A stretch of 64,000 nucleotides of DNA, from the NCBI GenBank assembly GCA_949358305.1, contig OX442314.1:55809369-55873368 (forward strand), in the 5' to 3' direction. This document shows, in pieces, positions 1-64,000 of the stretch (positions are counted from its first letter, which is position 1; each line of letters begins with the position of its first letter). The translations under genes were made by a program, and so were the position numbers. The notes below the pieces were generated by a model. It made no database searches. It was not told where the DNA came from and saw only the letters and a program-made list of their open reading frames with translations. The DNA comes from Strigamia acuminata. Lineage: Eukaryota; Arthropoda; Chilopoda; Geophilomorpha; Linotaeniidae.

Positions 1-289
1 ATACTTGTACATTTTTGTAAATGATTGTAAATTTCTGAATTTCCACTGGATTAATCAATTAATTTAAATTGAAGATCCCATTTTACTCGTTAAACAAAAG
101 GAAACATTCTGCTATCACAGATCGTGGCGCCGATTAGTGGCGGAATATAACACTAATATCGAGATTTAAATGCGATCAATTTATTAATTTAATAAAATAA
201 ATTCGTCGATTTCGTGTGGAAAATATCGCACCCAGGCCCTTTCCTATCTATTGTTGATTTTGCCCTAACCACAAGGGCGCCACTGGTTA

Positions 290-500
290 GGGGCTTCGAG
301 AGTAGCGCGCTTCCGGATGACCGGATGGACGCGTTCAATGGCGGCCGTTGGAAAATTGACCAGGTTTTGTGTTTTCTAATTTGAGACGATTATGAGCTGT
401 TGGTTTAATGAACTTTTCTCGTTTAGGATTTGATCGTAACGGGCTGGCGATGTTTCAACTGCGAAGGTAGGGAAAATACTAGCTTGCAATTCACTAATAA
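290..500 (+). repeat. Dispersed first-exon-like segment, copy 1
   Basis: This stretch has a 'ccggatggacgcgtt' block, an 'aatggcggc' start-like block, a 'gacgattat' block and a 'ttaggattt' acceptor-like block. The same blocks recur in order near 36000-36220 and 57070-57225. In the other two copies the ATG opens a short Met-Ala-Ala-Ala-Gly frame followed by a GTACGT donor-like site, so the family may derive from the promoter and first exon of a host gene. Copy 1 is the most diverged and lacks the clean GC-rich codons. No gene body follows it. Confidence 0.5.
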
Positions 501-514
501 TAGGTGTGATGTTG

Positions 515-700
515 GATCCACCCAGCCTCCATGAGCAGCAAAACAGTAAAGCGTACCGACCCCGTCATTCATGGGGATAACCTCCCTGTTTGTGACTGGG
601 TGGTTGCTGTATGGCGGGCCAAGGAGGCACAGCCAGCATTTGGGTTAAACAAGGGAACTCAGACCCCTAGACAACAGATTGCAGGTCACAAATTTTCCAA
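515..700 (+). repeat. Fragment of the dispersed repeat found near 52.5 and 54.2 kb
   Basis: It shares ordered blocks with those regions, such as 'cgaccccgtcattcatggg' here against 'cgaccacgtcactcgtggg' near 52818, and 'cccctagacaac' followed by 'gattgcaggtca' here or 'gattaaaggcc' there. It is a diverged partial copy. The 64-codon ORF over it has no recognisable protein character. Confidence 0.45.
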
Positions 701-2139
701 TTCTTGTGAACTTTATTTTGATTAGTTTTCTGTACTTACAGTTTGAAGTTGCGATTAATGGAGTCGCAGCGTGGAGTCGCAGCACTTGATGTGTTCGTAT
801 TGCCACTGCAATGCAGTATATTGATGTTGTGTCGGTAGGAAGAATAATTTAAAATTAATGACAACATAAATAATTTATCACAGAGACATACGGTACTATA
901 ATTGCATACTTGATTATAACTAATCACCAGTTGAATGTCAGAAAAGCAACCATTAAAATGTTTTGAATGTTTGTCAGAAAAAATAATGATGTTTAATCAC
1001 TGTGGTTACATTTCTTCTCCGAACATGTTGTTGAAAATTTTTATTGACAATTTTGGTGTCAAAACATAAAACGAATGGTGAACCAACTAATATTTGCAAA
1101 TACTTTTTATGGGTTTTGGAAGCAAATGAATTTATATTTTTGAGTTTGCTGATGTATTTAAATCACTCTTTTATGCTTTCACGTGCAGCAAAATTTAAAT
1201 GTTTTTACTTTACTTTACTTCAATGTACGTGTTGCGTGTGTGACTTCAAACACGAGGAATGTGAAAACTGGCGTTTTACTCCAGGGTTCACATTCTCTTT
1301 AATGTGACATTTATGTGTTATTTTGTGTATTTTGATTTATTAATATTTTTGCAATTTGTATTTGATTTCATAACATTTGATTTAGGTTCACTTTCCCTTT
1401 AATGTGTAAAATTAGTGTTATTTTCATGAAACTTGATTTAATAATGTTTTTTATTTGATATTTGTTCTTATTAATTCTTATTATCATATTTTAGTGTCTT
1501 TATTTGCTAATTTTTATATTTCTTGAATTGATATTTTGCATTTGCATTTAGTGTGTTTTTTTCATTTGTTTATTTGCAATATTTAGTGTCATTAACGTTT
1601 TTAATTAGATTGGGTTAGATTTGTTGTCACTCAACCTGGCTTCAGCTCCCCTCTTAAGAATGCAGCAGAAGCCAATTAACGGATTAGTGTTGCTCCAATG
1701 GGAAGCAGGCTGTGGATTTATTTCAAAATACACATTTATACTTACAAAGAACCCAGAGACTTTTGGAACGATTTAAACGATTGGATTCAACACAAGGTTT
1801 GTGTGTTTAGGGACAATTTTACTTGAAGAAGTATGTGCCGCAAATGTGTAAATGCGCCACCAGTCATGCGCATAGTGCTGTCTTCAATAATGTTAGCATC
1901 ACAGCCAAAAATCCTGGGACACCAACTCGAAATTAAATTCACAAATTTTAATTTACAAAATAAAGTACAAAAAAATAACAAAATGAAAAAAATGTTGTAG
2001 CCGTCATGTTCAGCCAGATACCGAGGGAAAATATCTGCAAACAAAATCAATATAAATTGTTTTAATGCTAAGTTATCTGCATATTTGCATCTTTCACTGG
2101 ATTCATAATACTTGGGACAGAGCAAACACAAATCATAAT
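701..2139. other. AT-rich non-coding stretch, no gene seen
   Basis: No supported coding exon on either strand. A roughly 85-bp block at 1018-1103 recurs with few differences at 55832-55920, so this is dispersed repeat DNA at least in part. The small ORFs here have compositions typical of random AT-rich frames. Confidence 0.5.
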
Positions 2140-2365
2140 ACCTGGGACAGAGATTAAAATCAGTTTTTTGTTGTATCTCTATTGGCTTTAATTATATCTT
2201 GAAGTCGTCTTGGCACAGAATTGATTAAATCTGAACACTTCCATGCTGGAAAGTTTTCTCGTAACTTTTTCAAAATAGCAGAAAGTTGATCTTTTGTAGC
2301 AGGTTTCTTTTATCGGATTTCAGACTTTAATATTCCCTAAACAATTTTAATTGGGTTAAGATTAG
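2140..2365 (-). pseudogene. Tc1-like transposase, C-terminal fragment
   Basis: Read on the minus strand, the segment encodes a tail of the Tc1 type: an aromatic 'FPAW' region, then a serine-valine-proline-arginine-arginine motif (SVPRRLQ) followed by an isoleucine-lysine stretch and a stop. This matches the end of Tc1/mariner (IS630-like) transposases, where SMPRR and VIK precede the stop. A longer relative lies at 17805-18510 on the same strand, and both end at the same 'ctgggacagag' terminal sequence. Catalytic residues are missing, so the fragment is inactive. Confidence 0.6.
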
Positions 2366-3135
2366 GTTAATCAGTTAAACAACAATTGTCTTTATTTAGC
2401 AGAGTTACAGCTTTTATATGTATTCAAAGAATGTTCGAATTGGCTAATCCCTAATCTGTGTGCCGTACGTTATCTCATAAGTCTCGCTGGCGTCTCGTTG
2501 TCCATTTCGTGGGTCGAAACTCAACTAACACTCCGTACATCCCAACCTATCCACTTCACGGACCGTCAGTTGCTCGTTCTTCAACAACCTATTTTTGCGT
2601 TTTTTCTAAACAAACCAGTGATCAATTAATTCATTTGGTTCTAGAGGCATTTCAACGGCGCAATAAAATGTACAAAAAAGTGGATAGAAAACAGGATTCA
2701 TATGGGTAAACATGGCATCTAAACACGTGATGATGGCAAAAAACTCAGAGGGCTAAATATGAGTCCCCGATGAGGAATTACAAAGACTTAAGCGGTAAGC
2801 CTAGAAGAAAAGTAGAGGCTTATGAGACTCTGGCTACTCAAGAAGAAAGCTCTTAACAAGTCAAAGCGCCAACTAATTCTGCACCAAATAAAAGGTTGCA
2901 AACTAAAAGGTAAACTTGCGTCAGATTGAGAGGACCAATCACAAACAGTTAGAGTAGCCAATAGGACGCATTGGTGAATAATGATGAGATGACTTATCAA
3001 AACGCATCACAAGGAGGAGAAAGTAAAGGATAAACGAGGGAAAAACAGGAGTAATGGATAAATAAACACAAGGGAAGGACTGAATTAGAAAACAAAACAA
3101 ATGAATGAAATTAAACAATACAAATGAAAACGGGA
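2366..3135. other. No gene recognised
   Basis: Several short overlapping ORFs occur on both strands but none has a recognisable domain, splice context or start region. I see nothing I can support here. Confidence 0.4.
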
Positions 3136-3545
3136 TTAACCTTCCCATAGCCAAGCCTAGTTTCCACCATTGCTAGCTGTGGTCGGTCAAATCGGCCTTC
3201 TTTTAAAATGCTTCTGCGCATGTGCAGAATCACATTTTTCCTGGTGCAATCGCATTTTTCCTGGCAAAAGCACATGTTTTAGGACTAATTTTAATACGCC
3301 ACCTAGTGCAAACAGATGGCAAAGCAGTGTACGGCGCTCCGATTAAGGGTGTTTTATGTTACAAATATTAAATTATCTTAATAATAATTGAAAAACTATT
3401 TGTATTTAGACATTATAAAATAAGAAAAAAAAGTTTTTGAGGAATACAAGTTAACCTCATTAATTAATTATCAGATAAAAAAGAATTACAGTGATTTTTC
3501 CACTTCTGTAATTTTTTTGACCCACCATGGCTATGGGAAGGTTAA
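3136..3545. mobile_element. piggyBac-type MITE with TTAA target duplication
   Basis: The element runs from 3140 to 3541 and is bounded by TTAA at 3136-3139 and 3542-3545. Its ends form an inverted repeat, CCTTCCCATAGCCA on the left and TGGCTATGGGAAGG on the right. A TTAA duplication with a terminal CC is diagnostic of the piggyBac superfamily. The roughly 400-bp interior has no transposase frame, so this is a non-autonomous copy dependent on an element elsewhere. Confidence 0.8.
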
Positions 3546-4204
3546 CGCGTTTGTTAAACTCGTGAAAATTTGGGCTGTGAGAAATTGAATTTGGATTTGT
3601 TGGTGTATATGGCGAAAAAGTTTATCACTTCGAGCAAAAAGATGGCAATTTTCAAGAAGGACTATTCTACAGCCATCAAAGCCATTGATGAAAATGACGG
3701 TGACAAAAGTCAGGGAATGATTGACCAGTTTTTGCATTTTAGTTTATTGGAATAATCAAATTTAGATAAAATAATGTGTTGAAGCGTATACTGAGACCAT
3801 TCTCGCGAATTAGAATACCAATCAGAGAGCTCTGGGAGTAGTTGATATTTCCCAGCATAATATAACACGATAATGGCAACTACTTTAAAAGGTGCAAAAT
3901 AAATTGTTAAAGTGAAGTTTCTGAGCAAAATTATATAAATAATTTGGTTGATGTTCGTGTTCAGAAAAAAACTATTTTCAACTTTGACAACTGCACATTC
4001 CTTGCATTCCACGCCCGTCCCGCAGCCCCAGCGGGCACCCGCACCGCAACACGTCTCCTGATGACGAGTTGCAGGTTTCCCCCCGCCCACCCAGCATGAC
4101 CACTGTCCACTACTGTGTCCATCTATCGCGCCTGATTCGAGGAATCGACGGAAGCCGCGCGTCAAACTCGACTCTTGAATTATGCACTTAAACTAATACA
4201 TCCA
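3546..4204. other. No gene recognised; upstream flank of unit A
   Basis: A short plus-strand ORF at 3570-3755 and a longer minus-strand ORF at 3710-4165 are both low-complexity shadows without domain signal. Nothing here is supported as a gene. Confidence 0.4.
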
Positions 4205-4809
4205 TCAAGCGAAAGAAGAAGGAAGTCATTTTTTTGTATATATTCATTCATATTTTGGGAATCTATTCTTGAAAAATATCCGTTTACGTACACCCTGATG
4301 CAATTTTCTAGTTCAATACTTTCCAGAACAACAATGTGAAACTCAACTGGAATTGGAATGCCCGCCATGACGCCTCATCCACTCGGAACGACGAAACAAC
4401 AACGTGTCGTGTGCGCCGCGGCCAAAACGGGCACTGAGGAACGGAAAATACCTCGCAGAAAACTCGCAAATCCGTAAATATAATTTAACGCAATGCTACT
4501 TGATTTGTTTTTGTGAATAGAAATGAATTTTTTAGAGGTTTCGGCGCAAACAAGAGAGATTGGGCGCGCTATTTCGCCGAATCATTAAGCCTATCGCAGC
4601 GATCGTGACGATCTCATCTGTAATCCCTACGAGACTCTACGCCCATTAACCCAGAACTTTCAGCAGGTTTTAGTCGTTAATTCAACTTCTTTGCACTGTG
4701 AGCCATCAATTCCATCCTCCGTGTACAAGGTATGATTTTAGGATCACAAATACAGTCGCAGCCATTCCTCCACTCAAGTTCATATTGTGTTACTTTATAG
4801 AAATCAAAA
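4205..4809 (+). promoter_or_regulatory. 5' leader of zinc-finger unit A
   Basis: This segment is homologous to the regions just before the other zinc-finger ORFs (7528-8237, 15831-16282, 31315-32854) and to an orphan copy at 35546-35764. Shared blocks include 'ttgaaaaatatc', 'aactggaattggaatgccc', 'gggcactgag' and 'cagtcgc'. In the sister unit B a small intron sits near the end of the leader. Here the equivalent of that intron has shrunk to a remnant around 4730-4742. It probably contains the promoter and 5' UTR, but no TATA box or transcription start can be assigned by eye. Confidence 0.5.
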
Positions 4810-5577
4810 ATGGATAAAAAACGTCAGGATTTCTGTTGCAACTTGTGTGATTATTTGTGTTCATATTATTCGCAATTGAAACAACACATGCTTAAACACA
4901 CTGGCGAAAAACCATTCAAGTGCCATTTGTGTGAATATTCTTGTGTTCAAAGTGGGAACTTAAAAAAACATTTATTAATTCATACTGGGGAAAAAACATT
5001 CAAGTGTCATTTGTGTGCTTATTCTTCAGTTCGAAATGGGGATTTAAAAAATCATTTGTTAATACATTCTGGGGAAAAACCATTCAAGTGTCATTTGTGT
5101 GATCATTCTTGTGTTGAAAGTGGGAATTTAAAAAAACATTTATTAATCCATACTGGAGAAAAACCATTCAAGTGTCATTTGTGTGTTTATTCTTGTGTTA
5201 GAAGTGGGGATTTAAAAAAACATTTATTAACTCATACTGGGAAAAAACCATTAAAATGTCATTTGTGTGCTTATTCCAGTATTACAAGTGATCAACTAAA
5301 AAATCATATTGCAACCCATACTGAGGTAAAATCATTCAAGTGTCATTTGTGTGCTTTTTCTTGTGTTAGAAGTGGGAATTTAAAAAGACATTTATTAATA
5401 CATACTGGGGAAAAACCATTCAAGTGTCATTTTTGTCTTTTTTCCTGCACTCAAAGTGGGAATTTAAGAACACATATTGTAACCCATACAGGGGAAAAAC
5501 CATTCAAGTGTCATTTGTGTGCTTATTCTTGTGTTCAAAGTGGGCAACTAAAAATACACGGCTTGAAAAAACATTAA
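4810..5577 (+). CDS. C2H2 zinc-finger protein, 9 fingers (unit A)
   Basis: A single-exon ORF of 255 codons starting at ATG in the conserved context 'aaaatcaaaaATGGA', which is shared by all four paralogs and fixes the start. After a short basic start (MDKKRQDF) it is made entirely of nine C2H2 fingers of the form C-x2-C...H-x3-H, joined by TGEKPFK-type linkers. Linkers 3-4, 5-6 and 6-7 are altered, and the last finger has H-x4-H. Such tandem Kruppel-type fingers bind DNA in the nucleus. There is no KRAB, BTB, ZAD or other partner domain, so whether it activates or represses cannot be read. The last finger ends at the stop without the tail seen in unit C. Paralogs: 8238, 16283 and 32855. Confidence 0.85.
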   Translation: MDKKRQDFCCNLCDYLCSYYSQLKQHMLKHTGEKPFKCHLCEYSCVQSGNLKKHLLIHTGEKTFKCHLCAYSSVRNGDLKNHLLIHSGEKPFKCHLCDHSCVESGNLKKHLLIHTGEKPFKCHLCVYSCVRSGDLKKHLLTHTGKKPLKCHLCAYSSITSDQLKNHIATHTEVKSFKCHLCAFSCVRSGNLKRHLLIHTGEKPFKCHFCLFSCTQSGNLRTHIVTHTGEKPFKCHLCAYSCVQSGQLKIHGLKKH

Positions 5578-6155
5578 ACTAAGCATACAAATTAAAAACT
5601 TTTGCATTTGTTTATTGCGTTCATAACTCTGAAATTCACCACGGTTAATTAATTTCTAATTTTATTTGTGTATTTCATTTTGTATTTTTCAAATAACATT
5701 ATTACTTTTTTTAGTGAAAAGTTTGGAAACTTAAATGTGTTGAATTGTATTTTTTTTTCTCGTTTAATTTCTCAATGTATAAAACACAAACGAAACCTGT
5801 AAAACCCCAATTTCAAATAAAATGTAAAAATTTCTTTTCCGCTTACACATACTGTATTTGACAAACGGATTATTAAAAATAACATTGCATTCGGGATTGT
5901 TCAAATTTTCTTCAACTGCGTGTCCATCATGCCAACATCTCTGGACATTTATACAACTCCAGAATGCCATTAGGAACGCCATCTAAGGGAAAAAAACCGC
6001 TGATTAAAATATGGCTTTGTTTCAACCAGTCAAATGTTAGTTACGACCTAGGTTAGTGTTGACTTAAGCAATTAGTTGGCATTGTTAAAACATCATAATT
6101 GTGCTTTGAAGTTAAAATAAAATAACAGTTTATCATCAAAGCACACGCATCTTAC
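5578..6155 (+). other. 3' region of unit A with DEG/ENaC exon-1 remnant
   Basis: The 3' sequence is shared with units B, C and D. From about 5940 it carries 'ccaacatctctggacatttatacaactcc' in pieces and then an ATG-like start equivalent to the 33939 DEG/ENaC remnant. Homology to that remnant ends near 6035. The piece is too short to encode a channel. It marks this unit as sharing the longer ENaC capture with unit D. Confidence 0.5.
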
Positions 6156-6960
6156 CTAGGTGCTTTTAATTAACACTAACTCTCTTACGAAATGAAATTT
6201 GATATCTACGTGCTTTGTTTTACGATTTTTCCTTCTAGATTTAGTAAAATCAATCGTTGCAATATTGACACAATAAAGGATACGGTGAGAATCTTGTTTA
6301 TGTCCCGGAATTATTTCATTCATTACGCGGATTATCCACATGTGATCCTTGGATGACTCAGCAAGAGTCACAAATCCAGACTCCATGGTCGGTAAAGTAA
6401 CTTCTTGATGTTTAAAAGCTCGCCAGAAAACTTCGGCATCGCCCAACATAACGATCGTACCTCCCATGGAAATTCTGTCATCTCTATTATTTGCATAGTC
6501 AGCATCACAGTACGTGGTTTCTGCATATTCTGAATATAACTTCAGCTTGTAGGATCTTGTATATTCCAAATATCCCAATACATTCAATAAAGCTTTACAG
6601 TGCTCTTCATCTGGATTCGACTGGAATTGACTTAAGATGTTGACCAAACATGATATATCCGGGCGTGTCCTCGAACCTATAAATGCTAGACATCCCAATA
6701 AATTTTGGTAAAGTTTGTCTTCCATTAATTCACATTCCACGAAACGATGTGGTGAATCCGCTTTAGATAGTTTTATATCGTTAGCTATAAAAAGTGTCCT
6801 AAGTTTATAATCATACTGTGCAAATCTTGTTATCACCTTTTCAATGTAAGATTGCTGATGTATATACAGATTTCCTTCATTATATAGAAATTCAACTCCT
6901 AATAATTTCTTCGTCAATCCCATAATAACAATATCGAATTTGGTCTTAATCAGTTCCAGA
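6156..6960 (-). pseudogene. Ty1/copia polymerase fragment (RT end and RNase H)
   Basis: A minus-strand frame of about 265 codons shows the end of a copia reverse transcriptase (LLGVEF, then LGCLAFIGSRTRPDIS, where copia elements have Y..G.L.Y...TRPDI) followed by RNase H. RNase H signs are a CDADYANNRDDRISMGG block, a TMESGFVTLAESSKD block with the E of the active site, and KHVDIKFHFVREL near the end. Gag, protease, integrase and the YVDD part of RT are missing upstream, and the frame ends just after FVREL. It is a truncated, dead copy lying next to an LTR-like segment (6965-7520). Confidence 0.85.
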
Positions 6961-6964
6961 ACTT

Positions 6965-7520
6965 CAGTAGATCATGACAAGAGCTGTCATTTCCGGTTTG
7001 CATGGGGGTATATGCTCTGGCTGGACAATGTGTTGTCCACTGCTCCAGTAGGGACATGAGTCCCCCATATCCCACCAATCACTGAGTGTAGAGGTTAGAT
7101 ACTGAGGCCACTTGTCTAATTAGAGGATCTCCAAGTGTTCAACAGGAACCTAGGTTTATTTACATGGAAGAACCTAGCTCTCTCCTAGGGAAAGACAGGA
7201 ACTGGATAGCCAGGACACATTTGGATTAAGTCTTTTGACTTAATCCACATGGTGTACATATTTGATGCAGGTGTGAGGAATAATTAAACCTTTAACCTAG
7301 TTTTATGATAAACTCGATGAATATTACAATAAAGCTGGCAAAACTACTGATTTAATATAAATAAACGAGCACAACATACATGTTAAACTAGCATAAAACT
7401 CAGTTTAAACTCAAACAATGTAAATCTAGTTAAATTTGCTGCTAAATGTCAAAAGCGCCATCTATTGACATATTTAGGCACTTATTAAGTAAATACATCG
7501 TGATTGTCACACATTGTCAT
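6965..7520 (-). repeat. LTR-like segment related to 43050-44680
   Basis: Read on the minus strand it begins with TGTGACAATCACGATG near 7515, has 'agatggcgct' shortly after, and near its other end 'accggaaat', with similar blocks at matching positions in the 43-44.7 kb segment. It lies on the 5' side of the copia fragment at 6156-6960, where a 5' LTR of that element would sit after an internal deletion. The LTR assignment is an inference. The matching 3' LTR is not seen. Confidence 0.4.
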
Positions 7521-7527
7521 GACAGCA

Positions 7528-8237
7528 AATTTTTTTTTATTTGAAAACACAATCCGAATTCGATACCAACTCGAAACCTGATCTGAGGAAGTCATTTATT
7601 TAATACATATACATTCGTACATATTGAGGGAATCATTTGTTGAAAAATATCTTTATAAAACTATACATACATCCTGATGTGATTTTCTAGTTCAATACTT
7701 TCCAGTACAACAATGTGAAACTCAACTGGAATTGGAATGCCCGCCATGACACCTCATCCTCACGCAACGACGGAACATCGACGTGTTGTGTGCGGCCAAA
7801 ACGAGCACTGAGAACGAAAAATATCTCGCAGAATACTCGCAAATCTGTAGATATAATTTAGCGCAATGCTTGTTGATTTGTGTTTGTGAATAGAAATGAA
7901 TTTTTTTAGAGGTTTCAGCGCAAACAAGACAGATCGGGCGCGCTATTTCCCAGAATCTTTAACTCTATCGTCGCGATTGTGCTGATCTCCTCTGTAATCT
8001 CCACGGGACACAATTACCCAGAAATTTTAGCATGTTTTAGTACATTGATTTAACTTCCTTGCACTGTGATCCATCAATTCCATACTCACAAATCAGTGTA
8101 CACGGTATGATTTTTTATGAGGTTAATAAACTAGTTTTCTTGTTTTAATTTCAGGACGAGTATTCATTTTGTGATAAATACAGTCGCTGCCAATTCTCCA
8201 CTCAAGTTCATATTGGATTGCTTCATCAAAATCAAAA
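7528..8237 (+). promoter_or_regulatory. 5' leader of zinc-finger unit B with a 50-bp intron
   Basis: Homologous to the leader of units A, C and D. Near its end is a candidate intron at 8105-8154 with a GTATGA donor after 'acacg' and a 'tttaatttcag' acceptor. It lies wholly in the 5' UTR, so the protein is encoded by one exon. In units C and D the donor position reads GC instead of GT. Confidence 0.5.
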
Positions 8238-8573
8238 ATGGAAAAAAAACGTCAGGATTTCTGTTGCAACCTGTGTGATTATTCGTGTTCATATTATTTG
8301 CAATTGAGACAACACATGCTGAAACATACTGGCGAAAAACCATTCAAGTGTCATTTGTGTGCATATTCCTGTGTTCAAAGTGGGCATTTAAAAACTCATT
8401 TGTCAATACATACTGGGGAAAAACCATTTTCGTGCCATTTTTGTTCTTATTACTGCACTCAAAGTGGACAACTAAGAAGCCACATTGCATCCCGCCATAC
8501 TGGGGAAAAACCATTCAAGTGTCATGTATGTGCTCATGCCTATTCACGAAATGATAGACTGAAAAACATTTAA
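8238..8573 (+). CDS. C2H2 zinc-finger protein, 3 fingers plus a broken fourth (unit B)
   Basis: A 111-codon single-exon ORF starting MEKKRQDF in the same ATG context as its paralogs. Three complete fingers follow with TGEKPFK linkers. The third has H-x4-H and corresponds to finger 11 of unit C. The fourth has both cysteines (CHVC) but stops at RLKNI, before its histidines. The matching finger of unit C continues to HLTKH. A change near 8565 thus truncates the last finger. Compared with unit C, eight central fingers are absent. It may still be a small DNA-binding protein, or a decaying copy. A DIRS element sits 80 bp past the stop. Confidence 0.7.
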   Translation: MEKKRQDFCCNLCDYSCSYYLQLRQHMLKHTGEKPFKCHLCAYSCVQSGHLKTHLSIHTGEKPFSCHFCSYYCTQSGQLRSHIASRHTGEKPFKCHVCAHAYSRNDRLKNI

Positions 8574-8668
8574 CTAAGCATGCAAATTAAAAACTTTTGC
8601 GTTTGTTTATTACGTTCACAACTCTTAGATTCACCAAGGTTACTTAATTTCTAATTATATTACAGCTT

Positions 8669-8804
8669 AGGCAATAAATGTTGTTAACTATAGGCTTGTC
8701 CAATTATTAAAATAAATACTAGTACTTTAAAGAAAAAATACCAGGTGGAGGGGTTCACCCCTACTTATGGTCTAGCCCGAGACCTGACCCCCAGTCCAAT
8801 TTTA
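8669..8804 (+). repeat. DIRS left inverted terminal repeat
   Basis: About 136 bp, reverse-complementary with few mismatches to 14764-14899. It starts with 'aggcaataaatgttgtt' and includes 'gagacctgacccccagtcc'. Outside it, 8653-8668 is a left-end extension found only at this end and in the internal complementary region. Confidence 0.85.
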
Positions 8805-8902
8805 CTAGCCAAGTTTTTTGCACGCGTTTTTGCGCGTCCAAGTTTAAATTTGGTTATTCTTTGGTTTTTTCGCTTTTTTGCATCGTTTACCTTCATTTCA
8901 CG

Positions 8903-10516
8903 ATGGGTCCTACTAAACCGAGAGGTAAGAAGCCATCCAATGAATCCAGTGATGTTTCCAACGCAAAAAAAGCACGGGGACCGCGTGGACGCTTGCCCAC
9001 AGCTAAGCCTAACGTCGTCACGACACGCGCTGATGTTCATCGCGATCCCGTCGCATCTCCATCCTCATAGAGAATCCTATTAGATGGGTCCATCGTCAAC
9101 GTTCCGTCAGGCGAGGAGATCGAGCAGTCAGATGAACGTTTCAACGACGTACGGAATTCGATCGGGGCCGAATTTACCGACTCGCAAGCCGCGAAAAATT
9201 CGGCGCCCGTTACCGACTTGGGACTGTCGTCCCAAGCAATCGAGAAGCTCATATTTATGGCTTTCTCGCAAAATCAGGCAGGTGGGGCTCCTCTTCAACG
9301 GGAGGAGTCTACCGAGCGATCCGAAATGTCTCGATCTCGTAGAGACGAGTGGGGGTCGACTCAGTCTGTAAATCACGTAAGTAACTTTTTTTAAAAATAT
9401 AAAAGGATTGTTTTTAAAAATATTCACACTCTCGTTTCTGACTGGTTGTAGTCGGATGTTTTAGAGTACGATTCGGACTCCACTTCTCGCTCTAGCTCGT
9501 CGGATGAAGAGCGACCGATTACCGCAAAATTGTCCCGAAAGGACCGTGAAATCTTGCGTCTTAAGCGGGAGCTTGACAAGAGAGGAAAACAGTCCGTTTC
9601 CTCGCGCACAACTCCGTCCCATTTAGACGGGGACTCAGAACGTTCGTCGGACGATTCCGATAACAACGACGAGGATGCGCCTTTTCTCCACGAAGCGTCG
9701 GCCAAAGAAATTGTGCGAATTTTAAGCAAACCGACTTCAACGGCCAAGAATAACAGCTTTAAAGCCGATTTTCCCTGCCCAACTCGTCAGGTTCCCTTTT
9801 TGAAGAGGAAGAAGATGGACGAAGATGTGGAAGCCTACGTGGGGGCACAAAACACGTCCTTCTCCATTCCGCGAGAACGTTTTTTGCGTCGATTAAACGG
9901 CATGATGGCGCGTGTTGGATTGATTATGGCCAGAATCTACGATCGTTCGTCAACAAACGACCCCATGAACAAAGAAGAATTGCTTTACGCCAACAAAGCC
10001 ATTTTCCAACAAGTTCGAAACGCTATGAATGCAATTAGCGACGAACGACGGTTTAATGTCGTTCAGGGTTTGGGCACAAAGAAATCCGACATGGTGAAAC
10101 ATTTCCGAAATTCGGAGGGCGATACCTTTTTTCATGGACAATTTTTCGAGAGATTCAGTAATCCATATTATCGATTTTGAAAAATATTCAAAAAGCACTT
10201 TTACAAAACTTTTTGTTTTTTCCTTTTAGAAAAGCAAGCCGATCAATTCGCATCGGTGGATAGAGCCAGGAGTAAAAACCCCGCCAAGGGTCCGCGCCGC
10301 GATAGTCGAATCCGTCGTAATTTTAGTCGCCCCGTCGAGAATTTTCAGCGCAGAGATTATTCCCATGCACGACCGGACGACAGGGATCAGAGTAGAAGCT
10401 TCCGTACCCCGGATTACAACAAAGGGCAACAGCAGCCTTTTTGTAAAAACCCCTTCCCCAACAACCGGGGAAGGGGTCGTGGCGGCTTCGCTAGAAACGG
10501 TAACGGCCTGGTGTAG
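8903..10516 (+). CDS. DIRS ORF1, Gag-like protein, three exons, one internal stop
   Basis: Reading from the ATG at 8903, three exons fit together: 8903-9376, 9452-10157 and 10230-10516. The introns have a GTAAGT donor with a 'ttgtag' acceptor (75 bp) and a GTAATC donor with a 'ccttttag' acceptor (72 bp), and the joins keep frame (phases 0 and 1). The product is hydrophilic: a basic, proline-rich start, an acidic serine-rich middle, a helical core (residues around MMARVGLIMARIYD), and an arginine-glycine-rich tail, as in Gag-like proteins of DIRS elements. A TAG at 9068-9070 interrupts exon 1 in frame, so this copy needs readthrough or is dead. The end overlaps the RT ORF. Confidence 0.7.
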
Positions 10517-12622
10517 CCACTTTTCCTTCCCCGACGTCTGTTTCTCATCTGGACGTTTACCTCTTTGTCACGACACTTGGTCCTTTATCACTTCAGATTC
10601 TTGGGTCCTCGATACGGTCAAAGGGATAAAATTGGAATTTTTAAATGCACCTGTTCAAACAGAATTTTGTACACCGATTTTCGACCGGGTTAAACATGAA
10701 TTGATCAGAGAGGAAGTTGAGGCCATGATCCTTAAAGGGGCCGCTTATCCGGTTCTCCCCTGCAAAGGTCAAATAATTAGTTTTCTTTTTCTAGTTTCTA
10801 AAAAAGATGGCGGTTTTCGCCCTATTATTAATCTTAAACCCCTCAATTCCTTCTTAGTTTTCAACCATTTCAAAATGGAAAGTATTCACACCGCCTTGTC
10901 TCTGGTAGAAAAAGACTCTTTTATGTTTAAACTAGATTTATCCGATGCCTATTTTTCGGTGGCCATACACCCAGATTCTCGAAAATTTTTGAGATTTTTC
11001 TGGGAAGGAGTTTTATATGAATTAGGAGTGCTCCCTTTTGGATTGGGCCCCGCTCCCTTTTATTTTACTAAATTGTGTAGAGCCGTGGCAGCTTTCCTTC
11101 GATCACTTTACGTTCAGTTGGCGGTTTATTTAGATGACTGGTTCTTTATTAATAAATCTCACGAACTTCTTACACGACAGAGGGATTTCATTTGCTTGCT
11201 TTTTCGCGCTCTCGGTTTTATAATTAATTTGAAAAAATCGATTCTTGAACCAACTACTTCAATTACTTTTTTAGGTTTTTTAATCGATTCAGTTGCTATG
11301 AGCGTCTCTTTACCACCAGACAGGATTCAGAATATTCTTACTTCCCTTGACAAGTTACTCCAATCAGATTCTTGTTCAATTCGAGATCTTTCTTCTATTA
11401 TTGGCAAACTTAATGCCACAACAGTAGCCATTTCTGCCGCACCCTTACATTATCGGGGACTACAACATTTAAAAGCTCGTAATTTCACAGGAAATTACGA
11501 ATCCACTTGTTTTATTACAGAAGAAGCTAGGTCAGAGCTTTTATGGTGGAAGCAAAATTTGAGATTTTGCAAGGGCAGATCTCTTGTTCCTAAACCTTGC
11601 CTCTTATTCTTTGATTCGGATGCTTCTCTAACAGGATGGGGAGCAACTTCTTCAGGCATTAGTATAGGGGGTTCCTGGCCCTCTTCCCTTATTAAGAAAC
11701 ATATTAATGTTCTTGAACTTTTAGCTGCCTTTTGGGGTCTCAAGTCCTTTGCTAAAGATTTATCCAATAGCATAGTTAAGATCAGAATGGACAATACTGC
11801 AGCAATTGCCTCCATAAATCATCTGGGCAGCCCCAGATCCCGAGATCTTACTGCCGTAGCACAAGACCTTTGGTCTTGGGCTATGGAAAGAAATATCTCT
11901 GTTCAAGCTGAACACATCCCGGGTCGCTTCAATATAGAAGCTGACGCGGCCTCTAGGGGTAAGGTCGTAGATTCAAGTGACTGGATGCTGGATCATGAGG
12001 TTTTTAACTCGATCGATCAAATTTGGGGTCCCTTTTCTTTAGACCTTTTCGCGGCTATGCACAACGCGCAATTAGAAAACTTTTTTAGCTGGAAGCCCGA
12101 CCCCGCTGCTCAGGCCTTTGATGCCTTAGTTCAGGACTGGGGGTCAGAAATTTCATACGCCTTCCCTCCTTTTTGCCTCGTTTCTAAATGTCTTCAGAAA
12201 ATCCGCAATGCTTCAACACCTACTCGAGTAGTTCTGATCACTCCGATTTGGCCTAGCCAAGCTTGGTTTCCGGTAATTCCTCATTCAAAAAATTTTCCTT
12301 CTTTTTAGTAAATCGGGATTTTTCCTTTCAGCTTCTTTGGTCCCTATCGACGGAAACTCCGATACAGTTGCCACAATTTCCGAATCTTTTGACGAATGCT
12401 CAGAAACAACCTCATCCACTTCTCCTAACACAATCTCTGCAACTGGCCGCATGGAAACTGTCGTCGGTTGTCTCGGAAACGGAGGTCTTTCAGCGAACGC
12501 TTCCAAATTGGTGGGGTCTTCCTGGCAATCCTCATCAAATAAGATCTACGACGGACACTGGAAGTCATGGCTTCTCTGGTCTACACGAAACAATGTTGAC
12601 CCTGTTCGACCATCTGCCGTAA
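10365..12622 (+). CDS. DIRS ORF2: reverse transcriptase, RNase H and methylase-like tail
   Basis: A long frame from the ATG at 10365 overlaps the end of ORF1 in another frame. RT motifs are clear: LVSKKDGGFRPIINLKPLN, KLDLSDAYFSV, a GVLPFGLGPAPF block and the catalytic YLDD (VYLDDWF). RNase H follows with FFDSDASLTGWGA, ELLAAFWGL and RMDNTAAI. After this comes the DIRS-specific region resembling DNA N6-adenine methylases (GPFSLDLFAA, SYAFPPF, a WPSQAWFP block). The first frame stops at 12308, but a 59-bp intron (12273-12331, GTAATT donor, 'cctttcag' acceptor) joins TGG-TTT-CCG in frame to 12332-12622, which continues the WFP-L...HPL...AAWKLS region typical of this tail. No inactivating change is seen in this ORF. 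Confidence 0.85.
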
Positions 12623-14478
12623 CATTAGCAAATTATCTTTCTTCTCTTTTTATGAATAATCTTGCGAAGTCACTTCATTTCGTCGCCATTCATTTCGTCG
12701 CCCCCGTACTTTTTTTTAATAAAGGTTGTGTTGAAAATTTTTTTTTCATTTCGTCGCCCTAATTTCATCAACATATCATTTCATTGCCCTATCATTTCGT
12801 CGCCCTATCATTTCGTCGCCCTATAATTTCGTCGCCATATCATTTCGTCGCCATTTCATTGTTGTGGAATTTTCACCGCCATTGCAGTAGAACACGCCGA
12901 AGCGTAACGTCGTATAGACGTGCGCCGAAACGTTGTAGCGACGTTTCATTTATTAATTTCTTCTTTCCATTCTTTGTGGCTTTTTGATTGCTCAATTCCC
13001 CCCTCGTCTGCCATCCAACAAATGGAGTTGGAAGAAAAAAAACCAATGGCTAACGGAGAAGAAGATGAAAATCCAAATACAATTCCATCTTTTAAGGGTG
13101 ACTAATTTCATGCTGCAGTACAAATACCTCATGATCATTTATTGCAGAGATGATTCCTGGTATTCGAAGAATTTCGGGGAATCTAATGCTTTGGTTTCAG
13201 ATATTAAGCGAGACTTTTGTGTGGTTTGGACTAGAAGGTTTTATGATGTACATGCCCAAGTATTTAGAACACAAGTTTCACATTACAGCATCACAAGCAA
13301 GCATTTGGACAGGTAACGATTAATTAAATTGATTACAATTGGGCAATTAATATATTTTTAATCAATTCACACAAGGAACCGCATTTTTCCTTCCCTCTGT
13401 GGTCGGTGATCTCGTCGTTGGGTTTCTCGTACAGCGTTATCAACCAACGACCAAACAGTTAGCTGCCATCTTATCCGTGGCCAAAACACTACAAGCCATT
13501 ATAATGGCCGTATCATTTCGTCGCCCTTCATTTCGTCGCCGTGTCATTTCGTCGCCCTTCTGTTCGGTTTGGGTTGTTTTCGTTCTTCAACCGTATCATT
13601 TCGTCGCCCTTCATTTCGTCGCCCTTTTTCCATTTTGGGTGTCATTTCGTCGCCAAAAACGGCGATGAAATGACACGGCGACGAAATGAAGGGCGACGAA
13701 ATGAAGAAACCCCAATCTTGCGCTTAGCACAATAAATGCCCACCGTTCGGCTATTTCTCAAACCATTAGTTTAATTTCTTCAGTTGATCTAGGTTCTCAT
13801 CCACTTATCAGACGAGTCATGAAAGGCGTCGCCAATTCACGTCCACAGGTTCCAAAATATTCCTCTATTTGGCATGTAGGCCCGGTTCTTCTCTTCCTTA
13901 AGTCACGATTTCGTATGCTGCCTACCTTCTCCAAGTTAGAGATTAATCGCCATATCGCTACACTCTTGGCCCTTTCCTTAGCAGGAAGGGCTTCAGACCT
14001 TAAACTCTTATCTTCCAAAGTAGTTTTTTCAGCTAACTCTTGTGTTCTTCCGCTCCTAGGTAAGAGGAAATCCTCCTCTATGGCCCCTTTTGTTCTACCC
14101 CGTTTTGAAGACAAGGAATTATGCCCAGTTGAGGCCATTAAATTTTATTTAAAACACTCAGCCGCCTTTCGCTGACCCTCTATTCAATTCTTTTTGGCAT
14201 CCTCTCGTTCCTTTGGACCGGTCACTTCTTCCACTATTGCCAGATGGATCAAAGAAACCTTGACCATGGCAGGAGTAAACACTGCAGTTTTTTCGGCCCA
14301 TTCTACCCGAGCCGCCGCTACTTCTTTTGCTTGGTCAAAAGGTGTTAATATCTCTCACATTCTTCGGGCGGCTGATTGGTCATCCGCCTCTATATTTTTT
14401 AAATTTTATAATCATCCAGTCGAAAAGATTTCGACAGATTTTATTTCTACGGTTTTAGAGGCTACGAAGAGCCTATAG
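12337..14478 (+). pseudogene. DIRS ORF3, tyrosine recombinase, interrupted
   Basis: The N-terminal part (about 12337-12666, first ATG near 12451) overlaps the end of ORF2. A 1047-bp insertion (12667-13713) then splits it, and the frame resumes at 13714. The later part has recombinase residues: an arginine in LSLAGRASDL, H-x-x-R in AHSTRAAATS, and the nucleophile tyrosine in FFKFYNHP near 14410. A TGA at 14173-14175 is an in-frame stop between the Arg and the HxxR motif. The insertion plus one target copy is 1056 bp, a multiple of three, so excision would restore the frame, but the stop would remain. The recombinase would integrate the circular DNA intermediate of the element. The gene ends inside the internal complementary region. 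Confidence 0.85.
12667..13713. mobile_element. Mutator-size insertion with iterated 15-bp terminal repeats
   Basis: A 1047-bp insertion in the DIRS recombinase, flanked by a perfect 9-bp direct repeat, AATCTTGCG (12658-12666 and 13714-13722). The left end has CTTCATTTCGTCGCC followed by a near-copy, and the right end has the same unit twice in inverse orientation, so the ends form an inverted repeat of about 30 bp made of two iterations. Further direct copies of 'catttcgtcgcc' cluster at 12780-12860 and 13515-13655. A 9-bp duplication is typical of Mutator-like elements. No transposase frame is seen. The outermost 6-7 bases do not match between the ends. Confidence 0.75.
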
Positions 14479-14574
14479 TTAACAACATTTATTGCCTAAG
14501 CTGTAATATAATTGAATATTTTGCTAAGTTATGACGCAAAATATGAATTATATAAAGAGGCAATAAATGTTGTT
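14470..14574 (+). repeat. DIRS internal complementary region
   Basis: The first half (to about 14513) is the reverse complement of the left end of the element (8653-8680). The second half, from 14510, is the reverse complement of the right end (14880-14947). The two halves meet at AATT. This is the template that lets DIRS elements complete their ends and form circles. It contains the stop of the recombinase ORF (14476-14478). Confidence 0.85.
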
Positions 14575-14763
14575 ATTTCCCACCCAACTTTTAGTTTTTG
14601 TTTTTCTCGTTGATTGATATCTTGACTGCCCTTACAACATTTGTTTATTGTTTTTTATCGTATTTTCAGATCGCCAATAAGTCGATCCGTCACCTCTCCT
14701 TGATGCCTTTCAGTAAATAAAGTATTATTTCTGAAACAACTTGTTTTTTATTCCTCAGTTCCT

Positions 14764-14899
14764 TAAAATTGGACTGGGGGTCAGGTCTCGGGCTAGACCA
14801 TAAGTAGGGGTCAACCCCTCCACCTGGTATTTTTTCTTTAAAGTACTAGTATTTATTTTAATAATTGGACAAGCCTATAGTTAACAACATTTATTGCCT
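14764..14899 (-). repeat. DIRS right inverted terminal repeat
   Basis: Inverse of 8669-8804. Past it, 14900-14947 is the right-end extension, which is also found inverted in the internal complementary region. Confidence 0.85.
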
Positions 14900-14947
14900 C
14901 TTTATATAATTCATATTTTGCGTCATAACTTAGCAAAATATTCAATT

Positions 14948-15244
14948 TTATTTGTTGTTTTAATATTTGACTTATAAAATAACATTATTACTTTTTTTAG
15001 AAAACTTAAATGTGTTGAATTATATTTTTTTCTCGCTTAATTTCCAATTTTTAAAACAAACGAAACCTGTAAAACACAAATTTCAAATTAAATGTAAAAA
15101 TCTTTTTTTCTATTTTCACCTTTTTGTGTTTAGACTGTTTACTGTACGTATTTGACAAACTGATTATTAAAAATGACATTGGTTTCGGTATTGTTTATAT
15201 TTTCTTCAGCTGCATGTCCAGCAGGCCAACAGCTCTGAACATTT
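14948..15244 (+). other. 3' region of unit B, right side of the DIRS insertion
   Basis: Continues the 3' sequence of zinc-finger unit B that was split by the DIRS element. It resembles 5650-5960, 17370-17680 and 33600-33935. Near 15220 it has the 'gccaacagctctgaacattt' block that precedes the DEG/ENaC remnant in unit D. Here the channel homology ends almost at once and joins a segment also found in unit C ('aaattgctacgattggttgt'). Confidence 0.5.
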
Positions 15245-15640
15245 ATACAACTCCAGAATGCCATCCAAGAAAATTGCTACGATTGGTTGTGTCATCCGAC
15301 CACTTACACTTCACGGCACGGCGCCTCCAAATCAGTTGAGCCAATTCAAGCGCACGTATCACGTTTAACAGTTTTTTGGTCCACTTTAATTTGTCTTCTT
15401 TGAGCTTCTTTTGCAGAAATAGTTTTGCCTTCTTTTTCATCTACTTACAATTGTCATTCTTCTTCAAAACTCGAGTAACTGTGGTTATTGATGTATTTAC
15501 ACTCAAATTGACTAGCAATTTTTCGAAAAAACTGATTTTAGTTTACAGCCAAATGGAAAATACACCGCAGACCACATTGTTTCAGTTTGCTTTTTCTCTC
15601 ACACTTCTTCCTCCCAGTCAAACTTCTTTTGCCATTGATG
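15245..15640 (-). pseudogene. Possible Tc1-like transposase N-terminal remnant
   Basis: On the minus strand, two frames separated by a stop read like the helix-turn-helix start of a Tc1-type transposase: SITTVTRVLKKN followed by a lysine-rich stretch ending KWTKKLLN, similar to the vS..TV.R.L...L..k...Rl.wa pattern. No catalytic domain follows. The call is tentative. It could equally be low-complexity lysine-rich sequence. Confidence 0.35.
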
Positions 15641-15764
15641 TATTGTGATATCGTAGACCGTGCTCCGTTCAACCAACTTGCAATTACATTAAGAGAGACT
15701 TTTTAAGCTACTAGTGCATCAATTTTGACAGCATTGGATGAAATCCGCATTCCCACATTAAAAT

Positions 15765-15830
15765 CACTAATTAATTTCATGCAGACATGCATACATATAT
15801 GTATGCATGTCTGCATGAAATTAATTAGTG
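15765..15830. repeat. Perfect 66-bp palindrome at the edge of unit C
   Basis: The 33 bases 15765-15797 are followed at once by their exact reverse complement (15798-15830). The centre is 'catacatatatgtatg'. Directly after it the shared leader of unit C begins ('tgcggccgaaacgggcactg'). The palindrome therefore sits at the breakpoint where homology among the units starts. Confidence 0.95.
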
Positions 15831-16282
15831 TGCGGCCGAAACGGGCACTGAGAAACGGAAAATACCTCCCAGAATACTCGCAAATCCGTAAATATAATTT
15901 AGCTCAATGTTTGTTGATTTGTTTTTGTTTATAGAAATGAATTTATTTAGAGGTTTCAACGCAAACAAGACACATTGGGCGCGCTATTTCGCCGAATCAT
16001 TAACCCTAACGTCGCGATCGTCCTGATCTCCACTGTGATCTCCACGAGACTCGTCGCATAATCACGCAGAATTTCAGCAGGTTTTAGTTCGTTGATTCAA
16101 CTTCTTTGCACTGTGAGTTCTCAATTCTATCCTCAGTGTACACGGCATGATTTTTTATACCATCAGTTAATTCATTTTCTTGATTTAATTTTAGGACAAC
16201 TATTCATTTTGTGATAAAAACAGTCGCTGCCAATCCTCCACTCAAGTTCATATTGTATTACGGTACTTCATAAAAATCAAAA
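15831..16282 (+). promoter_or_regulatory. 5' leader of zinc-finger unit C
   Basis: Homologous to the leaders of the other units from 'gggcactgag' on; the more upstream part is missing, replaced by the palindrome. The candidate UTR intron (near 16145-16194) has the acceptor 'ttaatttttag', but the donor reads 'cacgGCATGA', a GC rather than GT. Confidence 0.45.
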
Positions 16283-17308
16283 ATGGAAAAAAAACGTCAG
16301 GATTTCTGTTGCAACCTGTGTGATTATTCGTGTTCATATTATTCGCAATTGAGACGACACGTGCTTAAACACACTGGCGAAAAACCATTCAAGTGTCATT
16401 TGTGTGCTTATGCTTGTGTTCAAAGTGGGGATTTAAAAAAACATTTATTAATACACAAGGGGGAGAAACCATTCAAATGTCATTTGTGTGCGTATTCTTG
16501 TGTTCAAAGTGGGGCTTTAAAGTCACATTTATTAATTCATTCTGGAGAAAAACCATTCAAATGCCATTTGTGTGCTTATTCTAGTGTTCATAGTGGAAAT
16601 TTCAAAACACATTTATTAATTCATACTGGTGAAAAACCATTCAAGTGTCATTTGTGTGCTTTTTCTTGTGTTGAAAGTGGGGATTTAAAAAAACATTTAT
16701 TAATACATACTGGGGAAAAACCATTCAAGTGTCATTTGTGTGCGTATTCTTGTGTTCAAAGTGGGGCTTTAAAGTCACATTTATTAATTCATTCTGGGGA
16801 AAAACCATTCAAATGCCATTTGTGTGCTTTTTCTTGCATTACAAGTGGACATCTAAGACACCACATTGCAACCCATACTGGGGAAAAACCATTCAAGTGT
16901 CACTTGTGCGCCTATTCTTGTGTTCAAAGTGGAACTTTAAAAACTCATTTGTTAATACATACTGGGGAAAAACCATTCAAGTGTCACTTGTGCGCCTATT
17001 CTTGTGTTCAAAGTGGAACTTTAAAAACTCATTTGTTAATACATACTGGGGAAAAACCATTCAAGTGTCACTTGTGCGCCTATTCTTGTGTTCAAAGTGG
17101 AACTTTAAAAACTCATTTGTTAATACATACTGGGGAAAAACCATTCAAGTGCCATTTTTGTTTTTATTCCTGCACTCAAAGTGGACAACTAAGAAGCCAC
17201 ATTGCAACCTGCCATACTGGGGAAAACCCATTCAAGTGTCATGTATGTGCTCATTCCTATTCACGAAAAAATAGGCTGAAAAAACATTTAACTAAGCACA
17301 CAAAATAA
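16283..17308 (+). CDS. C2H2 zinc-finger protein, 12 fingers (unit C)
   Basis: The longest member of the family: a 341-codon single exon starting MEKKRQDFCC and made of twelve C2H2 fingers with TGEKPFK linkers. Fingers 8, 9 and 10 have the same protein sequence and their 84-bp DNA units appear identical (about 16895-17150), a sign of very recent finger duplication. Finger 11 has H-x4-H. The last finger ends HLTKH and the protein ends TK. Contact positions vary between fingers (QSG-N, QSG-D, QSG-A, QSG-T, ESG-D, TSG-H), so a specific DNA site is plausible but cannot be predicted reliably by eye. No effector domain is visible. It is likely nuclear and DNA-binding. Confidence 0.88.
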   Translation: MEKKRQDFCCNLCDYSCSYYSQLRRHVLKHTGEKPFKCHLCAYACVQSGDLKKHLLIHKGEKPFKCHLCAYSCVQSGALKSHLLIHSGEKPFKCHLCAYSSVHSGNFKTHLLIHTGEKPFKCHLCAFSCVESGDLKKHLLIHTGEKPFKCHLCAYSCVQSGALKSHLLIHSGEKPFKCHLCAFSCITSGHLRHHIATHTGEKPFKCHLCAYSCVQSGTLKTHLLIHTGEKPFKCHLCAYSCVQSGTLKTHLLIHTGEKPFKCHLCAYSCVQSGTLKTHLLIHTGEKPFKCHFCFYSCTQSGQLRSHIATCHTGENPFKCHVCAHSYSRKNRLKKHLTKHTK

Positions 17309-17804
17309 AAACTTTTGTTTATTACATTCATAACTAATAAATTCACCACGGTAAATTAATTTCTTATTTTATTTGTGTATTTCATTTTGGATTTTTAACA
17401 TAACATTATTACTTTTTTTAACTAAAAACTAAAAACTTAAATGTGTTGAATTGTATTTTTTTCCTCGCTTAATTTCTCCATTTTTAAAACAAAAACGAAA
17501 TTTGTAAAACCAGAATTTCAAATTAAATGTAAAAATCTCTTTTCTGCTTTCACCTTTTTGTGTTTACTGTATTTCATAAAAAGATTATTAAAAATGACAT
17601 TGCTTTCGGAATTGTTCATATTTTCTTCATCTGCGTGTCCAGCATGCCAACATCTCTGAACATTTATACAACTCCAGAACGCCATCGGGAACGCCTTCTA
17701 AGGAAATTGTTACGGTTGGTTGTCCCATCTTACACTTTATCGCAATGCACTGCGCCTTCAAATCAGTTGAGCTAATTCAAGAGCACGTTTCAAATCAAAA
17801 GTCT
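17309..17804 (+). other. 3' region of unit C
   Basis: Shared 3' sequence of the zinc-finger units, with the truncated DEG/ENaC start block at 17640-17700 joined to the same 'aaattgttacggttggttgt' segment as in unit B. The common junction shows that B and C descend from one truncated copy. No coding capacity is supported. Confidence 0.5.
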
Positions 17805-18510
17805 TCTGGGACAGAGATTAAATCAGTATTTTGTTGTATCTCTATTGGCTGTAATTACATCTTGAAGTCGTCTTGACACATAATTGATTAAATCCGCACT
17901 GAAAACTTTTCCATAACTTTTTCAAAATGACAGAAAATAGATCTCTTGTAGCAGGTTTCTTTTTTCGGATTTCAGATTTCAGACTTTAATATTCCGTAAA
18001 CAGTTTCAATTGGGTTAAGATTAGGGCCGTTAGCAGGCCATGGTAAAACCCTAATACTTTCCCTTGCAACTGTTTCTCGTACTCTTTGCAGTGTGACACG
18101 GCGCACCATCCAACTGGTAAACAAAATCCGTCACCACTAAATTAAACTGCTGAATTGAGGGTAAGTGTGGCTTTTGCATGATGTTTTCATATTTTATTGC
18201 ATTTTTAGTTCGTTCAATAATGTGTAGGGCCCCTAAACCATGTGTGGTCATTAGACTGGTGCACGTTGCCAAAATAATGCTCATCGTAATTTTTTTCTCC
18301 AATATCGCAACGCATTCTTGCTGAAAAAACACACAAATGGTTTATCCCACGAGAGCTAAAATAAAATTTTAAAAATACTAGATTCACCAAGAGAAGAGAT
18401 TCGACTATTTGCGATGAGATAATTCTTCGAGGCTTTTTATATCTAAATGTAATTTGTTTGTAAATACTGTACAGTGAGCAAAACGGGTACATCCGGGCAG
18501 GATGAATCAC
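17805..18510 (-). pseudogene. Tc1-like transposase, decayed copy
   Basis: On the minus strand, separate frames give the Tc1 catalytic region: QLDGAPCHTAKSTR (where the family has Q-D-N-A-P-C-H-T-A), then WPANGPNLNPIET (family: WP..SPDLNPIE) with the third acidic residue, then the SRRLQDVI tail. Frameshifts and stops separate these parts, so the gene is dead. It ends at the same 'ctgggacagag' as the fragment at 2140. The order on the strand is intact from core to C-terminus. The DNA-binding domain is not clearly seen. Confidence 0.75.
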
Positions 18511-19597
18511 GACAAACAGGGGAGTGATCTGGCCATTATAAATAGAGGTTCAAATTTGTTATAAACTCATATTTCTGTGTGACTCTAGGCACTCCACACC
18601 AGCAACCAAACCGTAACACACAGGGGGAGGTCAATTACTTTAAACCACATACTTTAAAGTAAAACAGAAACTATATGACTACAGTTAGGACCACCTTGTC
18701 AACAAACTTGTAAAATTAATCCACCTTGGAACCCCGATTTTATCAAACTAAGCACTCTTCTACGCAGTCTACTAGTCATTCAATAAAAAACAGGTTGACT
18801 CACCATAGTAACAACTCTGCGTTCATAAATCCAATTACTTAACTACACATTTAATTATCCGTAGCACGACATCACTGCCAAGGGAAATCAGTGCAAACAC
18901 TAGGGGTAGTTCAATTTTGTTTAATATGAGAATTACGTGTGTAAATTTCCAGTCGGAGCACGATAAAATTGAGTATGGTTTACCTACCTACTGTTAGGAG
19001 CACACACATTTATTATATTTTTAATATTGCAATAGTTGCACTGCCGAACGCAATGCATCTTACAGTCAAGTTTCTAAAGAATCATCCACACAATTGCAGT
19101 TTAAAAGGTTTACTACTTAAAGAAGCAAGAAAGAGAAATAAGAATAACAACAAATTCAACTAAATACGTAACAACTGTGAATGAGTTCTTCACACATTGT
19201 CTGGCAAAGTATTCTCCTTGTTTTCTTAGTTGACAGTTAACAACAGAGTCGCACTTCACTAGCACATAAACACTATATGCAACACCCAGCTCAGCAAGTG
19301 GTTACACTACAACCAATGCGGACTTACAGTAATCTAATTATCACGTCTCAACGAGTGGTTCCGTTATGGGCAGCGCGAGGGAGCGGATAAGTGCACTGCT
19401 CATTGAGCGGTGCCGCCTTTTTTGCACCAGGTTGCTATGCCGGGGACGTTGGCTTGGAAGTCTCATTTGCAATGAGATTAGCTTTAAAATTTGATTCGGG
19501 TATGCAGAAAAAGGGGGCACACAAGGGAAGCAACTGGCATAAAGGTACTACAGGTGCAGCTCATTAGGTCTGAGTTGCCGTGTTGCTGCTCAATGTT
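18511..19597. other. No gene recognised; left flank of Gypsy-1
   Basis: AT-rich sequence without a supported exon. The last few hundred bases are more GC-rich and continue on the far side of Gypsy-1 (30922 onward), so one uncharacterised sequence was split by that insertion. Confidence 0.4.
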
Positions 19598-20207
19598 TGT
19601 GGTGACCACGAGGTCACAAAAGTGTTTTAATAATTTATAACTCAATAAATAATGATTTTAGTATTCATAATAAACTATTGCCAAATTATTGCGGGAAAAC
19701 TAGCTATACTAGTTTTACCGTTTCTGCGGGACTGACGTGACAACGTCATATATTTGCATAATTCTCCTAATTTATGCGAATACGTCATTTCCGGTCCAGC
19801 CAGTATTTAAACCCGTGTCTGACCGGAAACCCCCACTTTATAGATACCAGAGCAACATTAGCATCACCACCTCACCGTCAGGCCGTTTTACCGGATTGAT
19901 AGAGGATCGATGCCCGTTGCCAATTACATCTATAAATCCGAAGTCACAGATATTATCGTAGCAATACTACGATTGTAATATCTCCCGAAGCGAAGCGTTT
20001 GCGAACACGTGTTTCGTCAGACGCCATTACCCTAGACAACAGTAGAAGCCACGTGTAAGACTGCCGTGCAGCAACAATCGTATCCGACCAACAAGGATCC
20101 GAGACCACATTGTTAAGTATTATTATTGTATTATTACAAGTGTGAAATAAAAGGCTTATTAGTAAGATATTGTGTAAGTTTATTTACCGGAAACCAAGGT
20201 TACGACA
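19598..20207 (+). repeat. Gypsy-1 5' LTR
   Basis: 610 bp from TGTGGTGACC to TTACGACA. A TATA-like 'tatttaaa' lies near 19804 and a polyadenylation signal AATAAA at 20146-20151. Two tandem GAAGCG blocks occur at about 19987. It appears identical to the 3' LTR. Confidence 0.95.
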
Positions 20208-20209
20208 CG

Positions 20210-20227
20210 TGGGGGCCTGTCCGGGAT
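20210..20227 (+). other. Primer-binding site, tRNA-Pro type
   Basis: TGGGGGCCTGTCCGGGAT, two bases after the LTR. It begins with TGG as required to pair with a CCA tail and differs at only two adjacent positions from the proline-tRNA primer site known from other retroelements. The exact tRNA of this species cannot be checked here. Confidence 0.7.
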
Positions 20228-20293
20228 AGTTTTGAACATTCAAACTATTTTAAATAAACATATCTTACGGTTTGAACTTTGCAAACCATCGAA

Positions 20294-22776
20294 ATGACGA
20301 AAAGTAATAAGAACCGAAAACCTTCGACCGCAAGCGCCCGAAAAGCCGCCATGGAAAAAGCCAAGGCAGCAGCCGAAGCGTTAGCCAGCCCGAAGTTAAA
20401 TACGACGCCGCCGGAACCCGCAGAAAGAAACCGAGTTACCAAGACGCCGAGCCACGTCGAGAAAACGGCCGTCGGCAAAACACCGATTGAAAAAACGCCG
20501 AAGAGTGTAGAGCCTAACCCACCAATAAACGATAACCAATCCGACAAAAGTCAAGACGGGTTTAGCCTATTTGACCAAGACGACGGAGCTCAACACAATC
20601 GAGTAACCATTCAACACGGGTATAATTCGACGCGATCTCAAATCAATCAATGTTTGGAAGCTTATACAATCGCTCGGTTAGAAGGAATACCATTCGATGA
20701 AAATGGAGATCCCCTGGCCCAGATGGAAATAATACTTCGTCTAACCAGGAAACGAGCAGAAAAACGAGCTGCCAGACGGGGAAAAAGGAGTATCAAACGC
20801 CAAAAGACCGGTGGCCAAACAACCGACTCGTACGATTCGACCCAAACCGGTTCCGACGCGGACAACGAAAGCGAGGCCGATTCGATGACCTCGAAAGGAA
20901 TTCACGTCCAAGGATGGGCCAGTATCGTAGACGAGCCAGTCGAAATCCAAAACGAATTTTTGGAGGCTTTCCAGCAAGACAATCGGAACAATCGAGGAAG
21001 ACAGTCATGGGCATTCGCGCAATCTTTCGCCGCTAAAGCTGGCCACACCAGCCAAACGCCGAACGACCCGAATTCCGAAATGATACGATTGATTAATCAG
21101 CGTAATCAAATCCGGAATCAGCAAGGACAAAATAGGTTGGCAATGCCAAGCCTCGATGACATACGAACAGTTAAAGCTAATGTTGACGCAGCTAACGAAG
21201 CAGCAAAAGCCAAGATCAGGACCGCTAACGACGCCGATCAGGAAGCCGCGAAAGTCAATTCGCAACTCTACGGAGGGAGAAAATCAACCGTATTAATAAA
21301 ACAAAATAACGGGATCCTGAGCGGAACAGCCGTGAATGGGATTTTTCCCCCCGGAACACAGCTGACTGCGACTTCGCCAGCTTTAACTAATCAGAATTCC
21401 CCTCAACACCAGAATTCTTCGCAAAACCACCAATTCCTTCCTCAAAACGGAAATATTTCACCGAGTTATGGGAGTCAGAGCCAATCCGACCCCATATTGG
21501 AAGAGCGAGTACGAATGATAGAAGAACGCATACGTACCGATTCACGGACCGGCCGAAACCAAGACTTGGATGAACGAGACGAACGGAATGAAAACCTACT
21601 CCGAAAATATTCAGCCGACCGTTGGGCGCTAGATAACAAAGACCGAAACATCAAGTGGCCCCAGCTGCGCCTGATGAAATTCGACGGTACGTGGAGGGCA
21701 GGAAATAAATTTCTAAATGAGGTGGCACTCACCATCTCGAGACTCGGAGCCGACCAGACGAAATGGTAGTTAAGGGGCTGCCAGAAATGCTGGTAGGAGA
21801 GGCGAGAGAATGGTATGTGGAGGCGAACTTGAAACACTGGGAGCAATTTGTGGTCGCTTTCAATACGCAATATGGCGAGACGCAAAAAGAGATTAGACAA
21901 CGAGTCAGTCTCATGCAGCAGGCGACCGGAGAAGAGCTACGAGCCTATTTTCTACGAGCTAAAAGTCTGTTCAATGAACTATATACCCCGCTGGATGCTT
22001 ACGCTCAACGACTAATTTTCGACAAAGGATTAAACGAGGCATCCAAAAAGGTGCTTCGCGACATGAACGCTCCAACAACCGACAGCTTCGAACAACTATT
22101 GAAATTTGTCGATAAACGTCACGAAGAAGTAAATGACCGGTACACGGACGCTCTGACACCGGAAGAAAGAAAATTAGTCCAACTTCGCATACAGCGAATC
22201 CACGCCAGAAATAACGACGCAGGGCGATTAATCCGGTCGCGAACGTTCCTAAACGGAGACATAGAGGCGGCCCCACCAAAGAAACCCAGCGACAAGTCGA
22301 CTTCTAACCCGATACCGGCTCCAAAAGCTTACAGAGCCAGTACAAACTCCGACGCAACTAATCTCGAAGAAGGGAGGGAAAGTGAAGACCATAACTCCGA
22401 GCAAAACTCAGGAGGGGATACCAGCGATAGCCAACAAGAAGAAGAGATTCTCCACGCTAACATGGGGAAAGAAATCGCCCCAAGCTACCGACCCCGAATG
22501 AAGACCGCGAATAAAACGGAGCACCACAACCCAAAAAGCGAAAAACCCTACGAGAAAAAAGAGTTCGTGAGACGACCATACCCGAAAACAGATAACTCCA
22601 CCACAAAACCTTGTAATTACTGTAACGAGGTGGGACACTGGAGAAGAGATTGCCCAAAACGGAAGAAAAGGAAGGAAGAGAAGGAAGCCGCCAAAAACGA
22701 CGCATTGTTAGAAAAGCTAACAGCTAAATTCGAAGAACTGACAAAAAACTGGTTAAAGCAGACAGAGAAAAAATAA
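20294..22776 (+). CDS. gag: Gypsy-1 gag, with a frame change inside capsid
   Basis: The first frame starts at ATG 20294, is charged and low-complexity for about 420 codons, and enters the capsid domain (KFDGTWRAGNKFLNEV). It stops at TAG 21767-21769. The capsid continues one frame back from about 21766 (KGLPEMLVGEAREWYVE, then a W..F...F region) through to a CCHC zinc knuckle (C-x2-C-x4-H-x4-C, CNYCNEVGHWRRDC) and a lysine-rich end at 22776. The break splits a single folded domain, so it looks like a one-base change in this copy rather than programmed recoding. The protein would form the particle core. Confidence 0.85.
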
Positions 22777-22790
22777 TAAATCTGTCTGCA
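22762..22790 (+). promoter_or_regulatory. Probable -1 ribosomal frameshift site between gag and pol
   Basis: Gag ends GAG-AAA-AAA-TAA. The run of six A's directly before the stop allows slippage one base back, after which the frame reads ATA-ATA-AAT and stays open, without any stop that I could find, into the pol frame that ends at 27077. No ATG is needed for pol. A downstream stimulatory structure was not assessed. Confidence 0.6.
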
Positions 22791-25700
22791 CGCCCGGAAG
22801 ACCAAACCCCAAACTTTACCACGAATACGACAATTAACCAGGCAATTAACGAAGTAATTACGGAGGAAGTAGTCAAATTAAAACTCGAATTAAAAAATAA
22901 AAAATCGAAAGAAATTGAAACAAATAATAAAGAGATTAGCGACTCAAGTTCGGAAGACGAATTAAAAGCCAAATGGATAAACACCAATTGGTTAGAAAAA
23001 CAAATTAAAGAATTACAGAAAAAGGTCGTTTATTTTACTACGGCTTACTTCACCACAGAAAAACGCGAATATAGTGGCCCAACCACTAATACGGCAGACG
23101 GCGAAAAAATAGCCGAAATATTCCAAGAATTACCTCACGCCTACGAGGAGGCCCCACCTCGAAAGAAACGCATTTTACATTGTAATTTGGCTAAAGAGAG
23201 GAAAGATTCACTCGCGATGTTAACAATCAAATTTAATGACAAAAAATTCATCGGTTTGTTGGATTCGGGAGCTGACCGATCCTTCATCTCTTCGGATCTA
23301 TACGAATCTTTGGACAAAAAACAACGCGACAAACTACGGGGAATAAGCGAAAATGTGGCCGTAAAAACCGCTGCTGGAGAAGTGCGCCCAGTAGGGGTAC
23401 TGACAACAAAAGTCGTATGGGAGGGCGGCGTAATAACCCATCCTTTCATCGTTTTACCAACCTACGACACGGTCCTACTCTTGGGTATGGACATCATGGC
23501 CATCATGGAGATCCAGCCAAACCCCATAACGAGGTCCTGGAACTATATCGATAAACGCGAGGAACCCCGACTAATGACTGTACCAACCGAACTCCTAGAT
23601 TCAAACGACGAAGAGGACGAATGGAAAGGCGGAAATTTGAAGCAATTCGTGCAAGATTACGATTTCAAATCTTTTAACGCCCGACTCCAAGAAGACAATT
23701 TGGTTCACAATCTGGCCATGGACGCGAACCTAGGAGAAACCCAGACTAAATTACTTGAAGAAATGCTACAAAAACATCGAAAAATCCTGACTAAAGAACC
23801 GGGAAAGACGAATTACGTAAAACACGAAATAGAATTGAGTACGGATAAGCCAGTACGAGTTCCATTCAAGGGCATGAACCCCCAGAAACGCGAAATCGTC
23901 AAGACGATCTGTCAAGACTTGCTGGACAAGGGGATAGTGTCCGAGGCATTAGGAGAATATGCGATGAGAATCGTGCTCGTCATGCGTACAGGATCGGAGC
24001 CCAGACTGTGTATCGATTATCGACCTCTAAACGCCATTACCGTTATCGACCCCGTCCAGATGCCATCAATCGAAGCTATTCTTCGAGAACTAGCCCCATT
24101 TAAATGGGTAACAACGATGGATCTGTCGAAAGGATATTGGCAGGTCGAACTCCGTACCGAAGACAAAGAAAAAACCGCTTTCTGGTCCCCGATGGGCAGA
24201 TTAATGTTTAATGTCATGCCATTTGGCCTAGTAAATGCCCCGGCAACATTTCAACGATTAATCGAGAAGGTTTTGGGCGACGCGCTACATAAATACGCCT
24301 GGGCTTACCTGGACGATATTATTATTGTTTCCCAGACTTTTGACGAACACATCAGACATATCGACGAAGTAATACGTCGTTTAGCAGAGGCCGGACTCCA
24401 CATACACCCCGGAAAGAGCCAGTTTTGCCGAAAAGAACTTGCGTTTCTTGGATACAAAGTTGGAGTCAATGGCTTATCCATAGACCCAAAGAAAGTACGA
24501 GCAATCACCGATTTTCCCGCACCTACGGACGTAAAAGGGGTACAGCGCTTCTTAGGAATGGTAAATTTCTTTGGCCGACTCCTACCACATTTAGCGGAGG
24601 TCGCGGCCCCAATCACCGATCTTTTAAAGACTGTCCAGAAAATAAATCCAAAAGAGGACCCGCCGAAAGACCCCGAAATCAAATTTAATTGGACCAGCCA
24701 TTGCGAAGCAGCGTTTGACAAAATCAAACAAATGCTAATCGACACAAAAACCATCCCTCTTCCCGACTTGAATCGCGAATTTATCTTACATACGGATGCA
24801 AGTAAAATCGGATTGGGGGCTGCGTTGATGCAAATGCACGAAATCAACGGCATACAACAAGAAGTACCCACGATCTTCATCAGCCGGAAAATTCAAGCCG
24901 CCGAGAAAAATTACTCAGCGACAGAACTCGAGTGCTTGGCGATCGTATGGGCAGTCCGTAAATTCAGGCCTTACCTCGAGTTTACAAAATTCACCGTTCA
25001 GACTGACCATCAAGCGTTAAGGTGGTTCATGGGCCTTAAAGAACCTTCGGGCCGAATGGCTCGATGGCAATTGGAACTCATGGCCTACGACTTACAAATC
25101 GAGTACAAACCAGGGAAGTACAACACAGTCGCCGACGCGCTCTCTAGAGCTCCTGCCTCAGAACCCGACGAGCCAGACGACGACGGCGACGACGATTCTC
25201 GGATAGCTTACTGTCCCACCCCGATCAGGAAATGGGAGTTCCGAAAACAGAACGAACTACCAAAAGAAAAGTTGGAATCTTCCGACGAAAAATACGTCGG
25301 ATATTGGATGAGAGCGTATCAGTCGGCAAAAGATGCCAGACCAAATTACGACTTAACTATCGAACCCAGAGTCTCAGACAAGTTTGTGCGAGCCTTCGTT
25401 TCGCATGTGAGCAAAGGCACGAACTGTGTCCCTCCCACTCGCGAGGAGCTCATTAAAGCTCAGAAGGACGATACCGCCTTCTGCAAAAGGTTCTACGACT
25501 ATTTAACTAACGAGACCTTCCCGAGCGACGTCTATAGTGAAGAACACCGAGAGGAATTTAGGATCAAAGCATCCGCTTACCTAATCGACGATGGCCTATT
25601 GTTAAAATACCATCCGAACTTTCGGGACGACTTGACAGAGTCAGGGAGTTCAATCAAAGTCGTAATTCCAAGAAAAGTTCGAACACAAATTCTGTGGATG

Positions 25701-27077
25701 GTACACGGCCACCCTCTAGCCGGACACGCCGGCGTGGCGAGAACGCTCTATCGAGCCAGTCAACTATACTATTGGCCCGAAATGAGAAGAGACATCGTAC
25801 GATTTATACGACACTGTCCACGATGCCAAGCCTGCAAGCCTCGAAATAAGGCCAACTACGAGAATTTATCACTTGGACCGTTCGCCCCCTTTGATTGTTG
25901 GAGCGTAGACCTTATGGGCCCTAAGATAACAAGTGCAAATAGCCACAAATACATACTCGTGATCATGGATGTCGCAACAGGATGGCCAGAATTGTATCCG
26001 ATGGCCCACCCGACTAAGCAGAAAATAATCCAATGTCTTTATGAAGTCGCGCTACATTTTGGCTTCCCGCAGAAGTTAATCTCCGATAATGGCCCACAAT
26101 TCGCATCAAGACTATACAAGGACTTCTGCAATCAATTCGACATTCAACCATCATTTACGTCAACGTATAACCCGCGGGCTAATCCCGTGGAGCGTCTCAA
26201 CCGCGACATAAAATATGCGCTTGCCATTTTTACAGACGTACATTCCAAGTGGGACGAGTTCCTTAAAGAAATAGCATTTAGCATCCGAACGACCATTTCG
26301 AGAAACCGCGGCTTTTCCCCGGCTTATCTCAACTTCGCTCGAGAGCTACGAGTGCCCTGGGATCCACGCATCCCAGAAGGAATTCGAAAAGTCGATCCAA
26401 AAAATCCTCACATCTACGTACATCAACTAGAACAAGCAATTTCGGCAACCTACCAACATATGATGTCACATGTGTTTGATATGCGCGAACGAGTGAAAAA
26501 GTCTGAAAAGAACACACAATTTTGTAATTTCAAAATCAACGATCTCGTATGGAAGGACACTCACATTTTATCCAGTGCAGATAAAGGGATTCATGCCGGC
26601 TTAGCCGACAAACGAGACGGCCCATACGTAATTACCAAAGCCCACGGCGGGAACGCATTTTCTCTGCAAAGTTTGGCCGATAATGTAAATTTTCGATCAA
26701 TCCACGCTCGAGAACTGACGCCTTACTTGCCGGAATTTCCACAAGAAGAATGGGCCGAGGACCAAACGCAGCCATCTCCATCACCCACAATACGAGATAT
26801 GTTCGACGACGTCGCCACCGTTTCAGACTTGAACGAAAATACGACTCACGTAACTCCAGACAGCGCCGAACTAACTAGCGCCCCGGATGGAAGTTTAGGA
26901 GGGGAGGAAGCAGCAGTTAACGAAGAAACTCCTAAAACTCCTGAAAAAGAAACAGAGATTACTAAAAGATCCACACGATCGAGAAGTAAAATACCGAAAC
27001 CTATAACACGACAAAGTACAAGAAAAAAGGTACCAAACCCGTTTATAAAGGACGGTAAAATCACCGGGAGGACATGA
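22773..27077 (+). CDS. pol: Gypsy-1 pol: protease, reverse transcriptase, RNase H, integrase
   Basis: An open frame of about 1434 codons in the -1 frame after gag. Numbering from 23187: protease DSGA at 26-29; RT with RPLNAITVIDP, DLSKGYWQVEL and catalytic YLDD at 374-377; RNase H TDAS near 537 and TDHQALRWF; integrase zinc-binding H-H-C-C region (HPLAGHAG...CPRCQAC); catalytic D908, D967 (SDNGPQF) and E1002 (NPVERLNRD), with the D-35-E spacing of this family; then a GPY/F module (RDGPYVITKAHGGNAF). There is no chromodomain. The first 140 codons before the protease are a charged spacer. All catalytic residues are present, so pol looks intact. The Gypsy-2 integrase at 62445-63548 is closely related. 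Confidence 0.95.
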   Translation: MINLSARPEDQTPNFTTNTTINQAINEVITEEVVKLKLELKNKKSKEIETNNKEISDSSSEDELKAKWINTNWLEKQIKELQKKVVYFTTAYFTTEKREYSGPTTNTADGEKIAEIFQELPHAYEEAPPRKKRILHCNLAKERKDSLAMLTIKFNDKKFIGLLDSGADRSFISSDLYESLDKKQRDKLRGISENVAVKTAAGEVRPVGVLTTKVVWEGGVITHPFIVLPTYDTVLLLGMDIMAIMEIQPNPITRSWNYIDKREEPRLMTVPTELLDSNDEEDEWKGGNLKQFVQDYDFKSFNARLQEDNLVHNLAMDANLGETQTKLLEEMLQKHRKILTKEPGKTNYVKHEIELSTDKPVRVPFKGMNPQKREIVKTICQDLLDKGIVSEALGEYAMRIVLVMRTGSEPRLCIDYRPLNAITVIDPVQMPSIEAILRELAPFKWVTTMDLSKGYWQVELRTEDKEKTAFWSPMGRLMFNVMPFGLVNAPATFQRLIEKVLGDALHKYAWAYLDDIIIVSQTFDEHIRHIDEVIRRLAEAGLHIHPGKSQFCRKELAFLGYKVGVNGLSIDPKKVRAITDFPAPTDVKGVQRFLGMVNFFGRLLPHLAEVAAPITDLLKTVQKINPKEDPPKDPEIKFNWTSHCEAAFDKIKQMLIDTKTIPLPDLNREFILHTDASKIGLGAALMQMHEINGIQQEVPTIFISRKIQAAEKNYSATELECLAIVWAVRKFRPYLEFTKFTVQTDHQALRWFMGLKEPSGRMARWQLELMAYDLQIEYKPGKYNTVADALSRAPASEPDEPDDDGDDDSRIAYCPTPIRKWEFRKQNELPKEKLESSDEKYVGYWMRAYQSAKDARPNYDLTIEPRVSDKFVRAFVSHVSKGTNCVPPTREELIKAQKDDTAFCKRFYDYLTNETFPSDVYSEEHREEFRIKASAYLIDDGLLLKYHPNFRDDLTESGSSIKVVIPRKVRTQILWMVHGHPLAGHAGVARTLYRASQLYYWPEMRRDIVRFIRHCPRCQACKPRNKANYENLSLGPFAPFDCWSVDLMGPKITSANSHKYILVIMDVATGWPELYPMAHPTKQKIIQCLYEVALHFGFPQKLISDNGPQFASRLYKDFCNQFDIQPSFTSTYNPRANPVERLNRDIKYALAIFTDVHSKWDEFLKEIAFSIRTTISRNRGFSPAYLNFARELRVPWDPRIPEGIRKVDPKNPHIYVHQLEQAISATYQHMMSHVFDMRERVKKSEKNTQFCNFKINDLVWKDTHILSSADKGIHAGLADKRDGPYVITKAHGGNAFSLQSLADNVNFRSIHARELTPYLPEFPQEEWAEDQTQPSPSPTIRDMFDDVATVSDLNENTTHVTPDSAELTSAPDGSLGGEEAAVNEETPKTPEKETEITKRSTRSRSKIPKPITRQSTRKKVPNPFIKDGKITGRT

Positions 27078-27325
27078 TAAAGCAAGAAAAATCCAAAATG
27101 GTTGGGATAACCAATCAAAAGCGACAAAACAATATGACGTAATTACCCCGACCTCCTAGGGACAAAAACAATCACAAGGAGACTCCAACAATCAACTACG
27201 TATTACATACGAAAGCCAATCAAGATACTTAACCTCGACTACCCTTTCAACTTTGCACTCCGCGTTCTGTCACGACGACAACAGGTGTTTGACAAAAAAT
27301 CGCAACCAACAAACTAAATCAAGAA

Positions 27326-27502
27326 ATGCGAAGAAACTGGAAGCAATCACCCGACAACGAGGAGGAAGAAATGGATCGGGACCCAAGCGAAGACGAATGG
27401 AACGATCCCGCAAGATGGGACGAGGTTGAACCAGAAGAGAATCGGGAAAAGCCCGATAGTAACGAAAAGGTAAAATTAACAAAGAATTTAATTCGTGGCT
27501 AA
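27326..27502 (+). CDS. Short acidic exon upstream of the Gypsy-1 third gene
   Basis: An ATG frame of 58 codons rich in D and E (DNEEEEMDRDPSEDEW and WDEVEPEENREK). After 48 codons it meets AAG|GTAAAA (donor at 27470), in phase 0. Gypsy-2 has an equivalent 37-codon acidic frame (61863-61976) with a CAG|GTAGAA donor, also phase 0, in the same place between pol and the third gene. The parallel suggests a real first coding exon for the third gene. In this element no AG acceptor lies in the expected place at 27660-27710, so the joined transcript may be lost here. Confidence 0.55.
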   Translation: MRRNWKQSPDNEEEEMDRDPSEDEWNDPARWDEVEPEENREKPDSNEKVKLTKNLIRG

Positions 27503-27643
27503 ACCACGAAAAACACGTGAAACAATATTCGTAAAAAAGAAAACATCTTTATCTCAACAATACGAAAAAATTATTATGAAAACCTTTATTAAAAAAATTC
27601 AACACGTGTAAAAAGCACATGGTCGACCATGGCGCCATCTTGA

Positions 27644-30228
27644 ATCCAAATTCGGAATGTGACAAAATCTAATTTTTATTTATTCATTCCTCACCCGGAA
27701 CACCAACTTACGTGGGGACCCATCGATCCGCAAAACGTATCTTCGGGTACACTCTGGAGGAGCGAGATCCCGACTCCATATCGAAGAGCGTTAGAAGACG
27801 ACATCGACGCCGGCCCATGGCACATTCGCCTCACCGCATCCAGAGCCCGATCGCGATTCTGGGCGAGTCAGGAGACCCTGATACACTACTTCCCAGAAAA
27901 GATGCGCGACGCACTGAGGGCTGAAATTCCAGAACGCGACGACGCACCAGCACCGCTCCCAAACAAGTTTTTGAAAAAGGACTATCCAAGCGAGCCCGAA
28001 GAGTGGGCTGTCCTCGAGAAGTGGCAAAACGCCGCTACAGACGAAGAACGCCGACAAATACACAGAGACTATTACAACGAAGTCAGACGGACGGCGTATC
28101 GAGATCTCTTCAAAATACTGAAACCAGCAGGGTATTCGACAGATGAGATAAAAACTTGGTTAAGCCAGGTTCGAGGAGAAAGACCCGACGTTCCCAATTG
28201 GCGACCCGAACACGGATTTATCACCTCACAGAAAGCGATGCACCAGCTCCACTACCTGGGCATCTTTGGGCGCAAGCGACAGAAAGCGGAGAAGCGACTC
28301 TCGAACGAATTATTAAATCGCACACACGACAACAAGCGACGACGCCTGGATCAGCCAAGCACGTCGTACAACACGCAAGATCGATCGCAGTCTCATCCTC
28401 GAGTTTATTACCGATACGCTCGAGAACCCTCACCGCGACGAGAGCCCAGAGTCGAGAAACCACGAGAAGTCGAGACATACCGCTACTCCAGAAATCGACC
28501 GAACCAACGCGGATGCCTCAGGTTATCGAGGCCACGAGCGGAAACATGGAGACGCTTTGAGAAATCACGTGAAGTCGATGAGGTAGAAACTTTGCAAGTG
28601 GAAGTTCGTCAAGAAGTGCCGATGACAATCGAACACGAACAATCGGTAGAGCCGATGATCGTACCTGAACAAGAGAAAAAATATACCGAAGCCGACATGG
28701 TAGCAGCCGTCCTGAAAGTCAAGAACGAACAGTCGAAACCTGTCTACCGACCGACCAAATCGATCGAAATGAGTCTGACGTCAGTACCAAGCGTATTCAT
28801 CAAGGCGCCGACGAAACCAGTTAGCAGCGTACCTTCCAGCTTGCCCAGCGCCTTTCGAAAAACGGTAATTATCGGAACCCCGACGTCGCTGAGTCCCTTT
28901 GAACAACTCAAACGACGACAAGATCGTTTTGGACCGATTTTCCCAGCCGTACCGGAAGAAACGCGAAGCGAGATTTCTACGTCGAGAACGCCGATTGTTT
29001 GGGATGAGCCCGAACCCGACGTTCAACGAGTTTTGATTAATTCAAGACAGGCTGCCGTGGTTGGAGCCGACGAAATGAATCAGACGCCTTCAAGACCCAC
29101 CTCCAATAACAAGTCTTCGGACACTCGAGCCACAATCCAGTTTGACCCAACTCCGTACGAATTGCAGTCATTCCTCGACACAACCACAATCGAGCAAGCG
29201 AAAGAGATGGTGTCCGACGTCGACGAGTATCAGGCCAGGACAATGCAGATTGCGATAACGAACATCCGAGGTGCAGCCATCGAGTTCACCAACAGCCCTG
29301 GACGGGATCACCCGTCACGAATGGCGCGTACAACGGTCGTGATCACCGACATGATGTCGCTTGTATTGGCTGCGTCTACATTTAGGCCTGGGCAGTCGTC
29401 GCACATGAAAGTTTTCAGTTGCCTCCCGCTCTCGTCGAACGATGGCTAAAATTAGTTCCTTCCTGTATCCAGGTTCGTGCGCAATTAATTACAGAAGATG
29501 CCGACCCGGAACGATCTTACCAAGTAGTCCGAGCTGTGGCTGTACCACAAAGCGAACCGGTCATATCAACCAACGAACCTCTTCCTGAGACGTCGGCGAG
29601 CCAGACAGTCCAGACAGCCGCTCCGGAGGAGACGATAAAGTTCCCCGAAGGACTGGTCCCGGTCGAGGGCGCGAAAACGGTCGTCCGAAAGACGAAAACA
29701 AAGCCGAAGATCCTGCGGCCCAAGAAAAGGATAGAGCCAAAGCCGTTGCCTCCGATCGATGCGCATCTGAAGACGTATTATCCGAGCTTGACAATGACCC
29801 AGGGGACGAAAGACAAAATTAAGAAATCGAGCGATCATGGTCATTCGCTCTATTTGTGGATGGAGCGAACTCTCGAAGCAGGTCCGGGCGTCGATTTCAT
29901 TCAGCACCAACGTCTGTTACGCGCCCACCGTGCCCCAAAAACTCCAGCCGAGGCCCAGAAGATCCATCACACGAATCAGGGCCTAGCTCCCTTCCTTTCC
30001 CGTATTTGGATACACGAACGAGTCGGCGCAGCGTACGAACCGGTTGGCGGCCACGATCGATATTTTATCGGAGAATTTGAGGACCCAAGTGATTGCTCAT
30101 CGCGACTCACCTCGACTCCACCGATCATTAAATCCGCAACTCCAAAGATGGCTGAACCATCCGCAACCGAAGAGCTACCTCCACCTCCACCCCCGGACGT
30201 TCCCCAAGGATCACCGGAGAAGAAGTAA
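27644..30228 (+). CDS. Gypsy-1 third gene, conserved ORF of unknown function, frameshifted
   Basis: The first frame is open from 27644 to 29449 and the second from about 29419 to 30228. Both parts match the intact 921-codon third gene of Gypsy-2. There are two conserved ends. The N-terminal domain has TWGPIDP, YRR, PWHIRL and FPEKMRDAL here, against TWGPLDP, YRR, PWRLRI and FPEGMREGI in Gypsy-2. The C-terminal domain has HQRLLRAHRAPKTPAEA, HTNQG and IWIHER here, against HQRLLRAHRVPVTPAEA, HTNTG and VWLHER. The middle is long, charged and variable. No signal peptide, transmembrane helix or furin site is seen, so it is not an ordinary envelope protein. No ATG opens the frame, consistent with a spliced start. 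A frame change near 29420 breaks this copy. Function unknown. Confidence 0.75.
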
Positions 30229-30295
30229 AAGTGAACTTTAACTTTGAGTTTTCGCAATGTTTGTTGTTTTATTGTAAATCCCCAACAACATTGCT

Positions 30296-30307
30296 GAGGA
30301 GGGGACG
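30296..30307 (+). other. Gypsy-1 polypurine tract
   Basis: GAGGAGGGGACG directly before the 3' LTR, in the place where plus-strand DNA synthesis is primed. Confidence 0.8.
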
Positions 30308-30917
30308 TGTGGTGACCACGAGGTCACAAAAGTGTTTTAATAATTTATAACTCAATAAATAATGATTTTAGTATTCATAATAAACTATTGCCAAATTATT
30401 GCGGGAAAACTAGCTATACTAGTTTTACCGTTTCTGCGGGACTGACGTGACAACGTCATATATTTGCATAATTCTCCTAATTTATGCGAATACGTCATTT
30501 CCGGTCCAGCCAGTATTTAAACCCGTGTCTGACCGGAAACCCCCACTTTATAGATACCAGAGCAACATTAGCATCACCACCTCACCGTCAGGCCGTTTTA
30601 CCGGATTGATAGAGGATCGATGCCCGTTGCCAATTACATCTATAAATCCGAAGTCACAGATATTATCGTAGCAATACTACGATTGTAATATCTCCCGAAG
30701 CGAAGCGTTTGCGAACACGTGTTTCGTCAGACGCCATTACCCTAGACAACAGTAGAAGCCACGTGTAAGACTGCCGTGCAGCAACAATCGTATCCGACCA
30801 ACAAGGATCCGAGACCACATTGTTAAGTATTATTATTGTATTATTACAAGTGTGAAATAAAAGGCTTATTAGTAAGATATTGTGTAAGTTTATTTACCGG
30901 AAACCAAGGTTACGACA
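30308..30917 (+). repeat. Gypsy-1 3' LTR
   Basis: 610 bp, apparently identical to 19598-20207. AATAAA lies at 30856-30861. The 4-bp TGTT duplication follows. Confidence 0.95.
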
Positions 30918-31314
30918 TGTTCTTGGGTTCACACCGTTTCAATCTCTACCTTGTCCCGAGTACTGGTCATAAAACAACCACAAGTTGCTGAACACAACCC
31001 AAGGGTTGCTGGATTGGGACTTGTATGCAAATAACTGACTAAGTAATCTCTGTATACTAGTGGCCCTTCCCTGACCACGTGGCGTTCGTCCGAACACTCA
31101 CACATATTCTAATTTCCCTCAAAGACACGCCTATTTCAACCATCTGTAAACAGAGAAACTTACATTTTTTTAGATTAAAATATTCAAGTTTATTTCCCGT
31201 TTACCTGTAAAAAAAGATCATTATAGCAGAGAAAAAAAACACTGGAGAAATTTATTGCGGAAGTGGTTGTGGCGGAATATTTGTAGCAGCAGAAGACACA
31301 CATTTTCGTTTTTT
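30918..31314. other. No gene recognised; right flank of Gypsy-1
   Basis: Continuation of the sequence interrupted by Gypsy-1. It contains no supported exon. The short minus-strand ORF at 31221-31577 runs across the solo-LTR boundary and is not a gene. Confidence 0.4.
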
Positions 31315-32854
31315 TCTAATTTTTTTTTATTTGCAAAGACAATCCGAATCCGATACCAACAAGAAAAATAATGTGAGGCAGTCATTTTTACATACAGAAT
31401 ATATTCCTTCATATTTTGGAAATCTTTTCTTGAAAAATATTCTTTTATACGTACAGTAAACCCTTGTCGCGTCCTACCTGGTGATAGGTTTAAAGAGCTA
31501 ACGTGTATTACTTTACCTGTGATTCTACTAAATATGTAAATTACCCAAATGAATACTAAGTATATGTAAATGAACAAATAGGTTTATTCAATAGGCGTAA
31601 GCCTTAAAATACACTCAGTATAAAACTAGAGTCGACTTGGTCAGAGTCGAACAAAGGATTTCTCAAGATGGCGTCGTCGGTTCCGCGTGGTCGGCGGAAC
31701 AAAGGCGGCGTCTCGAGTTGTCGTAAATTCGTCACGGATTCGTCGTTCACGGACGCGGTGGAATGCTCTTTCGAGTCTTCTATCCGTGCCTGTTGTCTAG
31801 GGGTTGGTTTTAGCGTCGCAAGGCTCCGTCCAGAAACGTGGAGTTTCTTACAGGGCACTCGGACACTTCTCAATGGAAATAATCGTGGGTCGATTATTCG
31901 GTGTGAATCCACAAGGGTTATTTTCCTGCTTTCGCGGGGAAATAACACACAGTGTAAATTCGTGAGAGTTACAGTTGCACTGGAATCAGCGGTCCTCGAT
32001 CAATCCTAACTTTTGGTGGAGTTGGCCTGATGGTGAGGTAGTTGCTGTGTTCTTGGTGTCGTTTGTGTAAGTTCTGACTTTTGGCGGGAATTTCTTCCTT
32101 TTATGGGTCAGTGTGAGGGGCCGGCGCAGCCAATGGGGGCTTGCCACCCGACACCTCACTCCCCTCGGGGCACACACCTGCTCAGGGAGAGGTGGAGCCA
32201 ACACGAGGGGAACGACCGGTCTATTGCAGTGAGTCATGGGGCAAATATCCGCTCGGGGGGAAATATTTAACCCCCATGCTCACCACACCCTGATGCGATT
32301 TCCTAGTTCAATACTTACCAGTACAACAATGGTAAACTCAACTGGAATTGGAATGCCCGCCATGACACCTCATCTTCACCGAACAACGAAACATCAACGT
32401 GTCGCGTGCTGCCAAAACGGGCACTGAGAAACCGAAAATATCTCGCAGAATACTCTTAAATCCGTAAATATAATTTACCACAATGCTTGTTGATTTGTTT
32501 TTGTGAATAAGAAATTAATTTTTATAGAGGTTTCAGCGCAAAAAAAGACAGCTTTGGCGCTCTATTTCACCGAATCATTAAGCCTATCGTCGCGATCGTG
32601 ACGATCTCCTCTGTATTCTCCTAGAGACTTTTTGCATAATTATCCAGAAATTTCAGCAGTTTTTAGTTCATTGATTCAATTTCTTTGCACTGTGAGCCAT
32701 CAATTTCATCCTCACTGTACACGGCATGATTGTTTAATGCTAGTTAATTATCTTTCTTGTTTTAATTTTAGGACAAGTATTCAGTTTGTGATAAATACAG
32801 TCGCTACCAATCCTCCACTTAAGTTCATATTGAATTACTTCATAAAAATCAAAA
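31315..32854 (+). promoter_or_regulatory. 5' leader of zinc-finger unit D, split by a solo LTR
   Basis: Matches the leaders of units A and B from 31315 to 31464, is interrupted by a solo LTR (31465-32287) and resumes at 32288 with 'ccctgatgcgattt'. The candidate UTR intron near the end has acceptor 'ttaattttag' and a GC at the donor position ('acacgGCATGA'), as in unit C. Confidence 0.5.
31465..32287 (-). mobile_element. Solo LTR of a gypsy-like element
   Basis: On the minus strand it runs from TGTGGTGAGC to GACGCGACA (823 bp), like the TGTGGTGACC...TTACGACA ends of Gypsy-1. It is flanked by a 4-bp duplication CCCT (31461-31464 and 32288-32291) and has AATAAA on the minus strand near 31585. 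Unit A reads 'tacgtacaccctgatg' without the insertion. No internal element sequence remains, so it arose by LTR-LTR recombination. Confidence 0.85.
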
Positions 32855-33556
32855 ATGGAGATCAAACGTAAGGATTTCTGTTGCAACCTGTGTGATTATT
32901 CGTGTTTATATTATTCGCAATTGAAACAACACATGCTCAAACACACTGGCGAAAAACCATTCAAGTGTCATTTTTGTGCTTATTCGAGCATAACAAGTGG
33001 GCAGTTAAAACGTCATATTGCAACCCATACAGGGGAGAAACCATTCAAGTGTCATTTGTGTGGTTATTCATGTGTTGAAAATGGGAATTTAAAAACACAT
33101 TTATTATTACATTCTGGGGAAAAGCCATTCAAGTGTCATTTGTGTGAATATTTTTGTGTTCAAAGTGGGAATTTAAAAACTCATTTGTTATTACATACTG
33201 GGGAAAAACCATTCAAGTGTCATTTGTGTGCTTATTCTTGTGTTCATAGTGGGGCTTTAAAAACTCATTTGTTATTACATACTGGGGAAAAACCATTAAA
33301 GTGTCATTTGTGTGAATATTCTTGTGTTAATAGTGGGGATTTAAAAAGACATTTATTAATACATACTGGAGAAAAACCATTCAAGTGCCATTTGTGTGCT
33401 TTTTCCTGCACTCAAAGTGGAGGTGTAAGAAGACACATTGCAACCCATACTGGGGAAAAACCATTTAAGTGTGATACGTGTGCTTATTCCTGTATTACAA
33501 GTGGGCAACTAAAAAGTCATGGCTTGAGAAAACATTTAACTAAGCATACAAATTAA
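32855..33556 (+). CDS. C2H2 zinc-finger protein, 8 fingers (unit D)
   Basis: A 233-codon single exon starting MEIKRKDFCCNLC in the conserved ATG context. Eight C2H2 fingers with TGEKPFK or SGEKPFK linkers; the last one has CDTC in place of CHLC and an extended HGLRKHLTKH end that could use alternative histidines. The protein ends TN. As in its paralogs, no transcriptional effector domain is visible. Its leader has been split by a solo LTR about 570 bp upstream of the start, so promoter function may be changed. DNA-binding and nuclear by family knowledge. Confidence 0.86.
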   Translation: MEIKRKDFCCNLCDYSCLYYSQLKQHMLKHTGEKPFKCHFCAYSSITSGQLKRHIATHTGEKPFKCHLCGYSCVENGNLKTHLLLHSGEKPFKCHLCEYFCVQSGNLKTHLLLHTGEKPFKCHLCAYSCVHSGALKTHLLLHTGEKPLKCHLCEYSCVNSGDLKRHLLIHTGEKPFKCHLCAFSCTQSGGVRRHIATHTGEKPFKCDTCAYSCITSGQLKSHGLRKHLTKHTN

Positions 33557-33938
33557 ATACTTTTGTATTTGTCTATTTTGTTCCTAAGTGTTAAATTCAC
33601 CACGGTTAATTAATTTCCAAATTTATTTGTGTATTTTATTTTAGATTTTTAAAATTACATTATTACTTTGTTTAACTGAAAAGTTTAGAAAACATAAATG
33701 TGTTGAACTGTATTTTTTTTCTTGCTTAATTTGTTATTTGTCAATTTTTAAAACACAAACGAAACCTGTAAAACCCGAATTTCAAATTAAATGTAAAAAT
33801 CTCTTTTCTGGTCTATTCTGCTTTTCTGCTGTATTCGAGAAACAGACTATTAAAAATAACACTGCTTTGGGTATTCTTCATATTTTCTTCAACTGCATGT
33901 CCAGCATGCCAACATCTGAACATTTATACAACTCCAGA
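33557..33938 (+). other. 3' region of unit D
   Basis: Shared 3' sequence of the zinc-finger units, leading directly into a DEG/ENaC exon-1 remnant on the same strand. Confidence 0.5.
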
Positions 33939-34187
33939 ATGCCATCAGGAACGCCATCTAAGGGTAAAACAGCTGATATGAATATGGCTACGTTTAAACC
34001 AGCTGGCGGAATTCACATTGTTGGCACTGTGATGGCAGAACAGTCGAAGATACCGGCATTCGTCAAATCGCTGAAAAACATTTCAGGAATAATAAAAGAA
34101 GTTGTTATTTGTTTTTCACAATTCTCGTTGCCAATTTGTCAGTGTGCGTTTTGCAAACTGTGGATCGGATATTACCTTACATGGATA
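33939..34187 (+). pseudogene. DEG/ENaC channel exon-1 remnant
   Basis: From ATG 33939 the frame reads through a segment nearly identical to exon 1 of the minus-strand channel gene at 54 kb: VGTVMAEQSKIPAFVKSLK here, VGTVMAEQSETPAFVQSLK there. After one frame change near 34070, a second frame gives the first transmembrane segment and beyond (ANLSVCVLQTVDRILPYMD against TNLAMCVYQTADRILHYLD). It stops where the tail of a SINE begins. This is a piece of a duplicated channel gene, broken by a frameshift and a SINE insertion. Confidence 0.75.
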
Positions 34188-34502
34188 AAAAAATAAATAA
34201 AAATAAATAAAAATAATAAATAAAAATAAATAAAAATAAGAAATAAAAATAAATAAAAATAAGAAATAAAAATAAATAAAAATAATAAATAAAAATAAAT
34301 AAAAATAATAAATAAAAATAAATAAAAATAATAAATAAAAATAAATAAAAATAATAAATAAGAATAAATAAAAATAATAAATAAAAATAAATAAAAAATA
34401 TTAGTAAAAATTTTCACAGACAATAGGATTTGAACCTGTGTGGAAAGATTTCTAATCCATTGCCTGAACCACTGGACCACCACGACAAACTATTATTGCT
34501 TT
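34187..34502 (-). mobile_element. tRNA-derived SINE with a long A+T repeat tail
   Basis: On the minus strand the head has an A-box-like 'tggtccagtggttcaggc' and a perfect B box GGTTCAAATCC (plus-strand 34426-34436), then a short body and a tail of about 215 bp made of (T)n-ATTT units (plus-strand 34187-34402, 'ataaataaaa' repeats). Two further copies are at 41578-41690 and 41800-41910. A real tRNA is excluded because the acceptor stem does not pair. Confidence 0.75.
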
Positions 34503-34994
34503 CATGCAGGCAGTCATGTTGGTGAACAAAGTTGCGATGTCTTGTAAATTACTTTGGGTTCCAGAGTAAGGTTAGTATTGATTGACTAATCACCAAGTGT
34601 AGTGCTACATTTGACCTTTTTACTCAAAACAGCCTAAAAATAATGCTTTTACATACAGTAAATTATCCGTGTGTTTTGACTGTTTGTAATGAGAGAGAGC
34701 GTTGCATTTAAATAATGAAAGTATTGACTGTTTAGATAGCAACAATACTTTATTTTTTTTAAAAATTAAACAATTGTGAAATACACATTCCTGCAGTTTC
34801 CTTGTTAGAATTCTGCACAGTGTCTCGACTATTAAACTAAACAGAGTAAAACTTATTAGATTTTACACAATTTATAAGATGCCTAATACTTACTTGTTAA
34901 TGTGCTCAAGGAATAGTCAATAGAAAGGTTGCCAAGGAAATTTCTTGATCTCCTGCTCATAAGCTTAAATAAAGTCATCCAGTTCAAAAACTAA
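34503..34994. other. No gene recognised
   Basis: The first about 60 bp ('gcaggcagtcatgttggtgaa' in part) also flanks the SINE copies at 41.5 and 41.9 kb, so it belongs to the same repeat. The rest shows nothing, except that 34930-34991 may be the other side of the fragment at 35397-35545 on the minus strand. Confidence 0.4.
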
Positions 34995-35393
34995 AGGTGG
35001 AAACACAAGAGAGCAGGTAAAATTTAAAATCTTTATTTTACTTGAAAAAGCAGTTAAAAACACGCCCGCTTGAGCAAACACAAGCTTGCGTTTTCATTCA
35101 AAACTTTGTTTTGAAGCGAGCTTGTACTCACCCGCTGCGATCAAACTGAGTTTGATTTACCAGCTTCAAGCTTGCCGGTGTTTTTGTCATGTGACTTTGA
35201 GAGCCAATGAGAATCGTGAGGAAATTCTTGGAGGAGATTTTGGCGGGAATTTCTAACTAGCTACCTAGCTAGCTCGAGTTTGCCAGTTAAGCTGGTAAAA
35301 CAACAGCGGGTCAAATGAGCTTGTAAATGACTTTCTCTTTAAACTTGTACTAGCAAGCTTTGGAATTTTACGCGCTTCCTTGCGTTTCCACCT
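34995..35393. mobile_element. Harbinger-type MITE with TAA duplication
   Basis: 399 bp between TAA copies at 34992-34994 and 35394-35396. The inverted ends are AGGTGGAAAC followed by ACAAG on the left and by GCAAG on the right. A 3-bp TAA/TTA duplication is typical of the PIF/Harbinger group. It has no transposase frame. Confidence 0.75.
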
Positions 35394-35396
35394 TAA

Positions 35397-35545
35397 GGAT
35401 GGAATGCTACTATAAATATCATCCAGAACTGTCAAACATTTTTCAGCACTTGAACCCTGATATGTTTTAATTACTGGGGTTCCAAGCAGGTCACTCATCA
35501 TCCAAGCACTCATTAGATCCAATGCTGCTTTACTGCTGTGTTCTA
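35397..35545 (-). pseudogene. Unidentified coding fragment cut by a MITE
   Basis: The minus-strand frame reads HSSKAALDLMSAWMMSD, then LLGTPVIKTYQGSSAEK and VLDDIYSSIP. Its composition is protein-like and unlike the surrounding noise. It ends at the Harbinger MITE; on the far side (34930-34991) a frame of similar character continues but contains stops. At its other end it joins the orphan zinc-finger leader. I do not recognise the family. Probably a degraded exon or transposase fragment. Confidence 0.35.
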
Positions 35546-35764
35546 ATGATTGAGCCAATGCTTGTTGATTTGTTTTTGTCAATAGAAATGAATTTGTTTA
35601 GAGATTTCAGCGCAAACAAGACAAATGGGCTGCGCTATTTCGCCGAATCACTAATAATCGTCGCGATCGTGTCGATCTCCTCTGTAATCTCGACGAGACA
35701 TAAGTATCCAGAAATTCAGCTGGTTTTAGTTCGTTGATTCCAATTCTATCCTCAGCATACATGG
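35546..35764 (+). repeat. Orphan zinc-finger leader (fifth unit, no ORF)
   Basis: Starts 'aatgcttgttgatttg' and follows the leaders of units A-D through 'gcgctatttcgccgaatca' and 'ccagaaattcagc' to the 'catacatgg' just before the UTR intron position. There it changes into the dispersed segment at 35765. No zinc-finger codons remain, so this unit was truncated by a rearrangement. Confidence 0.7.
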
Positions 35765-36220
35765 CCATCGTGTTTCAGCGCCATCTCTTGATGGGAATTG
35801 TTTCCCATCGTGGGCATACAGAATTCCTAACATTGGGAAGTGGAAAGCCACAGTTTTGAGCTTTCGTCTACAGTCTGTTTGTAATATTAAGAATTTTCAA
35901 AAACTAACCAAATATTTTGAATTTCTTGTGTGTTTTTACACTTTGTCTCCAAAAGGAAAGCCAACATCACATTCTTTGCTCTAATCGGAGTTGGGGCGAG
36001 AATAGCCCGGATGGACGCGTTGCGCTTGCGCAGTACGTTGAACAATGGCGGCGGCGGGGAAGTACGTTACGCTTTTTGTTTCTGATTTGCGACGATTATA
36101 AGCTGTTAATTTGATTGACTTTTCTCATTTAGGATTTGAAGAAACCTTTAGTGAACGATCTTAACTGACTGGCGATGTGTAACCGCGAAGGTAGGGAAAA
36201 TACTCGCTTAAAATTCACTC
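35765..36220 (+). repeat. Dispersed first-exon-like segment, copy 2
   Basis: Parts of this segment match 56848-57225 closely: 'gtgtttcagcgccatctctt', 'gcgcttgcgcagtacgttg', 'aatggcggcggcggggaa' and 'catttaggatttgaag'. The centre (35860-35990) does not. An ATG with GCG-GCG-GCG-GGG codons followed by GTACGT, and a 'ctcatttag' acceptor, look like the start of a gene, but no downstream exon can be joined. Confidence 0.55.
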
Positions 36221-37039
36221 GCATCACATATTTTGTGTTTAAGTTCGGTCTCATGTCGTGGGTTTGTGTGAAATTTTTTACCTTCAATTAATTCGAGTGC
36301 TATTGCCGCGTTGTTCGTGCGTGCCAATTCAGTGGCAATAGTCTCGGATCGGGGAGAATTCTGGAATTATTACGGGAAATTGAATTTTTTAATTTTTAAA
36401 TTCGGGAGGCCTTAGATGAATTTGATTGATTTAGTTTGAATATTTTGTTGTACATTTCGTTAATACTTTTGCTATCTTGTTGCATGTCATGAGGTACTAC
36501 ATTTAAACGAGCCATATCATGGTCGTGGTCACAATTTGTTTTGATTTTTGTTTTTTTTACTACTGTAATTGTTCATTACATGCGCCTAGTGTTTTTTCTA
36601 CATGGGTGAATAATATCAACTTTTAGAATACGAAACGAGTTTTAGGATATTAAATTCTTATTTGGGAATTAATCCAGAGTTGTGAGTATATTACCGTACA
36701 TTTATGTGCACATTACTCTTACAAAATGCCACAAATTCATTTAGAGTCAAAGGAATGAATTTGAACTCATTTCCTTGACAAAAACAAGCAAGTGTGGGTT
36801 CAAGTTTATTAACAATTCAAATTTCTTCCACTACATTTCCATGTAGTGGAAGAAGTGTGCGATTGAAGTGAAAAAAAAATAGATCATTTTTTTGTGTGTA
36901 CAAAAATGTATTCGATATGGTAAATACGAGTGAGAATAGGAAGTGGGAAATGACTAAAACGAACAAGTGAGTGCTACGTTTATATTTTCCTAAACACGGA
37001 TTGAACAAATAGGGTTAAATAGTTTCGTTTGCTTAGCAA
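36221..37039. other. No gene recognised
   Basis: AT-rich; only a short 12-bp-stem hairpin at about 36826-36853 stands out. Confidence 0.4.
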
Positions 37040-37142
37040 TCAGATGAAGTGTTCAACAAGAGCAAATATTGAGAGACCGGTCCAAATAGCAATAATCGAT
37101 CCGCTTTTGGCGAATAAAAAGGCTGCTTTTATCATTTTCATG
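37040..37142 (-). pseudogene. Second copy of the DEG/ENaC terminal exon end
   Basis: The minus-strand frame ends GSIIAIWTGLSIFALVEHFI and a stop, against GSIISIWTGLSIFALIQHLN at the end of the channel gene at 39779. It includes the G-L-S selectivity-filter triplet of the last transmembrane segment. Upstream of it the homology is lost, so it is an isolated exon end left by duplication. Confidence 0.65.
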
Positions 37143-38232
37143 ACAGATGTTAATACTTATGCCTTAGACGTCTGAGCTTATGCCATATCATGTTTAATTC
37201 CAACTTGTGTTGATTGATTTCTGAGTTGAAATGGTCCAGTGTGTTTTCCTCTCTGGGTTTGTGTAATCAATATTTGGGATATGATAATAAATTTTAGATC
37301 ATTAAATTTTTATTCGTGAATTAATTACTACGTACAGAATTTGTGTGCATTACAAACGTCAATGATTTTTTAAACTTAAGTAATAATTATACATAAAAAT
37401 AATTTGAAGTTTGAGTGACATGTTTTCAGCAAGGATTAAAGTGTGTTTCTACCAATTTACAAGTATTTTTTAAATTTATTAGTTTATGTTAGTGTCAAAT
37501 GTAAAATACATTTCGAGAAGAAGGAATTAATTTGAATAAATTTGCTTGAGAAAAAGAAGTGTGGGGAATAAGTAGTTTTAAACACGAGATTATTGATTAA
37601 GCAATACAACACTGGTTTTTAATTATTTGCAACAATGATTGTGCCATTTACTTGTAGCAACTCCAGTGTGTTTAATGTGCCATACATTTTTTTCCCAACG
37701 ATTTCTCGTAAATTAATTGAGTGTTTTGTAAGTGCATTATTACAAATAGAATTTTCTGTGCATTAGGAAACATGAATAATTTTAAAGTATGAATAATTTG
37801 AATGCATAATTTCAAAAATTTAAATTATTTTGTTTACATTGATGTGAAATGTTGGGTTGAATTGATGTGCATATTACTCAAAAATCTATTTAGAACAGAA
37901 GGAATACATTTCAACTCGTTTACTTGACCAAAAGAAGCAAGTTCGAGCTAAAGTCAGTTTAAAAATTTAATGTTAGGTACATTTGATTAAGAAACCTCAA
38001 TAATTTGTTAACTTGTTGGTGATTAATCGTAACAATAATTAGAATGCATGTTTTCAATAAGAACTAAACTGTTCCAATCATTTTTTTTAAATATTTTAGT
38101 TTACAATGGGTAAAATGTATGTGCACAATGCTCACACAAAACCATTCAGAGATGAAGAAACAATAACACTTTCTCTTGAGCAAAACACAGTACCGGTATG
38201 TGCTAAAGATGGTTTAAATAGTATATCTTCTA
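37143..38232. other. No gene recognised
   Basis: AT-rich, with no supported exon on either strand. Confidence 0.4.
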
Positions 38233-38720
38233 GCTCACTACAAGGTTGTCCTCACTCTCATTGGCCGAGCAATTTCACCTGTGTAGTGCTCCAAAAAAGT
38301 AAGCCAAAACACCAGAATACTCTACCAGTGTTGTATCGAACACGAAAACGTCGCAAAAACGTCGCAAAAATGTAACTTTTTGGATCCGTTTTTAACATTT
38401 TGATAATGTTTTCATCATCAAAACATTCATTTTGATCACTTTTTATAACGAAAACAGCCGTTTTCGTCATTAAAATGAATGAAAACGACTGCTTTACTAA
38501 AAAAAAATTGGAAAAGTGAACTGAACTATTGGTTCAAGTTTGTGAACTTGAACTTAGTTCAGTTTGAAAAGAATTATAGTGAACGTAAACGTGAACTAGT
38601 TTGCCATTTGGTGAACGAGATACAACACTGCTGACTACAAGGTTGTCCCCACTCGCATTGGCCGAGCCACTTCACCTGTGTAGTGCTACAAAAAAGTAAT
38701 CCAAAGCACCAGAATTGCAT
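38233..38720. repeat. About 88-bp tandem duplication flanking a hAT-like MITE
   Basis: The block 'actacaaggttgtcc...' to 'caccagaat' occurs at 38237-38315 and again at 38634-38711 with few changes. Between the copies lies a MITE (38326-38630) with ends CAGTGTTGTATC and GATACAACACTG. The expected 8-bp target duplication is poor (tactctac and ctgactac), as would follow if the flank was duplicated after the insertion. Confidence 0.65.
38326..38630. mobile_element. hAT-like MITE, short copy
   Basis: Inverted ends CAGTGTTGTATC/GATACAACACTG as in the 585-bp relative at 40575-41159. The right part has the same 'gtgaacttgaac' repeats. Non-coding. Confidence 0.7.
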
Positions 38721-39778
38721 TGATGTAAAACAACCAATAAACAATTCAAAGATTATTTGCTTTCCTGACAAAACAACCAATAAACTGAACACACATGTAC
38801 TAGTATTTCGAAATGAAAACAACATAAAACTGTATCTTACAAATGGAAAAAAACATTTTAGTATAAAATAAATATAAAATTACATCATTCTAATCATTAG
38901 AATAATCAAAACAATTAAATATAAACAAAACTACTTTTCTTTGTGAAAGTACAGTCTGTAGTTAGGAGAATTTACAAATAAGTTTATACCTGTAATGTTT
39001 ACCAAAACGATTCGGTCGGTGAAATGAATGGTTAAACTCAATGTTGAACAGTGAACAAATAAAAGGGTGCAACTTTACTACTCAAAAGTACAAAGCGAAC
39101 TAAATGTTCGAAACATCTAACAATACATGAGCGCGAGCTTAACACACACGATTTCCAAAACACGTTATACAAACATAGTAACTTAAAAACTAACAATACC
39201 CATCTACATTTTTTCTAATGATCGTTTATTTAGCCAGAATTTGCATTTTTAGTAATTTAAAAAACAAGAACCATTGCATCATTTTATTATTTGCTCTACA
39301 TTGCCGTGAGAATTCACGTTGTGAATACTGGTTGTACAAGAGATGAAATTGGTGCATTTTGTCGCCTCAGTCGACAGATTTCAAACAATGCAGGGGGACA
39401 AATCTCTCGCTCAGTTTGCGCTTACTATGCCTTAACCTCGGTAAACTCAAAAGTAAACAGAGTGATTGAAATTACATTCATGAGCAAAAACTGTGGACAA
39501 ATGTGAAAAAATGTGAAAAAATGGCCATGAATTTGTCAGCGACGAAATGCTTAGTAACAATTAGAATGTCTGGAAATCAGGTGATGAGTTTGCAGTGAAA
39601 GAACTACCGGTAGATCACTTTTGAGGTGTACAAGAATGCATTTAGATGTAGTACATTTGAGTTACAAAGTGTAAAATGTAAAACTGTCTACAAGAGTGCT
39701 TTTGTTAGAACAAATAGTTTTAAAAAGTAAAAAGAAAAGTATTTTTTTTTACTAATAATTCTGTGGTTTACTTTGCAA
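38721..39778. other. No gene recognised
   Basis: AT-rich sequence downstream of the channel gene on the minus strand. It may contain its 3' UTR. The small plus-strand ORF at 39291-39506 has no domain signal. Confidence 0.4.
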
Positions 39779-42700
39779 TCAATTGAGATGTTGAATGAGA
39801 GCAAAGATTGAGAGACCGGTCCAAATGGAAATAATCGATCCAATTTGACACAACAATTTGACAATGCTAATTGTCTCTTCCTCTTTAATTATTTCTCGAA
39901 TGTCGCTTTCAACTTTAAATACATAGGTGTATTCATCACGATTAACGTGTTTTTTTACTTCAGGTATGAATATTGTCTCTTGACAGCGTTTCGAGCAGGA
40001 ACAGTGTGTGTGTGGATTCGTCTTGAATAGTGTCTCCAAATACATCGTGTGAGTGAGTTTAGCGGTTTCTTGAGTCGAGCACAGTGGTAGATTACTTTTC
40101 TCCATAAATGGCAATCTAACAATACGACAAGGCAATGTTTATGCATTAAGCCTAAGCTTACCATTTCCCCCCCGAATATAACAGCATACAACACCAACAC
40201 TATTGTATGTATGAAGTGCTGTTCTAATCGAATTATTGCAAAACATTTTAAAAGGCTGGTTTTTGAATAAATTTTCATTTATTAAATGTTTTGTTGTTTT
40301 CGGGGGAAGATGGTATAGTCTACGCAAGTTGATTGCAGGTTAACGTTCGAATCCTGTCAGGGAAACGCTATAGCCACAAAACACTGGCTGCCATAGTTAA
40401 TCAAGTTTGAAATAAAAGGATATTGTTGTCACTCGACAGCCAAAGGACAATGTTCAAGGGTTGACAAGTCCAGAAAGATGGCAATTGTATCTCATAACTA
40501 GTGTATTGTAAAACGCATATCCCGTATTTAGAGATGTTTGCATGGAGAAAAAACAATGTTTGCTAACTGCTAACCAGTGTTGTATCTCGTTCACCAAATC
40601 GCGAACTAGTTCTAGTTCACGTTCATCACCGTGTGAACTAGTTCTAGTTTGCGTTCACTACAAATTTTTTCAAAGTGAACTAAGTTCTAGTTCGCGAACT
40701 TGAACCAATAGCTCAGTTCACTTTTCAAAATTTTTTTTTAAATTAAAATTTTTTTTTCCACAATTTCATATTTGAATAAAACATTTATTTAATGTAAAAA
40801 ATGTACAAACACTTAAATAATTAAATTTATCATTGAAAGAATCAAGTTTTCGAAATTTTTGTCAGATAACAAGCTGCGCCTTGGAATTGCGACTAGGCTT
40901 GCAAAATATAGTACTTAAATATTACAACACTCAGCCTTGATTGGCACACAAAACGTCTAGTGGACGTATCATCAACATTTTCAAAATGTTGATGATACGT
41001 CCACGAGAAATGTCATTTCACAAAGTGAACGCGAACTTCGTTCACGTTCGCTTCAAAAAACGAACTTTGTTCGTTTTTTTCGTTCACTTATAAAAGTGAA
41101 CTAGTTCGCGATCTTCGTTCGCGAACTAACGAACTTAGTTCGCGTTCGATACAACACTGCTGCTAACCACATGTGTGTCATCTCGTTCGGAATAGTGTCT
41201 TCTACATTCTAAAGCTAACAAGGAGAGCACACGAATAAGATACTCACAGATTGTTGCAATATTAAACGTGAAGGATTGTTAAATCATGCTGAATGAGATC
41301 CTAAAATAATTTCATTCCATAAACAGCCAACAATGTAAACAATGAGCTGAAAGTTTGCACTATTTTGTCTGTGTATACATCCAATCTGAGCAATCAGGGC
41401 TGGTGTATGAATACTGTAAACAACAGTTGCTAGGTAAAAAATAGTTCCAAGATCCATGTTGAATTTTATCATTTCATATTCAATGATGTTATTTCATCAT
41501 TTGAGATTCAATGATGTCATGACATCAGAACTTTGTTCACCAACATGACTGCCTGCACGAAGACAATAATAGTTTGTTGTGGTGGTCCAGTGGTTAAGGC
41601 AATGGACTAGTATCTTTCCATACCGGTTCAAATCCTGGTGTGCGTGAAAATTTTTACTTTTATTTTTTATTTATTTTTAGCAGTCATTTTAATGTTTGTA
41701 ATTTTATACTCCGTACTTGTTTTCAGAAAATTTCAATTTTATTAATTTTAATTTTTTAACAAATATAAAATTACAAACATTAAATTTACTGCTAAAAATA
41801 AATAAAAAATAAAAGTAAAAATTTCCACACACACCAGGATTTGAACCTGTGTGGAAAGATTCCTAATACATTGCCTGAACCACTGGGCAACCACTACAAA
41901 CTATTATTGCTTTCCTGCAGGCAGTCATGTTGGTGAAATGAAATGACATCATTGAATATGAAATGATAAAATTCAACTTGAATCTTGGAACTATTTTTTA
42001 CCTAGCAACTGTTGTTTACATTATTCATACACTAGGCCTGATTGCTCAGATTGTATGTATACACAGACAAAATAGTGCAAACTTTCAGCTCATTGTTTAC
42101 TAGGGTTTCGGTACCGGGAAACCGGAGTACCGATTTCCCGGGAATCCCGGTGAGACATCACGGTACCGGGAACCGGGAAATTGGAGAAAAACCGGTTCCG
42201 TCAAAAATTTGTTGCTGAAACATCAATTTCGTCGGTCAAACGTTATATTTTGTAACTTTTCACTGATGAAAATGGCTATTTTTAACGAAAATTGGCTAAA
42301 AATAGCTAAAAATGGCCATTTGTAACGAAAAAATGGCTAAAAAATGGCCATTTTTAGCGAAAAAATAGCTAAAAAATGGCCATTTTTAACAAAAAATGCC
42401 TATTTTTGATGAAAAACGGCCATTCTTGATGAAAAACGGCCATTCTTGACAGAAAACGGCCATTCTTGACGAAAAACGGCTACTTTTGATGGAAAACAGC
42501 CATTTTTACCATGAAAAAAGGCTCAACATTGCTAAAAATGGCTATTTTTGACAAAAAACGGCCATATTTTGTCATTTTTCGTCGCTTGTCGCCTGACCTT
42601 TTTTGGTCCCGGGAGTACCGGCTATTTTGGTACCGGGAACTGGAAATTTTAAAAATACGGGAAAACAGAAACCTTATTGTTTACATTGTTGGCTGTTTAT

Positions 42701-45700
42701 GGAATGAAATTATTTTAGGATCTCATTCAGCATATGATATAACAATCTTTCACGTTTAATATTGCAACAATCTGTGAGTATCTTATTTGTGTGCTCTCTG
42801 TGTAAGTTCAAGTACAACATTTACTTGCATCGCATGTGGACTACTTTGTGTCAGCAAGGCGTATTGGCTGAAGCGCGTTATAATTTCCAGCGTCTTAGTT
42901 TGGTTAGTTTTAACACATGACGCATATGGATTAAAATACTTCAACTTGAATGCACGTGAATTAACGTGGCTTTCAAATTGGCAGCGCCCATCAACAATGA
43001 CTTGTGACGATGACTACCCGGGATAGGAATTATTGCTAAAAGAACAAGTGAAACTGCAGAGTGTGTATAAAGTGCAAAATAACGAAACGTTTATGTTTCT
43101 CAAAAACATAGAACATTTATTCGAGTTAGATAAAGTTATATAATAACTATGGCCGACAAATGGCCAGTAAAATACGAGTGTAACTAGCTATACAAACGAG
43201 TGGCTTAAAAGCCCTAAAAATAACGTTAACAGTTGTGTTCAGCCTTGAAATAAGAGTGTGTAAAGTTCTTATTTCGGGCGTAAAAGGTGTCGTCTGCAAT
43301 CGGTCTGATTGTCGTCTGCTTCGGTTTGGTTCTGTGTAACTAAATTATCCGAGGAATGCGGTTGTCTTTGCTGCATCGTCACAACTTTGGGTGACCATTG
43401 GTTTAAATATCTATTTGTAGATATTTACCAATTGGTCTATTTATGATTATCAAAATAACCATAAATAAAAGTTACTCAAAGTTAGACTTCGAATGAATAA
43501 ATTGCATACAGATAAATTGGTTTCCAACTTATCACGTACAGCAATTTGACTTCTGGATCCGTGGAAATATTAACAGGTAACTTATCGAAATAAGTTACAA
43601 GAATATTCGACCTTGGCTAAAAAACTCCTCAAAGTGACTTCGCAAACCATGATGGAGTTACAAATAACTCCAATCATGCAAAGTTATGAATTGAATTATT
43701 AAATTACAAATAATCTAATAATCAAACATAACTAAAACCTGTATAAATAAAATGATTATGAAAAGACCCTGTCGATTCTGTTGCACCAAAGTACAACCAG
43801 CCCAGAATTGAATCAATGGCGCTCACGTCAATCCAACATTAGGTTTGAATCTAATGTCTCGGCGGAAAAGGAATTGAGCACGGCATTTTACTGCACGTGC
43901 CCCTACAACGGAATGTTGGCATGAAGTACGGAAAGGGAATTGAGCACGGCATTTTACTGCACGTGCCCCTACAACGGAATGTTGGCATGAAGTACGGAAA
44001 AGGGTTGAGCACGGAATTTAATGCACGTGCCCCTACAACGGAATGTTGGCATGAAGTCAGGTAAGGGATTGAGCACGGAATTTAATGCACGTGCCCCTAC
44101 AACGGAATGTTGGCATGATGCGAAGCGAAGCGAAGCGTAGAATATGGGCTCAAGTAAGTATCAAACAGAAAACAAAAACAAGAGCGAGCTATTTCCGGTT
44201 TACACCGGGTTATATACTCAGAGAGAAGAATGAGTGGCCATTGCTCCAATAGGAACACTGGTCACTCAAAACTGTCCAATCCTAATAAATAGGAAGTGGA
44301 TACAGGAGACATAGTCTTCTACAAAGTCTGTCCCAGGAAGTGGATACGGAGGACACATTTGCAATTAAGGCTATTGTCTTAATTCAAAGTGTATCTTCAA
44401 ACACTGTGGGTGGTGAGGGGTGACTTAATCCTTTTGCCCAGGTGTTGTTATAATTTGTCCAAATCATAACACAACTGGAGGAATAAAGACTCAACTATAT
44501 CATACTAGTATGATATAATATCTAGGGATACCGTGGATTTATATAAAACCTTTGATTTTATATAAATATCACATAAATAACATGTATATTCGAATTTCCC
44601 GCCGAAATGGGAAATAGCGCCATCTATCGGTGAACTTGGGACTAAATATGACGTCATGACCGTCACAGACTTCAAAAAGTGGGCAGGGAAAAAATTGATA
44701 GAAAATAAAGAAAAGCTAACAAATAAAAGGAATTTTTAAAAACACAAAATACAAAATAAATAAATAAATAAACAAACTAATATTTTTTTAAAATTGCCTT
44801 TGTTTTGAATCAAAGGATTACGGTAGGTCAACTAGACAATCAGCCAGAGCCAATTTAGTATGCTTCAGTTTAATGGGCCGGGGGGATAGTTGAACTGCAG
44901 ACGCCTGTTATTCCCATATCTCCTGTCCACATGTCATAACCTCACAACTTTTGGTTTGGTGATGGTCGTTCAATTGGCGCCGATTAATTGTCCCCAAACC
45001 ACCCAGACTGCTTAAATGTGATACAATGCAAATTCTGTCACTTTCTTCCCTTTGTGGTGAATTCAAGTGATAGATAAGAGGAAACCAATGCGTTGGGATT
45101 GAGAACATACATACTGGCATTTGAATGGTTGCTCCTGCAGTTTGGCTCCGTAACATTTGGCTTCGCATGCTGAAACTCGCTCGTTTGTTGCACAAGGGCT
45201 TTTTGGAGTATTCACTCGAACCAACTAGAAAGAATTATTGTTTCAATGTTTCAATATCAGTGCGTTTTGTGTAAGCACACTCTACTCTGTGTAGCACAGA
45301 CATAGGACGGATCTCAGAAATATAGTCCAGTCTATATACCGTCTGGACAAATGACATACAGAGAATGTCCGGACTAGAGACGTAGAGAGAGTTAAAAAAG
45401 TAATCTTGCCTACATTAAAACAATTGGAAAATATACGCTAAAATCAGTTTGGATGCAAGAAGCAATACCAATGAATATAAACACCAGGATAAACGCCAGA
45501 TTCACAAAGGTTGAAAATCGAATTTTCCGCTAAGGGATATGTGCACATACGTCATGCACGTGCGCATAACGTGACGAACGTGCACATTACGTGACATATG
45601 CGCACATGACGTAATGGTACTTTAACGCAAATTTCGGTTTTCAACTTTTGTGAACCTGGCAATAAATTAATTCGTAATTTAATTATTTTTATAACTTTTT

Positions 45701-46215
45701 TCATTATAAAATCGATACGCTATTGTTTTTTGTCCGGACCATTCAGTGATTTTTCTCTATACGAGACGCATTGCTGAGTCCGGAGTCCGGAACAGAGAGC
45801 TGTCTGGACTGCGCTAAGTCTGGGCTACACAGAGTACATTTTACTATAAAAATAACCGATTGACGAGAAATGTGGACATGAATAAGATTCAAGTTTGATA
45901 GGTAGAAAATATATTTTGGGTGAAAGATTTGATTCTGCGGTAGAATGAAGCTCTAGAATAAATTAAATTAAATTAAATTAACCCAGTGGAATGGAAACGG
46001 AAAACACAAACGATCTTACTGCTAGATCCACTTTGATTTTGGGTTTGACGTAAGTTTCATCATCTAGTTCCTGAAATAAATTAAATTAAATTACCGGTAA
46101 CCTAGTGGAATGGAAACTGAGAACACAAACGATCTTACTGCTCGACTCACTTTCGTTAATTCAGTCATAGTTGGAAGCCTTAAAAACGGTTCTTTTGAAG
46201 AATATGGTTCATCAA
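39779..46215 (-). CDS. DEG/ENaC-family channel, second unit (distal exons)
   Basis: Four exons join in phase: 46215-46139 (phase 1 in), 46070-46020, 45224-45115 (ends phase 2) and 40115-39779 with the stop. They give a channel ectodomain (TELTKVSRA, KPKIKVDLA, VRVNTPKSPC), a cysteine region (ACEAKCYGAKLQEQPFKC), LPF...C...C-x-C-x3-C, and a last transmembrane segment with the filter triplet G-L-S (IWTGLSIFALI). The third and fourth exons match exons 5 and 6 of unit 1 in boundary phase and pattern (for example the PF-x4-NLP-x-C block). The protein ends two or three residues after the membrane segment. The exons that should connect 48769 to 46215 are not resolved, so a separate gene with its own start cannot be excluded. 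Confidence 0.65.
40575..41159. mobile_element. hAT-like MITE with 8-bp target duplication
   Basis: 585 bp in the last intron of the channel gene. The inverted ends CAGTGTTGTATC / GATACAACACTG are flanked by CTGCTAAC on both sides (40567-40574 and 41160-41167). The body is full of 'gaactagttc' and 'gttcacgttc' repeats near each end, and a near-perfect 43-bp palindrome lies at about 40972-41014. No transposase frame. Confidence 0.85.
41578..41690 (+). mobile_element. tRNA-derived SINE copy
   Basis: A-box-like 'tggtccagtggttaaggc' and B box GGTTCAAATCC (41625-41635), then 'gtgaaaatttttac' and a short T-rich tail. Confidence 0.7.
41800..41910 (-). mobile_element. tRNA-derived SINE copy, inverted partner
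   Basis: Mirror copy of the SINE at 41578. B box complement GGATTTGAACC at 41837-41847. Confidence 0.7.
42100..42675. mobile_element. hAT-like non-autonomous insertion with internal minisatellite
   Basis: Flanked by an 8-bp duplication ATTGTTTA (42092-42099 and 42676-42683). The ends are imperfect inverses: 'tagggtttcggtaccggg' on the left and, inverted, 'aaggtttctgttttcccg' on the right. The interior has many diverged copies of a 'ggccatttttaacgaaaaa' unit (42270-42560). The empty site is visible in the left arm of the inverted repeat. No transposase. Confidence 0.8.
43050..44680 (-). repeat. Long LTR-like segment in the last channel intron
   Basis: On the minus strand it begins TGTGACGGTCATGACG near 44675, shares blocks with the LTR-like segment at 6965-7520 ('agatggcgct', 'accggaaat') and includes AATAAA near 43115. 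It contains a four-fold tandem repeat at 43866-44117. The lower boundary is uncertain. No internal retroelement genes are next to it, so it may be a solo LTR. Confidence 0.35.
43866..44117. repeat. Four tandem copies of a 62-66-bp unit
   Basis: Each unit contains 'ttgagcacgg', 'gcacgtgcccctacaacgg' and 'aatgttggcatga'. The first two copies are nearly identical; the last two share 'aatttaatgc' in place of 'cattttactgc'. A GAAGC run follows. Confidence 0.85.
45285..45834. mobile_element. MITE with TA duplication, in a channel intron
   Basis: 550 bp bounded by TA. The inverted ends CTCTGTGTAGCACAGAC (left) and, inverted, CTCTGTGTAGCCCAGAC (right) match at all but one base. TA duplication is typical of Tc1/mariner-type MITEs. 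A second, smaller inverted repeat is nested at about 45498-45660 ('attcacaaaggttgaaaat' mirrored by 'ttttcaacttttgtgaa'). Confidence 0.75.
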
Positions 46216-48287
46216 CTGTAACAATTTAGGAGAGTAAAAAATAATAGTCGTGTTTTGTACACATTGTAAACCCAATTCTATTTTTAAAGGCTTTTATTTC
46301 ACTTGACATGACTGTGTGTTTCGAGGGGTTCGGCAACGGGTGGAATCTCATACACCCTGTGAGATTCACCCCGTGAGATTCACTTGAATCTTATGAAATC
46401 TGTTTGAATCTTCTACATTGATTCCAATTTAACTCGCCAGGGTTTGTACGTGGAGAACTGAATCCAACTAAATTTGCAATTTTTTTTTATTCTAAAATAC
46501 AAAATACAAAAGTGCAGTGACAAGTGAGCGGGTTTTCATCAAATTCACAAAGGAAATAATAGAAAAAGCCAAAGTGAATTGATGAAAAACTAAATTGTTG
46601 TTTTTATCATATTGTAATTGTTATACGGCATCAGTTCCAATTTTCTCCCCTTTTCACATTTTACACCGTTGTCTTAAGTGTTTAATCCAAGATTCAGCTT
46701 AAACCTGCGAACTTGTCAACTGATGACGTCATGCTTTGGATTTTGGGCAACTGGTTTTGTCGCGCGCATTGTAATTGTTGTTACATATCATAACTAGAAC
46801 AATTTAGTTTTTCATCAAATAACTTTGGGTTTAGTAACGTGCGTAATGGGTTACGAATTTGGATCGCTATAGAGTATAGATGGTTACCATCATGGTGTAC
46901 ATTAGAGTAGGGATTTTAGAGATAAAACCTCAGCACAGAATAAAGAATTTTCACTCCCAAGATTTTGCAATAGTACATTGTTAGGTTTTCACCAAGATGG
47001 CGGCACACTACAAGTTTTTATATTGTTTCCTTTGATAATTTCATGAAAACCCACTCAGTGCACTTGACCTTTAAATTTGAAGGAAAATTATTTCCAATAA
47101 CTGTAATTCTCTATGAAATTCTAGAAAATTCACATTTTTTGGTGTCCAGGAAATATTTAACGATCTATTTTTCCTATTCACTTATTTTTCCAGGTACACA
47201 GCCTTTTTTTCTTTACACTTTTTGCAAGGTTTTTTCTGCAACTTATCTACCACGTAAAAACAGAATTAGGTCTACTGTTTTTGTTTCTACCTATTGTATA
47301 ATTACTGCAGACTCCAAATACTGTTGAAACACATGTGCTATTGAACTACAAAAAAATCTTGTAAGTGAAAAGCAATCCTACAATCAATCTACAGCAAAAT
47401 TGCAAAATTTGCAAAATTACAAAAGAATACACTAAAATGAAATCTGGATAAGCTTTGATTTGTTATCGTACACTAAAACATTTCTGTAATAAAACAATTT
47501 TTTGACTATAAAGTTTTTATGCAAAAAAGTCCGTTTTTTGCTGTTACAGACACCAACTCATTAATTTACAGACTACTCTGTTAAACTAATAAATCTGTAA
47601 ATTTCTAGTGGTGTTTATCACTAGCAGATCAAGCAAATTTGTATCAATATATTAATCGTGAGGAGTGAGTCTCTTTGTATGTGTACGTGTTTGTGTATGT
47701 CTGACCTCTATCTTTTCCGAAACCAGTGGACAGATTTCGAATTTGAAAAGTGCAATGGACAGATCTCGATACCAAGAGGAGGTGGATACTGGATAGGCTA
47801 CTTTTCACATTCATCGCATTCATATTAATTCTAATAGTATTAATATTTATTGGAGTGTTCTTCACTCCAATGCACGTCACATGTATCTTGTTAATTTGTG
47901 ACATTGCCTTTCGGCAGCGCCACCTGTATGTTTCTTTGAATAAACTAGTCAGTTATGTAAATCTCAGCAGCACCAACGGTTACGTTATTTTACATGCTCC
48001 ATTGCAATTTTAATATTTAGTCAAGACAGACTATTTATATTCACGTTAATACTACTTTTTGGATTAAACGCATCAAATTAAAGATTAAGCTAACCACAAG
48101 CTTAGGAGCGAACCTCGCAATGCCACAACATAACCAATAACAATGCGCTCTGATACAGTTCTTACTTCTCTCACCACAGACCAACACTGGTATCAAACAC
48201 ACAAACAAACATCAACAACAACTCCCAACGCCACTCTTGCTGGGATGCAGTCTACGTTGCTGCATAGTACTATACAATTTTTAACAC
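46216..48287. other. Channel intron region, some exons probably missed
   Basis: Between the fusion exon and the first resolved unit-2 exon the gene must contain further short exons encoding about 80-100 residues, but I could not place them with consistent phase. The ORFs at 47043-47327 (+) and 47644-47904 (-) show no channel character. Confidence 0.4.
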
Positions 48288-48354
48288 GGCTCTGTTTGGA
48301 TTTCATAGTTGTAACAACCTATTCCATTTTTTCCACGTTTACCCCTGTAGAAGT
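48288..48354 (-). CDS. Candidate channel exon with a G-x-G-C-Y motif
   Basis: After a 'gtcgtag' acceptor the minus strand reads FYRGKRGKNGIGCYNYEIQT in one frame. DEG/ENaC proteins have a Gly-x-Cys-Tyr/Phe-x-Phe-Asn motif in this part of the ectodomain, and unit 2 needs such an exon here. The phases do not fit directly to 48769 (phase 0) or 46215 (phase 1), and the donor (CC|GTGTTA) is weak. Confidence 0.3.
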
Positions 48355-48753
48355 CTACGACAGAACATGCAAATAGAATTAGTCGTGCGCTATTTTTAAA
48401 CCTTTTTTAGGTGCAATAGCCAAAAGAATCGACTTGTTACATTTTTTTTTAAAAAAATAAACATGAAGTGAAAACAAACTAAATGGAGCTTTAACTAATG
48501 GAACATATACCAGAACGACAACATATTTCACCCTTACAATTGCACCGAAGGGTTAAATTGCGCGAAATTCTATACAATTTGGAATGCATTAATTGGGCAA
48601 ATTTAAAAATAATTTTTAAAATATATTTTTGAACCAAATGGGCTGTTGACAATTGACATGTCAAAAGGTGCACAGGGTAATCACGAAAATAAGTTCAAAA
48701 CCAGGGAAGATATATTGCACATCATGAAACATACGGATTCAATACACTAGATT

Positions 48754-49516
48754 TTAAATTTCACTTACATCGGCTGCAGAAATATTACACTCTGAGGCGG
48801 CTTTCCATAATTTGAGTGAATCGTTTGCGAATTTAGTTGACGGATGGAGTAAGTCAAACAGCTGGAAACGACGAGCATCAATTTTCTGTCGTTCAACGAA
48901 ATCCTCTTTAGCTTTTAATATTTCCTGAGTTTCTTTACAAAGGATAACGAGTGGATGATGAATTTTTTTGTCTCTCACGAGAGTAATCGTTTTGGCGAGT
49001 GGATAATCAAAGTAAGAATTAATTGAAATGTACATTTGGTGAATGGAGATAAAAATTAGGAATAGCAACACGACAATTTTCAATTTACTTCTTTTGTCGG
49101 GCGTTTTCTGCTTTTCTTTTAGTATTTCTTGAATTTTATCTCGCAACTGGCGATCTTTGCTTTGCCTTTTTTCGTACACAATTAGAAACATTTTGCAGCA
49201 GTGAAGAAATATTTCGACGAGCATTAAACATGACATTCCAAAATATAGTCCAATGTTTCCGCCAATGTCACATAGTAAAGTGATTACGTCGTAAGAATGT
49301 CGTTCTTGCAATGTCCGAACGTAATTATTCACAACAGATATTTCAAAAATAGTCTCCTCAGAATGAGGTAATCGATAAGAGTAGATGCTGAGTTGTGTCA
49401 CTTTACATACACCAAGACATTTACACTTGCGGTAAGCTACTTGCCACTCGTCATATTGTTTTCGTAGATAAGTGTCATTGCATTCTGGTAGGTTTCGTGC
49501 ATTATGAAACGGATAT
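48754..49516 (-). CDS. Fusion exon: end of channel unit 1 and start of unit 2
   Basis: One uninterrupted exon frame (748 bp to the donor at 48768, stop at 48754 if unspliced). After transmembrane segment 2 (GLYFGMSCLMLVEIF) comes a charged linker of about 38 residues (KRQSKDRQLRDKIQ, KEKQKTPDKRSK), then a new hydrophobic segment (IVVLLFLIFISIHQMYI, about residues 401-421), then YFDYP and HHPLVILCKE. The last two correspond to the Y..YP and FPAVTIC signatures that follow the first transmembrane segment in DEG/ENaC proteins. GAT|GTAAGT at the end is a strong donor in phase 0. No stop or splice site separates the two units, so the linkage is read straight from the sequence. Confidence 0.8.
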
Positions 49517-52500
49517 CTGAAATCGAAATTAGTGTTCCTTCAGTGTGTTCAGTAACTATTGTGATCAAAGAAGTTAATGAACAACACACGGCTTTAGTAT
49601 TTGTGAGTCTCGAGCGAACGATTCGTTTGTTAAACTAAATAGACTGCCTTAGTCTTTTTACAAGCCGGGTTGTACACCCAGATAACCCCTAGTCGTCTTA
49701 CCGACGTAACATGTGGAAGGGGGGACGAGGGCGAGATGTGCCCCATAATAGTAAACACAGGTGCGATGTGGAGCTGAGGGAAAAGTCTTTAGTTGGCTGT
49801 ACGGAGGCTCACAGTATTATTAATTACAACGTTTAAATAAACAGCCTATCTGGATATTGTTTGATTAGAACTAAAAGTATACCTGCAAGTTATAACTCTC
49901 ATGAGACAATGCAGCAAACATCCCAGTAAATTGTCATCGCAAGGATTTCGCTTAATGTTGATGAAGTGATACTGAAAAAAACATCCTCCAGTTAAATTCA
50001 GATGCAATAATTTCAAGAACATGTGAAATAAGAGAAATTAGTATCCTAAGCGGCACTGAATCATACACAGTAATAATGTATCTTTGATGTGTTTTGCAAT
50101 TCAGATTCTGAAAACGGTGTAGTTTAACGGATCTTTAAATTTTTTATTTGCCTTTTGGTTATTATAATTCATTTACTTTTTGTATTTAATTTGCAATTTC
50201 TAAAGTCTTTAAATATGTATTTTGTGTTTATGTGCAAAATTGTTCGATTTTATATTATTGAAACTATTGCATTTATTGTGTTTTTTTTTATTTCATTTGT
50301 TTTAAATATTGCAGACGATATTTTACTTGATACATTTGTGTTGGTTTTACTTTCACCCAAATTGGGGTCTGTGACCCCGGAAACCCTTCCAAGTTTGGAA
50401 TGTGTGTCTATTTTTAATTGTACCCACCTGTTGGATTTGACTCTGTTGAACCAATAGGAGAGTCTGTTGTATATATGTAAACCCTACTATTTGAATTGAG
50501 AAATAGTGTCAGATTTGACACAGATATCCAAGTAACATCCGAAGGAATATTCGGGGCCAAATTTTGCATGAATATGACAAAGATTTGAATCTGGTTCACT
50601 CTAACGAAGACATTTTAACGACTACATTTTAGCGACTACATTTTAACGACTACATTTTAGCGACTACATTTTAACGACTACATTTTAGCGACTACATTTT
50701 AACGACTACATTTTAGCGACTACATTTTAGCGACGCCGCAATAGCTAAAATGACCCGAGCACTAAAGTGAACATTGATAAAAATCTTATATAAAAATCTG
50801 ATAAATATAATCAAAATTATCCCAAAATCTAATAAATTAAATCAAAATTATCCCAAAATCTAATAAATTAAATCAAAACTATCACAAAATCTAATAAATT
50901 TAAGCAAAAATATCCCAAAATATGTCAAAGTGCATCAAATTTTTTTAAACACTAATCACAAAATTCTGAAATTTATCCAAATCCACTTGTTAGTCAACCT
51001 GTCATAAACAACATAGCTCGTGTAACCTTAACCCTCAAACCCATCCAACAAGCAATTAGAAAATAAATGATTGACATAAAATGCAAATCCCAAAAAATTA
51101 CTCCATATTTGAATATGACAGCTTAATCTTGGCTGACAACACAATACCCCAAAAATCATAACCAAAAATTCCTGTCCCGTTCTCGCAATCCCCTACAAAA
51201 CCTCAAAAACGTCACTAAAACGAAATGTGCTGAACAAATTTTTCGGTTGACCTGTCGGGCGTCGTAAAAAAACTGACCAATTTTGGCTTTTGTTGCTAAA
51301 AATGCATTCCCTAAAGTAAACTAATCCGAAAATTTTGCCCAAATTAGACAAAGTTTTGCACAATAATTTTGGATGTCTTATTTCATAAAGGTCTTGAAAC
51401 TCTTTCTTACTTGTTGAACATTAACTTTATAAACATATTTTTGGCGCAGTCTCAACACATAACCTTTGCCATCATAGTTGATTTGTGAATGATCAATAAA
51501 TACCTGAAAAATCAGAGAACAAGTGCACCAGTTATTTAGACTGAATTGAATTTATAAACAACATTTAACACAGCATTTGCTTTGCCAGTGTGTTGATACA
51601 AATACAATTATTAAGAGGTCATCTCAGCCAATTGCGGGAGTCGAAATGGATATTGTGGCCTGCTCAAAGTGGATTAATTCTTAGTTGAAGAACTCTAATG
51701 TGATCTTTACATAAAAGGATCAAGTTATTGGGCCTGTAATCTGTTTATCCTATTTCTTTGATTCTAAAGGTGCATTTTTGGCAACCGCACGCGATTTTTT
51801 AAAAGCTGTCGTGATCCGATTTTAATGGGAAATAAAATGATTTACCCTTGGTACTGAAAATAAAATGATTTACCTTGGTACCGGAAATAAAAGGATTAAT
51901 GAAATAACTATTTCATAAAAATGATTTTAAGTTTAATGATAGTTCTTTATTTGCATAAAAATAGCTAATTATTAAATGGGGTCTCGAGTCCGTAAGTGGC
52001 GGACACGGTGAGATGCTGAATGCTGAATTACAATCCAGTCTTCTATTCTGGGCTCATTGTTTGTCTAGGAGTGTTTTGGTATTGTAGTGATCCTAAATTG
52101 TGTATCATAAATTCTCTTCATTAGACTGCGGGTCTTTATTTAAACAGTCGGAATGGGAAATCCTAAATGGGTCATTATTTATTTATTTATTTATTAATGT
52201 CTATGTCACACTCAAGGAGTAAAGGTTACAGGACATTCACCAGTTTGTTGGAAATATCCCAACCCAGTTATACAATTGTTATAACAATGCACCTCTTTCA
52301 AGTTAATTTTGGCTGAAACAATGCCGATTTCCGTACAAAAATGTAGTTTTAGCAGTAGTAAATGAACTTGAAAAGGGCGCATTGTTATAACAATTTTATT
52401 GTTAAAACATTACTGATACAATTCAATATTCAATAAAAACACTTGTAATGAGATTTAAACAATTTTTGAAATAAAACAACTGTGACTGTTTGGCCACCCT

Positions 52501-54099
52501 AGTGGCCTACGTCACTCCACACACCGTCTGGTGACCCCAAGCCGTCCCCCTCACATAGGAGTGGACCGGCCTAGCAGGGGAGGTACGAGCAGAGTGGTGT
52601 GGTGAGAGAGAGACGTTGTGAGGACAGCCGAGAGTGAGGACGTGTCTGGCTTGAGCTGCCACGGTCCGAACGCAGGCAGAGACAACTGCCGACTCTGCTG
52701 CTCTCACCATTCACCACTCTGACGATTAGTGGCAGATCCGGGATGATTGCTGCAGTACCGTGAGCGGCTACATGGGTCGTACAGGTGAGTACGACAGAAT
52801 GTTCGTCCATCGCAACCGACCACGTCACTCGTGGGGCCTCCGCCCTGTGTGTGGCAGGTCGGACACCGGTGTAGCGTGCCTACTGGCACCAACGTATAGT
52901 AAGATAGGTGACCCAACCCCTAGACAACTGATTAAAGGCCAAACGCAACAATCTGAGTCTCCTGTCATGTTATTACGTGACTTATGCGTTCCTCCCGCTC
53001 AGTAATTCCCCATACTGCGCGGGTAAGACCATAGCCCAGTCACACAACTAAAACTAAACACAAAATAAAATTATTAATAAAAATCATTAAATCGAAATCT
53101 GGATTTTACAGATGTGAAACTAAATACAAAATAACAAATTGATTGTACATTAAATGTGAAATAAGCTTCAAGTTTGGACAATTCTGAATCAAGTTTGAAA
53201 GAATTTACAATAAATTTTTTATTGTAAAATTGGTCTATCTGATAATGCGCGGATCTCTAACAAAACATGAGTGGGGACTTTATTCTGCCAATAGTGCGCA
53301 GGTACACAATGAGGGGATTTACGCTTGTCTAAATTATTTCACATTGGCCTACCTTAACGTACCAGCATTTTGCTGGGAATTTTAGTTTGATTACCATCTT
53401 GTAATTTAAATTTCCATATGGGAATCGCAAAGCTAAATGAAAATGAATTCACAAATAATGAATGTGTATAAGATTTTTCTTGGTGTTTTTACTTACCACT
53501 TGAAACTTGAGCAGTAGGCCAATAAATATTATCATAATTTTGAATTGTCAGATTAATGCGTGATTTTCCCTGGAAGGAATTGCTCAATTATTGATAAATA
53601 GAATGAAAGAGAAAGGGAGCTTTACCATTGCATAGTGTGCATCAGTTATGTAACTAGGTACAATCTGATATTTCACAATGTCCGTCCATTTTAAATGTTG
53701 TTGGTAGTTTAACCAATTACAATGTTCGACTGTGTACTTACTGCCAAGCAATATTGTTAACATATTGTTAAGTTCCTGTGTTGCATCTGGGCTAATATAA
53801 ACATTTGGGAAAAGACCATGGGTTGTTTCAATCAAGTATGCATCAGTTGCTGTTGGCTCATCCAGGTAATGCAATATTCGATCTGCAGTTTGGTACACAC
53901 ACATTGCAAGATTGGTAATGAGTAATGTGATAAATAGATAAGATGTGTATTTTTTCTTGATTGAAATGTTTTTCAGTGATTGGACGAATGCCGGTGTCTC
54001 TGATTGCTCTGCCATGACGGTGCCAACAATGCGTTGCAATTTTCTTTGCCCGAGTTGTTGAATTCGGCCAAACGTTCGATTCGATTTGTTGTTGTCCAT
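48769..54099 (-). CDS. DEG/ENaC-family sodium channel, first unit of a tandem gene
   Basis: Six exons join in phase: 54099-53626, 53569-53497, 53432-53395, 51503-51411, 49971-49883 and 49516-48769, 505 codons in total. Each donor is GTAAG, GTAA or GTAT type and each acceptor has a pyrimidine tract and AG. The protein has a cytoplasmic start (1-50), transmembrane segment 1 (about 51-70), a small ectodomain with a C-x6-C-x3-C pattern in exon 5 and PF...C...C-x-C-x3-C in exon 6, and transmembrane segment 2 (about 336-362) with the filter triplet G-M-S at 349-351. These are hallmarks of DEG/ENaC/ASIC channels, trimeric plasma-membrane sodium channels. The usual cytoplasmic His-Gly gating pair is not evident. 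Instead of ending after segment 2, the frame continues into a second unit. Confidence 0.8.
50606..50740. repeat. Minisatellite of a 14-bp unit
   Basis: About nine direct copies of 'gactacattttaRc' alternating A and G at one position, in an intron of the channel gene. It is followed by an inverse 'gctaaaatg' at about 50741. A second tandem array (33-bp unit, 'cccaaaatctaataaatt') lies at about 50800-50930. Confidence 0.85.
52273..52400. repeat. Short inverted repeat, possible MITE
   Basis: Left 'ttgttataacaatgcacctc' and right inverse 'ttgttataacaatgcgccct' about 130 bp apart. The ends are themselves palindromic (TTGTTATAACAA). The target duplication is not clear. Confidence 0.5.
52490..52960 (+). 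repeat. Dispersed repeat, plus-oriented copy inside the channel gene
   Basis: A GC-rich block in the long intron after exon 3. It is the inverse of 54180-54780 in ordered pieces: 'gagcggctacatggg', 'cgaccacgtca', 'cccctagacaa'. Another fragment lies at 515-700. It may be an LTR or other retroelement part. ORFs over it are not conserved. Confidence 0.6.
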
Positions 54100-54179
54100 T
54101 TTGTATAGACGATGTTAACTGCAATAGAACAATAATCTGCTAAAATGTATGATTGCTTATTTCTCACAAACATTTTGTG

Positions 54180-54780
54180 ACGGATCACCACGCTCACGGC
54201 AATCTGGGGATTGACTACCGTGGGTTGGATCGACTCACGTAAATAATGGAGACAGGGACTCCGGATTGTTGGGTTTTGGTCTTAAATCCCTTGTCTAGGG
54301 GTCGGAGTACCCATCACCCGTGTTGGGGCCATTAGGCCTACCACACCTTCAACCGGCCTGTCATCTACAGGGAGATTAGCCCATGAATGACGTGGTCGGT
54401 TGTCGTAACTCATTCTGCTGCGGTATTACTTACCTCAGCCCATGTAGCCGCTCATGGAGGCTGCAATAGGGTCATCTCCCTATCACTGAGCGTCACAGTG
54501 GTGAATGGGAGAAGAGCAGAGTCAACTGGGGCACTGCATTGCCCAGGCTGGCTAAGGGAACTCTCTAGCACACGTGCTTACTCTCTGCTGTCCAAACTCT
54601 CTCTACTCAATGCTCCTCCTCCCACACCACTCAGCCCCCTCCTTCCCCACTGGGTCAGCCCTACTCGCTAGAGGGGGTGACCAGGGGCCAGAGAGCAGTG
54701 TATGGAGTAACGTGAGTCACCGTGGGCGACCCACGGTGGCAAAACGGTCACAATTTTGTAAAAGGGGATCTGGTCGGGCG
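54180..54780 (-). repeat. Dispersed repeat, inverse copy upstream of the channel gene
   Basis: Inverse relative of 52490-52960. It lies about 80 bp before the channel ATG (54099 on the minus strand), so it has replaced or forms part of the promoter region. On the minus strand it starts 'gtgaccgttttgcc' and ends near 'cgtgagcgtggtgatccgt'. Confidence 0.6.
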
Positions 54781-55315
54781 GCGTAATGATAAACTAGGGA
54801 GTGATTTGGACACAATGAAAGGTAAAACAAATAACTAATACCATGTCTACACCAACGGGGGAAGTTTGGCTGGACCCGATCCACCCGATCAGATTCAACT
54901 GAACCAAGTTTCAATATTCACCCGGATTATGTTGTATGTGTTCACACCAAAATGTGATCCAATCAAATAAAACCCGGTTTTAGTAGCAACAGGTTTTAGG
55001 AACACTTCACTACAATGGCTGCCAACATGATTCGAATTTATTCATTTTCATTGTTATTAATTTATTTTTAAAATTTATTTCAACGAAGTGTCTATTTCCC
55101 CACACGTGTGGGGAAATAACATGTAGCTTATTTCCCACGGATGGGAATCCGCTGATCCGCGGATTGATCCGAACCATCCGCACGTTGGACAAGAACCTTT
55201 TTTTTTAACAAGTAACAACAGTATTAGGAGTTGAGGACGTTTCCTTTTGCGCACTTAAACGGAACGTGTGAAGGCAAGATTTCCGAGAAGAAAGGCTCAC
55301 GACGCAACGGGCATG
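54781..55315. other. No gene recognised
   Basis: Intergenic sequence upstream of the channel gene, with no supported exon. Confidence 0.4.
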
Positions 55316-55480
55316 TACAAAACGATGGCCGACGCACTGTCAGCAGGCTCCTTGAACAGGATCAAGCTGCTGAACGTTCGTAATTATTTTGTATGGCGAT
55401 ACAAAGTTGAAGCGCTCTTGGCAAAAAAGGGACTGTCCAGTGCAATTACAGAAAACGAGTCGGAAAAACCGGTTCTATAA
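55316..55480 (+). pseudogene. Ty1/copia Gag N-terminal fragment
   Basis: A plus-strand frame reads MYKTMADALSAG, then RIKLLNVRNYFVWRYKVEA and LLAKKGLSSAI, before a stop. Copia-type Gag proteins begin with a L.G.NY..W...M...L pattern near the N-terminus, which fits NVRNYFVWRYKVEALL. Nothing of protease or polymerase follows. The identity is likely but rests on a short match. Confidence 0.55.
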
Positions 55481-55831
55481 ATTAATAAACTTAGTGCGAT
55501 TAGAAGGGAAGATACAGTAAACTATCTGTGGTGTAAAAACAAAATGACAGTACTGTTTCATTTAGGAACTGTCTGCTCCTATTATTGAATCACTAGCCAG
55601 ATTTTTAATATTTGAAAATTTTTAATTCAAATGACGAAATGATGGACAAATTAAATCTTTCCTAACATTTTGTTGTGCATTCACAAACCCGAACACAAGA
55701 GCACCAGATCCATTCAAGTTTCTGTTTACGGACACCGAAAAAAAGCCAGAAACCATCGGAGAAAAGAAAAAAGCACGGCTGGAATGGAGTGGATTTTCAA
55801 GTGATTTTTACAGTCAAATGTTCATGTTTCT

Positions 55832-55920
55832 TCTCCAAACATGTTGAAAATTTGTATTGACAATTTTGGTGTCAACACACAAAACGAATGGTGAACCAAC
55901 TAATATTTGCAAATACTCTT
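55832..55920 (+). repeat. Duplicate of the block at 1018-1103
   Basis: About 85 bp with few differences ('attgacaattttggtgtcaa', 'cgaatggtgaaccaactaat'). It has no coding role that I can see. Confidence 0.7.
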
Positions 55921-56847
55921 GACACATTCATAGACAAGTTGTTGGATTGTTACTGTTGGTTGCTCGTCTTCAGAAAGCTTACCTTAACTGTGGTGTGCAG
56001 ATGATGACTTGGTAGTAGGAATAAGACAATATAAAGTTGTTTGCTGCTAACACACTACAGTTTTCAGTTGATGTCTTCGAGCAATGTGGTCCAGCTGACT
56101 CGTCACGAGTAACTACATTCAATACTATTGCTTCCTTTTGAATGCAACTTAAAAATGATTCATTTTATGATGTTTATGCGCAGTTAAAAGAGCCAAAGAC
56201 ATTAATCATTCATGAGTTATGTTTCCGGTACTTTAGAGTTTTAAGTGCTTGAAAATGTTTGTTTTTGTTTAGACAGTAAACGTCAATAATATTTTGCAAA
56301 GAAATACGATTACCTCTTCCATGCACTTGACCCAAATGCCAGGAGCGATTGAGCAATAAAGAGTGTGTCAGAAAAATGTATACACGAAACCTGTACACAC
56401 TTACAGGGAGAATACGGGTTTTGTGTATACATTTATTTGTGTATATATATTTCTGGCGTTCTCTGTATTTGTTAAAATAAGAATGAAGTTTTTTTAAAAC
56501 ACTAGATGTTTGAATTTTCAAAGGCACTCCCTGAATGGATGATCCTTCAGTGAGATCTCCAGGAACCTTAGGTGCCCGGGATGTTCCTTGGATATCTGTA
56601 CCGCAAACACATGAAAAATAATTTTGAACGTGTGATTTCCTAATTATCTTGAGAAATCGTCCTTACTTGTTGAACACACGGCGCCAAGACTTTAAGCATT
56701 TACGCGTCCAAAATTCACTGACCAGCGATCAAAACAATGAACGATTAAGAGCAAAAAAAAGAGGCAGGGGTAGAGTTATTACTTTGCAGCAACGTTGAAG
56801 AACTACATCCCGGATGAAGCGGAGCTTGGAGTAAGTAGTCGGTGTGT
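55921..56847. other. No gene recognised
   Basis: AT-rich; only weak ORFs on both strands. Confidence 0.4.
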
Positions 56848-57225
56848 TGTTTTTGCCATCGTGTTTCAGCGCCATCTCTTGATGGGAATTGTTTCCCATC
56901 GTGGGCATTCTGAATTCCTTACAATGGATTTTTATTGTTCCACCCCTGACGAGAAAACTGACACGAAAGGCATGTTTTTTTTTTTTGCATGGGCGTACCA
57001 ATACGTTTAGATTAAAAGCTACGTACCGCATTATATGATTTCCTCAATTAATCGGGGCGAGAGTAGTGTGGTGTTTAGATGCCCGGATGGACGCGTTACG
57101 CTTGCGCAGTACGTTGAACAATGGCGGCGGCGGGGAAGTACGTTACGCTTTTTGTGTCTCATTTGCGACGATTATAACCTGTAATTTGATTAATTTTTCT
57201 CATTTAGGATTTGAAGAAGCCTTGT
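56848..57225 (+). repeat. Dispersed first-exon-like segment, copy 3
   Basis: Close match to the two outer parts of 35765-36220, including the ATG followed by GCG-GCG-GCG-GGG-AAG and GTACGT, and the 'ctcatttag' acceptor-like site. The part between the two blocks differs. It lies directly before the Gypsy-2 LTR. Confidence 0.55.
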
Positions 57226-57292
57226 CGCGCTCAACTCTAACCGTCGCTAACTCGTGGGTTGATTACTTAATTCGACTAACTCACTACCGCTT

Positions 57293-58239
57293 TGTCTCAA
57301 GCGGTTTACCCAAAGAAATGATTACACAGATATAAAAGGTAAAATATAATATAGATTTATTCTGTGGGACAATATACAGATATATCTTATATATATATAT
57401 GAAAGGTAGGTAAAAGGTAAATCGGAATGGGTGAAGGGAAATGGAAATGTAAAGGTATGATGAAAGCTGGCTGGAATCGGCGAGGTCGTCTGTTGTTTCG
57501 TTCGCGTCCAAGATGGCGTCGTCGTTGTGGCAACGCGATGTCGTCTTGGGCCGGCGTGGCAATATGGCGTCCTCGGCTCGTCTCTGGCTGGTCCTTCGGG
57601 CTCACGCTGGTCGGGCGCGAGTGAATGCTTAGTTAAAAGGCTTACTTCGGGCTGTTGTCTAGGTTTTTGTGTGGTGTCCGGCGATCACACAGCGGCGGAC
57701 TCTTCTGGCTCCCGGCGATCACACAGCGGCGGGAACGCTCGTCGTGGTTTAACTGCAGTTTAGGCTTGTGCGACCGTTTGTCTGCACAACTCGCTAAACT
57801 GGAGTGGTTTTTACTATTTCTAGCTGGTGTGCTAAAATAGTGTGGTAATCTTATCTCGCAGGTTACTCTGCGGAGTTTGACACTGACCAAACGTACTCAC
57901 GGTAAATTGTCCTTTGTCCTTGGTCAATCCCAGTATATTTTACTTGGGCCTGATCTTGTAGGACGACGGGTTTACGTGTGTTTCTCGTTTGATGGTTGTG
58001 TTGGTTCTGCCCGCTCAGTGCAAGGCACATTCCTTTGCACAAAGCGAGGTTGACAGGTGACCGGAATCACCCAATGGTGGGGTGGACGAGCCATCCCCAC
58101 TCCCTCAGGGCAGACGCCTGTCCATTGACTAGATGTCAATGCACTGAGGGAAGGGAGACGCGCTTGCGGCTCCCCTTACACCCGAAACGAGGTCACGAGA
58201 GAAACTCTTCGTTGACCCCGGTCCAGTCGGGTCACAACA
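57293..58239 (-). repeat. Gypsy-2 3' LTR
   Basis: On the minus strand it runs from TGTTGTGACCCGAC (58239) to GCTTGAGACA (57293), 947 bp, preceded by a purine tract (GAGCTCGGAGGGGGAAG, 58240-58256). AATAAA on the minus strand lies near 57360. The TG...CA ends fit an LTR. The 5' LTR lies beyond the window, so neither LTR identity nor the target duplication can be tested. Confidence 0.8.
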
Positions 58240-58275
58240 CTTCCCCCTCCGAGCTCAGACCGTGGGGCTGAGCGA

Positions 58276-61041
58276 TCACTTCTTTCCTGGGGGACCCGAC
58301 ACTGAGTCCGTCACCTGGGCGTAACTCACTCCAGGGACAGGCGGTTGAGTGCCGGGTGGCGCGGGTAGATCGCCTACTAACGCCGAGGACCGATCTCGGG
58401 GGTCCTCATGCTCCGTAATGAAGCATAATGCATGGCCGTCAACTGGCTCATGCGGGGCACGCGTCCTCTCGTGTAACCAAACGCTCGGGATGTAGGCGGA
58501 GAAGCCGGTGTTCGTATGCCGGATGGCATTGGCTTCCGCTGGCGTCACTGGCACACGGTGGGCTCTCAGCAACCTCTGGTGGAAGATGAGGTCTCTAGTC
58601 TTCCGGATCTGGTTGTGAAGCCAGATGAAGACTGATTTGCCTTTATCCCGTTGTGCGAGGATAAACCTCCTGGTCGCCGTTGTCATCGAAAGATGGGGAA
58701 ACTCTTCGATGATTCGCCCGTAATAGTCTGGTGGAGGCGGTGCCGGCTTCGGCTTCTGGGTGGCCGCGGGAATCACGGCTTGCGTCGTTGTCGCCGCTCG
58801 GGCCGGTGGGGTCCCGGGCGGTGTCGGCTTCGTTTGCTCGACGGACCTGACGGGTGGCGTTCGGCACAGTAAGCGCTTTGGCTTACCCGCCACTTCGAAC
58901 AGGGCGGGTCCTTGCGGGGATATCTCCGCAGGCATCGGTGGCGGAATCGGAACTCCGCTCGTCGGCGAGATCACCATGTCTACATCCTCTGCCGATTCTT
59001 CCGTCTGGATGGTCAAGGCGCGCAGTTGTTGGGTAGGCGCCGCTGTCCAGGTGGCGGAGGTATAGCGAAACGCCGTGCTTCGCAACTTGTACCCCTCAAA
59101 TTCGGGGTTTACCACATCCCTGGTTAGCTCGTACCGAGTCAACACAGGGTCGGGCAGAATGGAGCTCCACTCTGCGAGGAGTGCACGGGGAACCTGTACA
59201 CCCTCTCTGTCCACGACAGACCATGCGGCCATCGCCTGACGCCCTTCTCCGAAGAGTGCTGGGGTTAGCAGCTGCATCATGACCTTGGTCAATGATAGCT
59301 GTAGGCTGCGACGATTCACTGGATTCGATCGCTCCGAATCCGCAGTGAAGGCACACGAGAGCTTACTCATCATCGCCGTTGCCCATTCGATGAAATATCG
59401 CTGGGCCTGGTCCACACCTCGCAAGGCGGGTGCGGAGACTCTTGGGTCTTCCATCACGAAGCGGAACGCTGAGAGCTCGGAGATAGTCGGGTTGGCGGCT
59501 TCTCTCGCGAGTCGCGCTTCTTCGTCTCGCCTCTCGAAAAACAGGGCCGAGGAACCGGGTCGGGGTTGGCTCGGCCTGTAAATGCCGGTCAAATTGGCTC
59601 GACATTCCTGCGCAATGCTCTGTCCAACGGGGAGAGGGACTGAGCGGTCGGTGTGCAAATCCGGCGGATCGCTCGAATTTAACAACGACGGCGGCGGCAG
59701 GTTCGGAGGCGGCTGCGTCTTGGTCGGCAGCGTTGGCGTCGGCAGCGGTGGTGTTGGCTGCGTCGGCGGTGGTGGCGTCTCCGTCGTCTGCACCCCAGTC
59801 ATTGCGACTTGGGGCGCCGGGAGATGTTGTCCGGAGCCCGAAGGCTGCACGATGGCGGTTGGCGTGCCATCGGGTCGTGGTCGCGAATTTATGTAGTCTG
59901 CGAGCCACCTTGCCACCTCGTGTGGGGTCACCTTCCCGTCGGTGACAACACCCATCTTCCTGGCGTGTTTCATCGCGGGATCGAAACGTGTCAGTTTCGT
60001 CCGCTTCATCTGAGTCAGAATCTCGCGAAGGTCCCGCGTATCTGCCGCTGGGACGCTTCGCTCACCTGACTGGCTACCACTTCGTCGACCCGCTCTCTTG
60101 GAGACGTAGGCGGGTTCGGGGATGGGACGGCCCCGAGCTTCGCACCTCGCGAAGTATCGCTCTTTGCGATCTTTTTTCCGCTGCTCGCGATGAGTCAGCG
60201 GACGTCTAGAAGTGCTGGGACGAGAGACTCGCTCTTCGTCACCAGACATCCAAACCTCCTTGTACTCCTTACCGTCTTTAATCTGACGGTTTACGAAAAT
60301 TCGCGGTCGGGAATACTGCGAAGGGTCACGCACCGTACTGGTGGATGGCCCAGCTTCGTTGCCTTCAGTCGTGTTTTGAGTGACACGCTGTCTCTTGGTT
60401 GTCGCTGGGGAACGCGACTGGCTGTCCCCGGCGCCTTTGGAGCGCTTGCGCTTCCGCGGGTAGCTGCTCTTGGGCCCCAAAATCCCCAGGTAGTGGAGCT
60501 GCCACATCTCGGCTTGGGATGTTAAAATTCCCATCCGAGGTCTCCACTGGGGCGTACTCTCTCCCAATCGCAGCCTCTCAAACCACAGATGAATATCATC
60601 CGCGGTCATCCCCTCGTTTTGGAGGATGCGCTCGGCCACTGCCGTAGCGGTATCCACCAGCTGTTGTCTATAATGCTGATAGATGGCCTCACGGGCCTCT
60701 TCTGTCTCGGCTGCTCGCCACGCATGCAGCACGTGTTCCTCCGCCGGGTTGCCAGTGTACTGACTTGACAATCCGGGGTGGAAAATTGGCGATTTCGGGT
60801 CATCGTCACGAGCTAACTCTGTGGCGATGCCTTCGCGCATTCCCTCCGGGAACGTATCCAGGAGCGTGCAGTCTCGTACCCAACGTCGGGCGATGCATCG
60901 GGAATGTAGTATTCGCAGGCGCCAAGGGTCGGCGTCTTCGCCGAAACATCGTCGGTAAAAATCGGGCAGCGCGCCTCGAAATATCCCGCCACGAGTGATG
61001 CAAGCGGGGTCTAATGGTCCCCATGTTCTACGTAATGCCAT
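58276..61041 (-). CDS. Gypsy-2 third gene, conserved ORF of unknown function
   Basis: An intact 921-codon frame from ATG 61041, directly after an excellent acceptor (a 'tttctccacccttccag' tract on the minus strand). The N-terminal domain (about 1-190) and C-terminal domain (about 780-900) match the Gypsy-1 third gene. The middle is proline-rich and charged (basic 190-370, PPP/TPP-rich 430-470), with a conserved helical block around residues 530-670. There are few cysteines and no signal peptide or membrane helix, so it is unlike envelope glycoproteins. It resembles no Gag, protease or nuclease that I know. The product may be a nucleic-acid or host-interaction protein, but that is only a guess. 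It is probably expressed from a spliced RNA that uses the acidic exon at 61887-61976. Confidence 0.8.
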   Translation of the reverse strand: MALRRTWGPLDPACITRGGIFRGALPDFYRRCFGEDADPWRLRILHSRCIARRWVRDCTLLDTFPEGMREGIATELARDDDPKSPIFHPGLSSQYTGNPAEEHVLHAWRAAETEEAREAIYQHYRQQLVDTATAVAERILQNEGMTADDIHLWFERLRLGESTPQWRPRMGILTSQAEMWQLHYLGILGPKSSYPRKRKRSKGAGDSQSRSPATTKRQRVTQNTTEGNEAGPSTSTVRDPSQYSRPRIFVNRQIKDGKEYKEVWMSGDEERVSRPSTSRRPLTHREQRKKDRKERYFARCEARGRPIPEPAYVSKRAGRRSGSQSGERSVPAADTRDLREILTQMKRTKLTRFDPAMKHARKMGVVTDGKVTPHEVARWLADYINSRPRPDGTPTAIVQPSGSGQHLPAPQVAMTGVQTTETPPPPTQPTPPLPTPTLPTKTQPPPNLPPPSLLNSSDPPDLHTDRSVPLPVGQSIAQECRANLTGIYRPSQPRPGSSALFFERRDEEARLAREAANPTISELSAFRFVMEDPRVSAPALRGVDQAQRYFIEWATAMMSKLSCAFTADSERSNPVNRRSLQLSLTKVMMQLLTPALFGEGRQAMAAWSVVDREGVQVPRALLAEWSSILPDPVLTRYELTRDVVNPEFEGYKLRSTAFRYTSATWTAAPTQQLRALTIQTEESAEDVDMVISPTSGVPIPPPMPAEISPQGPALFEVAGKPKRLLCRTPPVRSVEQTKPTPPGTPPARAATTTQAVIPAATQKPKPAPPPPDYYGRIIEEFPHLSMTTATRRFILAQRDKGKSVFIWLHNQIRKTRDLIFHQRLLRAHRVPVTPAEANAIRHTNTGFSAYIPSVWLHERTRAPHEPVDGHALCFITEHEDPRDRSSALVGDLPAPPGTQPPVPGVSYAQVTDSVSGPPGKK

Positions 61042-62444
61042 CTGGAAGGGTGGAGAAATAAACGATTAATAAAAAGTTAATATTAAATACGTAGATAAAT
61101 GGTTGGTTTCGAGGGACGTTGCCGATACGTGCAGCCGTCCGTCGAGACCGATTCCTGTCTATCGGTGCAAACGTAGGACGAATTGTCCCTCGTCGGATAG
61201 AAAAAGAGAAGTCATCACGTAAAAATCTGTCTCATGTCCAAAACGCACAGCGAGACGAAATCGAGCCTTTAATCTGGATTCTTATCATCAGATTTTACTT
61301 CAAATTAATTCTAACATTAATTAGGACATTACTAATAATTAAATTAATAATTATCAGTCATTCGTAAAAAGAATTCGTCGGGTGTAAATTATTACTAAAA
61401 TTGCACAATAAATGTGCTTGTCGAAATTTTATTAAATAAATAAACCTAATAAAGAATTATTCCGAAGTCGGACTTTGTCTAATTTTTTTTAAAAAAGTTA
61501 AAGTCAAATTAAATTCATCCAACACACCGAAAAATTCATCGTACGAATGTTAAGTTGCATCAATTTGATGCGTCAAATTACTTGTGGAGAAAAATATTCT
61601 TTTACAGAATATTCTCCCCTTGTCATAAAATTATTTATGGCTCGAGCCCATTGTCTCGCTCGTGACTCAAGTCATGAGGAATTTTCGAGACGCGAGGCGA
61701 CGTGAAGTCTGCGCTCGCACCCCGAAAACAAATTAACAAGGAAAAAATACGATCGTGTGAGCGATCGCGGTTAATAATTAATTATACACTATTTCGAGTG
61801 CAAAGCACTCATGTCAGGTATTAGTCAACAAAGTTTCTCTTTCAGCAGCACGGAAATAATTCTCATGTGCCGATGCCGACTTCTACCTGATCGGGTTGGA
61901 CTTGGTTTACATCGCGGTCCCAGTTTTCCTCGTCATCGTGCTCGATGGCAAGCACGTCGTTCTCTTCCTCGTCCATGGCGAGGAGCGCGCACAAAAAGCT
62001 CAATCACGATTGAAAAAAGGATGATAAAACTATCTCAAAAAAAAACTCGGTAAAACGTTAAAAACGAGGATCACGCACGAATGCAGCGATCAGCTGTGAA
62101 AAGCGGAAGTCCGTGTGAACACGAGGTAATCGCGATGGATTCTGGGTAATATACTCCAGAACCCGGGTGTTTGAGACTAGTGCGCACCTACCCGTGCGCA
62201 TGTTACGCTACGGGTCTCCTTTGTTCTCACTCCCGTGCGCGATTGCTGCTACGGGGTCTTTTGCACGCGGTATCCGACCCGTGCCGATAATTTTGCTACG
62301 GGTCCCGCGTTTCCACGCCATCTTGGACGCGAATTCGACCGATATCCGCTTTGTTGGACTTAGCGAAATTTTCTGCGACGTGATGGCTTGCACTATCGGT
62401 CGATTACATTTATTTTTAGTGCCGCCATCGACTCGTAATTTATT
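61042..62444 (-). other. Gypsy-2 spacer between pol and the third gene
   Basis: About 1.4 kb, AT-rich apart from the acidic exon at 61863-61976. In Gypsy-1 the spacer is only about 0.6 kb. Apart from that exon I see no coding signal. Confidence 0.5.
61863..61976 (-). CDS. Short acidic exon upstream of the Gypsy-2 third gene
   Basis: ATG at 61976 opens 30 acidic codons (MDEEENDVLAIEHDDEEN), then CAG|GTAGAA, a donor in phase 0. The downstream acceptor at 61042 is also phase 0, so splicing would put this exon in frame with the third gene. Unspliced, the frame ends at 61863. A similar exon is present in Gypsy-1 at 27326. Confidence 0.6.
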   Translation of the reverse strand: MDEEENDVLAIEHDDEENWDRDVNQVQPDQVEVGIGT

Positions 62445-63548
62445 TTACTTTTTTCCTACGACCTTTCCGCCTTTTATAAACGGATTATCTCTTTTTGGTC
62501 GCAGGTTACGGATCGAGGCAGGTACGATATTTTTTGTTGTTTTTTGTTTCTGTACCTCCTCATTATTGTTTTCTTTTTTATCCGTGTTTTTTGTGTTTGT
62601 TTCAGGAGTTTCTCCTGTTTCCCCCCCGACCAAAATTGGATCCGGAACGGATTCAACTATCTCGTTTACCGGAGGTGAAGGGGCGTCGAAATACTCCTCG
62701 TTGTCACTTGGCGGTGCTTTTTCCAACTCGCCAGCGAACATATCGACGATTTGGCCGTCAGTTTTAGACTTGACTTGGCCTTTGGCCCACATTTCTTGCG
62801 GGAATTCCGGAATGTACGGAGTTAACTCTCGTACTTGTATCGACTTATGCTCGGTGTTGTCCTCGAGCTTGCGTAATTTATACGCGTTACCGCCATGCTT
62901 GCCGATGATCACATACGGACCATCTCTCTTGTCGGCCAAGCTGGCGGTGATTCCTCTCGCTGCATTTGAGAGGATGTGTGTGTCCTTCCACACTAAATCA
63001 TTGTTCTCGAAATTCACAAATTTTCCACCGCTTTTATCTTGTAAAATGCGGTCGCGCATGTTAAAAATGTGCGCCATCATATGTTTGTATGTGCTCGAAA
63101 TTGTTTGCTCCAATTTATACACATACTCATGTGGTTTCTCTGGGTCCACCACATTTACCGACTCTGCCACTCGTGGGTCCCAAGGCACTCGTAGCTCTCG
63201 GGCGAAGTTGAGGTAGGCCGGAGAAAAATCTCTCGTCCTCGAGACTGTTGTTCGTATGCTGAATGCGATCTCCCTCAAGTATTCATCCCACCTATTGTGG
63301 ATGTCAGTGAATATGCTTAGTGCATATTTAATGTCCCTGTTGAGTCGCTCAACGGGATTTGTTCTGGGATTGTAGGTCGAAGTATGTGACGCCACAATCC
63401 CGAATTTCTCACAAAACTTACCCCAAATTTTCGAGATAAATTGGGGTCCGTTATCGGATATTATTTTACGTGGAAATCCGTAACGTAACGCCACGTCGTA
63501 GATACATTCAACGATTTTCTCTGCTGAAGGTCTAGCGACGGCGTACAA
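62445..63548 (-). CDS. pol: Gypsy-2 pol, C-terminal part of integrase
   Basis: The frame enters from the assembly gap. It shows the second catalytic aspartate in SDNGPQF, the catalytic glutamate in NPVERLNRDIKYAL, FARELRVPWDPR, a GPY/F module (RDGPYVIIGKHGGNAYKL) and a charged tail ending NPFIKGGKVVGKK. All parts align with Gypsy-1 pol (NPFIKDGKITGRT at its end). Protease, RT and RNase H lie beyond the window. Confidence 0.9.
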   Translation of the reverse strand: MYAVARPSAEKIVECIYDVALRYGFPRKIISDNGPQFISKIWGKFCEKFGIVASHTSTYNPRTNPVERLNRDIKYALSIFTDIHNRWDEYLREIAFSIRTTVSRTRDFSPAYLNFARELRVPWDPRVAESVNVVDPEKPHEYVYKLEQTISSTYKHMMAHIFNMRDRILQDKSGGKFVNFENNDLVWKDTHILSNAARGITASLADKRDGPYVIIGKHGGNAYKLRKLEDNTEHKSIQVRELTPYIPEFPQEMWAKGQVKSKTDGQIVDMFAGELEKAPPSDNEEYFDAPSPPVNEIVESVPDPILVGGETGETPETNTKNTDKKENNNEEVQKQKTTKNIVPASIRNLRPKRDNPFIKGGKVVGKK

Positions 63549-63550
63549 CT

Positions 63551-63750
63551 NNNNNNNNNNNNNNNNNNNNNNNNNNNNNNNNNNNNNNNNNNNNNNNNNN
63601 NNNNNNNNNNNNNNNNNNNNNNNNNNNNNNNNNNNNNNNNNNNNNNNNNNNNNNNNNNNNNNNNNNNNNNNNNNNNNNNNNNNNNNNNNNNNNNNNNNNN
63701 NNNNNNNNNNNNNNNNNNNNNNNNNNNNNNNNNNNNNNNNNNNNNNNNNN
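63551..63750. other. Assembly gap (200 N)
   Basis: A run of exactly 200 N, a scaffold-joining convention. Gypsy-2 pol is cut here, so the sequence beyond may not be contiguous with it. Confidence 1.
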
Positions 63751-63764
63751 CCGACGGCCCGTAC

Positions 63765-64000
63765 GACCTCACGCGGGCCGTTAACGGGCCGTTAACGGGC
63801 CGTTAACGGCCCGTTAACGGCCCGTTAACGGCGTAAAACCAAAAACAGGATTCGAGATTAATGTCTATGAATGTTGTACGCGTTTTCACGTACGTGTTGT
63901 CGGTTGTTGATTTTTTCGATTTACGCCGTTAACGGCCCGTTAACGGCCCGTTAACGGCCCGTCAACGGCCCGCATGGAGCCGTACGGGCCGTTAACGGGC
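63765..64000. repeat. Inverted arrays of an 11-bp GTTAAC-bearing unit
   Basis: Copies of 'gggccgttaac' and its inverse 'gttaacggccc' form arrays at 63766-63832 and 63926-64000. Between them is an about 90-bp core bounded by inverse 'gttaacggcgtaaa' and 'tttacgccgttaac'. It is palindromic at two levels: in each unit and in the whole array. It abuts the assembly gap. Confidence 0.9.

What the first reader, a model, noticed from the sequence alone, without database searches (positions are those of the whole stretch)
48754..54099. A DEG/ENaC channel gene that continues into a second channel unit
Exon 6 (49516-48769) is one uninterrupted frame. It encodes the last transmembrane segment of one DEG/ENaC unit (filter triplet G-M-S), a 38-residue charged linker, then a new first transmembrane segment followed by the Y..YP and HHPLVILCKE signatures that follow segment 1 in this family. 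DEG/ENaC subunits normally have two membrane segments and assemble as trimers. A natural tandem subunit would fix stoichiometry. I do not know of a described case. The five upstream exons join it in phase without a stop.
Basis: partly seen in the sequence, partly recalled or inferred. Interest (0 to 1): 0.87.

Follow-up and report, generated by a model that had tools for sequence, protein, structure and literature searches.

The report
Naturally fused double sodium-channel subunit
A gene from what looks like a centipede encodes two sodium-channel subunits joined end to end in one protein, although channels of this family are normally built from three separate subunits.

Summary
Exon 6 (49516-48769, minus) runs in one frame from the pore helix of a first DEG/ENaC unit, through a basic linker, into the first membrane helix of a second unit. 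The second unit is also complete: six further exons, down to its own pore helix and stop at 39779, join in phase. The model has 12 exons, 760 residues and four membrane segments. Strigamia maritima (centipede) gene models tile residues 1-754 of the 756-residue version; of six found, five cover the unit 1 pore helix and all five continue into unit 2, four with the whole linker. The nearest solved proteins are BRTNaC1 and PDPNaC1, single-unit Scolopendra channels reported as trimers. Unit 1 keeps the canonical pore; unit 2 lacks the gate aspartate and glycine and stops nine residues after its filter. I read this as a natural tandem DEG/ENaC subunit lineage, a new variant of a known kind. Transcription, topology, assembly and current are inferred. 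The paper rows I saw describe no such protein.

The parts
53626..54099 (-). Exon 1 (phase out 0): start codon, N-terminus, unit 1 TM1 (about residues 51-72), start of extracellular domain 1
   Evidence: P0006 matches from residue 1, 50% over residues 1-264
53497..53569 (-). Exon 2 (phase out 1), unit 1 extracellular domain
   Evidence: GT-AG, in phase; covered by P0006
53353..53432 (-). Exon 3 (phase out 0), unit 1 extracellular domain
   Evidence: covered by P0006 and in part by P0002
51411..51503 (-). Exon 4 (phase out 0), unit 1 extracellular domain
   Evidence: covered by P0006 and P0002 with gaps: 18 residues fewer than P0006 in this stretch
49883..49971 (-). Exon 5 (phase out 2), unit 1 thumb cysteines C251, C258, C262, C269
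   Evidence: P0002
48769..49516 (-). Exon 6 (phase out 0): end of unit 1 extracellular domain, TM2 with DIGGNIGLYFGMS, basic linker, unit 2 TM1, start of extracellular domain 2
   Evidence: Pfam ASC 1e-13; P0001-P0005, 45-52%
47291..47345 (-). Exon 7 (phase out 1), unit 2, about 18 residues
   Evidence: GT-AG, in phase; similarity to P0002, P0003 and P0004 weak on its own (E 1.2-6.6)
46139..46215 (-). Exon 8 (phase out 0), unit 2; an alternative donor after 46151 is also in frame
   Evidence: matched to P0003 by eye
46020..46070 (-). Exon 9 (phase out 0), 17 residues; its tail and intron duplicate the exon 8 tail and intron; skipping it keeps the frame
   Evidence: 79 columns at 87%, E 3e-25
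45857..45952 (-). Exon 10 (phase out 0), unit 2; donor gttatt is non-consensus
   Evidence: P0003 50% E 3e-7, P0004 51% E 3e-5
45115..45224 (-). Exon 11 (phase out 2), unit 2 thumb cysteines C623, C632, C636, C648
   Evidence: P0003 50% E 8e-8, P0004 47% E 6e-7
39779..40115 (-). Exon 12: end of unit 2 extracellular domain, TM2' with QIGSIISIWTGLS, stop nine residues after the filter
   Evidence: P0004 56% E 5e-35; exon 6 E 3e-5
37049..37117 (-). Relic of a unit 2 pore-helix end, 70% identical; not part of the model
   Evidence: E 5e-5
34017..34189 (+). Relic of exon 1 spread over two frames, next to an A/T-rich tandem array; not part of the model
   Evidence: E 8e-7 and 1e-6; array 34185-34411

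Best explanation
The gene makes one membrane protein with two complete DEG/ENaC units in series. Shown at sequence level: one open frame over 12 exons, four hydrophobic segments, a basic linker between the units, both extracellular domains keeping the six cysteines that pair up in BRTNaC1, and the same junction in Strigamia relatives. Inferred topology: N-terminus, linker and C-terminus cytosolic, both large domains outside. Inferred mechanism: the two units take neighbouring places in a trimer and the third place is filled by another subunit, either a single-unit DEG/ENaC or unit 1 of a second tandem. Unit 1 supplies a canonical gate and filter; unit 2, which lacks the gate aspartate, the gate glycine and a cytosolic tail, supplies an asymmetric, probably modulatory position. 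Its nearest solved relatives are a heat- and acid-activated channel and a proton-gated channel of antennal neurons, both from centipedes, so a sensory role is the likeliest; this is inference from kinship. The confidence given is for the tandem-subunit reading as a whole; for the 2+1 arrangement within it I would say about 0.4. The first rival below shares the tandem reading, so the two are not exclusive.
For: The 12-exon model has 760 codons and no internal stop; all 11 introns are GT-AG. With a 19-residue window and my threshold of 1.4, only four regions qualify: about 51-72, 354-385, 412-437 and 726-755 (756-residue version). Strigamia: P0006 matches residues 1-264 at 50%, P0002 195-552, P0003 312-645, P0004 319-754. 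Five of five models that cover TM2 of unit 1 (P0001-P0005) run on into unit 2. Four of these five carry the whole linker; over the stretch from the end of TM2 to the start of extracellular domain 2 they have 41-44 identities in 89-92 aligned positions (45-48%) and 91-96 residues against 92 here. A profile of five unit sequences finds BRTNaC1 at 1.9e-20 and PDPNaC1 at 2.8e-14, from TM1 to TM2. Intron phases run 0,1,0,0,2 in unit 1 and 0,1,0,0,2 in unit 2 when duplicate exon 9 is set aside; two of these introns fall at the same aligned residue. Pore: unit 1 DIGGNIGLYFGMS; unit 2 QIGSIISIWTGLS here and NVGSIVGIMTGLS in P0004, to be held against gates Asp372 and Gly375 of PDPNaC1 (positions matched by counting from the filter).
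Against: No transcript or protein evidence. The Strigamia models are automatic, each covers part of the protein, and none spans all four segments. The search that found the junction used a query that itself spans it, and candidates are limited by length, so single-unit relatives may have been missed. P0004 lacks the linker and the first part of TM1', which may be a model error or a real splice. Unit 1 TM1 only just passes the hydropathy threshold (1.45), and exon 1 alone scores below the Pfam cut-off (16.5 bits). Exon 10 has a non-consensus donor and intron 11 is 5 kb long; exons 7 and 8 rest on phase and weak similarity. Four relatives have a Met inside the linker at differing places, so a separate start for unit 2 is not excluded there; this gene has none in the linker. 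The structure prediction failed (mean pLDDT 35.9). Two units do not divide evenly into a trimer.
Confidence: 0.7

Rival explanations
1. Still a tandem protein, but unit 2 no longer takes a pore position. Three tandems meet through their unit 1 halves to form a normal trimer, and the three unit 2 halves sit at the edge as tethered regulatory domains.
For: Unit 1 pore is canonical; unit 2 has lost the Asp and Gly gate residues and its chain ends nine residues after the filter, both here and in P0004.
Against: Unit 2 keeps a full DEG/ENaC domain with the six cysteines and a GLS filter, which suggests it still packs as a subunit.
Confidence: 0.3
2. The locus makes two separate proteins by alternative promoters, splicing or cleavage in the linker, so that the fused frame is rarely translated whole.
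For: P0004 lacks the linker in its gene model; a GTAAAT donor-like site lies in the linker of exon 6; P0001, P0002, P0003 and P0005 have a Met in the linker; no RNA was available.
Against: No stop between the units; in this gene the last Met before TM1' is 379, inside hydrophobic segment 2, and the linker has none; the linker Mets of the relatives lie at differing places; linker length and sequence are kept in four relatives.
Confidence: 0.15
3. This copy is a recently dead member of a real tandem family.
For: Broken relics of the same gene lie nearby (34017-34189, 37049-37117); the exon 10 donor is gttatt; exon 9 looks like a recent partial duplication.
Against: All 12 exons are open and in phase, and exons 6, 10, 11 and 12 keep 45-56% identity to the matching parts of Strigamia models.
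Confidence: 0.12
4. Assembly artefact: two neighbouring genes joined in error.
For: The assembly has gaps (run of X in the frame 62445-63791).
Against: The junction lies inside one exon, and five gene models at 45-52% identity, so from other loci or another species, have it too.
Confidence: 0.03

Closest known systems
BRTNaC1, broad-range thermal receptor 1 of Scolopendra subspinipes mutilans (8ymr, 8ymw, 8ymx)
   Same: DEG/ENaC; best match of the full protein (7.9e-13) and of the unit profile (1.9e-20); its six disulfide cysteines have counterparts in both units
   Different: One unit, 431-residue chain, trimer (passage); filter GIC; no second unit
PDPNaC1, proton-dissociation-permeated sodium channel of the same centipede (9jf7; PMC12714832)
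   Same: Best solved match of unit 1 alone (1.2e-8); same gate and filter layout as unit 1
   Different: One unit of 421 residues with two membrane helices, homotrimer (abstract, part of section 6, sections 9 and 13 of the paper)
ASIC and ENaC subunits
   Same: Pfam ASC domain; TM2 DIGG...GxS motif
   Different: Single units (ASIC chains of 435-531 residues). Laboratory-made concatemers of such subunits are known to me from memory only
Two-pore-domain potassium channels, two-pore channels, four-domain sodium and calcium channels
   Same: Precedent for pore subunits fused in nature (recalled, no call)
   Different: Unrelated folds; there the repeat number divides the number of pore positions, here two units meet a trimer (recalled)

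Membership tests
DEG/ENaC (Pfam ASC PF00858) | Profile match above the curated cut-off | tested here: met
   Whole protein 66.9 bits, linker plus unit 2 alone 33.8 bits, cut-off 23.6 (756-residue version); exon 1 alone 16.5 bits, below the cut-off
DEG/ENaC (Pfam ASC PF00858) | Two membrane helices per subunit (PMC9822975, passage) | tested here: not met
   Four hydrophobic segments in one chain: two per unit, not two per polypeptide
DEG/ENaC (Pfam ASC PF00858) | Cysteines of the BRTNaC1 disulfides C273-C341, C282-C337, C299-C311 | tested here: met
   Pairs named in a passage (for a closed mutant); counterparts in both units by alignment
DEG/ENaC (Pfam ASC PF00858) | Pore gate Asp and Gly, GxS filter | tested here: inconclusive
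   Unit 1 keeps all; unit 2 keeps GLS but has Q for Asp and S for Gly
DEG/ENaC (Pfam ASC PF00858) | His-Gly motif before TM1 (recalled) | tested here: not met
   By eye: unit 1 reads SLKNIS where I expect HG, the linker before unit 2 has no HG (sequence); whether BRTNaC1 or PDPNaC1 have it was not seen
DEG/ENaC (Pfam ASC PF00858) | Trimeric assembly | not testable with these tools
   Needs expression and structure
Centipede BRTNaC1/PDPNaC1 group | Grouping in a tree | tested here: inconclusive
   Unit 2 with BRTNaC1 at 51/57 support only; 11 sequences of 54-152 residues, several partial

The most novel reading that the evidence does not exclude
Centipedes carry a multi-copy lineage of naturally concatenated DEG/ENaC subunits in which evolution has fixed which two units are neighbours in a trimeric channel and let the second unit's pore drift, giving obligately asymmetric (2+1) sensory channels.
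Probability: 0.4. Interest if true: 0.88.

Novelty: new variant of a known kind. Interest (0 to 1): 0.74.

Why it matters
DEG/ENaC channels are taken as trimers of two-helix subunits (PMC9822975, passage). A natural two-unit chain poses a clear question of how two units fill three places, offers a ready-made concatemer for testing gating by position, and adds an odd member to a centipede group that already holds a heat receptor and a proton-gated channel.

Tried and rejected
Structure prediction of P0004 with six sequences gave mean pLDDT 35.9 and pTM 0.24 and was not used; no fold search was run and the second prediction job was not spent. The joined protein was not handed to the structure tool because its rule asks for proteins that the DNA gives letter for letter.

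The window's own genome could not be searched: the genome search did not answer in 11 of 11 tries. Species and copy number stay open. The hits stop at 52% identity, so the window is either another centipede or a Strigamia locus without a UniRef model.

Duplication of one unit within the gene was considered because the intron phases match. The unrooted tree puts unit 1 sequences (99.6/99) and unit 2 sequences (100/100) apart, with BRTNaC1, PDPNaC1 and ASIC5 on the unit 2 side, so a fusion of two older paralogues is at least as likely. Simple readthrough was rejected because five relatives share the junction. A third unit was looked for with the 760-residue protein in the window: besides the model itself, the match of the two units to each other and the two relics, only two hits of E 0.5-0.6 turned up. 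One of the three frames (44908-45234) was a wrong frame and gave nothing. In alignment A4 exon 12 was laid against unit 1, so A3 was used for the prediction. One search (full protein; only lengths 0.55-1.75 of the query are candidates) returned P0002 alone, and (profile) P0004 and P0006.

Print: nine searches. The rows listed, 20 of 151, 20 of 38, 2 of 2, 20 of 267, 3 of 3, 12 of 13, 4 of 4, 15 of 16 and 2 of 2, showed no title or abstract about a two-unit DEG/ENaC protein. The rows were stem-cell transplant papers, drawn by the letters ASC. Preprints are not held. The main text of the Strigamia genome paper PMC4244043 has none of six channel terms.

Full report
What was checked. The open frame 49539-48754 has 261 codons and matches Pfam ASC at 1e-13. 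In 100 random sequences with the first-order make-up of about 33200-56000 the longest frame was 217 codons. One search, my first translation of exon 6, was in the wrong phase and should be ignored.

The gene is longer than reported. tblastn of exon 6 against the window found a second pore-helix exon at 40117-39791 minus, E 3e-5. With the Strigamia proteins as guides the remaining exons of unit 2 were found, exons 7 and 8 partly by eye, and the model was assembled by script: 12 exons from ATG 54099 to the stop ending at 39779, 11 introns all GT-AG, phases compatible, 760 residues. Exon 8 has two in-frame donors (after 46151 and after 46139); the second is preferred because it matches the donor of exon 9, and gives 760 residues in place of 756. 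Searches used the 756-residue version or its parts. The tail of exon 9 with its intron is a copy of the exon 8 tail and intron (79 columns, 87%), and skipping exon 9 leaves the frame open at 743 residues. Weak points: exon 10 has donor gttatt, and exon 7 has only weak similarity of its own (E 1.2-6.6).

Four membrane segments. With a 19-residue window and a threshold of 1.4, which I chose, only four regions qualify, at about 51-72, 354-385, 412-437 and 726-755; the first only just, at 1.45. The stretch 385-416 between segments 2 and 3 has 13 basic and 6 acidic residues of 32, which fits a cytosolic linker.

Relatives. A search with the exon 6 frame gave five proteins of 303 candidates, all named Strigamia maritima, 45-52% identical. 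A search with the full protein returned only P0002, and a profile of five unit sequences returned P0004 and one more, P0006. P0006 (residues 1-264), P0002 (195-552), P0003 (312-645) and P0004 (319-754) together tile residues 1-754 of 756. Of the six, five cover TM2 of unit 1 and all five continue into unit 2; the sixth, P0006, ends before TM2. Four of the five keep the whole linker: from the end of TM2 to the start of extracellular domain 2 they show 41-44 identities over 89-92 positions and 91-96 residues against 92. The fifth, P0004, lacks the linker and the first part of TM1'. All are automatic gene models and none spans all four segments. The query spans the junction, so single-unit relatives may have been missed.

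Kinship with solved channels. The full protein, unit 1 and the unit profile all match BRTNaC1 and PDPNaC1 of the centipede Scolopendra best. From the paper on PDPNaC1 (PMC12714832; abstract, first of three parts of section 6, sections 9 and 13, and passages) it is a homotrimer of two-helix subunits with constrictions at Asp372 and Gly375. From passages of PMC12804983, BRTNaC1 is trimeric, heat- and proton-activated, and has disulfides C273-C341, C282-C337 and C299-C311 in a closed mutant. Both units here have cysteines at these places. That DEG/ENaC subunits have two membrane domains and that channels are complexes of three subunits is stated in the introduction of PMC9822975 (passage).

The two pores differ. 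Unit 1 reads DIGGNIGLYFGMS. Unit 2 reads QIGSIISIWTGLS here and NVGSIVGIMTGLS in P0004: the gate aspartate is Q or N and the gate glycine is S, and both proteins stop nine residues after the filter. The His-Gly motif before TM1, which I recall as typical of the family, is not seen in either unit.

Origin. Intron phases are 0,1,0,0,2 in unit 1 and, with exon 9 set aside, 0,1,0,0,2 in unit 2. Two introns fall at the same place: in both units the cysteine of N-P-C or S-P-C is the 11th residue after one of them, and the next splits the codon directly after the cysteine before x-P-F. Both units therefore probably descend from one gene structure. An unrooted tree of 11 short sequences separates unit 1 (99.6/99) from unit 2 (100/100) but does not resolve whether they are sisters or joined paralogues. 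By inference the fusion predates the split between this gene and its Strigamia relatives.

Reading. The best reading is a natural tandem DEG/ENaC subunit. Shown at sequence level: the frame, the four segments, the conserved junction, the kept cysteines and the divergent second pore. Inferred: one message, topology, assembly, a 2+1 trimer, a sensory role. The main rival for the mechanism is a trimer formed by unit 1 halves with unit 2 at the edge. Separate expression of the units is not excluded: this gene has no Met in the linker and its last Met before TM1' lies inside segment 2, but P0001, P0002, P0003 and P0005 have linker Mets at differing places, and a GTAAAT donor-like site lies in the linker. 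A dead copy and an assembly error are less likely but cannot be ruled out without RNA.

Novelty. In the rows seen of nine searches of the held library no two-unit DEG/ENaC protein is described, and the main text of the Strigamia genome paper has none of six channel terms. The library is partial, and protein databases may hold unremarked cases. I file it as a new variant of a known kind.

Noticed in passing
34017-34189 + and 37049-37117 -: Broken pieces of another copy of the same channel gene (exon 1 in two frames; end of the unit 2 pore helix), which suggests that the family duplicates and decays locally.
   Followed up: partly
46215-45953 -: The tail of exon 9 and its intron look like a copy of the exon 8 tail and intron, a possible case of exon gain by short duplication.
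   Followed up: partly
4804-5577, 8178-8573, 16274-17305, 32846-33556 +: Long single-frame C2H2 zinc-finger arrays of similar sequence; two of the four were scanned with Pfam, the other two judged by eye.
   Followed up: no
10230-12305 + and 13705-14172 +: Reverse transcriptase frame with a Dam-methyltransferase-like end (RVT_1 5e-16, Dam 7e-9), followed by a frame without Pfam match that looks to me, from memory, like a tyrosine recombinase: perhaps a DIRS-type element.
   Followed up: no
22728-27074 +, 58279-61065 -, 62445-63791 -: Ty3-type pol frame (RVT_1, RNase H, rve); a 929-codon frame without Pfam match; and a gapped frame that looks by eye like the end of a second pol.
   Followed up: no
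50602-50734: Tandem array of a 14-base unit, 9.5 copies, inside intron 4 of the channel gene.
   Followed up: no
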